In this document: piece by piece, positions 1 through 64,000 of the stretch
Layout: every line of letters begins with the position of its first letter
How positions within the stretch are numbered: position 1 is the stretch's first letter
Origin: Marchantia polymorpha subsp. ruderalis
Taxonomy: Eukaryota > Streptophyta > Marchantiopsida > Marchantiales > Marchantiaceae
Assembly: GCA_037833965.1 (NCBI GenBank)
Contig: AP031358.1
Span: 18,608,001 to 18,672,000, forward strand
Reading direction: 5' to 3'
DNA: 64,000 bases
Made by a program: the position numbers and the translations under genes
The notes under the pieces: generated by a model
Seen by the model: the letters and a program-made list of their open reading frames with translations, nothing else
The model's database searches: none
Told to the model about the DNA's origin: nothing

Positions 1-1152
1 AAGTTGAAATCGGATTTCATTCGTAACATCAATGACAAACTTGAGGAAATGCCCTTGGAAAGGTTGCACTTGATGGAGAAGGAAGAGTTGATGCACTTGA
101 TGGAAAAGGAAGAGTTGTTCCACTATGAGCAGTGTTGGCCTCGGATTGAAAGGTACACCGGCGGAATATCCGAACTAGCAAGGGATTTGTTGTGGAAGAG
201 CGATGTGGATGCAGTTGTGAATGAGATTTGCCAGAATCGAATTCTACAATTAGAGTCATTGCAGGAAGCTATAGATAGCGTGGACAATGATTTGGCTCAG
301 TGTTATCCTAAAGCTGAAAACATGGTTAGCAACTCTAATTTTCCACAAATAAAAGATCTCAAACCACCCACATCCAGGTGCTTGAGTCCGGCCAGCACAA
401 GTGTGGAGAATCCTTCGACCCAACTTATTATGTCCAAGATTGAGGAGGAAGCAGAAAAGATACTACAAAAGCTTGATGGTATGGATGAGAGGTTAAGATC
501 AATGCAGAGCTCAATGGGACAGATACTCTCTGTGCAACAAGAACTGCAGTCAAAGTTGAGTGTCTTCATGTCTAAGGTGGACAAGAGCATTGGCTATTCG
601 CAAGAGATTCAGCAGCGGAAAACGCCTAAACGACCCTATGTTACGGATGATGTGGGACATTTCTATAGGTTGAGTGCAGGTCTGCATGTCGGGAAAATTG
701 TTCGACTTCACTTGATGTGTGAGTCGATGACTGGGTTTCACACTGTCAAAGATCAAGAAGGGTTGAAGTTAAGATTGGATTTGGAGAAGTGGGAGTGGAT
801 TCGGAGAACTATTGAAATTTCGTACAAAGTCATATATTATGGTGCAAAGGCTGCACTGACTAAGTTCTGCGGGTTGGGCGAAGCGATTCCGGCCTGGGCA
901 GATTTGGAATCGGATATTGTTAAACTGGATGGTATTAGCAATGAAGATCGCAGGGCAGTTCTAACAGGTGGGGATAGCAAGGAGCTGCAAGAAGCATGGT
1001 TGAGGATTCAGCAAATTCTTGCGCCTGAGCTTGAAAATCGCTATTCCAAAATCTTCAAGTTGTATTTGGTGAGCTTAAAAAAAGGTGGGCATGCATGGGT
1101 GTGCGAGAAGTGCATGAATAAAGGCCGTGATTGTGGAATTTTGACATGTTAG
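1..1152 (+). CDS. ROCO GTPase gene A, 3' end of last exon (partial)
   Basis: The frame is open from the first base of the window (codon-aligned at base 1) to TAG at 1150-1152, giving 383 residues. It is the C-terminal part of exon 3 of an LRR-Roc-COR protein and is identical by eye to gene B from 21766 to 22917. It shows a short charged direct repeat (LMEKEEL twice, residues about 24-38), a coiled coil at about residues 144-194 (KILQKLDGMDERLRSM type heptads), then an unrecognised module of about 180 residues rich in aromatic and basic residues, ending HAWVCEKCMNKG with a CxxC. The LRR, Roc and COR parts lie upstream of the window. If the 21.8 kb duplication is a simple tandem one, the missing 5' part should be identical to gene B (inference). 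Confidence 0.9.
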   Translation, partial: KLKSDFIRNINDKLEEMPLERLHLMEKEELMHLMEKEELFHYEQCWPRIERYTGGISELARDLLWKSDVDAVVNEICQNRILQLESLQEAIDSVDNDLAQCYPKAENMVSNSNFPQIKDLKPPTSRCLSPASTSVENPSTQLIMSKIEEEAEKILQKLDGMDERLRSMQSSMGQILSVQQELQSKLSVFMSKVDKSIGYSQEIQQRKTPKRPYVTDDVGHFYRLSAGLHVGKIVRLHLMCESMTGFHTVKDQEGLKLRLDLEKWEWIRRTIEISYKVIYYGAKAALTKFCGLGEAIPAWADLESDIVKLDGISNEDRRAVLTGGDSKELQEAWLRIQQILAPELENRYSKIFKLYLVSLKKGGHAWVCEKCMNKGRDCGILTC

Positions 1153-3300
1153 TATTTAGAAGAGGTTAGAATGCCACTATGCAATTGACAAGCATATGTT
1201 TAGACCCTCATGCAATATACAACTCTGGAAATTCTTCCTTGCAGTTTTCACAAGAAGAAGTCTTCTATAATTTTTGCCATCATGTCAATCGCACAGTTAT
1301 GTTTTGAAGAAGATCATTGTTAGGCTAAACTATGAAGATGACTTTTCGAGGGTAGAGTGTTCATATTGTCTCGTTGCAAGCCTCACTATGATGAAAACCC
1401 TTCCGTTGACAAGTGAGGGTGGTCATGTTGAGCTTCCACACATATTCCTGACTGATTCTTATGTACCACGATGAAGGTCCAACAAATGTATGATGGACCG
1501 GAACTAAAAATTAAGATGTGTTATCATTTTCAAGTAGTATCCGTGTTTAAACAAGAGAGCAATATAGTCTGAAGAGAATGCTATTCCAATAATTCATGCA
1601 CAATATCCGATCTGTGAAGCTCAGAAATTCGCAGCTCATGTGAATCTGCTTTTGGCGCTTCTTTGTATGATCAGAAGATTTCACAAGATTTCTTAGTAGG
1701 CCCAACTCCGGTTCGAATGCATCTTACCGGTAGAACAAAACCTGTGCACAAATTTCTCTCCTATGATATATTGTTGAGGTGTTATCAGAGTTTTTCGTTC
1801 CCTATTCTTCGCGCGACATCGTGATATCATGCTTTTTCCATAGCGGGGTTCTCAGAGCATTTTAAATCGCCAGCACGCTCAGAACTGTCACGTGTATAAA
1901 TGTGGTACTTCCGAAGCACGAATGATCCTGCAATTGGACTGCGTGTGGACGTTGGGTTAAAGAGAATCTTTACGTTGAGCATAAATTTTCAAAGGATGCA
2001 CGACCTCGTTTGCTGAATATAATGGTGAATGTGATTATGGTTGCAAGTCCTTGACTAGGATATTTAGTCTGATTGATTGAAACAATCATGGGCGTTAAGT
2101 GGACTGGGCTATCTCTCTTTCAGGAAGAACATCACCTACAAATGTTGTTTACGCAGTTGTAAATAGTCTTCTGAGAGCAAAGACAAGAACAATCATGGTG
2201 ATTGCGATGAATTGAACGGAGAAGTATATCACGAATCGATTTAGATGCGGTTACACCAGAGAAAATTATACATCTCTGAATAGTCCATATAGTCCAGAAA
2301 GCTGCCTTCCAAATCCTCCTCATCGTCGTTAATCAAGTTGAGCTAGACTCACAGCTTAGACTTAGGGGGTGTACAATTAGTTTGCCAAACCAGATCTGGG
2401 ATGTCTGCATGCTCCTACGTCACGTCATGCAGTGTTCACGATGTGCAGATAGAAAATTTTGTCAAGGTTTGTAAAAGCAAGGCAAGAGAGTTACATAGGT
2501 AGTAAATGCTCTTGCATCTGCTCGTTGAGGCTGTTCAGTGAATAATTTGATGTCCCACAAGGAAAGCGAAGCTCCCAGACAGAGCATGAAAAGACATTTG
2601 CAGCAGGATATGAGAGTTTTACAGCTGCCACAAGTCTTCCATTGTCAGCGTGCTTCAGTATTCTCAGGTCTTCAGTCACATGGGTCCTGACACGGCCTTG
2701 AATTTGTCCTGAGAAACTGCGCAAAAATGACCAGAGATTTGCAAAACACACAAAGACTGAAGAGGTACAGCCTGTCCGTGATATTGATGGAATTTTGCAT
2801 CGGAAATCGCTGCCACCGCTCTTTCTCAAAAGCAGCAATATTACGACATCACGGTGTCTCTGGTTTCAGAGAGGCCAATCAATCACTATCAAGGGAGCTC
2901 TTCCAGCAGGACCGAGAGGAATCGTCAATCACAAATCAGTGACGGGTATGCACAATGAGGGCCTTCTGTTACACAAAAGCCACCGATTTCTTCCATTTCC
3001 ATTCGCCGCGAGTTGATGGAGGATCGATCATTCAACCCTACGCGATAAACGCGAAGCAGATCTGATGGTGATCGAACCCCTCGCACACTCGCACACCACT
3101 CACTGATGGTGATCGAACCCCTCGCACACTCGCACACCACTCACTCATCGGTGGCGCCAGAAGCCGTCCAGGAATCTCCCACTGGCAGCCCATCTGCGGG
3201 GACTGGGCTGCTTCTCGACCATCCCCTGGTGCGTGCGTGAGTTCGTCAGGTGAAGCCTGTACTCTACATTATTTTGGCATTATAGTTGCCGGAACGGTTA
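1153..3300 (+). repeat. ROCO 3'-flank repeat, copy after gene A
   Basis: About 2.1 kb of downstream flank travels with the ROCO genes. It recurs identically at 22918-25065, in diverged form at 44273-46350 with an internal replacement, and again at 53888-56130 where no ROCO exon precedes it. Short frames such as 2491-2838 (minus, 115 codons) stay open in more than one copy but match no family I know. The start should hold the 3' UTR of gene A. I see no convincing gene in it. Confidence 0.8.
3064..3145. repeat. Direct tandem repeat, 41 bp x 2
   Basis: A 41-bp unit starting GATGGTGATCGAACCCCTCG occurs twice back to back (3064-3104, 3105-3145). The gene C flank has a single, slightly different unit near 46186 and the last flank copy has a shortened one near 55914, so the doubling is specific to the A/B type of flank. 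Confidence 0.95.
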
Positions 3301-3699
3301 GAATCAATACATGAATAGATTTGAGTATCTGTCAAGCTTGAAGTAATATCTATACCATAGTATGGACTATTTGGCTACGTTACTAAAGGGATGGGCCACA
3401 GAACGAACTGACACAGTACGTGAAAATAAGGTTTATGGACAATTCCAAACTGTGGCTATCCTCTTGACGTGGTTTATAACGTTCGCATTTGAGAACCCCC
3501 AGGTCTTCCGACTTGTTCACGTGGCTCACTTTCAACCATATTTGCAAATCAGTCACCACAACTATGAATACTTCTGCATGAAGTATATAAGAGACGAGAA
3601 GAGCACGATTCGTATTTCCGCTCGTTCATCTTTTAGTACCAATCGATAGAACGAAAAATGATCTCGGCAACGGTGATAATCTTGGACCATGAACAGCCA
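3301..3699. other. Spacer with a TATA-like box, no gene recognised
   Basis: This stretch lies between the 3' flank and the 77-bp repeats. A 95-codon frame at 3362-3649 on the plus strand shows no recognisable domain. A TATA-like string TATATAAG at 3584-3591 has reasonable core-promoter form, but no supported coding region follows it on the plus strand, so I do not call a gene. Confidence 0.3.
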
Positions 3700-3931
3700 A
3701 GTGCGTGGGTGTGATCACTTCATCTCCTCATTAAACTTCACATTGACCACAACCAATTGAAACCGTGTTCGGTCCGAGTGCGTGAGTGTGATCACTTCAT
3801 CTTCTCATTACACTTCATATTGACCACAACCAATTGAAACCGTGTTCGGTCCGAGTGCGTGAGTGTGATCACTTCATCTTCTCATTACACTTCATATTGA
3901 CCACAACCCAATTGAAACCGTGTTCGGTCCG
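3700..3931. repeat. Tandem repeat, 77 bp x 3
   Basis: Three direct units of 77, 77 and 78 bp (3700-3776, 3777-3853, 3854-3931) begin AGTGCGTG and end TTCGGTCCG. Units 2 and 3 differ by one inserted C, while unit 1 carries several substitutions. Each unit contains the palindrome TGATCA. The array overlaps the 3' end of a minus-strand frame (3892-4140). The duplicate array is at 25465-25696. Confidence 0.97.
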
Positions 3932-4140
3932 AATTTGAGTACCACTGACTCCAAAATTCCAAGCGTAGACGGAGAATCGAATGTCAAATAGAAATCAAGA
4001 ATATTTTTCCTGTCACGCTCGAGTTGCCTGTACTGATAATAAGAGCCAGTTTTGATCGCTAGAATGGTCTCGAGAGTGGAGGATGAACATAACGATGCTG
4101 CATTAGTAGCAGGGGCTGGAGCTGGAGCATTATCTTGCAT
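3892..4140 (-). CDS. Hypothetical 82-aa protein
   Basis: The minus-strand frame starts with ATG at 4138-4140. It opens with an Ala/Pro-rich stretch (NAPAPAPATNAAS), followed by a mixed region without recognised domain, and its last residues are encoded by the 77-bp tandem repeat. A TATA-like TATATAG lies about 65 bases upstream on the same strand (near 4207-4213), so a small transcript is plausible. There is no family match that I know. It may be the first exon of a longer gene or a chance frame. An identical copy sits at 25657-25905. Confidence 0.25.
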   Translation of the reverse strand: MQDNAPAPAPATNAASLCSSSTLETILAIKTGSYYQYRQLERDRKNILDFYLTFDSPSTLGILESVVLKFGPNTVSIGLWSI

Positions 4141-4373
4141 TCTTCAAAGTCCATCTTCACAATCCATCACTTTCACACATGCAAAGAGATGACACTTATT
4201 CCTGGCTATATAGAGAACACAAGCAGCGTGCACAGGTTTTGTAGCCACATTTCGGTACTTCTCCTTCCCAAGTACACTTCGATCAGAAGCAAGCAGGATA
4301 ACATAGAAGAGACAACAAAGGTGTTACAGCCATGCAACTGTGCCACACCATACTCGTAACGAGAACTCCTCAA

Positions 4374-4799
4374 CTACATAATAGTCGTCAAGAGAAGTCC
4401 GCGATACCGGAAAATTCGCAGTTTTGATGATCGAAATGAGTTTGTAGTAGTCACAACTTGCTTTACAACACTGTGGATTCTACCATCAAGCAAAGATAAC
4501 ATAGCTATCTCATCATGAGTCCTAGTCAAAAGCATGCTGCAAGGTCTGACACTTGCACAACGAAATAGGGTCCGCCCACTTCGATATGCGAACTTGAATT
4601 GAGAGAAGACTAGCACATTGCAAGAAGAGAGAGGGTTTGAAGAGAGAGAAGAGGCGGGAAAGCCAAGAGGGATCGGCTCGTCCTCTAGCTCACCGCAGTC
4701 AACTTTAGGGACTGAATTAGCAAACAGACCGGCCCGACGGTGTGCGTAACCGATGGCAATTGCTATTACACATAGCACAACTTCAAACTGCCAGTTCAT
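4374..4799 (-). CDS. Hypothetical 141-aa protein with N-terminal hydrophobic segment
   Basis: This minus-strand frame has an N-terminus, MNWQFEVVLCVIAIAIGYAH, that looks like a signal peptide or membrane anchor. A Ser/Pro/Leu-rich middle and a basic C-terminus follow. I recognise no domain. It lies just upstream (on the minus strand) of the 82-codon frame, so the two could be parts of one spliced gene, but no splice pair convinced me. The spacer copy at 26139-26564 is identical, which says nothing about selection because the duplication is so recent. Confidence 0.3.
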   Translation of the reverse strand: MNWQFEVVLCVIAIAIGYAHRRAGLFANSVPKVDCGELEDEPIPLGFPASSLSSNPLSSCNVLVFSQFKFAYRSGRTLFRCASVRPCSMLLTRTHDEIAMLSLLDGRIHSVVKQVVTTTNSFRSSKLRIFRYRGLLLTTIM

Positions 4800-5253
4800 T
4801 TCATTCTACAGTAACTCCCAGTCAATCGTAACCTTGTTTGTTATCAGAGTTCAAACCTTGCTCTAGAAAGACAATAAGCTTTACGAATGAACAGCGATTG
4901 GAGCAACAACATCAAAATATGAGTATGAAATCCTGTCATCTCTTTCTTACTCAACTGTAAGAATAAGCGTAAGGAATATATGAAGATAAGCATCCAACTT
5001 TGCATGTTTGTTAGAGGTGCACAAAAGGCTATGACTATGACTTCCTTAATATTTAGACTATGACTTTCTTTAATGTGTAATCTGACCTACTTTATACGAC
5101 ATGTTTTCATTACAATATATTGCTTCATAGAAAGCAATAGTTAGTATCATACATCGAATACCAGTCATGATTTTAAATATATACATTTGATCTACTTGTA
5201 TTTATACATAATGTATTATATTCCATGACCAAGGTAACTAGATCACTCTGCAT
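4800..5253. other. AT-rich spacer, nothing recognised
   Basis: There is no open frame of interest and no repeat beyond short AT runs. Two short direct near-repeats (CTATGACTATGACTT and ACTATGACTTTC, 5028-5066) are the only visible structure. Confidence 0.5.
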
Positions 5254-5733
5254 ATGAAAAAATATTCAACAGCAACTTGCTGTGAATGCAGAGGTTGCTG
5301 CGATGGCCTAGTACGAACGATTACACTTCCAAGAGTCAACAGTTGCTTTCAAAACGCGGAGCAAGTTCACAAAATGTTTTCCATTAGAATAAAAATATCC
5401 CGACATTATGGTACAATGTGTGAAAAAACACACACAATACCTCCAACACTTCCGTCCTTGCTCCAATTACTTGATTTGAGAATGCATGGGCCACTAACTC
5501 TGTCCTTTTATACTCGTTCGTTCGACAGTCTCTCTGCCAACATGACTTCACTGGAAATGTACACTTTGGATGCGCATTTCAACATCAATATCGTAATAAG
5601 TCCGGAGCTCTTTGAAAGCATTAATCAAATGATCAAGCATGAAAGAGAGGGGGCAAAACCCCAAACAACAGCGAATTCAACAGAAAAATGTACCAACGAA
5701 AACTTGATCTTTACTCCAAAACCTATGCTCTGA
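5254..5733 (+). CDS. Hypothetical 159-aa protein
   Basis: The plus-strand frame runs from ATG at 5254 to TGA at 5733. The N-terminus is Cys-rich (TCCECRGCC, residues 8-16). The middle is leucine-rich (LPSLLQLLDLRMHGPLTLSF) and the C-terminus is hydrophilic. I recognise no family. It could be an exon or a fragment of a longer gene. The frame lies upstream of, and points toward, the 3' end of the STE24 gene. The identical copy is at 27019-27498. Confidence 0.3.
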   Translation: MKKYSTATCCECRGCCDGLVRTITLPRVNSCFQNAEQVHKMFSIRIKISRHYGTMCEKTHTIPPTLPSLLQLLDLRMHGPLTLSFYTRSFDSLSANMTSLEMYTLDAHFNINIVISPELFESINQMIKHEREGAKPQTTANSTEKCTNENLIFTPKPML

Positions 5734-6438
5734 AATCGAATTCAAATCTTACGTTATTCCGTCTTCATTTCCAAAAGCTTTTGGCCTAGTGCGTTGATTT
5801 TTGCATCTGCTCAAGTTAAAAAACACAGTGCAAAATGAAAACATCTAAAGATCTGAAGATCGAAGGGTCTGACTAAAGAGATTGACAATCCTCGAAAAAC
5901 ACATATCCGCACATTCCAGTTATTCAATTAGCAGATGTCTATCATTACTTTACAGGAAAAGAATTATGAGATATTATTACAAATTTGAGCAGCAAACTAA
6001 GACCTACAACTCACTCACATTGATACTCAAAGGATTGGGTTGAGAAGGGATCCCCTTGAGAAGTTGAAAATACATCCATGAAGTACGCATTCTCAATGAC
6101 AATCGAGCTTCACAGGAGCACATGAATGTGGAACAAGTGCGAAAGTGCAGCTTCGTGTTGACAAGTTCAAGACAAGATCATTGATTAAAGCTCTCCCTTG
6201 AACAAGAACTGCTTACCCATCTTACCAATGAGGTAAAGCCACCTACCAAAGTCCCCAGCAGCCTAAGGTGTGATGTTTTGCTCATATGATATACTCTGGT
6301 GAAGTCACCAGATCCCTGTTATCCGTGCACAATTCCAAAACATTTTCTCTTGTGTACATATGTCCGCTGGACGTTTTCAAATGAAGCTCTAATAGCTGAC
6401 GCTACAACTCTGGTGCTTCCTCTCCAGACGTGATTCAA
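5734..6438. other. Spacer, likely STE24 3' UTR at its right end
   Basis: No gene is seen. Because the STE24 stop codon is at 6439-6441 on the minus strand, the right part of this stretch probably holds its 3' UTR (inference). Confidence 0.4.
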
Positions 6439-8735
6439 TCATTCGTCCTTCTTTGTGTACTTGTCAAGAGCCTGGAGCCGTTCGACAAGCGGTGGATGAG
6501 AGTAGTGATATGCTGAGTACCAGGGATCTGTGTTCATTGCTGAAAGGTTTTCCTCCTGTCAAAGTAGTAGTGCAGCACGTTAATATTCGGGACAAAGCTC
6601 CTTAGGGATTAGTGGTTCTTTATAAGAACTCTTTGCCTGTATTATTAGAGTTCGTCATCTAACCAAACAAAAAGTTTGAATCCAAAACGTACATATCAAT
6701 ACTAACTTTCTCATCTAGAGATGCAAATCCGAAGGATACTCAGAAAAGATAAAACCATAAACAGTTTTTGCATTCTTGACCGTACTTGTAACTTGATGAG
6801 GCCTCCTCGCAAAGAATCTGCATAACCAAGCTTCCTTGCGAATGCATCCGCCTGTAAAGAAACAGAAAGCGAAAACTGAGCTTAACACGAACTAAAACTC
6901 ATGAGAATTTCGAAGAAAGCGAGAATTGTAATCTATTCAAAGCACCATTTGGTAAATATCGACGCAAAATAGTAGCAACGAAAGTATTGAGCTACTTCAA
7001 CAACACAATTGAACAGCCGACTACGATACTGCGGCAAAAGTTTGCAATTGATGTATATGGGGATGAAACGGAGAAGGGTGGAAGGAGACGTTAACCTGAA
7101 ACTCGAATGCCCTGCTGACCAGGTTGAGGCCAAAGCTAACAAGATGTTGCAAGGGCATGATTGTATGCTGCATGTTTCAAGAAATCGAGACGGCCAGAAA
7201 CGAGATATAAGACCAGAAAGAAGTTATACCTCTTACAACACAAATTGTTCAACTAAACTTCTACTGTACATCAAAGAGGGCAGTAGATGTGAAAACAAAT
7301 GTATTTCTTCAAGATTCAAAAAAATGGCAAACTCTCAAGAAAATTAAGAACTGAGGAGCTATGTCAACGAAGGATATTGATGACACAACTCATTTGATCT
7401 GGCTGTCACCATTTATCTCAATCAGCTGTTGGTCAATATTAAGTACATAACTGGAGAGGAGAGGGAAAGAACCTGGAATAACACGAGGCCAATGAGAACA
7501 GGCTGGGTTGAGAAACCAAAACTTCGGAAAAGATCAGTTGAATTGCGAACTAATGTATAACCGCCGAATTGCAACAGCGTAAGAACCTGTCAAGTTCAAG
7601 CTAATCAGTCAAGCTCAATGGTCGATTCAAGTTGTCATGTTCTTAATAAGATGAATGCATAACGTACAATCCGGAGCTACAGGTAAATAACATCCTATGT
7701 GATTTCAAATCATCCGGTAAGCAACGAGTGAGGTTTTCTACAGTAGCCGTCTATCCTAAGCAACGATCAAGTAAGAAAACTTGGAGATCAATTTGTGTAT
7801 ACAAATATGCAAGGCCTGCATGAGTGCTTGGTCTGAATTTGAACACTCCAAAAACATGAAATACTGTGATCAGCTGTTAGTAAGTACCTGCATGGCTACA
7901 AAGGAATACATGGTATGACTAAGCTGCCAGTGGCCAAGTTCATGTGCGAGAACTGCTACGACCTCTTCCTCCTTACACTGCAAATTTCGTCATCTGGTCA
8001 GCATCGAATCTCTTCACTTTGATGACATAGGGACAAAGATCGTTGATTGATGCAAAAGCACGATCGTCCGTTACAACCATAGTAACAACATTCCTTCTAG
8101 AAAAGCAAATGACTTCAGATAAAGCAATGGAACATATATTGCTTATTCCAATGAAGCAACAATTCACCGGAAGTACCTGTTGTATAAGTGTATCATAAAG
8201 CACAATGCGCTTGCTGTTGAAAAATCCATACATGTATGCCTGCAAAACCGTATCATCTTAGACTTGAATATCAACGAAGCATGAGGCAGAAGAACATCCA
8301 TGCATGATCTGAGCACGAATCACAAATGTGTATCAACTTACATTGCTATGGCTAGATCTTGTAGATCCGTCAATGACAAACAGCTTCTTCAAGGGAAACT
8401 TTAGTGATGACGCCAGCTTCTCGATTTTTGCCCTCAGCTCTCCTTCGGGCAGCTGTGCAGATATGCCCAGCAGGACCCATATGTTAGCGATTCGCACCGC
8501 ATTGCACCGTGGGAGTAACATGATTCACATCTTCAGGCAGTTCCAAGGTAAATGGCTGCTGACAACATATGTCTTCCAGACAAACATTGACAGGCAACAA
8601 TAAACTCTTGAACCCCGATTTGGAATACTTACTGGAGTGAACTTGTTAAACAGTGGGGCAATGAGAACGGGATAAATAGCCATCATCCCGAGTGACAAAA
8701 CCAGCATGAATCCCCACAAATAAAGAGCAAGGCAT
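6439..8735 (-). pseudogene. STE24: CAAX prenyl protease 1 (STE24/FACE1), 5'-truncated
   Basis: Eight consecutive 3' exons of plant STE24 are present on the minus strand: 8735-8633, 8452-8342, 8239-8177, 7977-7888, 7586-7473, 7167-7096, 6851-6786 and 6555-6439. All internal junctions are clean GT-AG and in phase. Visible features are the membrane segment LYLWGFMLVLSLGMMAIYP, GSTRSSHSN, the zinc motif HELGH (7930-7944), the downstream acidic zinc ligand in FEFQADAFA, and the C-terminus HPPLVERLQALDKYTKKDE. STE24 removes the CaaX tail of prenylated proteins in the ER membrane. The N-terminal half (early membrane spans) is missing: similarity stops at about 8735 where AT-rich DNA begins. The catalytic half is undamaged, so the loss looks recent, but without its start the gene is probably dead unless 5' exons lie elsewhere. 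Confidence 0.88.
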
Positions 8736-10140
8736 ATCTTTTATTGATTCATTGCATGTGATTTCACTAACAGAATATTTTTTGACTAAATAAAACATTT
8801 CAGTTTTATCAACTGAATAATTTATCGTCATATCTTTACAAATTTCATATTTTAAATCTTGTTCAAAGGCATATAAGGTTTTAACTTCACTCTTGTTCAT
8901 GGAAAACTTGTATTTGGAAAATCAATTTTTTTTATAAATGATTTTCTTTCTTTCCACATATCATTATTTTTTTTTTTTTAAATAATTATTTTGTTGTAAA
9001 AGTCAAAACATTCAAGATCCTGAAATCAAAACGTGTCATTCTCACATAATGTATGAAGAAGGAGCCAATTGCATGGAAAAAAATCTCATTTCAATTTGCA
9101 ACAAATTGAAATATATGGAAATTGAATAAATTTATATTTATATTTGTGATCAAATTTTCATTCTCTCTAGTTTGATTCTAATACAGAAATCTTATTAACT
9201 ATGTTGTGCTGCTCTATATATTTCTTTATCATCACAATATTTAAATGTTTCATATCAGCTTTGATTGCGCTTAAAATCTCATTTGTATCAAACCATGTCT
9301 TCATGACTTTACTCACAAGAATACAACGTAAATATGACAAAAATCTAACGCCAAAAAAAATTAATCACAAAAGTTACAATTTAATGATGATAAAATAACT
9401 CTATAGATTTTTCATCATAATTTTCATACAAAATTGTCTTAACACTCTCTTTTATGAGTAATTCGTTGAAACTTTCATATACATGTTGAATCAAATCTAA
9501 GCAGATGATTCACAACATAAATGTTTGTATCATTCAATGTAAATAGTGAAATTTGAAATCTTTGCTAACTATAAGTTGATAATATTAGTAATGTAATAGA
9601 TTTTATCATATAGGTCATGACTTATACAATGCAATACATGTATAATAGAATATAAATATATTTTAGATGAAAAAAAAGGGAAGGTTATATAAAGATAATC
9701 ATTCAAACCTTTTATTTTCAGTTTTTATACATCATCTTCATACTTGTTATTTAATATATTATTTTAAAGTACAAATTTTTTTTATGTGCAAATCAATAAC
9801 CTTCATGTAGTATGTACGTAGGTCATGTAAACTCTAAAACACATCATTTGTTTTTTGAAAAATTATGAGAGATAACTTACACTCAAAGAAGTAACAAAAT
9901 AACTTTTTTCCATGTTATCCATTATAAATAAAAGAAATAAACTTAATAAAAAGATAATACACAAAATTTGGTTGAAAAAAATATGAATTCTATTTTTCTC
10001 ATATATATCTATATACATACTTATACAAGGAGAAAAATCTTCACACAATCATCAACTCCATTTGTTTTGGATCAATGGGATGGAAATTTATGAATAAGTA
10101 AACACAAAGATTGCATATGTGATATATTTATCTAAGACAT
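8736..10140. other. AT-rich block abutting truncated STE24, origin unresolved
   Basis: Strongly AT-rich DNA starts exactly where STE24 similarity ends. Several short minus-strand stretches (for example around 8740-8900, 9200-9290 and 9400-9480) read like real AT-rich coding sequence (Lys/Glu/Ile-rich, few low-complexity runs) but match no family I know. It may be a decayed inserted element of unknown type. No terminal repeats are obvious. Confidence 0.4.
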
Positions 10141-10149
10141 TCATTCCTC

Positions 10150-10560
10150 ACCATATTCCTTCTTTATTGATCCATTCGAGCAAGTTGATGTACTCTGAGG
10201 ACTGAGCGGCTCATGCGTCGTCATCTTGGTGGACAAAGCATGTTTCGTTTTTTTGCTGCTTTGAATATCGGGACAGTAGTCTATAACTTCTAGCTTCGGA
10301 AGAAACCTAACAGCTGTGTGGAAGTTTCCTGAAGATACCAGTACTCCAGGCTCTCCAATGCTGTGGTGATTGTTCTTCTAGCTCATCTGTCAAGCATGTG
10401 AGCGCATGCACAGTTCTAGTTCCAGAGTTCTATCCACTTCAAACACTTTAAATCGAGTTTCGTCTTTGCTGAGAACACCCTTGCTTGCTTATCGCGTCAT
10501 TTAGAACCAGCATGATCTTGGCTAAGGATAAGGTCAATCGTCTGAAGAAGTTACATTTTG
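10150..10560 (-). repeat. Inverted fragment of the ROCO 5'-flank sequence
   Basis: Read on the minus strand, this segment matches the direct 5' flanks at about 16490-16830, 38260-38590, 57180-57600 and 58990-59340. It shares strings such as AACTGTGCATG, CACATGCTTGACAG, GAGCTAGAAGAA and GAGTACTGGTATC with one or more of them. It is closest to the divergent copy at 57180-57600 (shared ATCATGCTGGTTCTA and ACGCGATAA). It shows that this sequence is a dispersed element or gene fragment, not only a promoter tied to the ROCO genes. Confidence 0.75.
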
Positions 10561-13500
10561 GAACTTGCTTCGAAATGAAGATAACCTGTGTTGTACACAG
10601 GACTAGAAAAATACTTCATATGCTATATGTAAGCTGACAATGATTTAGAACAAGACATTATTCATTATAAGTGAAAGTATTACGTTTCTCATAATATTTC
10701 TTTCTGGCTTCAGAGATTTTGAGTGTAAGATTCTTCAGATGTTTCAATTGCTTTTGATCTTTGGCGCCTTGATTCTTGGATTTTTTATTTAGAGCCATCA
10801 TCAAACTTGATGCAACTTAAGAATATTTCAATATTACAATTTGACTAATGATATAAAATGGTAGATGTTTACGACTAAGATATTCAAGTTGGGACAAAAA
10901 GGTAATCAGAGCCCCTTCAGTAATTTTTTTGAGGTGTAAATAAAAACTCAAAACTCTGGATGCATTTTGGTCAGAATTTTTTAGACCTGGTCAGAATTCA
11001 TTTGAAAGTTTTTTTTTACATGATGTTATTTGATTATTTTGTGGTGTAGTCTAACAGTTGTCATCGCTCAATGTTCTTGGATTTTACAAATATCCATTGA
11101 TGAACTTGTAGGAAAAGTTCACCGAAGTATTGTTTTTGTTAGCAATAATTGCATTCAAATCAAATTCCACTTGATTCAAATTGAATTCAAGTGTAAAAAA
11201 AATTTGCATTGTTTAAATGCAATTTTAAATTTTTTTCTCTAAAAAAAGTTGATAGAGAATCAAACCAAAAAATGAAAAAACTACAATCAACATAAAATTA
11301 TGCGGTTCATCATTTCAAGCTACATAATCTAGATCTGTAGTTGTATGATTCTATTAGTGTTAGATTCAATTAGAGAATTAACCATTACTATCCTACTCAA
11401 AATTAAGTTTAGCTAGTTTGTAAAACTTTAACTTGCCACTCAGTTAAACTTAAACTTAGTCTAAATAATCAAAATTTAACTATTTAGAAAAAAACACATC
11501 GACTTCAGATATCAATGCAGAAGATTGAGCTAGTAATACTTCAAATAAGAAGGTTGAGCTAATTAAGATTGATGGCTATTCAATTCAACTAATGCGTTCA
11601 ACAAATTAATCTTTTATAGAGTTTTGAAACACATCGTGTTATTTTGAAGGTTTTGCATGAGAAGAACAAGTATGTTTTACTGGCAATTTTGTTATCTTTA
11701 TATATATACTCTATTTGGCATTGATTTAATTCTGATTAGTGATAGTTTTAAAACTATCTATATTAGATTTGTTTATGAAATATTATGAATCAATTATAGG
11801 TTTTTCATTAATTAATGGTTCGACCCCGACCCAAGAAAAGTCATAATTAATGTAGATTAAGATCCCGCGATATGAGTTGAACAAAATAAATCTAAACTAA
11901 AATAAATTTTTAGTTTGGTTTAATCTAATTTTTCAAAGCTTTTAAATTGTCACAATATAAAAGATAGTTTGCAAAACCTCCCAACAACACAACTTAGGAT
12001 TGTTTTTTATAAATGTTTTTGTATTTTTGTGGACTATGTACATGGAAACACAAAATGATGAACCATTTATGTCTGCTATATCCATGTGTGTATGTCCAAT
12101 ATGGCCGTGCGTTTGCGTGATTGTAACGATGTTTTGTAAGTTTCAACTTTTAGAATTAAAACATAAAAGACGGAATGATGAAAAAATTTACTCCATCTTG
12201 AATAACAACATACTTTTTTCCACAAAATATTTTCATGAGGTTAGTGATAGCATTGATGAAAAATAAGAATAATAGAGTTTAATCTAATTATTCAGCTAAT
12301 GTAGGAGATTCATTGACAAAGATTGTGAAATAAGTCAAAATAGATTTAAAAAATGTTGAAAGAACATAATTTTTCTAGTTTGATATGATGTCTTCCCATA
12401 AATATTTTGAATGAAGCAATATTCATTCAAGAAGATTGAAAAATGTGATAAAAATAATTGGGTGAAAGGATTTAGGGTTTAGATGGAAATAGAAAAAGAA
12501 ATATATATAGATAAAAATAGATACCAGATTCGAATCAAAAAATTATGAAATTATGTGTTAAACTTATACTTTTATATAGCTAACAAATTATCAAATTATG
12601 TGTTAGAAATTATGATTGGTGAAGCAATTCATGCTTAAAATGTGTATATTTTGAAAATTATATGAAATATGATTGAACACAATTAGTCTAATATTTTAAA
12701 TGAATTTTCATGATCTTCATCTAAGAGTCAAATGTATCATAATCTGTAGATTTTATCCAAAAATGCATTGATCTTCAAAAATGTTATATTATTTCAAAAA
12801 TGTTATATTATTAAAAAAATTTAAATTGTTTTTAAAAAATGAGTCATCTAATTGCACTTTACTAGACATCATTCACGTACATCATGAAAGCATGCATAAA
12901 GTACCTTGTTTAGAATCAGCAAACAATGCACACTAAAAAATCACAAATATTCAACATCTTGTACAATCATCTGGATCCTTAAGAAAACACTCTACCACCA
13001 TTAATTCAATCGAATAGAAACTATATCTTATGACGGTATCAATATTAATTCAGTACAATATTTTTCAAAACTGAAATTTTAAAAGATTAAAATTTTTACA
13101 TAATATTCAATGTATCCAAATTTAATTATATATTTGTTCTATTCTCAAATAAGAGGACATTTCAAAAAATGGATCTTCAAGTTTAGTTTATAAATTAAAC
13201 TTGATAGAGCAGAATAAAACATCACATATTGCATTGTTCTTATCTTTATTCAGAAGAGAAAATGAAAATCCTTATATTGATTTTTGACTTAGGGTTAGTA
13301 GGACTTTTGTTATAGATTTTAGTGTAAAGTTTTTGAATTCTTACATTTTACAAATTCACATATTTCAGTTTCATATTCTTTTAATAGTTAATTATTCTAG
13401 TGAAAATTATTCCTATAAGAAATTAGCCCTTATATATGTTGATTTTCTCACCATGTATTCATATATAATCAAAAAATATATAATTTATATTTTCATATTT

Positions 13501-14300
13501 AGACATATGATTAGATTACACGAAAAGTTTCTTAACTTCTGTTCAACTATGTCAAGCAGGATTGAGTTTGGAATTAATAGGTGTTAAAAATAGTTATGCT
13601 AAATATATTCAAATCAGATTAATGATAGAGAACATAAATTGAAACCTAAAGTGTCTTTTTGACCTACTGTTAATCATATTTTAACAACTAAAGTAAACAT
13701 GGGCAAGGTAATAAGAAATGATTCACTCAAACTCCAAAAATATACATTACAGTAAGCAATTGCTTACTTTAAAACGATCCCAAGTGAAATGAATGTAAAA
13801 TAAGTGATCAATTTGATAACTTTTAACATTGCATTATATTTTAGAAATCTCTTTTTCTGTGACTGTTAGCTTTTTAAACTGTGGTTTGTAGTTTAATGCT
13901 TAAAATTTGCCTCAATTATTGCATACACTTCACAAAAAACTCACGTTCATAATCTCAGATTTATAAATATTTACTGGGTACTAGGACATGAGAACCCTGG
14001 ACCAAGAAATTATACCTAGTATGAATATATACTATAGAACATTTTGCATTATATATTCTTGAATCCAAGTTTTATTCAGGCAATATTCTGCATTTGACAC
14101 AATTAGACAAGCTTTCCTCGATTAAGTTGATACATTATCATGTGATTTCATGAACAATTTAAAAATTAAAGATGGAGATGAAGAAAATTGATTTGAAATC
14201 ACATTTCAGATATCTGAAGCAAGGGCTGAACTGAAGAAAAAGAGGAGCTGTCTGATTATAAAGATAAAGAAATTTTTGCACAAACTCTTATTCCATGTTA
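10561..14300. other. Long AT-rich spacer, no gene supported
   Basis: This is mostly AT-rich DNA with no exon that I can assign. One short minus-strand frame of about 50 codons near 10800-10655 is Lys-rich (KNQGAKDQKQLKHLKNLTLK) and looks coding-like, but it has no family match. Longer frames at 12000-12266 and 13333-13587 are what AT-rich sequence gives by chance. No terminal repeats or target-site duplications were found by eye. Confidence 0.4.
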
Positions 14301-14593
14301 ACCTTAAAAGGTGACGTTAGAAATATGACATTTAATTAAATTATGAACCTAACTCCTCAACTTTGTGGAAGTTGTTATAGGGGCCATCGGTACGATTTCA
14401 ACAATGTAGAGGTTAGACAAAGATCATGTGATCCATCTGCCACATTGGGCGACTATCAATTGCTTTCTGAGAATATGAGCAGACTTTGATAATTCTCAGC
14501 CTTACTTTTTTGTCAGTCTCATGTCAGGAACTCATCGTTGACTGTAACCTGAAGTACATCAACAGATGGAGTTCGTCAGCAAGAAATACATTA

Positions 14594-14722
14594 TATATTG
14601 GCGCAATTACTGTGTGCTGTATTGACCTGCATTCACCTTTCATGGTCTGATAAACACGTTCCTTGAGGAATGCGGCGGCCTTCGCACCACCATGGCCACT
14701 ACTCGTGGCTTCCACATACACC
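14594..14722 (-). pseudogene. Isolated exon-like fragment with GHGG motif
   Basis: On the minus strand a segment bounded by an AG acceptor (TATCCGCAG) and a GT donor (AAAG|GTGAAT) encodes SSGHGGAKAAAFLKERVYQT. GHGG followed by an Ala-rich helix recalls the metal-binding DGHGG of PP2C phosphatases, but the preceding Asp is absent and no other PP2C motif was found nearby. I treat it as a gene fragment of uncertain origin. The copy is at 36359-36487. Confidence 0.3.
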
Positions 14723-14888
14723 GTATCCTGCGGATATGAAGGACCTTAAGCAGAAACTACAAGAAACAGAGCGACATCGAGAGAAATGTTACGGCTAGTG
14801 CAGAACAACGTTGGTGACATTACAGAAGACAATTTAAAATGTAAAAGCAGCCCAGCATAGGCTCAAGGACATGAAGCGCGATATCAAG

Positions 14889-15180
14889 TCACGCTATGGC
14901 CTTTGACAACTGAGAGGGATCAGTCCCTGTACATCGAGTAATCAAGCAGTCGTGGGCGCCCAGCCACAGCTCCTGAATGCCATGATTTTGAGCACATTGT
15001 TGTGCACACGATTTAGTTCGTGATTTGTTTGATTCTTCATGCTTGAAATTTGTTCGAAATCTGCTTTGCTGGCAACGTCGTGCAAGTCTGCAGAAACGGC
15101 AGCATACCTGTTTCTGGTGGCGAGATTGGTGATGCGGCGAGGTTTGAACTGGTGAACAGCCTGCCATCAATTGAGCTGGT
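14889..15180. other. Coding-like fragment shared with 54797-54860
   Basis: On the plus strand at about 15060-15150 a short stretch reads SAETAAYLFLVARLVM, closely similar to SAETAADVFLVAGLVM at 54797-54860. That second site precedes a membrane-protein-like frame. In the opposite direction a 93-codon frame is also open. The similarity to the C-D spacer shows an old shared segment, and the protein family is not recognised. Confidence 0.35.
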
Positions 15181-15306
15181 GATTTCTGTTTGCATGTACA
15201 TTCATTATGACTTTATGTAGTGTTGTGAAATAAATCACCAGTTAATGGAACACTTGAAAGAAAAACATCTAAAAAATTTTTCAACGAGGACAAAATCAAG
15301 CAGGAT

Positions 15307-17727
15307 ATTTATGAATGTGCTTTTAATCACATAAATAACGTGAAATAACCCTAAACAAATAACCTAACGTTAATTTTTTGACGTAATCACCAGTAACAAT
15401 AATTACTTTATAATTAAATTTAAATCATCTGAAATTTCTTTTGAGAGATTGCTCTCAATGTTTAAAAACAACAAATAATTAAAACAAAAAATATCAATTT
15501 CACTTTAAATATTTGTATCATTTGAGTTCTGAAACATCATAATTTTTCTTTGGAAATGAATTTCAAATAAAAAATTAATTACCATGTAGTTTAGATCCAG
15601 AAGTATTTTTAAAAAAAATACGTATTGATTATTTATATATAACTTTGATTGAGAATTAATTTTTTATGTCCATAGATATTATCCTAATCCAAATTTTTCA
15701 TAATGTATACTAAATACAAGATTCAAATATGAAATAAAAATTAAAACATAGCTAAATTTCTTTTCAAGAATTGTTCAAATTTTCAATTTTCTTTTAAACA
15801 TTTTAATCTATTATAGATCAAAATACTTAAGCACAAAACGTTTAGTGCACAGAATGTGTTTGATGAAATTTAAGCTATCATAGAAAATTTGAATATATAA
15901 ATGATATACTAATTGCAAGCATCTTTATTGATTTGTTTTTAAAAAAAAACGCTTCACACTATGCAACTTCAAATTTCTGACTCAATAATTTGAATCGAAA
16001 GACTATTTTGTCTCTTAATCAAACTATCTGCAATGCAATCAGAAATTTACTATTCAGATTTATACTGAAACATGCTCTCAATCTCACTTAAATCCCAATA
16101 TCCAAAATTTTCATGTGTAAAACAAATCAAAAATATAAATTCTCTAATATTTATTTGAAAATTTATATTTTTCTATTTTATTTAGATTAATTAAAAAATT
16201 ATTCTCATTACAATCATATAATTTAAATGCAAAAAAATATTAAAATGTATGATTAACTATCCAAAGAAGTATTATTTGGCAACATATCATTCATTCACAT
16301 AATCAACATATTTAGCTCATTCATATTTCCATTGTTTTACAATTAGAAAATTGAATCCATTGCAGGAGGATTACGTTGAGATCGTGAAGGCCATGCTTAA
16401 AGCGTAAAGACCAGGCTGTCATCTTAGCAGCACGAATTCATCATGCGATCTCTGTATTCACGATCATTCATTTTGGCTTTGCAAACTCACCAAAAAAATA
16501 CAAAGACCTCCAAACTGTGCATGCATTCACATACTTGACAGCTGGGGTAGAAGAACAATCATAGCAGCAGTTATAACCTCGAGTACTGGTATCCTCTGTA
16601 TACAGTTGTTCGATATCATAGTTAGTAAAATCCCAAAAGGCTTCTCAGTCTTTTCTGAACCTAGAAGTTATTTACAATAATGTGCACAACTGTTCTGGGT
16701 CAAAAGTAAGAAAAATCGTAACATGCTAATTACAGCTGACTACGCATGTGCCACTCAGCTGTCAAAATAGGTCCACTTGCTCCAACAGATGGAACATGCC
16801 AGATAAATGAATTAATAAAGACGAAAGTTCTAATGGAAATTGTTAATGTGACGTCATCGAGAGTATCATCACACTGACGCATTCACCCACGTTTCCTCTC
16901 CGCTTGCACAACAAAGTCAAGATCTACTCTGATCTTGTAACACCATGTTCCAATCACAGAGTATGAAAGAACACGATTTTTGTTTTCAAATGTTGTCATT
17001 GCCGTGATCGCTCACACGATTCAATGAGAAGATCTGATTGAAGATGAGGCATGCTTTTTCCCCACGCTAGCCATCGTAGTGTCTGTCTTCCCGTTGGTCT
17101 TGATGCAGCTAGAATCGCAGTCTCCCAGTACGAGTGTACATCCAGTTTTTCCACAACTCAGAGTTCGTCACATCTGAGAAATCTGCAATTTCATGCATTC
17201 CATGACATTTTGCTTTCGCTTCGCGCCATCTTTGCTAAGAACTTGATTTCAGATTCTCCTGCAGAACTATCATATTGTCCACTCACTTCGATCACTAGTG
17301 CACATCGAACCCTGATAGACGTGAAGACTTTTTTGCCACACGGTCTATGATTAAGCTTGGTAATAGAATCCTAGTCTACTGTGTCAATTTTGATTCCCAT
17401 CGCTTGTCCCGAGCTCGAACATACTACTGCTTCCACTTTGCAGAATCTCCCTGAGTTCGTGTTGATTGCTCATGATCCACGTATCGGCAGATCTTGGAGT
17501 GATATTTGTGTCGTTACGAAGGCAAAGTGCAAGAAGTTTCATGCCCAGCACTTATGCACACGAATTGTGACAATACGAAGGTAATATCAGTTTTCTTCGG
17601 GAGAGCTGGACATTCGGATTGAAGAGAGGGCCTCCTGTACGCGTTGAAGGAGAGAGGAGAAGAGAAAGGAAGGGGCAGGTGCGTCCATCGTCAGTCACGC
17701 TGCTGCACTTGCGACACGACTTGTGAA
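15307..17727 (+). repeat. ROCO 5'-flank repeat upstream of gene B
   Basis: About 2.4 kb of upstream sequence is shared with 37072-39468 (gene C) and 57826-60202 (gene D): an AT-rich first half, then a more balanced half. The ROCO promoter and 5' UTR must lie near its end, but no TATA box stands out. A frame at 17051-17350 is open here and longer at gene C (38817-39311), while at gene D the opposite strand keeps a 76-codon frame (59697-59927). None of these matches a known family. Confidence 0.8.
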
Positions 17728-20700
17728 ATGGACTCCGCACACGAGGAACCGGAGCTTCCCTCCGCCATCCAGGACCTTCTACAGCGTCTGGAAGGACAAG
17801 GCGAGCCTTTAACGCAGCTTCCCCGTTTAAGCGGGCCAGAATTTCTGGAGTTCTTTCCGGAGCGTGCATCACTTTCGACAATCACAGGGTGGCGAAGCCA
17901 AGTGCGCCTTCGAGTGCTGGAGGCAATCGGCAACTGCAACACCTTTGAGAGTCTGAGTGTGTATTATCTTTGCGGGGGAGATGTATCGAGGTTGACGGCA
18001 AGCGAGTGGGAGATCGTTTTCAGAGGTTTCAGGTCAAGCACCGTTCTAAATGAAATAACCCTTTATGATTTGAAATGGAGTTCAGATGCGGAAGTGGAGA
18101 CCTTGTGCTTAGAGCTGGGGAGAATTCTGAACTCCTCTAGCGTATCAACATTAGAACTGTGGAATTGCAGATTGAGTGCCAGATGTTGGTCGAATCTCGC
18201 CTCAGGACTGCGAGGACATTCCGATTCTAAACTCCAGTCTTTGATTGTATGGGACGCGTGGGAGGACGAGAGTGCGGTGAAGCATGTGGCTGAGATGATC
18301 AACAGTGCTCCTCTATTAGAAACGTTGAGTTTAAAGAAATGGAAGGAGTGGGAGGACATGGAGGACGAGACCGTTGGAATCCTGTCCCAGGCGTTGATCC
18401 AGAGCTCGTCGTTGAAGGTATTGGTCCTGAGAGGCCAGGTGAAGTGGGGAGGGCCCTTGTTGCTGAAAGCATTGGCCGGAGACAATCGCAACCGATCCAT
18501 TGAACGTCTTGAACTAGCGTTTATGGATGGAATCGGAGACTGTTTAAGGGAAATACTTATTTCCAACCCATCATTGAAGGAAGTGAAGCTGTACATGGTG
18601 AAGATGAGTCCTGAGGAATGGCACCAGCTCGGCGAAGTCATACGTGACAATGCTATAGCCACAACTATACTTGTTTACTTTTACTTAGACCGCAATGAAT
18701 GGAAGTCAATAGAAGCTCTTGCTCTTTCTGCTAGCTCCGATGTCAAGGACCCCATACTGGAGCTGGAGCTTGAGAAGAGGGAAGATAAGGTGAAGTTGTC
18801 ATTAAACCTATTAGGTAGGGTGCTGCGCGGGGAAATCAAATCTTTAAAATCTTTGAGTGTGTTGAGGCATGGTGGAAAAATCTTCACTTTCAGTATCCTC
18901 CCAATGAATGGGAAAACTGGAGAAACCTCAATCCAGAAGAGACTGGAATTATCTGTTCGAAGTGAAGATCTTTCGAAGGGAGAATGGGAGGAGCTGCTTC
19001 GGTGCATGCGAGGGAACCACCTCACTCACTTGGATTTGTGTCACTCCAGACTCGACCAGGAGGCGTTCAGGGACGTGATGGGAGTACTGCAAGTGAACTC
19101 GGCTCTCATCAAGGACTCCACACTGGAGCTTGACCTCCAAGCACAGAGTGAAGATGAAGTGATGTTATCATTAAACCTGTTAGGGAGGGTGCTGCGCGGT
19201 GAAATCCAATTTCTAAAATCTTTGAGTGTGTTGAGGCATGGTGGAAAAATCTTCACTTTCAGTATCCTCCCAATGAATGGGAAAACTGGAGAAACCTCAA
19301 TCCAGAAGAGACTGGAATTATCTGTTCGAAGTGAAGATCTTTCGAAGGGAGTATGGGAGGAGCATCTTCGGTGCATGCGAGGGAACCACCTCACTCACTT
19401 GGATTTGTCTGACTCTGAACTCGACGAGGAGGCGTTCAGGGACGTGATGGGAGTACTGCAAGTAAACTTGGCTCTCCAGGAAATCGACGTCTCACGAACA
19501 TCGTGGGCAACGGACGGAAAGGCGTCGCTGATTCAAGAGTCCCTGCAACAGAACAAGGAGCGGGCCGTCTACATGTCTGTGTTCCGGGAAGCGAACTTAA
19601 CATTCGGAGATGCAAAAGCTGGCCGACTCTTCTTATGCGGCTCTCCTCGAGCAGGTAAGATGCGCTGTAAATTCTCAGTTTTTTCCTGAATGTAAGCCAA
19701 CTAGCAATTTATGGTTTAGCTTTTCTAAAACTAAGATTGGCACTACAAATGTTATTTTGATCTATATATAATGATGCGTTTATACAAATAGTAACGGAAA
19801 GAAAAAAAAATATCAAATGTGTAAATTACTAATTATGTAACTTCAATCATTTTGGTGATTTATACTTTTTCCAGTCGAATTTATTTTCACATATTAAAAT
19901 AATATCATGTCATATTGTATCTCAAGAATATCAATTCAAAGCACTTCTAAAGATATTGGTAATAACAAGTTGTGGATTTTGTGATGTGACATCCAGGAAA
20001 AACTCAACTGCGTAAAACCTTGATGAGGATAAATCATAGCTGGCTACACAGAAGCAGTCCATTCATGAAATGGGAGGCATTGTGGAGAACCAAAGGGATT
20101 GAAGTGGAGTTTTTGCAAAACAATGACAAAATGCAAATCTCAGTTTGGGATCTTGCAGGACAATGGATTTTCCGTACCCTTCAAACTGTACTCTTCCCTC
20201 AAACCAACAATTTTTGTGTTTTTTTTTTTGTGTATAACCCTTTCTGTGAAGAAACATCTTCAATCAAACCAGAATCTTGTTTCAAAACTGAGTTGGAGGA
20301 GTGGTTGAGTTTTATAACATCTAGCACTAAGGTCACAGGACGTGATCTTCCCCAAGTTATTGTTGTGATTTCTCACAAGGATAAAGCCATATCCAGCTCT
20401 TTGAGTTGGGCTCATCCCATAGTGGAAGAATTGACTAAAAGATTCGCAAACTTTGTGGATCTTCGTCCTATTCAAGAGTGTTTTCATGTGGATGCTCGGA
20501 AGAAGAAGCAAGTTAGTTCTCTTAACAAACACATTTTTGAGAATTTCCACAAGGTGTTGAGAGAGAAATCCCCACAAGTTCCCGAATTGTGTTTACAGCT
20601 CACCTCTCTCTTGGTTACAAACACCAAGAAGAACAAAAGTTTTCCTTTGTGGCCATCCGAAAAGTTTTATGATTTTTGTGTTTCCGATTTGAAAAAGTTC

Positions 20701-22917
20701 ATTCCATCATCTTCTGCTCACTCTGTTGAACATTCAAGGATAATGCAATCTATCATATCCTATTTGAATGATGTTGGATCCATCATTTACATCCCCAACC
20801 TTGATTACATCATTGTCGATCCCAACTGGCTCACTAATACCTTCTTGGGTGAGCTGATAACTCTGGGTCAAAACTTTCAAGCTCAAAAGCCAGAGTCTTC
20901 TTATAGTATGAGCTCATACGCAAGCAAGGACGGATTTGTGAGCGAGATTGTCTTTGCTGGACTGATAGAGAAGTTTATGGGAAAGCAACCACTCTTTCAA
21001 CATGTGGATAGAAAGGTGCTTGAAAACATTCTCATCAATTTAGATTTGTGTTTCAAGCTGGAAGATAATTCTGAGTATTTCATTCCTTCCTTCATCCCTG
21101 AGCATGCAAGCAAGGAGGAACAGAATCATGGAGAAGGTGCCCACGCGAAGTCGATGGATTGGGAAAATAGAGGTGACACTCCACAGTTTGTCGGCATACG
21201 GATTCAATGCAAAGATGAAAGAACAATGTCACTTACTGCTGCTTTTTTTCCACGCTTCCAGGTGAGCTTCAATCATGATTTCATAAACACAGTGAAAACA
21301 TTGTTTGTGTCAAGTTTTGATTGTAATTTGCGTATGATGAATAGAATGCTCCTTTTTTTTTAATGCAACACATTATTCAAATGTTTAACTCAATATTTAC
21401 CAAGTATTCTATGATTGTAGATGTTCATGAGACGCAAGTTGATATCCGAGATGGGTGTTTCCGGGAAGAATGTGAACTTCTCTCGACATTGTCTCCGACT
21501 TTTTCTTGACGGGCATCAGATATATATCGAGCACGTTCAGAATGAAAAGTCCCACAAATACGTTGATGTTCTGATGTTATGCTCGAGTCAAAAGTCAAAG
21601 GAGTCGGCTGTTACATACGTGAGGAAAAATATCGTCCAGGAGTTGATATCATTTTGTGCATCACCGAAAGGCTGTCCAGGGGTGGCGTTAGTGCTCAGTG
21701 TGATCCAAACATTTTGTGTGGAGATGCTGATTCCAAGTCATCTCAGAGGAGCCATCCTGATCGAGAAGTTGAAATCGGATTTCATTCGTAACATCAATGA
21801 CAAACTTGAGGAAATGCCCTTGGAAAGGTTGCACTTGATGGAGAAGGAAGAGTTGATGCACTTGATGGAAAAGGAAGAGTTGTTCCACTATGAGCAGTGT
21901 TGGCCTCGGATTGAAAGGTACACCGGCGGAATATCCGAACTAGCAAGGGATTTGTTGTGGAAGAGCGATGTGGATGCAGTTGTGAATGAGATTTGCCAGA
22001 ATCGAATTCTACAATTAGAGTCATTGCAGGAAGCTATAGATAGCGTGGACAATGATTTGGCTCAGTGTTATCCTAAAGCTGAAAACATGGTTAGCAACTC
22101 TAATTTTCCACAAATAAAAGATCTCAAACCACCCACATCCAGGTGCTTGAGTCCGGCCAGCACAAGTGTGGAGAATCCTTCGACCCAACTTATTATGTCC
22201 AAGATTGAGGAGGAAGCAGAAAAGATACTACAAAAGCTTGATGGTATGGATGAGAGGTTAAGATCAATGCAGAGCTCAATGGGACAGATACTCTCTGTGC
22301 AACAAGAACTGCAGTCAAAGTTGAGTGTCTTCATGTCTAAGGTGGACAAGAGCATTGGCTATTCGCAAGAGATTCAGCAGCGGAAAACGCCTAAACGACC
22401 CTATGTTACGGATGATGTGGGACATTTCTATAGGTTGAGTGCAGGTCTGCATGTCGGGAAAATTGTTCGACTTCACTTGATGTGTGAGTCGATGACTGGG
22501 TTTCACACTGTCAAAGATCAAGAAGGGTTGAAGTTAAGATTGGATTTGGAGAAGTGGGAGTGGATTCGGAGAACTATTGAAATTTCGTACAAAGTCATAT
22601 ATTATGGTGCAAAGGCTGCACTGACTAAGTTCTGCGGGTTGGGCGAAGCGATTCCGGCCTGGGCAGATTTGGAATCGGATATTGTTAAACTGGATGGTAT
22701 TAGCAATGAAGATCGCAGGGCAGTTCTAACAGGTGGGGATAGCAAGGAGCTGCAAGAAGCATGGTTGAGGATTCAGCAAATTCTTGCGCCTGAGCTTGAA
22801 AATCGCTATTCCAAAATCTTCAAGTTGTATTTGGTGAGCTTAAAAAAAGGTGGGCATGCATGGGTGTGCGAGAAGTGCATGAATAAAGGCCGTGATTGTG
22901 GAATTTTGACATGTTAG
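17728..22917 (+). CDS. LRR-Roc-COR (ROCO) GTPase, gene B
   Basis: There are three exons: 17728-19654, 19997-21261 and 21421-22917, giving 1562 residues, all junctions GT-AG and in phase. I chose the ATG of MDSAHEEPELPS because it is conserved in genes C and D and gene D has a stop just upstream. Residues about 70-640 are ribonuclease-inhibitor-like LRRs with an internal 123-residue duplication. The Roc GTPase follows: Walker A GSPRAGKT (638-645, split by intron 1), WDLAGQ (693-698) and SHKD (768-771, the THxD-type base-specificity motif). COR (about 840-1130) shows NDVGSIIYI and IIVDPNWL. A coiled coil lies at about 1323-1373, then an unrecognised module ending in CEKC. ROCO proteins are dimeric GTPases used in signalling; TORNADO1 is the plant relative I know. 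No kinase domain is present. Exon 3 is identical to gene A over the overlap. Confidence 0.95.
18748..19482 (+). repeat. Intragenic LRR duplication in gene B exon 1 (about 369 bp x 2)
   Basis: Two in-frame direct units (about 18748-19113 and 19114-19482) each encode KLSLNLLGRVLRGE-like, FSILPMNGKTGET and CMRGNHLTHLDL blocks. The offset over most of the unit is 369 bp. In gene B the segment from SLSVLRHGGKIFTFS to SEDLSKG is the same in both units, whereas in gene D the two units differ there. Gene C has one unit. Confidence 0.95.
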
Positions 22918-25065
22918 TATTTAGAAGAGGTTAGAATGCCACTATGCAATTGACAAGCATATGTTTAGACCCTCATGCAATATACAACTCTGGAAATTCT
23001 TCCTTGCAGTTTTCACAAGAAGAAGTCTTCTATAATTTTTGCCATCATGTCAATCGCACAGTTATGTTTTGAAGAAGATCATTGTTAGGCTAAACTATGA
23101 AGATGACTTTTCGAGGGTAGAGTGTTCATATTGTCTCGTTGCAAGCCTCACTATGATGAAAACCCTTCCGTTGACAAGTGAGGGTGGTCATGTTGAGCTT
23201 CCACACATATTCCTGACTGATTCTTATGTACCACGATGAAGGTCCAACAAATGTATGATGGACCGGAACTAAAAATTAAGATGTGTTATCATTTTCAAGT
23301 AGTATCCGTGTTTAAACAAGAGAGCAATATAGTCTGAAGAGAATGCTATTCCAATAATTCATGCACAATATCCGATCTGTGAAGCTCAGAAATTCGCAGC
23401 TCATGTGAATCTGCTTTTGGCGCTTCTTTGTATGATCAGAAGATTTCACAAGATTTCTTAGTAGGCCCAACTCCGGTTCGAATGCATCTTACCGGTAGAA
23501 CAAAACCTGTGCACAAATTTCTCTCCTATGATATATTGTTGAGGTGTTATCAGAGTTTTTCGTTCCCTATTCTTCGCGCGACATCGTGATATCATGCTTT
23601 TTCCATAGCGGGGTTCTCAGAGCATTTTAAATCGCCAGCACGCTCAGAACTGTCACGTGTATAAATGTGGTACTTCCGAAGCACGAATGATCCTGCAATT
23701 GGACTGCGTGTGGACGTTGGGTTAAAGAGAATCTTTACGTTGAGCATAAATTTTCAAAGGATGCACGACCTCGTTTGCTGAATATAATGGTGAATGTGAT
23801 TATGGTTGCAAGTCCTTGACTAGGATATTTAGTCTGATTGATTGAAACAATCATGGGCGTTAAGTGGACTGGGCTATCTCTCTTTCAGGAAGAACATCAC
23901 CTACAAATGTTGTTTACGCAGTTGTAAATAGTCTTCTGAGAGCAAAGACAAGAACAATCATGGTGATTGCGATGAATTGAACGGAGAAGTATATCACGAA
24001 TCGATTTAGATGCGGTTACACCAGAGAAAATTATACATCTCTGAATAGTCCATATAGTCCAGAAAGCTGCCTTCCAAATCCTCCTCATCGTCGTTAATCA
24101 AGTTGAGCTAGACTCACAGCTTAGACTTAGGGGGTGTACAATTAGTTTGCCAAACCAGATCTGGGATGTCTGCATGCTCCTACGTCACGTCATGCAGTGT
24201 TCACGATGTGCAGATAGAAAATTTTGTCAAGGTTTGTAAAAGCAAGGCAAGAGAGTTACATAGGTAGTAAATGCTCTTGCATCTGCTCGTTGAGGCTGTT
24301 CAGTGAATAATTTGATGTCCCACAAGGAAAGCGAAGCTCCCAGACAGAGCATGAAAAGACATTTGCAGCAGGATATGAGAGTTTTACAGCTGCCACAAGT
24401 CTTCCATTGTCAGCGTGCTTCAGTATTCTCAGGTCTTCAGTCACATGGGTCCTGACACGGCCTTGAATTTGTCCTGAGAAACTGCGCAAAAATGACCAGA
24501 GATTTGCAAAACACACAAAGACTGAAGAGGTACAGCCTGTCCGTGATATTGATGGAATTTTGCATCGGAAATCGCTGCCACCGCTCTTTCTCAAAAGCAG
24601 CAATATTACGACATCACGGTGTCTCTGGTTTCAGAGAGGGCAATCAATCACTATCAAGGGAGCTCTTCCAGCAGGACCGAGAGGAATCGTCAATCACAAA
24701 TCAGTGACGGGTATGCACAATGAGGGCCTTCTGTTACACAAAAGCCACCGATTTCTTCCATTTCCATTCGCCGCGAGTTGATGGAGGATCGATCATTCAA
24801 CCCTACGCGATAAACGCGAAGCAGATCTGATGGTGATCGAACCCCTCGCACACTCGCACACCACTCACTGATGGTGATCGAACCCCTCGCACACTCGCAC
24901 ACCACTCACTCATCGGTGGCGCCAGAAGCCGTCCAGGAATCTCCCACTGGCAGCCCATCTGCGGGGACTGGGCTGCTTCTCGACCATCCCCTGGTGCGTG
25001 CGTGAGTTCGTCAGGTGAAGCCTGTACTCTACATTATTTTGGCATTATAGTTGCCGGAACGGTTA
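22918..25065 (+). repeat. ROCO 3'-flank repeat, copy after gene B
   Basis: This is identical to 1153-3300 apart from the substitution at 24640. It includes the presumed gene B 3' UTR. No gene is recognised. Confidence 0.8.
24829..24910. repeat. Direct tandem repeat, 41 bp x 2 (second copy)
   Basis: This is the duplicate of 3064-3145, with both units intact. Confidence 0.95.
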
Positions 25066-25464
25066 GAATCAATACATGAATAGATTTGAGTATCTGTCAA
25101 GCTTGAAGTAATATCTATACCATAGTATGGACTATTTGGCTACGTTACTAAAGGGATGGGCCACAGAACGAACTGACACAGTACGTGAAAATAAGGTTTA
25201 TGGACAATTCCAAACTGTGGCTATCCTCTTGACGTGGTTTATAACGTTCGCATTTGAGAACCCCCAGGTCTTCCGACTTGTTCACGTGGCTCACTTTCAA
25301 CCATATTTGCAAATCAGTCACCACAACTATGAATACTTCTGCATGAAGTATATAAGAGACGAGAAGAGCACGATTCGTATTTCCGCTCGTTCATCTTTTA
25401 GTACCAATCGATAGAACGAAAAATGATCTCGGCAACGGTGATAATCTTGGACCATGAACAGCCA
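25066..25464. other. Spacer with TATA-like box, no gene recognised (second copy)
   Basis: This is the duplicate of 3301-3699, with the TATA-like string at 25349-25356. No supported coding region follows on the plus strand. Confidence 0.3.
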
Positions 25465-25696
25465 AGTGCGTGGGTGTGATCACTTCATCTCCTCATTAAA
25501 CTTCACATTGACCACAACCAATTGAAACCGTGTTCGGTCCGAGTGCGTGAGTGTGATCACTTCATCTTCTCATTACACTTCATATTGACCACAACCAATT
25601 GAAACCGTGTTCGGTCCGAGTGCGTGAGTGTGATCACTTCATCTTCTCATTACACTTCATATTGACCACAACCCAATTGAAACCGTGTTCGGTCCG
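25465..25696. repeat. Tandem repeat, 77 bp x 3 (second copy)
   Basis: This is the duplicate of 3700-3931. The repeat number is the same in both copies, which fits a very young duplication since such arrays normally change quickly. Confidence 0.97.
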
Positions 25697-25905
25697 AATT
25701 TGAGTACCACTGACTCCAAAATTCCAAGCGTAGACGGAGAATCGAATGTCAAATAGAAATCAAGAATATTTTTCCTGTCACGCTCGAGTTGCCTGTACTG
25801 ATAATAAGAGCCAGTTTTGATCGCTAGAATGGTCTCGAGAGTGGAGGATGAACATAACGATGCTGCATTAGTAGCAGGGGCTGGAGCTGGAGCATTATCT
25901 TGCAT
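25657..25905 (-). CDS. Hypothetical 82-aa protein (second copy)
   Basis: This is identical to the frame at 3892-4140: Ala/Pro-rich N-terminus, no known domain, last residues inside the 77-bp repeats, TATA-like box about 65 bases upstream. It may be a chance frame. Confidence 0.25.
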   Translation of the reverse strand: MQDNAPAPAPATNAASLCSSSTLETILAIKTGSYYQYRQLERDRKNILDFYLTFDSPSTLGILESVVLKFGPNTVSIGLWSI

Positions 25906-26138
25906 TCTTCAAAGTCCATCTTCACAATCCATCACTTTCACACATGCAAAGAGATGACACTTATTCCTGGCTATATAGAGAACACAAGCAGCGTGCACAG
26001 GTTTTGTAGCCACATTTCGGTACTTCTCCTTCCCAAGTACACTTCGATCAGAAGCAAGCAGGATAACATAGAAGAGACAACAAAGGTGTTACAGCCATGC
26101 AACTGTGCCACACCATACTCGTAACGAGAACTCCTCAA

Positions 26139-26564
26139 CTACATAATAGTCGTCAAGAGAAGTCCGCGATACCGGAAAATTCGCAGTTTTGATGATCGAA
26201 ATGAGTTTGTAGTAGTCACAACTTGCTTTACAACACTGTGGATTCTACCATCAAGCAAAGATAACATAGCTATCTCATCATGAGTCCTAGTCAAAAGCAT
26301 GCTGCAAGGTCTGACACTTGCACAACGAAATAGGGTCCGCCCACTTCGATATGCGAACTTGAATTGAGAGAAGACTAGCACATTGCAAGAAGAGAGAGGG
26401 TTTGAAGAGAGAGAAGAGGCGGGAAAGCCAAGAGGGATCGGCTCGTCCTCTAGCTCACCGCAGTCAACTTTAGGGACTGAATTAGCAAACAGACCGGCCC
26501 GACGGTGTGCGTAACCGATGGCAATTGCTATTACACATAGCACAACTTCAAACTGCCAGTTCAT
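26139..26564 (-). CDS. Hypothetical 141-aa protein (second copy)
   Basis: This is identical to the frame at 4374-4799, with an N-terminal hydrophobic segment resembling a signal peptide and no recognised domain. Confidence 0.3.
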   Translation of the reverse strand: MNWQFEVVLCVIAIAIGYAHRRAGLFANSVPKVDCGELEDEPIPLGFPASSLSSNPLSSCNVLVFSQFKFAYRSGRTLFRCASVRPCSMLLTRTHDEIAMLSLLDGRIHSVVKQVVTTTNSFRSSKLRIFRYRGLLLTTIM

Positions 26565-27018
26565 TTCATTCTACAGTAACTCCCAGTCAATCGTAACCTT
26601 GTTTGTTATCAGAGTTCAAACCTTGCTCTAGAAAGACAATAAGCTTTACGAATGAACAGCGATTGGAGCAACAACATCAAAATATGAGTATGAAATCCTG
26701 TCATCTCTTTCTTACTCAACTGTAAGAATAAGCGTAAGGAATATATGAAGATAAGCATCCAACTTTGCATGTTTGTTAGAGGTGCACAAAAGGCTATGAC
26801 TATGACTTCCTTAATATTTAGACTATGACTTTCTTTAATGTGTAATCTGACCTACTTTATACGACATGTTTTCATTACAATATATTGCTTCATAGAAAGC
26901 AATAGTTAGTATCATACATCGAATACCAGTCATGATTTTAAATATATACATTTGATCTACTTGTATTTATACATAATGTATTATATTCCATGACCAAGGT
27001 AACTAGATCACTCTGCAT
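26565..27018. other. AT-rich spacer, nothing recognised (second copy)
   Basis: This is the duplicate of 4800-5253. No gene is seen. Confidence 0.5.
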
Positions 27019-27498
27019 ATGAAAAAATATTCAACAGCAACTTGCTGTGAATGCAGAGGTTGCTGCGATGGCCTAGTACGAACGATTACACTTCCAAGAG
27101 TCAACAGTTGCTTTCAAAACGCGGAGCAAGTTCACAAAATGTTTTCCATTAGAATAAAAATATCCCGACATTATGGTACAATGTGTGAAAAAACACACAC
27201 AATACCTCCAACACTTCCGTCCTTGCTCCAATTACTTGATTTGAGAATGCATGGGCCACTAACTCTGTCCTTTTATACTCGTTCGTTCGACAGTCTCTCT
27301 GCCAACATGACTTCACTGGAAATGTACACTTTGGATGCGCATTTCAACATCAATATCGTAATAAGTCCGGAGCTCTTTGAAAGCATTAATCAAATGATCA
27401 AGCATGAAAGAGAGGGGGCAAAACCCCAAACAACAGCGAATTCAACAGAAAAATGTACCAACGAAAACTTGATCTTTACTCCAAAACCTATGCTCTGA
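27019..27498 (+). CDS. Hypothetical 159-aa protein (second copy)
   Basis: This is identical to the frame at 5254-5733: Cys-rich start, leucine-rich middle, hydrophilic end, no family recognised. Confidence 0.3.
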   Translation: MKKYSTATCCECRGCCDGLVRTITLPRVNSCFQNAEQVHKMFSIRIKISRHYGTMCEKTHTIPPTLPSLLQLLDLRMHGPLTLSFYTRSFDSLSANMTSLEMYTLDAHFNINIVISPELFESINQMIKHEREGAKPQTTANSTEKCTNENLIFTPKPML

Positions 27499-28203
27499 AA
27501 TCGAATTCAAATCTTACGTTATTCCGTCTTCATTTCCAAAAGCTTTTGGCCTAGTGCGTTGATTTTTGCATCTGCTCAAGTTAAAAAACACAGTGCAAAA
27601 TGAAAACATCTAAAGATCTGAAGATCGAAGGGTCTGACTAAAGAGATTGACAATCCTCGAAAAACACATATCCGCACATTCCAGTTATTCAATTAGCAGA
27701 TGTCTATCATTACTTTACAGGAAAAGAATTATGAGATATTATTACAAATTTGAGCAGCAAACTAAGACCTACAACTCACTCACATTGATACTCAAAGGAT
27801 TGGGTTGAGAAGGGATCCCCTTGAGAAGTTGAAAATACATCCATGAAGTACGCATTCTCAATGACAATCGAGCTTCACAGGAGCACATGAATGTGGAACA
27901 AGTGCGAAAGTGCAGCTTCGTGTTGACAAGTTCAAGACAAGATCATTGATTAAAGCTCTCCCTTGAACAAGAACTGCTTACCCATCTTACCAATGAGGTA
28001 AAGCCACCTACCAAAGTCCCCAGCAGCCTAAGGTGTGATGTTTTGCTCATATGATATACTCTGGTGAAGTCACCAGATCCCTGTTATCCGTGCACAATTC
28101 CAAAACATTTTCTCTTGTGTACATATGTCCGCTGGACGTTTTCAAATGAAGCTCTAATAGCTGACGCTACAACTCTGGTGCTTCCTCTCCAGACGTGATT
28201 CAA
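27499..28203. other. Spacer, likely STE24 3' UTR at right end (second copy)
   Basis: This is the duplicate of 5734-6438. No gene is seen. Confidence 0.4.
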
Positions 28204-30500
28204 TCATTCGTCCTTCTTTGTGTACTTGTCAAGAGCCTGGAGCCGTTCGACAAGCGGTGGATGAGAGTAGTGATATGCTGAGTACCAGGGATCTGTGTTC
28301 ATTGCTGAAAGGTTTTCCTCCTGTCAAAGTAGTAGTGCAGCACGTTAATATTCGGGACAAAGCTCCTTAGGGATTAGTGGTTCTTTATAAGAACTCTTTG
28401 CCTGTATTATTAGAGTTCGTCATCTAACCAAACAAAAAGTTTGAATCCAAAACGTACATATCAATACTAACTTTCTCATCTAGAGATGCAAATCCGAAGG
28501 ATACTCAGAAAAGATAAAACCATAAACAGTTTTTGCATTCTTGACCGTACTTGTAACTTGATGAGGCCTCCTCGCAAAGAATCTGCATAACCAAGCTTCC
28601 TTGCGAATGCATCCGCCTGTAAAGAAACAGAAAGCGAAAACTGAGCTTAACACGAACTAAAACTCATGAGAATTTCGAAGAAAGCGAGAATTGTAATCTA
28701 TTCAAAGCACCATTTGGTAAATATCGACGCAAAATAGTAGCAACGAAAGTATTGAGCTACTTCAACAACACAATTGAACAGCCGACTACGATACTGCGGC
28801 AAAAGTTTGCAATTGATGTATATGGGGATGAAACGGAGAAGGGTGGAAGGAGACGTTAACCTGAAACTCGAATGCCCTGCTGACCAGGTTGAGGCCAAAG
28901 CTAACAAGATGTTGCAAGGGCATGATTGTATGCTGCATGTTTCAAGAAATCGAGACGGCCAGAAACGAGATATAAGACCAGAAAGAAGTTATACCTCTTA
29001 CAACACAAATTGTTCAACTAAACTTCTACTGTACATCAAAGAGGGCAGTAGATGTGAAAACAAATGTATTTCTTCAAGATTCAAAAAAATGGCAAACTCT
29101 CAAGAAAATTAAGAACTGAGGAGCTATGTCAACGAAGGATATTGATGACACAACTCATTTGATCTGGCTGTCACCATTTATCTCAATCAGCTGTTGGTCA
29201 ATATTAAGTACATAACTGGAGAGGAGAGGGAAAGAACCTGGAATAACACGAGGCCAATGAGAACAGGCTGGGTTGAGAAACCAAAACTTCGGAAAAGATC
29301 AGTTGAATTGCGAACTAATGTATAACCGCCGAATTGCAACAGCGTAAGAACCTGTCAAGTTCAAGCTAATCAGTCAAGCTCAATGGTCGATTCAAGTTGT
29401 CATGTTCTTAATAAGATGAATGCATAACGTACAATCCGGAGCTACAGGTAAATAACATCCTATGTGATTTCAAATCATCCGGTAAGCAACGAGTGAGGTT
29501 TTCTACAGTAGCCGTCTATCCTAAGCAACGATCAAGTAAGAAAACTTGGAGATCAATTTGTGTATACAAATATGCAAGGCCTGCATGAGTGCTTGGTCTG
29601 AATTTGAACACTCCAAAAACATGAAATACTGTGATCAGCTGTTAGTAAGTACCTGCATGGCTACAAAGGAATACATGGTATGACTAAGCTGCCAGTGGCC
29701 AAGTTCATGTGCGAGAACTGCTACGACCTCTTCCTCCTTACACTGCAAATTTCGTCATCTGGTCAGCATCGAATCTCTTCACTTTGATGACATAGGGACA
29801 AAGATCGTTGATTGATGCAAAAGCACGATCGTCCGTTACAACCATAGTAACAACATTCCTTCTAGAAAAGCAAATGACTTCAGATAAAGCAATGGAACAT
29901 ATATTGCTTATTCCAATGAAGCAACAATTCACCGGAAGTACCTGTTGTATAAGTGTATCATAAAGCACAATGCGCTTGCTGTTGAAAAATCCATACATGT
30001 ATGCCTGCAAAACCGTATCATCTTAGACTTGAATATCAACGAAGCATGAGGCAGAAGAACATCCATGCATGATCTGAGCACGAATCACAAATGTGTATCA
30101 ACTTACATTGCTATGGCTAGATCTTGTAGATCCGTCAATGACAAACAGCTTCTTCAAGGGAAACTTTAGTGATGACGCCAGCTTCTCGATTTTTGCCCTC
30201 AGCTCTCCTTCGGGCAGCTGTGCAGATATGCCCAGCAGGACCCATATGTTAGCGATTCGCACCGCATTGCACCGTGGGAGTAACATGATTCACATCTTCA
30301 GGCAGTTCCAAGGTAAATGGCTGCTGACAACATATGTCTTCCAGACAAACATTGACAGGCAACAATAAACTCTTGAACCCCGATTTGGAATACTTACTGG
30401 AGTGAACTTGTTAAACAGTGGGGCAATGAGAACGGGATAAATAGCCATCATCCCGAGTGACAAAACCAGCATGAATCCCCACAAATAAAGAGCAAGGCAT
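28204..30500 (-). pseudogene. STE24: CAAX prenyl protease 1 (STE24/FACE1), 5'-truncated, second copy
   Basis: This is the exact duplicate of the truncated gene at 6439-8735. Its eight exons are 30500-30398, 30217-30107, 30004-29942, 29742-29653, 29351-29238, 28932-28861, 28616-28551 and 28320-28204. HELGH is encoded at 29695-29709. The truncation point is the same (about 30500), so the loss of the 5' half happened before the 21.8 kb duplication. Neither copy shows damage within the exons. Confidence 0.88.
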
Positions 30501-31905
30501 ATCTTTTATTGATTCATTGCATGTGATTTCACTAACAGAATATTTTTTGACTAAATAAAACATTTCAGTTTTATCAACTGAATAATTTATCGTCATATCT
30601 TTACAAATTTCATATTTTAAATCTTGTTCAAAGGCATATAAGGTTTTAACTTCACTCTTGTTCATGGAAAACTTGTATTTGGAAAATCAATTTTTTTTAT
30701 AAATGATTTTCTTTCTTTCCACATATCATTATTTTTTTTTTTTTAAATAATTATTTTGTTGTAAAAGTCAAAACATTCAAGATCCTGAAATCAAAACGTG
30801 TCATTCTCACATAATGTATGAAGAAGGAGCCAATTGCATGGAAAAAAATCTCATTTCAATTTGCAACAAATTGAAATATATGGAAATTGAATAAATTTAT
30901 ATTTATATTTGTGATCAAATTTTCATTCTCTCTAGTTTGATTCTAATACAGAAATCTTATTAACTATGTTGTGCTGCTCTATATATTTCTTTATCATCAC
31001 AATATTTAAATGTTTCATATCAGCTTTGATTGCGCTTAAAATCTCATTTGTATCAAACCATGTCTTCATGACTTTACTCACAAGAATACAACGTAAATAT
31101 GACAAAAATCTAACGCCAAAAAAAATTAATCACAAAAGTTACAATTTAATGATGATAAAATAACTCTATAGATTTTTCATCATAATTTTCATACAAAATT
31201 GTCTTAACACTCTCTTTTATGAGTAATTCGTTGAAACTTTCATATACATGTTGAATCAAATCTAAGCAGATGATTCACAACATAAATGTTTGTATCATTC
31301 AATGTAAATAGTGAAATTTGAAATCTTTGCTAACTATAAGTTGATAATATTAGTAATGTAATAGATTTTATCATATAGGTCATGACTTATACAATGCAAT
31401 ACATGTATAATAGAATATAAATATATTTTAGATGAAAAAAAAGGGAAGGTTATATAAAGATAATCATTCAAACCTTTTATTTTCAGTTTTTATACATCAT
31501 CTTCATACTTGTTATTTAATATATTATTTTAAAGTACAAATTTTTTTTATGTGCAAATCAATAACCTTCATGTAGTATGTACGTAGGTCATGTAAACTCT
31601 AAAACACATCATTTGTTTTTTGAAAAATTATGAGAGATAACTTACACTCAAAGAAGTAACAAAATAACTTTTTTCCATGTTATCCATTATAAATAAAAGA
31701 AATAAACTTAATAAAAAGATAATACACAAAATTTGGTTGAAAAAAATATGAATTCTATTTTTCTCATATATATCTATATACATACTTATACAAGGAGAAA
31801 AATCTTCACACAATCATCAACTCCATTTGTTTTGGATCAATGGGATGGAAATTTATGAATAAGTAAACACAAAGATTGCATATGTGATATATTTATCTAA
31901 GACAT
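30501..31905. other. AT-rich block abutting truncated STE24 (second copy)
   Basis: This is the duplicate of 8736-10140. It has short coding-like minus-strand stretches of unknown family and no obvious terminal repeats. Confidence 0.4.
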
Positions 31906-31914
31906 TCATTCCTC

Positions 31915-32325
31915 ACCATATTCCTTCTTTATTGATCCATTCGAGCAAGTTGATGTACTCTGAGGACTGAGCGGCTCATGCGTCGTCATCTTGGTGGACA
32001 AAGCATGTTTCGTTTTTTTGCTGCTTTGAATATCGGGACAGTAGTCTATAACTTCTAGCTTCGGAAGAAACCTAACAGCTGTGTGGAAGTTTCCTGAAGA
32101 TACCAGTACTCCAGGCTCTCCAATGCTGTGGTGATTGTTCTTCTAGCTCATCTGTCAAGCATGTGAGCGCATGCACAGTTCTAGTTCCAGAGTTCTATCC
32201 ACTTCAAACACTTTAAATCGAGTTTCGTCTTTGCTGAGAACACCCTTGCTTGCTTATCGCGTCATTTAGAACCAGCATGATCTTGGCTAAGGATAAGGTC
32301 AATCGTCTGAAGAAGTTACATTTTG
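31915..32325 (-). repeat. Inverted fragment of the ROCO 5'-flank sequence (second copy)
   Basis: This is the duplicate of 10150-10560, the reverse-complement relative of the 5' flanks of genes B, C and D. Confidence 0.75.
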
Positions 32326-35300
32326 GAACTTGCTTCGAAATGAAGATAACCTGTGTTGTACACAGGACTAGAAAAATACTTCATATGCTATATGTAAGCT
32401 GACAATGATTTAGAACAAGACATTATTCATTATAAGTGAAAGTATTACGTTTCTCATAATATTTCTTTCTGGCTTCAGAGATTTTGAGTGTAAGATTCTT
32501 CAGATGTTTCAATTGCTTTTGATCTTTGGCGCCTTGATTCTTGGATTTTTTATTTAGAGCCATCATCAAACTTGATGCAACTTAAGAATATTTCAATATT
32601 ACAATTTGACTAATGATATAAAATGGTAGATGTTTACGACTAAGATATTCAAGTTGGGACAAAAAGGTAATCAGAGCCCCTTCAGTAATTTTTTTGAGGT
32701 GTAAATAAAAACTCAAAACTCTGGATGCATTTTGGTCAGAATTTTTTAGACCTGGTCAGAATTCATTTGAAAGTTTTTTTTTACATGATGTTATTTGATT
32801 ATTTTGTGGTGTAGTCTAACAGTTGTCATCGCTCAATGTTCTTGGATTTTACAAATATCCATTGATGAACTTGTAGGAAAAGTTCACCGAAGTATTGTTT
32901 TTGTTAGCAATAATTGCATTCAAATCAAATTCCACTTGATTCAAATTGAATTCAAGTGTAAAAAAAATTTGCATTGTTTAAATGCAATTTTAAATTTTTT
33001 TCTCTAAAAAAAGTTGATAGAGAATCAAACCAAAAAATGAAAAAACTACAATCAACATAAAATTATGCGGTTCATCATTTCAAGCTACATAATCTAGATC
33101 TGTAGTTGTATGATTCTATTAGTGTTAGATTCAATTAGAGAATTAACCATTACTATCCTACTCAAAATTAAGTTTAGCTAGTTTGTAAAACTTTAACTTG
33201 CCACTCAGTTAAACTTAAACTTAGTCTAAATAATCAAAATTTAACTATTTAGAAAAAAACACATCGACTTCAGATATCAATGCAGAAGATTGAGCTAGTA
33301 ATACTTCAAATAAGAAGGTTGAGCTAATTAAGATTGATGGCTATTCAATTCAACTAATGCGTTCAACAAATTAATCTTTTATAGAGTTTTGAAACACATC
33401 GTGTTATTTTGAAGGTTTTGCATGAGAAGAACAAGTATGTTTTACTGGCAATTTTGTTATCTTTATATATATACTCTATTTGGCATTGATTTAATTCTGA
33501 TTAGTGATAGTTTTAAAACTATCTATATTAGATTTGTTTATGAAATATTATGAATCAATTATAGGTTTTTCATTAATTAATGGTTCGACCCCGACCCAAG
33601 AAAAGTCATAATTAATGTAGATTAAGATCCCGCGATATGAGTTGAACAAAATAAATCTAAACTAAAATAAATTTTTAGTTTGGTTTAATCTAATTTTTCA
33701 AAGCTTTTAAATTGTCACAATATAAAAGATAGTTTGCAAAACCTCCCAACAACACAACTTAGGATTGTTTTTTATAAATGTTTTTGTATTTTTGTGGACT
33801 ATGTACATGGAAACACAAAATGATGAACCATTTATGTCTGCTATATCCATGTGTGTATGTCCAATATGGCCGTGCGTTTGCGTGATTGTAACGATGTTTT
33901 GTAAGTTTCAACTTTTAGAATTAAAACATAAAAGACGGAATGATGAAAAAATTTACTCCATCTTGAATAACAACATACTTTTTTCCACAAAATATTTTCA
34001 TGAGGTTAGTGATAGCATTGATGAAAAATAAGAATAATAGAGTTTAATCTAATTATTCAGCTAATGTAGGAGATTCATTGACAAAGATTGTGAAATAAGT
34101 CAAAATAGATTTAAAAAATGTTGAAAGAACATAATTTTTCTAGTTTGATATGATGTCTTCCCATAAATATTTTGAATGAAGCAATATTCATTCAAGAAGA
34201 TTGAAAAATGTGATAAAAATAATTGGGTGAAAGGATTTAGGGTTTAGATGGAAATAGAAAAAGAAATATATATAGATAAAAATAGATACCAGATTCGAAT
34301 CAAAAAATTATGAAATTATGTGTTAAACTTATACTTTTATATAGCTAACAAATTATCAAATTATGTGTTAGAAATTATGATTGGTGAAGCAATTCATGCT
34401 TAAAATGTGTATATTTTGAAAATTATATGAAATATGATTGAACACAATTAGTCTAATATTTTAAATGAATTTTCATGATCTTCATCTAAGAGTCAAATGT
34501 ATCATAATCTGTAGATTTTATCCAAAAATGCATTGATCTTCAAAAATGTTATATTATTTCAAAAATGTTATATTATTAAAAAAATTTAAATTGTTTTTAA
34601 AAAATGAGTCATCTAATTGCACTTTACTAGACATCATTCACGTACATCATGAAAGCATGCATAAAGTACCTTGTTTAGAATCAGCAAACAATGCACACTA
34701 AAAAATCACAAATATTCAACATCTTGTACAATCATCTGGATCCTTAAGAAAACACTCTACCACCATTAATTCAATCGAATAGAAACTATATCTTATGACG
34801 GTATCAATATTAATTCAGTACAATATTTTTCAAAACTGAAATTTTAAAAGATTAAAATTTTTACATAATATTCAATGTATCCAAATTTAATTATATATTT
34901 GTTCTATTCTCAAATAAGAGGACATTTCAAAAAATGGATCTTCAAGTTTAGTTTATAAATTAAACTTGATAGAGCAGAATAAAACATCACATATTGCATT
35001 GTTCTTATCTTTATTCAGAAGAGAAAATGAAAATCCTTATATTGATTTTTGACTTAGGGTTAGTAGGACTTTTGTTATAGATTTTAGTGTAAAGTTTTTG
35101 AATTCTTACATTTTACAAATTCACATATTTCAGTTTCATATTCTTTTAATAGTTAATTATTCTAGTGAAAATTATTCCTATAAGAAATTAGCCCTTATAT
35201 ATGTTGATTTTCTCACCATGTATTCATATATAATCAAAAAATATATAATTTATATTTTCATATTTAGACATATGATTAGATTACACGAAAAGTTTCTTAA

Positions 35301-36065
35301 CTTCTGTTCAACTATGTCAAGCAGGATTGAGTTTGGAATTAATAGGTGTTAAAAATAGTTATGCTAAATATATTCAAATCAGATTAATGATAGAGAACAT
35401 AAATTGAAACCTAAAGTGTCTTTTTGACCTACTGTTAATCATATTTTAACAACTAAAGTAAACATGGGCAAGGTAATAAGAAATGATTCACTCAAACTCC
35501 AAAAATATACATTACAGTAAGCAATTGCTTACTTTAAAACGATCCCAAGTGAAATGAATGTAAAATAAGTGATCAATTTGATAACTTTTAACATTGCATT
35601 ATATTTTAGAAATCTCTTTTTCTGTGACTGTTAGCTTTTTAAACTGTGGTTTGTAGTTTAATGCTTAAAATTTGCCTCAATTATTGCATACACTTCACAA
35701 AAAACTCACGTTCATAATCTCAGATTTATAAATATTTACTGGGTACTAGGACATGAGAACCCTGGACCAAGAAATTATACCTAGTATGAATATATACTAT
35801 AGAACATTTTGCATTATATATTCTTGAATCCAAGTTTTATTCAGGCAATATTCTGCATTTGACACAATTAGACAAGCTTTCCTCGATTAAGTTGATACAT
35901 TATCATGTGATTTCATGAACAATTTAAAAATTAAAGATGGAGATGAAGAAAATTGATTTGAAATCACATTTCAGATATCTGAAGCAAGGGCTGAACTGAA
36001 GAAAAAGAGGAGCTGTCTGATTATAAAGATAAAGAAATTTTTGCACAAACTCTTATTCCATGTTA
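32326..36065. other. Long AT-rich spacer, no gene supported (second copy)
   Basis: This is the duplicate of 10561-14300. No assignable exon is present. Confidence 0.4.
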
Positions 36066-36358
36066 ACCTTAAAAGGTGACGTTAGAAATATGACATTTAA
36101 TTAAATTATGAACCTAACTCCTCAACTTTGTGGAAGTTGTTATAGGGGCCATCGGTACGATTTCAACAATGTAGAGGTTAGACAAAGATCATGTGATCCA
36201 TCTGCCACATTGGGCGACTATCAATTGCTTTCTGAGAATATGAGCAGACTTTGATAATTCTCAGCCTTACTTTTTTGTCAGTCTCATGTCAGGAACTCAT
36301 CGTTGACTGTAACCTGAAGTACATCAACAGATGGAGTTCGTCAGCAAGAAATACATTA

Positions 36359-36487
36359 TATATTGGCGCAATTACTGTGTGCTGTATTGACCTGCATTCA
36401 CCTTTCATGGTCTGATAAACACGTTCCTTGAGGAATGCGGCGGCCTTCGCACCACCATGGCCACTACTCGTGGCTTCCACATACACC
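36359..36487 (-). pseudogene. Isolated exon-like fragment with GHGG motif (second copy)
   Basis: This is the duplicate of 14594-14722. It resembles one PP2C motif only, with no other phosphatase motif nearby. Confidence 0.3.
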
Positions 36488-36653
36488 GTATCCTGCGGAT
36501 ATGAAGGACCTTAAGCAGAAACTACAAGAAACAGAGCGACATCGAGAGAAATGTTACGGCTAGTGCAGAACAACGTTGGTGACATTACAGAAGACAATTT
36601 AAAATGTAAAAGCAGCCCAGCATAGGCTCAAGGACATGAAGCGCGATATCAAG

Positions 36654-36945
36654 TCACGCTATGGCCTTTGACAACTGAGAGGGATCAGTCCCTGTACATC
36701 GAGTAATCAAGCAGTCGTGGGCGCCCAGCCACAGCTCCTGAATGCCATGATTTTGAGCACATTGTTGTGCACACGATTTAGTTCGTGATTTGTTTGATTC
36801 TTCATGCTTGAAATTTGTTCGAAATCTGCTTTGCTGGCAACGTCGTGCAAGTCTGCAGAAACGGCAGCATACCTGTTTCTGGTGGCGAGATTGGTGATGC
36901 GGCGAGGTTTGAACTGGTGAACAGCCTGCCATCAATTGAGCTGGT
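36654..36945. other. Coding-like fragment shared with 54797-54860 (second copy)
   Basis: This is the duplicate of 14889-15180, including the plus-strand SAETAAYLFLVARLVM stretch. Confidence 0.35.
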
Positions 36946-37071
36946 GATTTCTGTTTGCATGTACATTCATTATGACTTTATGTAGTGTTGTGAAATAAAT
37001 CACCAGTTAATGGAACACTTGAAAGAAAAACATCTAAAAAATTTTTCAACGAGGACAAAATCAAGCAGGAT

Positions 37072-39468
37072 ATTTATGAATGTGCTTTTAATCACATAAA
37101 TAACGTGAAATAACCCTAAACAAATAACCTAACGTTAATTTTTTGACGTAATCACCAGTAACAATAATTACTTTATAATTAAATTTAAATCATCTGAAAT
37201 TTCTTTTGAGAGATTGCTCTCAATGTTTAAAAACAACAAATAATTAAAACAAAAAATATCAATTTCACTTTAAATATTTGTATCATTTGAGTTCTGAAAC
37301 ATCATAATTTTTCTTTGGAAATGAATTTCAAATAAAAAATTAATTACCATGTAGTTTAGATCCAGAAGTATTTTTAAAAAAAATACGTATTGATTATTTA
37401 TATATAACTTTGATTGAGAATTAATTTTTTATGTCCATAGATATTATCCTAATCCAAATTTTTCATAATGTATACTAAATACAAGATTCAAATATGAAAT
37501 AAAAATTAAAACATAGCTAAATTTCTTTTCAAGAATTGTTCAAATTTTCAATTTTCTTTTAAACATTTTAATCTATTATAGATCAAAATACTTAAGCACA
37601 AAACGTTTAGTGCACAGAATGTGTTTGATGAAATTTAAGCTATCATAGAAAATTTGAATATATAAATGATATACTAATTGCAAGCATCTTTATTGATTTG
37701 TTTTTAAAAAAAAACGCTTCACACTATGCAACTTCAAATTTCTGACTCAATAATTTGAATCGAAAGACTATTTTGTCTCTTAATCAAACTATCTGCAATG
37801 CAATCAGAAATTTACTATTCAGATTTATACTGCAACATGCTCTCAATCTCACTTAAATCCCAATATCCAAAATTTTCATGTGTAAAACAAATCAAAAATA
37901 TAAATTCTCTAATATTTATTTGAAAATTTATATTTTACTATTTTATTTAGATTAATTAAAAAATTATTCTCATTACAATCATATAATTTAAATGCAAAAA
38001 AATATTAAAATGTATGATTAACTATCCAAAGAAGTATTATTTGGCAACATATCATTCATTCACATAATCAACATATTTAGCTCATTCATATTTCCATTGT
38101 TTTACAATTAGAAAATTGAATCCATTGCAGGAGGATTACGTTGAGATCGTGAAGGCCATGCTTAAAGCGTAAAGACCAGGCTGTCATCTTAGCAGCACGA
38201 ATTCATCATGCGATCTCTGTATTCACGATCATTCATTTTGGCTTTGCAAACTCACCAAAAAAATACAAAGACCTCCAAACTGTGCATGCATTCACATACT
38301 TGACAGCTGGGGTAGAAGAACAATCATAGCAGCAGTTGATAACCTCGAGTACTGGTATCCTCTGTATACAGTTGTTCGATATCATAGTTAGTAAAATCCC
38401 AAAAGGCTTCTCAGTCTTTTCTGAACCTAGAAGTTATTTACAATAATGTGCACAACTGTTCTGGGTCAAAAGTAAGAAAAATCGTAACATGCTAATTACA
38501 GCTGACTACGCATGTGCCACTCAGCTGTCAGAATACATCCACTTGCTCCAACAGATGGAACATGCCAGATAAATGAATTAATAAAGACGAAAGTTCTAAT
38601 GGAAATTGTTAATGTGACGTCATCGAGAGTATCATCACACTGACGCATTCACCCACGTTTCCTCTCCGCTTGCACAACAAAGTCAAGATCTACTCTGACC
38701 TTGTAACACCATGTTCCAATCACAGAGTATGAAAGAACACGATTTTTGTGTTCAAATGTTGTCATTGCCGTGATCGCTCACACGATTCAATGAGAAGATC
38801 TGATTGAAGATGAGGCATGCTTTTTCCCCACGCTAGCCATCGTAGTGTCTGTCTTCCCGTTGGTCTTGATGCAGCTAGATTCGCAGTCTCCCAGTACAAC
38901 TGTACATTCAGTTTTTCCACAACCCAGAGTTCATCGCATCTGAGAGATCTGCAATATCATGCATTCTATGACATTTTGCTTTCACATCGCGCCATCTTTG
39001 CTGAGAATTTGATTTCAGGTACTTTTGCAGAGCTATCATCTTGTCCACTCACTTCGATCACTAGTGCACATCGAGCCTTGATAGACGTGAAGTCCTTTTT
39101 GCCACACGGTCTACGATTTAGCTTGGTACTAGAATCCTGGTATTCTGTGTCAATTTTGATTCCCATCGCTTGTCCCGAGCTCCAGCATCCTCCTACTTCC
39201 ACTTTGCACAATCTCCCTGAGTTGGCGTTGATTGCTCCAGATCTCGGAGTGATATTTCTGTTGCTACTTGTGCGCAGTGCAAGAGAATTCATGCCCAGCA
39301 CGTTCATGTGACACTACGAAGGGAAGATCAGTTTTCTTCGGGAGAGCCGGGCTTTCGGATTGAAGAGAGGGCCTCCTGTACGCGTTGAAGGAGAGAGCAG
39401 GAGAGAAAGGAAGGGGCAGGTGCGTCCATCGTCTGTCACGCTGCTGCACTTGCGACTCGACTTGTGAA
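37072..39468 (+). repeat. ROCO 5'-flank repeat upstream of gene C
   Basis: This is nearly identical to gene B's flank up to 37832, then diverges: single changes at 37833 and 37937, a one-base insertion near 38339, clusters near 38532-38538, and many changes after 38870. The frame at 38817-39311 (164 codons) is longest in this copy. No promoter element is certain. Confidence 0.8.
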
Positions 39469-42400
39469 ATGGACTCCGCACGAGAGGAACCGGAGCTTCC
39501 CTCCGCCATCCAGGACCTTGTCCAGCGTCTGGAAGGACAAGGCAGGCCTATAACGCAGCTTCCCTATTTAAGCGGGCCAAAATTTCGGGAGTTCTTTCCG
39601 GAGCGTGCATCACTTTCGACAATGACAGGGTGGCGAAGCCAAGTGCGCCTTCGAGTGCTGGAGGCAATCGGCAACTGCAACACCTTTGAGAGTCTGAACG
39701 TGGGAGACATTTGTGATGACGATATATCGAGGTTGACGGCCAGCGAGTGGGAGATCGTTTTCAGAGGTTTCAGGTCAAGCACCGTTCTACAACGGATAAG
39801 TGTTGATTGGTTAAGGGCTTCAGATGATGCGGAAATGGAGAGCTGGTGTTTAGAGCTGGGGAGATTTCTGAATTCTTCTAGCGTATCAAAATTAGAACAC
39901 TGCCAGTGCAGATGGAGTGCTAGATGTTGGTCGAATCTCGCCTCAGGACTGCGAGGACCTTCCGATTCTAAACTCCAGTCTTTGAAGTTATGGAACGCGT
40001 GGGAGGACGAGAGTGCGGTGAAGCATGTGGCTGAGATGATCAACAGTGCTCCTCTATTAGAAACGTTGTGTTTAAAGCGCTTTCAGAAGGACATGGAGGA
40101 CGAGAACGTTGGAATCCTGTCCCAGGCGTTGGTCCAGAGCTCGTCGTTGAAGGAATTGAAGTTAATGAACGTGAAGTGGGGAGGGCCCTTGTTGCTGAAA
40201 GCATTGGCCGGAGACGATCGCAACCGATCCATTGAACGTCTTCGGCTGTGGGGTATGGATGAACCCGGAGACTGTTTAAGGGAAGTTCTTATTTCCAACC
40301 CATCATTGAAGAAAGTGGAGTTGCGCGACGTGGAGATGAGTCCTGAGGAATGTCACCAGCTCGGCGAAGTCATACGTGACAATGCTATAGCCACAACTAT
40401 ATATGTTAGCTTTTATGGTGATGACGACTGGAAGTCAATGGAAGCTCTTGCTAGTTCTGCTAGCTCCGATGTCAATGACCCCACACTGGAGCTTGACATA
40501 GGGATTTGGGGGAAGGAGGAAGATAAGGTGAAGTTGTCATTAAACCTATTAGGTAGGGTGCTGCGCGGTGAAATCAAATCTCTCAAATCTCTGATTATAC
40601 GGCAGAGTGATAAACCAATTATCACTTTCAGTATCCTCCCGATGAATGGGAAAACTGGAGAAACCTCAGTCCCGAAGAGACTGGAATTATCTGTTCGAAG
40701 CGAAGATATTTCGAAGGGAGAATGGGAGGAGCTGCTTTGGTGCATGCGAGGGAACCACCTCACTCACTTGGATTTGTCTTTCTCCGAACTCGACGAGGAG
40801 GCGTTCAGGGACGTGATGGGAGTACTGCAAGTGAACTTGGCTCTCCAGGAAATAGACGTCTCACAAACATCGTGGGCAAAGGACGGAAAGGCGGCGCAGA
40901 TTCAACAGGCCCTGCAGCAAAACAAGGAGCGGGCTGTCTACATGTCCGTGTTCCGAGAAGCCAACTTAACATTCGGAGATGCAAAAGCTGGCCGACTCTT
41001 CTTATGCGGCTCTCCTCGAGCAGGTAAGATGCGCTGTAAATTCTCAGTTTTTTTCTGAATGTAGGCCAACTAGCAATCTATGGTTTAACTTTTCTAAAAC
41101 TAAGATTGGCACTACAAATGTTATTTTGATCTTTATATAATGATGCGTGTATACAAATAGTAATGGAAAGAAAAATAAAATAAAATGTGTAAATCACTAA
41201 TTATGTAACTTCAATCATTTTGGTGATTTATACTTTTTTCAGTCGAATTTATTTTCACATATTAAAATAATATCATGTCATATTGTATCTCAAGAATATC
41301 AATTCAAAGCATTTCTGAAGATATCGGTAATAACAAGTTGTGGATTTTGTGATGTGACGTCCAGGAAAAACTCAACTGCGTAAAACCTTGATGAGGATAA
41401 ATCATAGCTGGCTACACAGAAGCAGTCCATTGTTGAAATGGGAGGCATTGTGGAGGACCAAAGGAATTGAAGTGGAGTTTTTGCAAGACAATGACAAAAT
41501 GCAAATCTCAGTTTGGGATCTTGCAGGACAATGGATTTTCCGTACCCTTCAAACTGTACTTTTCCCTCAAACCAACAATTTCTGTGTTTTTCTTTTTGTG
41601 TATAGCCCTTTTTGTGAAAAAACATCCTCAATCAAACCAGAATCTTGTTTCAAAACTGAGTTGGAGGAGTGGTTGAGTTTTATTACATCTAGCACTAAGA
41701 TCACAGGACGTGATCTTCCCCAAGTTATTGTAGTGATTTCTCACAAGGATAAACCCATATCCAGCTCTTTGAGTTGGGCTCATCCCATAGTGGAAGAATT
41801 GACTAAAAGATTCGCAAACTTTGTGGATCTTCGTCCTATTCAAGAGTGTTTTCATGTGGATGCTCGGAAGAAGAAGCAAGTTAGTTCTCTTAACAGATAC
41901 ATTTTTGAGAATTTCCACAAGTTGTTGAGAGAGAAATCCCCACAAGTTCCCGAATTGTGTTTACAACTCACGTCTCTCTTGGTTACAAACACCAAGAAGA
42001 ACAAAAGTTTTCCTTTGTGGCCATCCAAAAAGTTTTATGATTTTTGTGTTTCCCATTTGAAAAAGTTCATTCCATCATCTTCTGCTCACTCTATTGAACA
42101 TTCAAGGATAATAGAATCTATCATATCCTATTTGAATGATGTTGGATCCATCATTTACATCCCCAACCTTGATCACATCATTGTCGATCCCAACTGGCTC
42201 ACTAATACCTTCTTGGGTGAGCTGATAGCTCTGGGTCAAAACTTTCAAGCTCAAGAGCCAGAGTCTTCTTATAGAATGAGCTCATACGCAAGCAAGGACG
42301 GATTTGTGAGCGAGATTGTCTTTGCTGGACTGATAGAGAAGTTTTTGGGAAAGCAACCACGCTTTCAAAATGTGGATAGAAAGGTGCTTGAAAACATTCT

Positions 42401-44272
42401 CATCAATTTAGATTTGTGGTTCAAGCTGGAAGATAATTCTCAGTATTTCATTCCTTCCTTCATCCCTGAGCATGCAAGCAAGGAGGAACAGAATGATCAA
42501 GAAGGGGTGCACGCGATGAAGTGGAAAAATAGGAGTGAGACTTCGAAGTTTGTCGGCATTCGGATTCAATGCCAAGATGAAACAACAATGTCACTGACTG
42601 CTACTTTTTTTCCACGCTTTCAGGTGAGGTTCAATCATGATTTCATAAACACAGTAAAAGCGTTGCAATTAGCATTTGATGAAGAGAATGTATCCTTTTC
42701 ATTTATTGTGACGAATTCTTAGAATGTCTCACTAGAGATTTACCAAATTTTCTATGATTGTAGATGTTCATGAGACGCAAGTTGATATCCAAGATGGGTG
42801 TTTCCGAGGAGAATGTGACTTGCTCTCGACATTATCTGCAACTTTTCCATGACGGGCATCGGATATATATCGAGCACGTCCAGGGTGAAAAGTCTCACAA
42901 ATTTGTAGATGTTCTGATGTTATGCTCTAGTCGGAAGTCAAAGGAGGAGGCTATTACATACGTGAGGAAGCATATCGTCCAGGAGTTGATATCATTTTGC
43001 GCATCACCAAAAGGCTGTCCCGGGGTGGCATTAGTGCTAGGTGTGATCCAAACTTTTTGCGTGGAGATGTTGATTCCAAGTCATCTCAGAAAAGCAATTC
43101 TGATCGAGAAGCTGAAATCTGACTTCATTCGTAGCATCAATGACAAACTTGAGGAAATGCCCTTGGAAAGATCACACTGGATAGAGAAAGAAAAGTTGTT
43201 GCACTTGATGAAGGAGAAAGAGTTGTTCCACTATGAGCATTGTTGGGCTCCGATTGGAATGGATACGGGCGGAATATCCGAACTAGCAAGGGATTTGTTA
43301 TGGGAGAGCGATGTGGAAGCAGTTGTGAATGAGATTTGCCTGAATCAAATTCAACAATTGGAGTCATTGCAGAAAGCTATAGTTAGCGTGGACACTGATT
43401 TGGCTCAGTGTTATCCTGAAGCTGAAAACATGGTTAGCGACTCGAATCTCCCACAAATGAAAGACCTCAAACCACTCACATCCAGGTCCTTGAGTCGGGC
43501 CAGCACAAGTGTGGAGAGTCCTTCGACCCAACTTATTGTGTTAAAGATTGAGGAGCTGGGAGAAAAGATAGTACAAAAGCTTGATGGTTTGGATGAGAGG
43601 TTAAGATCAATGCAGAGCTCAATGGGACAAATACTCTCTGTGCAACAAGAGCTGCAATCAACTTTCAGTGTCTTCATGTCTAAGGTGGACAGGATCATTG
43701 GCTATTCGCAAGCGTTTCAGCAGGTAAAAACGCCCAAACGACCCTATGTTACGGACGATGTGGGAGAATTCTATAAGTTGAGTGCAACTCTGCATGTCGG
43801 GAGAATTGTTCGATTACACTTGATGTTTGAGTCGGTGACTGGGTTTCACACTGTCGAAGATCAAGAAGGGTTGAAGATACGATTGGATTCGGAGAAGTGG
43901 GGGTGGATTCGGAAAACTATTGAAATTTCATACAAAGTCATATATTATGCTGCAAAGGCTGCACTGACTAAGTTCTGCGAGTTGGGCGATGCGATTCCGG
44001 CCTGGGCAGATTTGGAATCAGATATTGTTAAACTAGATGTTAGCAGTGAAGATCGCAAGGCAGTTCTTACAGGTGGGGAAAGCCAGGAGCTGCAAGAAGC
44101 ATGGTTGAGGATTAAGCAAATTCTTGCGCCTGAGCTTCAAAATCGCTATTCCAAAATCTTCAAGTTGTATCAGGTGAAGTACGTGAGTTTAGAAAAAGGT
44201 GGGCATGCATGGGTATGCAAGAAGTGCATGAATAAAGGCCTTCGTAGTGGAAGTTTGACAGTGGAAGTTTGA
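39469..44272 (+). CDS. LRR-Roc-COR (ROCO) GTPase, gene C
   Basis: The exons are 39469-41023, 41365-42623 and 42764-44272, giving 1440 residues, with GT-AG junctions in phase. It starts MDSAREEPELPS. The LRR domain has a single unit where genes B and D have two, which accounts for most of the length difference from gene B. Roc motifs are intact: GSPRAGKT split by intron 1, WDLAGQ and SHKD. COR shows NDVGSIIYI and IIVDPNWL, then the coiled coil and the C-terminal module ending CKKC. Exons 2 and 3 resemble gene B closely, while LRR strand residues differ much more. The 3' end differs from gene B by a slightly longer tail (TVEV). It reads as a functional paralogue of the same signalling GTPase family. 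Confidence 0.95.
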
Positions 44273-45198
44273 CATATTAGAATTTAGAAGAGGTTAGAAT
44301 GCCACTATGCAATTGGCAAGCATATGTTTAGACCCTCATGCAATATACAACTCTGCAAATTATTCTTTGCAGCTTTCACAAGGAAATAGTCTCCTATAAT
44401 TTTTGCCATATGTCAATCTCACAGTTATGTTTCTGAAGAAGATCAGTGTTTGGCTAAACTATGAAGATGACTTTTTGAGGGTAGAGTGTTCATATTGTCT
44501 CGTTTCAAGTCTCACTATGATGAAAACCCTTCCGTTGACACGTGAGAGTGGTCATGTTGAACTTCCACACATATTCGTGACTGATTCTTATGTCCCACGA
44601 TGAAGGTCCGACAAATGTATGATGGACCGGAACTAGAAACTAATAAGTGTTATCATTTTCAAGTAGTATCCGTGTTTAAACAAGAGAGCAATATAGGCTG
44701 AAGAGAATCCTTTTGCAAGAATTCATGCACAATATCCAATCTGTGAAGCTCAGAAATTTGTAGCTCATGTGAATCTTCTTCTGTCACTTCTTTGTATGAT
44801 CAGAAGTTTTCACAAGATTTCTTAGGAGGCCTAACTCCAGTTCGAATGCATCTTACCGGTAAAACAAAACCTGTGCACAGATTTCTCTCCTGTGATATAT
44901 TGTTGAGGTGTTATCAGAGTTTTTCATTCGGTATTCTTTGTGCGACATCGTGATAACATGCTTTTTCATAGCGGGATTCTCAGCGCATTTTAAATCGCCA
45001 GCACGCTCAGAACTGTCACGTGTGTGTTTTTGCATTCGACGTTTGGTCGAATAATGTTTTTGCCATTTTTTTATAAATGTGGTACTTTCGAAGCACAAAT
45101 GCTTTTGCAATTGGACTGCGTGTGGACGTTGAGTTAAGGAGAATCTTTACAGCATAAATTCTCTAAGTATGCACGACCTCGTGCAGCAGAGCATGCAG

Positions 45199-45276
45199 AA
45201 TGGTGATCAAAGATGACATAGTCAGTCTGTCATCTTAGCTGTCTGTTATCCGACTCTGTCATCTTTGATCACCATT
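45199..45276. repeat. Perfect 20-bp inverted repeat with 38-bp loop
   Basis: The left arm AATGGTGATCAAAGATGACA (45199-45218) is the exact reverse complement of 45257-45276. The right arm is part of a segment shared with 54887-55066, where the left arm is absent. The left arm therefore arose at the junction of the replaced segment in the gene C flank. Confidence 0.95.
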
Positions 45277-45393
45277 GCCATCTCCGTCTATGTTCTGAAC
45301 ACAATCATTATTTTCTATGGAGCATCTGCGTCTGTACGCAGTTCGAGGAATATTGCCGAAGTTTTGAGTTCGACTCACTCAACCAGGTTTTAA
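45241..45393 (+). pseudogene. Membrane-protein-like gene fragment (gene C flank)
   Basis: The open stretch to TAA at 45391-45393 encodes a hydrophobic segment (SVYVLNTIIIFYGASASV) and SSRNIAEVLSSTHS. The same fragment with few changes is at 54870-55064. It is likely the last exon or a piece of a host membrane-protein gene. The family is not recognised. Confidence 0.35.
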
Positions 45394-46350
45394 CCTCTGA
45401 CCCTTACTAGAACTCTAATTTACAATCTTATGTGATTCACCCAAAGCCTCAGTTCATCATTTACAAACACTTGGGCGAAGAATTTCCATTTGATGCCGAC
45501 CCTTCACATTTTGCCTGCTCCGGGTTACAGTCAATCTACAGCTGATGCTGTGCGTTGTTTGCAAGACGCGGACAAACCTCTCAGTGGAATTTCCTTCAAA
45601 ACCCCTCTATGATTCGCTAGTTCCAGAACCAAGGACATTTGTAGGAATTTTCAATTATTCTTAAGCTTGATTACTTCCGTAGTCTGTTGTTCTCAAACTA
45701 AAGTGTATCCCCATAATTATAACCATCCGATACAATGAGTTGTTTTTTCCATATAACACGTCCAATTGATCCATGAAGAGATGGTTCTTACCATATACTG
45801 GAGCTCTGTTCGGGGCATTAACCCAAGGAAAGTATGAAAGTCTGATACCAAAAAGATACATGTTATAAGAGTGAAATTCTTAGAAATCTTACTATCTGCA
45901 GTCAATCTCAATAGTTACAGAAAGTGACATAATACAATGTACATATAATACTGGAAAATAGCAATCTTACGACATCATGGTTTCTCTGGTTCCACAAAGT
46001 CCAATCAAACCTTCACTACCAAGGGAGCTCTCGCGGCAGGAACGAGAAGAACTGTCAATCACGATGCACGATGAGGGCATTCTCTTACACACAATGAGCC
46101 GCCGATTTCTTCCATCTCCACTCGATGCGAGGTAGTGGAGGATCGATCTTTCAACTCTACGCGATAAACGCGAAGCAGATCTGATGGTCATCGAACCTCT
46201 CTCACACTCGCACACCACTCACTCATCGGTCGCGTCAGAAGCCGTCCAGGAATCTCCCACTCGCACACTGGCAGCCCATCTGCGGGCACTGGGCTGCTTC
46301 TCGACCATCCCCGCGTCCGTGACCCTCTAAATTACATTATTTTGCCATTA

Positions 46351-48054
46351 TAACTCGTCACCCGGTTAGGTTTAAATAATTCTACGTGGCTAAAACTGAA
46401 TATTTGTCAAGGCGCCAAGTAAATGGAAAAATATTTCAAGTTCATTCAATATTCACCAAACCAACATTTGTTCCTGTTCATTAAGCACACAAAAGAGATT
46501 CAGTTTGGTTGATTCCACTCTTTATGTTTTGATGTCACTTTTCATAAATATTACACAACCCTAATGACGGGCCGAAGATTATACCACGATGTACTATTCT
46601 TAAGATTATCGTATATGTATATGTGGGTTTACAACTTGTATTATTATTTTTATGTAGAATTGAGTTGGAGCGTGGTTCAAGATTGGGGAGTTCTAAACTC
46701 AATATCGTTGCTCAGAATGACACTGAGAGAAGATATAACAAATTAAGCGAATATATAGTACCTGGCGTACGAGAAAAATCATGTGCAAGTGATCCATCTA
46801 AATGGATACTGCATTCTGAACACAAAAATATGACCAATTGTCCAGATTAAATGACCAGAGAATTGTACCAGTCCACAATCAAATCTACATTCCCATTGAC
46901 AAATTTCCTAACGAGAGATCCATCTGACATTGGGCAGAAGGTGAAGAACAAACACATCGACTGTTCGAGAGAATGTCCATCTGAAATTTAAGCTAACACA
47001 GGAGAGATATGAGGTGAACTAAAACGTGCATACATGACGTAAATCATAAGGCAAGTGATGAAGTAAATAACCTGTGAAAGCCAACGATTAGAGCGAGAAC
47101 CTACACAAAATATTGCATGTGAACATGTCCACATCAGTTTCAGTATTTCTAGAATAATCTTACTTACTTGAATCCCTTATCTAAATAAGGACAGCTTTCA
47201 TAACATATAGAACCAATAGAAACAGTTAGGCCTGACACAATTATAGAAGAGAATCACACACTGACTGGAAAAGAAAATCGCGTTTGCAACATTCAGTTTT
47301 TGCTCTTTTTCTCATCTCAGCTGCAATCATTCAACATCATCTTCGAAACTGCACAGAGGATGAACAAGGAAAGAAACGGATCCCAATAAGATCGTGTGAA
47401 TGTCGCTCTCTCTTTTGAGCAAAAATAATTGGGGTATGAGGTTGAATGTGGTGTGAAAATCACAGCCACGGACTAAAGAATAATCGGCATCAAGCATACC
47501 TTCACCGTAGAACTCACAACTCATTTTTCGTTTACAGCCCCGCTAACAAACCATTCCAGGTCGACTGCCTCCTCACTAGACCTCGACAACCGGGACAAAG
47601 TCGAAAAAACTGTGGTAGATCCATTTCCAACGTTAGGCATCTTCAAGACGGCCTGGAATGCTGGATGATTGTCGTCGCAGCAAAGCTTCCGCTCAGTCGA
47701 TCTCGGTGACAGTCTTGTTCCTAATAATATCCTTGAGTTGCATTGAAAGGACCCCTCTTAGCTATATCAGCGTTGACGACCTAAATCTAAACCGAAGGTA
47801 GCATATAGAAGCAATTGAGTCCTAACACAGAAGATATATGCTCCGTTCATTTTCGCTGGACAGTAGCCATCTGAGCTCAAAGTGAACGCAACGATGAGGT
47901 GCATGAGACAATTGTAAATTGTACAATATAAGGACGGAGCATTACGCTATACCACCCCTACTTAAAGCGACAGAAAAAGCATCTGGCGCCCGCTTGACCT
48001 CTTACGGCCTCTGCAGTGTAGGAAAAATGATAAGCTCCTTTGAGGTTGTTTCCA
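46351..48054. other. Spacer; no gene recognised, DUF707 3' UTR at right end
   Basis: Several short frames (for example 46564-46746 and 47446-47709) have no recognisable content. The right part should include the 3' UTR of the minus-strand DUF707 gene that ends at 48055. Confidence 0.4.
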
Positions 48055-51000
48055 TTACCCTGTCCTATTCGGTCCTCTGGCTTTATTTCTCGAGGCTTTC
48101 TTGGCTTGCTTTGCCGGCGGATCAACTGGAGAAAATCTGCGCCAACATGAAATAATTGGATTAGATCTCCCGTAAGGATGTTGTTGAACAATTACTTCTA
48201 GCAATTACTATCATATCATGCTTTCATCTCTAGCCGATAATATGTGGAGGACAAATATAAATCACCTTCCATCTGGCTTGGTTTCAACAGCGTAATGGTT
48301 TTCTTCGGACGGAAGCTCTACTTTGAATGGATCCATCCATTCTGGATCGCTTGCAGCTGCTCTTCTCCATCGTCGTGAGAACGCTTGCAACTCAACTTTA
48401 GATCTATTTCTAATCTGCAGGCCAGAATGGACAATCGAATGCCACCATCAGAGATGTCCGTACAAGACATCAAAACAATACAGAACGAGGGAACAGAAGC
48501 CAGAAAGTCAAAACTGACCTCTCCTCGAGTGTCCACAGCGTCGGGATCCTGTAAAACAACAAGAGCGGGGAGTATGAAATATTAGCGCCACTCGAGAGGA
48601 ACCATCTCATGCATGGTTTACAAATGCATTAGCTCAAAGGACAACCCCCTCCGGAACATGGTTCGCCTGCGGAAGATATTCCAACATGCTGAAGTGGCCT
48701 TTAAGATCACTGGTTTTGTCTGGCTTACGTAGTACATTTCTTGGCTTGTGTGCACTCATTCTCTAGTCCATAAGTTCTCCTCGGCATAGACAGTCCTGTA
48801 CCTTCAGGCTTCCTGAACAAACGGTCCTGTCTGTAGCTCCTTGGGAGACAGAAGCTCAGGAGATCTAAGAGTAAAGCGGAATCTTCTCAGGTTTGCAGGT
48901 ACTCAGACAGTACTGCCATTTATGCAATGTGGTCTAAAACCAAACTCGAGATGCGTTCGATTTCTAGTTAGTAGTCAATGTATATACTAAGATATGGAGT
49001 AAAAGTCCCTGACCTTGCTTTCTCAGTCATACTCCTTGCTCCATAAAATACCTCGATCCCTCTACTCAGGACAGACTAGAGATCTGACCCATAGGGATGT
49101 AGGCACTTGGTTCGACCCCGGTTTTCTCTTGTGGTATTACTAGCCAATCTCAGAGGCAGGAGAAAATGTTACACCAGTCTTAGACTTCAAATACTCCAAC
49201 CTCGTCGTATCTTTGAGAATGAGACAAATAGCGGCAAGATGTTTGCTAGCATATTCAGCTCATTTCACAAACCACCTTCGGTTGGTTCGATTTACTTCTT
49301 CGAAGTATCTGATATGAAACCTTCTGGGATAATTCCTTTCTTTGCTCTGGATCTTCATTCGGTACAACATAGGAATGTCAAGATACGACGCTCACTATAT
49401 CATCTTTACTCATCATTCCATGTCACTAACACGGATCGAACTTAAGGTAAAACGGAGAATCACATTGAGAAGACCTTCACACAGGCTGGCACATGGTGAC
49501 CAACAACAACGAATATATCGGGATATATTCGTTGTATATCAATGTGTGTTTCATAATGAAGTGTCCTCAAAATAGTCTCTCCCTTTCATCACTGGATCAA
49601 TAAATAGCAGATGGAAGCACTTGAGGATCAAGGTCATTTCGAGGTCCTCTCAATCAACCTTAATCTCGTTTTACTCAAGAAACGAGATCATTGTCTTCCT
49701 TACATAAGACATATGGAGTGCTGAATAGAAAACATTGTCAAGATCACGATTGAAGATTACAGACCGCCTGAATCAAAATGCACGTTCTTGTGGGGCTCCT
49801 ACTTGCACACTTGGTATCAAACTGCTGACTAACTTCCGAACCATTCTTAGAGAAAGTCCACTAAATAAAATCTAAATCTGAATTTAATTAAAATTTTCTG
49901 AGCGAAAGGTTCTCAGGCCCAGGAAAAAGGAAAGTCTCGACCGCACACATGTAGAAACATACCAGGAGGCTAGCGTCAAGCACGTTATCAGTCCTCAGAT
50001 TTGTTTGACTCTCTGCAGTCTGTCACAGATTCCAAGTTGAGTGCGTTACAGGTTTAGATTACCTTGGGCAAAAAGTAGGGCTTGTCACTTAAACTCGAAA
50101 TCCTAGTCAGACCGATCACTGAATCGTTCTAACTTCCATACACTTGAAACTGCAATCATCAAAAAGTTACTGGAGCAAAGCGTGATTTCCATCGCGGACA
50201 AAAAATTGCACAAGAACTTCATCCTCACAAGCATACCTTGTCATGAGGTTGACCTCCCAAGGACGGAATGCCTTCGTGAACAATATATTCACTGTCGATG
50301 ATACCCACTTTCTCACTGCGAACTCCCTTAAAAATGAAAATAAAGATTATGAGTGCCATTATGGAGACCTGTGATATAGTTCTAAAATCATTTCACGACT
50401 AGAAAGCAAATTAATCATGATCGCTACTCGATCACTCACATCTCTATTCGAGAAGATAGAATGCCACTTCTTGCAGAGTTTACCAAAAACCCACACCCAT
50501 CATATATATTTAAAAAAAGCAGTTGATACCAAGGGGTTCAGAGATGTACCTGGGCACAGTAACCAAGCTTGTAGTCTAGACCCCAGGCATGAACTAAGTC
50601 ATTCTGCTCAGCAAAAAGTGAAGTCAAATTCAGGCCACGGAAAGGAGCTCCGCGAAAAATAAACTGAACCCGAACAGCAACCATAGTCTAAACCAGATGT
50701 AAAGAGTTCAGAGATTGAATTGGAATACACATGAGAAATATTCAACAGACGATATATGAGAGCTAGTGTGCTTTGAGGACGAAGTGGTATATTCGATTTT
50801 AACAAAATAGGTGACTGGCAACAGTTCATGGTTTTCCCTTAAGCAGGTTGGACAAATCTCCACACCGCTCTTGATGATAACAAAGAACTAGTATTTTTAT
50901 CACCGTGTCGTTGCAGTCAGCCTCTTATGATCAACAACCGGTAGGTTTCTTCCAAAGTTCACAAGTAGGTTTGTCTTCAGCTCCAGCATAAAAAGGGCTG

Positions 51001-53485
51001 CTTCAATTTACATACTCTAACATCGTTGTCTCAACTTCATGATTAATGAAGACTCCAATGCAGAGCTAAACAAACCTGAATCATGTACCAAGTGCACCTC
51101 CACGCAGCCCGAGAAAACACTGGAGCCATCATATTAACCCAGAAATATCAGTCAGAAAAGTCCAGATTTCCATAAGACCAGGATTTTTTTCAGAAGATCT
51201 TTTCCCGAACCAGGCCTGATCTCACGGAAGATGATAGACAATGTCATGCTTTTGATACTAATCTCCACTTACCCTGTACACGGAGGACCGGTGCTATTGG
51301 CGTTACATGAGTTCCATCCAGTTCCTGTTATCAAGCGTCTGCATTTACATTCAGATGATCAGAAACGTTCATGTATCATAAATGAAGAAACATACTCAAC
51401 GAGAAATGTCCTCAGGTTCAAACCTGACAGGAGCAATATGCATATACATATAAATACAAAGCAACAGACAGGCCGCTAATACTCAGGGTCTAAAGAAGAG
51501 CAATGATCTTTGATAGAATAGATCATGTTAGCATCTGTACCCTGCTATCAGAGATCAGACTAGTTGACAAATAAGAATTTGCTCTTGCCTGTGAACTCTC
51601 TCTGTGGGTTGGCGTACAGTTAAAATGTGGTGAACCTCTGAAGAGCTTGAAGCGAGGGCAGGCTGAGAAATCTCAAGTCCTTCATCTTCCATGATGTTTA
51701 GATATCTGTCGCCGATGACAAGAACTTTGTTTAGGCCCGAGGTTGCACAAGGATGATATCTCTTGTACTGCAAACTTTTAAGTACAAACCTTAACCAGCT
51801 GAAATGTAGAACGAGAGCATACACCAGTTAAGTTCATGAATTTCTTGATTTATGAATCAACAGTTGTACTTCAGGGTGGTTACTTAGAAGCTTAATCACT
51901 TCCTTACAAAGATAACACTGCAAATGGGCTAACAACGTTCCAACCGGTAAAACAAGCAAAACAAGACGATGTTACAGTATTTTCATACCTGTCAGCGTGG
52001 AAAACTTCCACCCCGAGATCTTCGTCCCAGAGGAATATATAATTGTACCTCGCGACGATGTCCGGGTGCAGAAACCGCTTGGCATACCACCTACCCAGAG
52101 ATGTGCTCAAATTGATTATTTAAAAATTGGTTGTTTTGGAATTAAGTACGTAGACGAATCAACAACCAAGTGACGTCCCAACCACTCTATTGTAGTCTAT
52201 TAAGTTGGCTATCGATTAAAATAAATGAGACCTCCTGGTGTTAAGCCAGAGCCTAAAGACATACAGGTATCAAGTAGCTCAAAATTCTGCAGAAAAAAAA
52301 AATTACCCCTTGGCCATGCAGAACATGTCAGAGTTGGATGAGACAGCTTTGGATATTTATGAATAACATGATTCCGAACAGAAAGGAACCTTCTCTAAGT
52401 GGTTCCCTATTAGAACAAAGACGATCCAACCGAAACAAGAAAATACACTTATGACGAGATCGGTTCCGTGAGACCAGAATTTCACTATCAAATAGAGCTC
52501 CATTCAATCTACAATCGTTTGACTCCTGGTTACGAAAAGCAAAAAAATGTGCTCACCATTTTGTCTGATTGGCAGCCATTACATGAATTGCTTGAGGACT
52601 CCACTCCATATCCATCCACGCGTCTACTTGTCCATCGTAGTGGAAGAGCATGATCGTAAAATTGTCTGCGGGGAACTGTTAGAGAGCTAGTGAGATCTAC
52701 ATAGGCATCATGGATATTGTACAAGATGAAAATGGTATCCACACCGTAAATCTGGACAAGATTGATATTTTTCAAAATTACATGCAGAAAGCTGCGATTA
52801 CGAAAACATTCCTTTACAGAATGTTCATTTTGATTGTTGGTTATCTTTATCACAACCATCTGTATCCAGATTTGGATTTGATAAAGATAAACCACTTCAC
52901 CAGAATTCAAATGTTTTAACTACTTATCGAAAACGTATAATCTGAAAATGCACCTTCTGGATTATTTTATCCACATTGCTTTTCTGCTTGATACCAACAG
53001 CCATAGCAAGAAGGTTTTGAGACATGGCTTCATCCTGCACACAAAACAACGACCTTCAAGAGTTCATCAGTTTTTTTGAGGGATGTACTGCTCATTTGCT
53101 CCTGTCTAGATCAATAAAAGCACCATATTGTGATAATTTCTGTAGAACACATAAGAATTGACCCATATGCACCAACAACGAAATAATGAGAAGCGCTGAG
53201 CCAGAAAAAAGCGTCTGACAAATTAGAAATCGGTTTGACTGAGCAGTTTAATTGAACAAACAATTGAGTTAGACAGTAGAAAAACAACAGTTTATCTGAT
53301 GAAGCGAATCTACCACAGTGAGGAGATCACGTTCTTACGTTTGCGGAAACCTTCCATAAGTGTCTACGTTCAAGGTCTGAAGTAGCCTTCACTATTCCAC
53401 TTGGCAAGGTTTCAGTACCCTCTAGTTTTCCAGGTTTCGGACATTCGTTCGGACGTTCTTTGACTGGTGAAGCTTGCGCTTGTAC
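48055..53485 (-). CDS. DUF707 family protein (plant GT-like, N-terminus not found)
   Basis: Minus-strand exons in order: 53485-53339, 53034-52954, a 10-nt microexon 52791-52782, 52665-52557, 52090-51989, 51705-51589, 51338-51273, 51139-51076, 50603-50550, 50326-50237, 48548-48519, 48414-48266 and 48136-48055. All keep phase. DUF707 hallmarks are ETLPSGIVKATSDLE, NLLAMAVGIKQKSNVDKI, IMLFHYDG, KRFLHPDIVARYNYIFLWDE, GLEISQPAL, STGPPCTG, APVFSRAAWRCTWY, LVHAWGLDYKLGYCAQ, IIDSEYIVHEGIPSLGGQ and RRWRRAAASDPEWMDPF. The WDED motif is compatible with a glycosyltransferase-like fold (inference); cellular role unknown. Oddities: a GC donor at 51588, a weak acceptor before 51139 (TG instead of AG, with one expected Phe missing), and one intron of 1688 bp. 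The usual N-terminal membrane-anchor exon was not located before the ROCO-flank repeat begins at about 53888. Confidence 0.88.
48549..50236 (-). other. Unusually long intron of the DUF707 gene
   Basis: This 1688-bp intron lies between the exon ending GGQPHDK and the 10-residue exon DPDAVDTRGE. The other introns of this gene are about 100-500 bp. It contains short plus-strand frames (49107-49445, 49342-49575) with no recognised domain. A small insertion is possible, but I see no terminal repeats. Confidence 0.5.
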
Positions 53486-53887
53486 CTGCAAGCAGATAAT
53501 CTTCATCATGCGTTTGGGTAGAAGTCCTAATGTTAAGTCAGATCTTCCGGACGAGAAACAAAGGACTTCCTGAAAATTAATGTGCTCATAGGTAACTCAG
53601 AAAGACGCGAAACTGCCCGCTACTCAAATTAGAAATAAGGTGCAAAAAACCGAAGCTCAAGGTACAAACTGGGTTCATCAGATGAAGCTCCTCTCATCCA
53701 CCACACCTTGCAGAACCTACTGAATAGCAAGGTTCGATTGTGACAGAAACAGGATAAACACGGTTGAGTCCCATAGTGTTCCGAAATCAAATGATCAGAG
53801 GGTGCAGCACTGGCTTATAAAAGTGTCGCTTTATATTCTAACTGAGGTAAGTCTTACGTTTCCGGCAAGGACTGGGCGATTATTAGA
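53486..53887 (-). other. Region where the DUF707 5' exon is expected
   Basis: A TATA-like ATATAAAG on the minus strand near 53838 is followed about 60 bases later by an ATG (MGLNRVYPVSVTIE). That reading does not resemble the DUF707 N-terminus and soon meets a stop, so I do not add it to the gene. Confidence 0.3.
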
Positions 53888-54673
53888 GATTTTCGTTTGG
53901 TATTCTTGGTGCGACATCGTGATAACATGCTGTTTCATAGCGGGGTTCTCAGCGCATTTTAAATCGCCAGCACGCTCAGAACTGTCACGTGTATAAATGT
54001 GGTACTATCGAAGCACGAATGCTTTTGCAATTCGACTGCGTGTGGACGTTGAGTTCAAGAGAATCTTTACGTGGAGCATAAATTGTGGATGTGTTATGAG
54101 AGTTTTCCCTTCCGTATTCTTCACGCTACAAATAACATGCTTCACGCTATTCCGTATTCTTCACGCTACCTGGTAACATGCTTGTGCTGGCAGTGATCTC
54201 AGCACATTTCAAATCACTAGCACGGTCAGAACTGTCACGTGTATAATGAATATGGTGGCACCAAATCTCTTGCTATTGGACTGTGCGTGGACTTTTAGCT
54301 ACAGAGACTCTTCACGTCTAGAACAAAATTCGCTAACCCAAATAGTCTTCCGAGATCAGAGACAATAACGATCATAGTCATGGCGATGAGATGAAAGGAG
54401 AAAAATATCAGTAATCTATTTCATACGGTCAATCCACATAATTTATACCTTTTTAAAATAGGCCAGAAAGCTTCCTTCCAATACTTCACATCAACCTCAA
54501 TCAACTTGAGCTAGATCCAGAGCTTCACTGCAATGTACAATTAGTTTGCCGAACCAGATCTCGGATGTCTTCATGCTCCCACGTCACGTCATGCAGTGTT
54601 CAAGATGCGCGGGCGTGGACTTTCCTAATCTGTACTTTAAAACACGAGTCGGGCATTGCAGCGGCAGTCCCTT

Positions 54674-55064
54674 GAAGAGATGAACCCCGCCGCGCGGACG
54701 ACTTTGTCAAATGTTGGTCCTGTGATTGAGGTTGAGGATGATGCAGAGTTTGTGAAACTTTGCTTTCTTATACTCGAAAATTATTCTAATTATTGGCGGG
54801 CCTGGCAACTTCGCACAGGTCTGCAGAAACGGCAGCAGACGTGTTTCTGGTGGCGGGATTGGTGATGCTATGAGCTTTTATCTGGTGAATAGTCAGTCTG
54901 TCACCTTAGCTGTCTGTTATCCGACTCTGTCATCTTTGATCACCACTGCCATCTCCGTCTACGTTCTGAACACAATCATTATTTTCTATGGAGCATCTGC
55001 GTCTGTCCGCAGTTCGAGGAATATTGCCGAAGATTTGAGTTCGACTCACTCAAACAGGTTTTAA
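54674..55064 (+). pseudogene. Membrane-protein-like gene fragment (orphan flank)
   Basis: Coding-like stretches on the plus strand include VIEVEDDAEFVKLCFLILEN (near 54720), SAETAADVFLVAGLVM (54797-54860) and a hydrophobic run SLITTAISVYVLNTIIIFYG, ending at TAA in 55062-55064. Relatives are at 45241-45393 and about 15060-15150. They look like pieces of one host membrane-protein gene carried along with the array. The family is not recognised. Confidence 0.35.
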
Positions 55065-55279
55065 CCTGTGACCCTTACTATAACTCTAATTTACAATCTT
55101 ATGTGGTTCATCCAAAGCCTCAGTTCATCATTTACAAACACTTGGGTGAATAATTTCCATTGTATGCCGACCGTCCACATTTTGCCTGCTCCGGGTTACA
55201 GGCAATCTACAGCTGATGCTGCGCGTTGTTTGCCAGACGCTGACAAACCACTCAGTGGAGGTTTCCTTCAAGAAAGACA

Positions 55280-55742
55280 TTTGCAGCCTCTCCGTCATAT
55301 TGATGGAATTTTGCATCGGAAATCGCTGCCACCGCAGTTTCTCGAAAACAGCAATCTTACTACATCATGGTGTCTCTGGTCTCAGAAAGGGCAATCAAAG
55401 CTCACTCACAGGGAAGAGCGAAGCTTCAGGGTAGAGCATGAAAGACATTTGCAGCAGGAGATGAGAGTTTTACAGCTGCCACAAGTCTTCCATTGTCAGC
55501 GTGCTTCAGTATTCTCAGGTCTTCGGTCACATGGGTCCTGACACGGCCTTGAATTTGTCCTGAGAAACTGCGCATAAATGACCAGAGATTTGCAAAACAC
55601 ACAGAGACTGAAGAGGTGCAGCCTCTCCGTGATATTGATGGAATTATGCATCGGAAATCGCTGCCACCGCAGTTTCTCGAAAACAGCAATCTTACGACAT
55701 AATGGTGTCTCTGGTTTCAGAAAGGGCAATCAAACCTTCGCT
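55280..55742. repeat. Local direct duplication, about 126 bp x 2
   Basis: Positions about 55280-55405 and 55617-55742 share a segment running from GCAGCCTCTCCGT through CGGAAATCGCTGCC to CAGAAAGGGCAATCAAA. Only one copy exists in the flank after genes A and B (about 2767-2885), so the duplication is specific to this orphan flank. Confidence 0.8.
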
Positions 55743-56130
55743 ACCAAGGGAGCTCTCGCAGCAGGATCGAGAGGAATTGTCAATCACAAACAGTGAGGGG
55801 TATGCACAATGAGGCCCTTCTGTTCCACAGAAGCCACCGATTTCTTCCATTTCCATTCGCCGCGAGTTAATGGAGGATCGATCTTTCAACTCTACGCGAT
55901 AAACGCGAAGCAGATATGAACCTCTCGCACACTCGCACACCACTCACTCATCGGTGGCGTCAGAAGCCGTCCAGGAATCTCCCACTCGCACATTGGCAGC
56001 CCATCTGCGGGCACTGGGCTGCTTCTCGACCATCCCCTGGTGCGTGAGTTCGTCAGGCGAAGCCTGTAATCTACATTATTTTGGCATTATAGCTGCGGGA
56101 ACAGTTAGAATCCAATAATAATACATGAAT

Positions 56131-57179
56131 AGAACAGAGTATCTGTTAAGCGTGAAGTAACATATCTACCATCTTTCTGCTTGTGAGTTAAGAAATAGAG
56201 TTAATGAAAATAACACATAGACAATTCATGTGTTTATTTGCCGTCACATCAATCCAAAACTAATGTAATGCATAGTGAAATAAGATTTCATCTCATTGGT
56301 TTAAGAGTCAATGAGTATTTCTTTGTGTTCATGATCTAACAGATTTCATTGAGATTGATGGAGCTGACTTGAAATGTGTGTTAAGTGAATTAGCTGGTGC
56401 AGTCACAACTATGTTGATTTTTTAATATTTGGGAGTATGATATGTTTCATGTTTGACACCTCTTTTGAACAAAATGTCTAGTAGGCAATAGTAATGTACT
56501 CGTACCAATTAACCAGGTGGACTTTTGTGACAATGTGAATTGCAGTTATAAGACTGAAAAAGTATAATTATAGCTCGGGATGTCCTTATCTTAAACCCAA
56601 TAATATCAAATTATGTTATGGATAAGATCTCTGCTTAGTTTAAGAGTGATCTAAGCTCCAATTGGAAACTGTTGCTCTACAATTGTATTTATGATAATAT
56701 GTGCCTGTTATGTTTCACGTGCATGAGCAAGATAGATTAGGTGGCCTTCCCTGTAGAGTAGCAGACAAATTAGGTGGATTAACTTGTATATTCAATATAC
56801 ATCTTGTGCATAAATCATTCCGAATAACACTTTCTCGGGTGATTCATTGACTCCACATTACCCCATGCAGAGTAATAAGAAATTATGGTTAGATTGCAGC
56901 AATCTTGAGCGTTCAATGGACGAGGCTATTGCTTTTGTCACGGACATGATCAACGAAATTGTCGTTTGCACAGTTGTAAATAGAATTATAAACAAGAACA
57001 ATGATGGACTTAAACATGTTAAATTTTTTTCTTAATTGGATTGAAGAATCACTATTATCTAGCATTTAGCATCAGAATTATTTCTGAAGTCATGTATACC
57101 GCACAGTTTCCCTTGATTTGCAAGCAACTTGGAAAAAATGTTTCTTGAGAGGTTTGACGTTGAGCTCAGCAAGTATCAT
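56131..57179. other. AT-rich spacer with one flank-like remnant
   Basis: Mostly unremarkable. A stretch near 56950-57000 (CACAGTTGTAAATAG) resembles the 3' flank near 2150-2200 (CGCAGTTGTAAATAG), suggesting an older shared origin. No gene is supported. Confidence 0.4.
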
Positions 57180-57825
57180 GCTGGTTCTATCAACTTCTAT
57201 AAAACGCGATAAACAAGCAAGAGTGCTCGTAGCATGGACGAAATTCGAAATCAATTTCATGTTTGAGGTGTAGAGGACTCGAGACTCTGGAAACTAGAAC
57301 TGTGCATGAGCTCACATGCTTGACAGTTGAGCTAGAAGAAAAATCATATCAGCAATCGAGAACCTCGATTGTGCTTCTACTCTGTTCAAAGTTATTCGAG
57401 ATTATGTTTAGTAAACTTCCAGATAGCTTACCAGTTTGTTCCGAACCTACAAGTATGTAAAGTTATATAGACTCCTGTACCGATATTTAAAGAAAAGAGA
57501 AAGCACAAGAGGCATTGTCAACCAGGCCTACAGCGCATGTGCCACTGAGTTGTCAGAATCATCCACTTTCTTGCATAGATTAAAATAGAAGATGAACTTT
57601 GACATGTTCGTTGTCAGGTGATGACATGGAGTGTATCATCACACTGATGCATTCAGTGTATCCTGTTGGTTGAAAGTCAAGATCTACTTGACTTTCTAAT
57701 ACCATTGTCCAATCGCAGAGTAGGGAGGAGCAGGCTTTTTGAGATAGAATATTGTCGCTCCCTTGATCCTCACACTTTTCAATGACGAGATCCGATTGAA
57801 GACGGTGCATGCTCTTTCCCCACTT
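57180..57825 (+). repeat. Partial, diverged ROCO 5'-flank copy
   Basis: This corresponds to about 16420-17070 of the gene B flank and to 58960-59580 of the gene D flank, but is more diverged. It lies immediately before the full gene D flank, so the 5' flank is present one and a half times here. The inverted fragment at 10150-10560 is closest to this version. Confidence 0.75.
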
Positions 57826-60202
57826 TTAGATATGAATGTGATTTTAATCAAATAAATAATGTGAAATACAAATAACCTAACGTTATTTGTTTGACAATCA
57901 AATAAACCATCATCACCACTAACAATAATGACTTTGCTTGCAAAAGTTTCTTGAAAGATTGCTCTCAATGTTTAGAAACAACAAATAATTCAAACAAAAA
58001 TATCATATTCACTTTTAATGTTTGTATCATTTGAGTTCTAAAACATCATGATTTTTCTTTCGAAATGAATTTCGACTATAATATTAATTACCATGTAGTT
58101 TACATCAAGAAATAATTTTTTACAAAAAAAATTATTAATTATATATATATATATATTTGATTGAGAACTAATTTATGATGTCCATAGATATTATCCTAAT
58201 CCAAATTTTCATTAATTACACTAAATATAAGATAAAAATATGAAATAAAACTTAAAACATAGATATATTTCTTTTCAAGAATTGTTCATATTTTTCAATT
58301 TTTTTTTCAACATTTTAATCAATTATAGATCAAAACAATTAAGCACAAAACGTTTAGTGAACAAAATGTATATGATGAAATTTAAGCTATCATATAAAAT
58401 TTGAATATATATATATGATATACTAATTGCAAGCATCTTTATTGATGTGTTTTTCAAAAAAAAAAACCTTCACACTATGCAACTTCAAATTTCTGAGTCA
58501 ATAATTTGAATTTGAAAGATTATTTTGTCTTTTAAATAAAACTTTCTGCAATGCAATCAGAAATGTACTATTCGGATTTATACTGAAAAATGCTCTCATT
58601 CTCACTCACATCCCTAAATCCAAAATCTTCATGTATAAAAAAAAGAAAAAAATATAAATTCTCTAATATTTATTTGAAAATTTATATTTTATTATTTTTA
58701 TTTAAATTAATAAAAAATTATTTTCATTATAATAATATAATTTAAATGCACGAAAATATTGAAATGTATGATTAACTATCTAAAAAAGCAATATTTGGCA
58801 ACATATCATTCATTCACAAAATCAACATATTTAGCTTATTCATATTTGCATTGTTTTACAATTAGAAAATTGGATCCATTGCAGGAGGGATACGTTGAAA
58901 TCGTGAAGGCCATGCTTAAAGTGACCAGGCTGTCATCTTAGCAGCACGAATTCATCATGCGATCTCTGTATTCACAGTCATTCATTTTGGCTTTGCAAAC
59001 TCACCAAAAAAAAAGACCTCCAAACTTCTGCATGCATTCACATACTTGACACAGCTGGGGTAGAAGAACAATCGTACCAGCAGTTGATAACCTCGAGTAC
59101 TGGTATCCTCTGTACACAGTTCTTCGATACCATAGTTAGTAAAATCCCAAAAAGCTTGTCAGTTTTTTCTGATACTAAAAGTTATTTACAATTATCTACA
59201 CAACTGTTCTGGGTCAAAAGTAAGAAAAAACGTAACATGCTTATTACAGCTGACTGCGCATGTGCCACTCAGCTGTCAGAATAGGTCCACTTGCTCGAAC
59301 TGATCGAACATGCCACATAAATGGATTAATAAAGAAGAAAGTTGTAATGGAAGTTGTCAACGTGACGTCATCGAGAATATCATCACACTGACGCATTCAC
59401 CCACGTTTCCTCTCCGCTTGCGCAACAAAGTCAAGATCTACTCTGACCTTCTAACACCATGTTCCAATCACAGAGTATGAAAGAACACGATTTTTGTGTT
59501 CAAATGTTGTCATTGCCTTGATCGCTCACACGATTCAATGAGAAGATCTGATTGAAGAGGATGCATACTTTTTCCCCGTGCTAGCCATCGTAGTGTCTGT
59601 CTTCCCGTTGGTCTTGATGCAGCTAGATTCGCAGTCTCCCAGTACAACTGTAGATTCAGTTTTTCCACAACCCAGAGTTCGTCACATCTGAGAAATCTAT
59701 GACATTTTGCTTTCCCATCGCGCCATCTTTGCTGAGAACTTGATTTCAGGTACTTTTGCAGAGCTATAATCTTGTCCACTCACTTCGATCACTAGTGCAC
59801 ATCGAACCCTGATAGACGTGAAGTCTTTTTTGCCACACGGTCTACGATTTAGCTTGGTACTAGAATCCTGGTCTTCAGTGTCAATTTTGATTCCCATCGC
59901 TTGTCCTCCTGCTTCCACTTTGTACAATCTCCTTGCGTTCGTGGTGATTGCTCATGATCCGCGTATCGTCAGTGATATTTTTGTTGCTACTTGTGCGCAG
60001 TGCAAGAGAATTTATGCCCAGCAGTCTCACGCAGACGAATTGTGTCACTACGAAGGGAAGATCTGTTTTCTTCGGGAGAGCCGGGCTTTCGGATTGAAGA
60101 GAGGGCCTCCTGTACGCGTTGAAGGAGAGAGCAGGAGAGAAAGGAAGGGGCAGGTGCGTCCATCGTCAGTCACGCTCCTGAACTTGCGACACGACTTGTG
60201 GA
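57826..60202 (+). repeat. ROCO 5'-flank repeat upstream of gene D
   Basis: This is homologous to 15307-17727 and 37072-39468, with many small differences. Just before the gene D start, the frame that is open upstream in genes B and C meets a TGA (60177-60179), which fixes the conserved start codon at 60203. Confidence 0.8.
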
Positions 60203-63200
60203 ATGGACTCCACACACGAGGAACCGGAGCTTCCCTCCGCCATCCAGGACCTTGTCCAGCGTCTGGAAGGACAAGGCGAGCGTATAATCGCGCTTCCCGA
60301 TTTAACCGGGTCAGAATTTCAGGAGTTCTTTCCGGAGCGTGCATCACTTTCGACAATCACAGGGTGGCGAAGCCAAGTGCGCCTTCGAGTGCTGGAGGCA
60401 ATCGGCAACTGCAACACCTTTGAGAGTCTGAACGTGGGAGACATTTGTGGGGACGATATATCGAGGTTGACGGCAAGCGAGTGGGAGATCGTTTTCAGAG
60501 GTTTCAGGTCTAGCCCCGTTCTAGAAGAGATATCCCTTCGTTTTTTGAAATGGAGTTCAGATGCGGAAGTGGAGACCTTGTGCTTAGAGCTGGGGAGAAT
60601 TCTGAACTCCTCTAGCGTTACACGATTAGATGTGTACGGGTGCAGATTGAGTGCCAGATGTTGGTCGAATCTCGCCTCAGGACTGCGAGGACATTCCGAT
60701 TCTAAACTCCAGTCTTTGATTGTATGGGACGCGTTGGAGGACGAGAGTGCGGTGAAGCATGTGGCTGAGATGATCAACAGTGCTCCTCTATTAGAAACGT
60801 TGAGTTTAGAGAAATGGAAGGAGTGGAAGGACATGGAGGACGAGACCGTTGGAATCCTGTCCCAGACGTTGATCCAGAGCTCGTCGTTGAGAGATTTGGG
60901 CCTAGGAGGCGCGGGGAAGTGGGGAGGGCCCTTGTTGCTGAAAGCATTGGCCGGAGACGATCGCAACCGATCCATTGAACGTCTTGAGTTGTCGCGTATG
61001 GATGGACTCGGAGACTGTTTAAGGGAAATACTTATTTCCAACCCATCATTGAAGGAAGTGAAGCTGTACAAGGTGAAGATGAGTCCTGAGGAATGGCACC
61101 AGCTCGGCGAAGTCATACGTGACAATGCTATAGCCACAACTATATATGTTAGCTTTTATGGTGATGACGACTGGAAGTCAATGGAAGCTCTTGCTAGTTC
61201 TGCTAGCTCCGATGTCAATGACCCCACACTGGAGCTTGACATAGGGATTTGGGGGAAGGAGGAAGATAAGGTGAAGTTGTCATTAAACCTATTAGGTAGG
61301 GTGCTGCGCGGGGAAATCAAATCTTTAAAATCTCTGAGTATAGGGAACTATGAAGATTTTCAGTTTAGAAAATATCTCACTTTCAGTATCCTTCCGATGA
61401 ATGGGAAAACTGGAGAAACCTCAGTCCAGAAGAGACTGGAATTATTCCTTCGAAGAGAAGATATTTCGAAGGGAGTATTGGAGGAGCTGCTTCGGTGCAT
61501 GCGAGGGAACCACCTCACTCACTTGGATTTGTGTCACTCCAGACTCGACCAGGAGGCGTTCAGGGACGTGATGGGAGTACTGCAAGTGAACTTGGCTCTC
61601 ATCAAGGACCCCACACTGGAGCTTGACCTCCAAGCACGGAGTGAAGATGAAGTGATGTTATCATTAAACCTGTTAGGTAGGGTGCTGCGCGGTGAAATCC
61701 AATCTCTAAAATCTCTGAGAGTGAGAAACCAGAGTGAGAAACCAATTATCACTTTCAGTATCCTCCCGATGAATGGGAAAACTGGAGAAACCTCAGTCCA
61801 GAAGAGACTGGAATTATCTGTTCGAAGCGAAAATCTTTCGAAGGGAGAATGGGAGGAGTTGCTTCGGTGCATGCGAGGGAACCACCTCACTCACTTGGAT
61901 TTGTCTGACTCTGAACTCGACGAGGAGGCGTTCAGGGACGTGATGGGAGTACTGCAAGTAAACTTGGCTCTCCAGGAAATCGACGTCTCACGAACATCGT
62001 GGGCAACGGACGGAAAGGCGGCGCTGATTCAAGAGTCTCTGCAACAGAACAAGGAGCGGGCCGTCTACATGTCTGTGTTCCGGGAAGCAAACTTAACATT
62101 CGGAGATGCAAAAGCTGGCCGACTCTTCTTATGCGGCTCTCCTCGAGCAGGTAAGATGCGCTGTAAATTCTCAGTTTTTTCCTGAATGTACGCCTTTAAT
62201 CTTAGTTTTACTTTTCTAAAACTAAGATTGACAATACAAATGCTATTTGATATATTTATAATGATTTGTGTATACAAATAGTAACGGAAAGAAAAACAAT
62301 CAAATTTATAAATCATCAATTATATAACTTCAATTATTTTGGTGATTTCTACTTTTTTCAATCAAATTTATCTTCACATATTAAAATAATACTATGTCAT
62401 ATTGTATCTCAAGAATATTAATTCAAAGCATTTGTGAAGATATCGTTAATAACAAGTTTTGTATTTTGTGATTTGATGTCCAGGAAAAACTCAATTGCGT
62501 AAAACTTTGATGAGGATAAATCATAGCTGGCTACACAAAAGCAATCTGTTCAATAGATGGGAGGTATTGTGGAGGACCAAAGGGATTGAAGTGGAGTTTT
62601 TGCGAAAAAATGACGAAATGCAAATCTCAGTTTGGGATCTTGCAGGACAATGGATTTTTCGTACCCTTCAAACTGTACTTTTCCCTCAAACCAGCAATTT
62701 TTGTGTTTTTCTTTTTGTGTATAGCCCCTTTTGTGAGGAAAAATCTTCAAAGAAACCAGATTCTTGTTTTGAAACTGAGTTGGAGGATTGGTTGAGTTTC
62801 TTCACATCTAGCATTAGGGTCACTGGACGTGACCTTCCCCAAGTTTTTGTTGTCATTTCACACAAGGACAAAGCCATATATAGCTCTGTGAGTTGGGCTC
62901 AGTCAATAGTTGAAAAACTCACCCAAAGATTCGCAAATTATGTGGATCTCCGCCCTATTCAAGAGTGTTTTCATGTGGATGCTAGGAAGAAGAAGCAAGT
63001 TAGCTCTCTTAACAGACACATTTTTGAGAATTTCCACAAGTTGTTGAGTGATAAATCTCCACAGGTTCCCAAATTGTGTTTACAACTCACCTCTCTCTTG
63101 GTTACAAACACCAAGAAGAACAAAAGTTTTCCTTTGTGGCCATCCAAAAAGTTTTATGACTTTTGTGTTTCCGATTTGAAAAAATTCATTCCATCTTCTT

Positions 63201-64000
63201 CTGCTCACTCTGTTGAACATTCAAGGATAATGCAATCTATCATATCCTATTTGAATGATGTTGGATCCATCATTTACATCCCCAACCTTGATTACATCAT
63301 TGTCGATCCCAACTGGCTCACTAATACCTTCTTGGGTGAGCTAATAGCTCTGGGTCAAAACTTTCAAGCTCAAGAGCCAGAGTCTTCTTATAGAATGAGC
63401 TCATACGCAAGCAAGGACGGATTTGTGAGTGAGAGTGTCTTTGTTCGGTTGATAGAAGAGTTTCTGGGAAACCAATCACATGGACAGAGAGGTGTGGATA
63501 GAGAGAAGCTTGAAAACATACTTGTCAATTTAGATTTGTGTTTCAAGCTCAAAGATACTTCTCAGTATTTCATTCCTTCTTTCATCCCGGAGCATGCAAG
63601 CAAAGAAGAACAGAAGCATGAAGAAGGGGCACACGTGGACTCAATGTTTTGGGATAATAGGAGTGAGACTTCACAGTTTGTCGGCATTCGAATTCAGTGC
63701 CAAGATGAAATAACAATGTCCCTGACTGCTGCTTTTTTTCCACGCTTCCAGGTGAGGTTCAATCATGAATTCATAAACTCAGTGAAAACATTGTATGTGC
63801 CAAGTTCTAATTGTAATTAGCGTATGATGAAGCAAATGTTTTCTTTTCATTAATTGTGACAAATTATTTGAATTTCTCACTAGAGATTTATCAAATTTCT
63901 ATGATTGTAGATGTTCATAAGACGCAAGTTGATATCCGAGGAGATGGGTGTTTTCGAGGAGAATGTTATCTGCTCTCGACATTATCTGCGACTTTTCCTT
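60203..64000 (+). CDS. LRR-Roc-COR (ROCO) GTPase, gene D (3' end outside window)
   Basis: The exons are 60203-62150, 62484-63751 and 63911 to beyond 64000, all GT-AG and in phase. It starts MDSTHEEPELPS. The LRR domain carries two units of the internal duplication (about 61220-61606 and 61607-61990), like gene B, but the two units differ from each other in the variable strand (SIGNYEDFQFRKY versus RVRNQSEKPII). Roc has GSPRAGKT split by intron 1, WDLAGQ and SHKD. COR has NDVGSIIYI and IIVDPNWL. Exon 3 is open to the window edge (MFIRRKLIS). It is complete as far as visible and probably functional. Confidence 0.93.
61220..61990 (+). repeat. Intragenic LRR duplication in gene D exon 1
   Basis: Two in-frame direct units with an offset of 381-387 bp encode FSILPMNGKTGET and CMRGNHLTHLDL blocks twice. 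They are more diverged from one another than the two units in gene B. Confidence 0.93.

Follow-up and report, generated by a model that had tools for sequence, protein, structure and literature searches.

Diversifying selection and mosaicism in the leucine-rich repeats of tandem, predicted ROCO genes of the liverwort Marchantia polymorpha

The closest precedent for the genes described here is provided by the LRR-ROCO genes of brown algae, of which Zambounis et al. reportedly made an earlier study in 2012. According to the accessible part of Teng et al. 2024 (PMC11378527), these genes are expanded, carry four positively selected sites on the concave face of the LRR, and are candidate immune receptors. 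In most groups each LRR forms its own 72-bp exon; these exons undergo shuffling and alternative splicing, and most of the N. decipiens genes are dispersed (same source). Genes of this kind, with selected concave-face sites, are therefore already known. The liverwort genes share with the brown-algal ones, as described in that part of the paper, the LRR-Roc-COR order, the expansion of the family and the positively selected concave-face sites. In contrast, the liverwort genes B, C and D encode the whole LRR domain in one open exon of 518–649 codons, many of the liverwort genes stand in tandem arrays, and their mosaics arise within the exon. As far as the literature searched goes, what is new is a land-plant family with a one-exon LRR, tandem arrays, within-exon mosaics, decoupling of exon 1 from exon 2, and a possible tie to NB-ARC. 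No publication on a Marchantia LRR-ROCO family was found in that literature, which was judged mostly by title; subscription papers, such as that on the M. polymorpha pangenome, may mention the family.

In land plants, the intracellular recognition of microbes is ascribed chiefly to NLRs, which occur in tandem clusters, have LRR strand sites under diversifying selection and keep a conserved nucleotide-binding core. The liverwort ROCO genes resemble them in all these respects. They differ in that B, C and D are without NB-ARC, the core being Roc-COR, and in that ribonuclease inhibitor, CARMIL and animal NLRP proteins rank first in a fold search with the LRR. TORNADO1, a plant LRR-ROCO gene, is developmental. 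Its Roc-COR is homologous, the one named flowering-plant match to the query MPTK1_5g17320 being a TORNADO 1-like protein with 28% identity in the Roc-COR region. In contrast to this developmental gene, the liverwort ROCO genes form a large, fast-changing clade.

The LRR-Roc-COR order is also that of bacterial CtRoco and of LRRK2. Unlike in these proteins, no kinase was found in the liverwort genes, the concave face is hypervariable and the C-terminal part is unclassified. In CtRoco, binding at the concave face can unlock the protein, and the GTP-bound monomer is the open form (accessible part of PMC11052575); in the closed state the LRR curvature faces CORB. In a Marchantia infection study, leucine-rich-repeat domains and NLRs are up-regulated, and the accessible main text does not contain the word GTPase (PMC12890914).

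Gene anatomy, predicted domains and family size

The window is a stretch of 64,000 nucleotides on what is apparently chromosome 8 of Tak-2 (C9:18608001-18672000), in which the 3' end of gene A and the genes B, C and D stand in tandem on the + strand (Table 1). Exon 1 of gene A is located at C9:18603942. The genes have a three-exon layout, with the LRR domain in exon 1, Roc-COR in exon 2, and the COR-B position and the C-terminal part in exon 3. Positions 60203-62150 coincide exactly with the first exon of gene D, which is an intact LRR-Roc-COR gene of three exons. Its first intron cuts a Gly codon of the P-loop, so that the border between the LRR and GTPase exons falls within the nucleotide-binding motif. 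An LRR block of about 370 bp is present in two copies in B and D and in one copy in C, and the repeat number therefore varies. Splice sites and an exon 3 of 496–502 codons are kept in 14 of the 15 cluster loci by a pattern search (L012 is unmatched). Rfam and tRNA scans gave no matches, nor did Pfam on eight spacer, overlapping and antisense frames.

Table 1. Features of the window, in positions counted from its first nucleotide
Feature	Position	Strand	Remarks
Gene A, exon 3 only	1..1152	+	open frame; remainder of gene A precedes the window
Gene B, exon 1: N-terminal region and LRR domain	17728..19654	+	642 codons
Gene B, exon 2: predicted Roc-COR GTPase	19997..21261	+	98% aa identity to MPTK2_8g14605
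Gene B, exon 3: COR-B position, helical stretch, unclassified C-terminal part	21421..22917	+	
Gene C, exon 1: LRR domain	39469..41023	+	518 codons; 99.6% identity to Tak-1 MPTK1_8g15055
Gene C, exon 2: Roc-COR	41365..42623	+	
Gene C, exon 3	42764..44272	+	
Gene D, exon 1: LRR domain	60203..62150	+	649 codons; ATG at 60203, donor after 62150
Hypervariable strand zone 1	60527..60547	+	D residues 109-115
Hypervariable strand zone 2	60623..60643	+	D residues 141-147
Hypervariable strand zone 3	60713..60733	+	D residues 171-177
Hypervariable strand zone 4	60797..60817	+	D residues 199-205
Hypervariable strand zone 5	60893..60913	+	D residues 231-237
Hypervariable strand zone 6	60980..61000	+	D residues 260-266
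Hypervariable strand zone 7	61055..61075	+	D residues 285-291
Gene D, internal tandem duplication of an LRR block	61258..61972	+	61258-61600 and 61638-61972, 86% identical
Gene D, intron 1	62151..62483	+	phase 1; interrupts the P-loop GSPRAGKT in its second Gly codon
Gene D, exon 2: Roc-COR	62484..63751	+	Roc-COR clade other than that of B and C
Gene D, exon 3	63911..64000	+	truncated at the end of the window; the genomic frame stays open for 501 aa

Exon 2 of B, C and D matches Roc and then COR-A in Pfam, in this order and, for the exon alone, below the gathering cut-offs (gene B: Roc E 3.4e-5, COR-A E 4.6e-7). In the full-length protein P0001, Roc passes its cut-off of 27 with a score of 30.1, and COR-A, at 25.6, is under its cut-off of 35.3. 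The segments GSPRAGKT, WDLAGQ and SHKD are invariant in B, C and D, and we take them to be the G motifs, that is, the P-loop GxxxxGK(T), DxxGQ and HKD, respectively. NB-ARC is absent at E ≤ 0.001 from the nine exon proteins of the window, and likewise from P0001 and P0003. The initial annotation had likewise proposed Roc-COR and not NB-ARC as the core. From the succession of Roc and COR, the G motifs and the N-terminal LRR, B, C and D are classed as predicted ROCO (LRR-Roc-COR) proteins, for which GTP binding and hydrolysis are likewise predicted.

No Pfam LRR family reaches its cut-off in the exon proteins of the window. The AlphaFold2 model of gene D exon 1 (72 other sequences aligned; mean pLDDT 85.3) is a regular strand-helix solenoid, and its top Foldseek matches are NLRP-containing complexes, CARMIL and ribonuclease inhibitor, at moderate TM scores of about 0.3–0.57. 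For ribonuclease inhibitor (1a4y), E is 4.5e-10 and TM is 0.41/0.56. The AlphaFold2 model of gene B exon 3 has a mean pLDDT of 67.6. A fold search with the exon-3 model returned nothing at E ≤ 0.001 (best LRRK2 row, E 0.99), and a sequence search of P0001 against solved structures gave no match.

With gene D exon 1 as the query, 129 matches at 66 places are found in the genome, a lower bound, since 66 of the 475 candidates were scored. At least 26 of these places are on C9, 30 on C5, 4 on C4, 3 on C3, 2 on C8 and 1 on C7, with the highest densities at 18.41–18.84 Mb of C9 and 16.8–18.25 Mb of C5. Some of them are copies: gene B is present four times at an exact spacing of 21,765 bases and almost without differences, gene C three times in nearly identical form, and gene D twice with identical exon 1. 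Within the window, positions 1 to about 16,750 are 99.98% identical to the sequence from 21766 onwards. The best relatives of the Roc-COR region come from M. polymorpha, followed by M. paleacea and Riccia (best 120 of 134 matches).

A scan of this genome with the NB-ARC profile yields 66 matches above the cut-off, several being fragments or interrupted by stops. Compared by eye, the NB-ARC and ROCO positions show no general co-location, and the ROCO clusters do not lie inside NB-ARC clusters. Lone NB-ARC matches do occur near ROCO places, at distances of about 30–80 kb, at 5.16 Mb of C9 and 5.45 Mb of C5.

Diversifying selection at exposed strand residues

From the predicted structure, 35 sites were classed as exposed strand sites: the first, third and fifth residues of seven five-residue strands and the two residues that follow each strand. 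The mask comprises the seven regular five-residue strands; the strand at 75-77 and the irregular C-terminal repeats are unclassed. Among B, C and D, within residues 100-309, 25 of the 34 gap-free exposed columns are variable; in the L-core 3 of 14 columns vary, and among the others 26 of 159 (exposed versus other, Fisher p = 1.7e-10). This is the pattern that the initial annotation had described, with variable strand positions on a steady framework, and its three example triplets and the unchanged helix SARCWSNLASGLRG are found in the alignment. When a mask of the strands plus three residues is slid over residues 70-339 in the eight distinct genes of the cluster, none of the 269 shifts matches the observed nonsynonymous level.

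DNA was taken for 34 of the 66 places, and 26 of the 34 entered the selection tests in three sets: the chromosome-8 cluster (C9, n = 8), C5 (n = 7), and dispersed genes on several chromosomes (n = 11). L015, L016, L017, L018, L020, L021 and L022 were excluded as near-identical copies, and L042 was also excluded; L018 is gene C, which enters the B/C/D counts only. The codon likelihood model was fitted block-wise: each repeat block had its own tree, and the exposed sites had their own synonymous rate. With this free local synonymous rate, and without multi-nucleotide substitutions, which could inflate ω, the exposed-site ω is 7.98 (C9), 3.53 (C5) and 2.69 (dispersed). The value ω = 1 is rejected at these sites in all three sets (2ΔlnL 20.8, 9.6 and 20.1, respectively). 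A shared synonymous rate gives exposed-site ω values of 11.4, 7.1 and 4.4; the separate rate gains little (2ΔlnL 0.19, 2.0 and 4.2). Elsewhere in the LRR block ω stays near 1, at 0.87–1.18 with the shared and 0.94–1.36 with the free synonymous rate.

The position of the mask was varied with a shared synonymous rate, from -8 to +16 in steps of 2. Shift 0 has the top likelihood in three of three sets, ahead of the next-best shift by 61 lnL units in C9, 65 in the dispersed set and 10 in C5, where the next best is +2. At shifts of +8 to +16, ω is 0.42–0.63 in C9 and 0.58–1.06 in the dispersed set. In C5 it exceeds 2 out to +8 (2.1 at that shift) and is 0.85–0.08 at +12 to +16.

By pairwise NG86 counts in C9 (8 genes, 28 pairs), the exposed residues plus two have a dN of 0.558, a dS of 0.230 and an ω of 2.42, whereas ω is 0.25 in the L-core, 0.72 in the helices, 0.28 in residues 536-649 and 0.32 in exon 2. 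The likeness of the C9 helices is due partly to the low overall divergence there (dS 0.04) and partly to constraint. The ω values for exposed plus two, L-core and helices are 1.98, 0.50 and 3.18 in C5 (7 genes), the helix value resting on 18 synonymous differences only, and 1.76, 0.34 and 0.87 in the dispersed set (11 genes). For B, C and D, exposed plus two has 2.25, the L-core 0.28 and the rest 0.82. When their whole strands plus three residues are pooled, ω is 0.98, since pooling hides the exposed-site signal. The N-terminal 69 codons also have an ω above 1 (1.82). Across strands and sets, ω is over 1 in 19 of 21 combinations, the exceptions being strand 109 in C9 (0.78) and strand 199 in C5 (0.87).

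The exposed strand residues of the LRR in these liverwort genes are thus under diversifying selection. In the 26 genes ω at the concave face lies above 1 and not near or below it, which supports the earlier proposal of selection on LRR concave-face strand sites; the pooled B/C/D value and the C5 helix value count against it.

Mosaic LRR exons and a second genus

Exon 1 is a recombinant mosaic, the distances of which are decoupled from those of exon 2. In eight genes, 45.7% of the pairs of informative sites are incompatible in exon 1, compared with 3.5% in exon 2. By the PHI statistic for the compatibility of nearby sites, 0 of 500 permutations reach the observed value in exon 1, and 208 of 500 do so in exon 2, which has no signal. 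The exon-1 and exon-2 distances are uncorrelated (Mantel r 0.14, reached in 394 of 2000 permutations). Within Roc-COR clades, the mean differences are 2.2% in exon 2 and 9.3% in exon 1; between clades, they are 10.2% and 9.7%, respectively. Gene B, for example, is matched by L013 over its first 150 codons and by L011 from about codon 180 onward, and strand variants reappear in differing combinations among the genes. Gene D and MPTK1_8g14480 of Tak-1 are 99.8% identical in Roc-COR and 86.5% in exon 1, where a closer exon 1 may be hidden because the Tak-1 comparison list consists of representatives of 90% clusters.

Exon 2 had initially been described as differing at few positions and Roc-COR as staying fixed. 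The first statement holds for B and C, which differ at 37 amino acids, and less so for D, which differs at 64 from either. The second is wrong for gene D, as 78 of the 420 Roc-COR columns vary and D falls in another Roc-COR clade than B and C. Instead of a fixed Roc-COR there are thus two clades of Roc-COR, to which LRR exons are joined in free exchange. Exon 2 is distinguished by its dN/dS rather than by its number of differences: among B, C and D, dN/dS is 0.29–0.57 in exon 2 and 0.76–0.91 in the whole of exon 1, while dN between B and D is 0.076 in exon 2, near the 0.080 of exon 1.

Riccia fluitans has an LRR-ROCO set of its own, many members of which bear adjacent locus numbers on one contig. 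In a FastTree phylogeny of 41 chosen Roc-COR regions, the 10 Riccia sequences form one clade (0.998) and the 16 from M. polymorpha another (0.981), so that the two sets expanded apart. The variation was assessed at the protein level in 8 of the 13 rows P0153-P0165 (seven R1flu_029xxx and R1flu_010041; five shorter ones were dropped). With the strands named by eye from the pattern of one sequence, the entropy falls from 1.44 bits at exposed strand residues to 0.89 at the two following and 0.45 in the L-core; the remaining LRR has 0.39 and Roc-COR 0.25. None of 386 shifts of the mask reaches the observed mean for exposed plus two, the best shift coming close (1.17 versus 1.22).

Two R. fluitans proteins, R1flu_028436 and R1flu_028445, combine NB-ARC over its cut-off with a segment that shares 36% identity with Roc-COR of gene B; both are gene models, in which neighbouring genes may have been fused. 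They also have an LRR match under the cut-off, followed by an alpha/beta-hydrolase match that is over the cut-off in R1flu_028436 only.

Explanations for the variable LRR surface

The explanation that we favour, with a probability of roughly 60%, is that B, C and D are members of a large family of liverwort genes in which a ribonuclease-inhibitor-like LRR serves as a variable recognition surface, shaped by selection and recombination, on a Roco GTPase that is opened by a ligand. Diversifying selection works on the exposed concave-face strand residues. Paralogues recombine, by gene conversion or unequal crossing-over, so that stretches down to about one repeat are mixed and LRR exons are paired anew with Roc-COR exons. 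In the resting state the LRR would be folded back onto Roc-COR in a CtRoco-like manner. A variable ligand, either a protein from a microbe or one of the host's that such a protein has altered, would bind the concave face and clash with the closed form, releasing Roc-COR into the open GTP state, which would signal via exon 3. Because the variable concave face sits on a Roco core, and because CtRoco can be unlocked at that face, the protein could be a ligand-gated switch, and we infer both ligand binding and the closed-to-open transition for the liverwort proteins. A freely changing concave face fits awkwardly with a conserved closed contact as in CtRoco. Also counting against the favoured explanation are the position of the ROCO clusters outside NB-ARC clusters, the developmental character of TORNADO1, the pooled B/C/D value of ω, and, in C5, the helix value and the high ω under the shifted mask.

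By analogy, the selection signature, the family size, the brown-algal precedent and the Riccia chains point to a possible immune role. A broader proposition, to which we give slightly less than an even chance, is that Marchantiales liverworts possess, in addition to NLRs, another repertoire of variable immune receptors within the cell, which is based on a GTPase and diversified by selection on LRR strand residues and by combinatorial recombination, both of repeats and of LRR exons with Roc-COR exons. Brown algae and land plants would then have recruited Roco proteins as variable receptors independently of each other, and one such core would have been joined to an NLR in Riccia. If this is true, a second receptor system, comparable in number to the NLRs, would exist in a haploid genetic model, where it can be tested directly by knock-out. 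It would also offer natural variants of the LRR concave face for the biochemistry of Roco proteins such as LRRK2 and CtRoco.

The recognition surface may instead serve a non-microbial purpose, such as self/non-self discrimination, gamete compatibility, or the binding of a fast-evolving partner protein of the plant itself. The evidence from selection and mosaics suits any recognition arms race equally well, and TORNADO1, the land-plant relative represented by one TORNADO 1-like match, is developmental. The number of exon-1 places (at least 66, beside 66 NB-ARC matches) and the Riccia chains of NB-ARC and Roc-COR lean toward an immune repertoire, although neither constitutes a test. A non-microbial purpose is considered unlikely, but it deserves serious weight.

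An explanation without positive selection, by which constraint on redundant tandem copies is relaxed and ectopic gene conversion lends neutral variation a patchy look, is improbable. It would accord with the strong recombination in exon 1, with an ω near 1 in the rest of the LRR on a short time scale, with the abundance of near-identical copies, and with the pooled strand value for B, C and D and the C5 helix value. However, ω at the exposed sites is above 1 even when these sites are given their own free synonymous rate and each repeat its own tree, and the separate rate adds little to the fit. Moreover, the adjoining L-core is conserved, and the pattern recurs in dispersed genes on several chromosomes and in the Riccia clade.

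Local hypermutation or targeted diversification at strand codons, in place of selection, is still less probable and was dropped. By pairwise NG86, dS in the C9 cluster appears 6–8 times higher at the exposed and L-core residues of the strands than in the helices, and conserved L-core codons show more synonymous change than helices do (0.228 per site versus 0.036). From the codon likelihood model and the count at conserved codons, however, this rise is traced largely to fast-changing codons and to the L-core: at conserved exposed codons synonymous change is 0.039, compared with the same 0.036 in helices, and a separate exposed-site synonymous rate is unneeded in two sets and barely needed in the third. 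The L-core is, furthermore, spared by replacements.

An assembly artefact or a pseudogene array is scarcely credible in spite of the four evenly spaced, almost identical copies of gene B, because the signal stems from genes about 10% different and not from identical copies, 14 of the 15 cluster loci retain splice sites and exon 3, the M. polymorpha plant is haploid, so that the tandem copies are not two haplotypes, and exon 1 of gene C is present in Tak-1 as well.

Fast change ahead of the LRR

The N-terminal region that precedes the LRR is a second fast patch of exon 1, with a pairwise omega of 1.8 among the 8 cluster genes and of 3.3 among B, C, and D. By eye, the fast change in this region lies around residues 25-42.

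Features within exons 1 and 3
Feature	Position in window	Strand	Remark
N-terminal pre-LRR region of D	60203-60409		residues 1-69; equivalent region in B and C
Antisense open frame over LRR exon	18063-18674	-	203 codons
Antisense open frame over LRR exon	60319-61155	-	278 codons
C-terminal part of exon 3	within 21421-22917 (B), 42764-44272 (C)		ending HAWVCEKC... or similar

Antisense frames and the exon 3 end

Neither long antisense frame has a Pfam match, and both are probably codon-bias shadows. The C-terminal part of exon 3, for which neither a Pfam match nor a significant fold match was found, may be the output domain.

Repeat array and Riccia proteins

Positions 1-16750 and 21766-38500 of the window (~16.7 kb, offset 21,765 bases) are 99.98% identical, and gene B is present in four genomic copies spaced exactly 21,765 bases apart. 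Either this stretch was amplified in tandem very recently, or the repeats stem from the assembly.

In Riccia fluitans, R1flu_028436 and R1flu_028445 (handles P0115 and P0119) are each a possible NLR-ROCO fusion: a single predicted protein holds NB-ARC together with a Roc-COR-like stretch, matches LRR weakly, and has an end that resembles a hydrolase.
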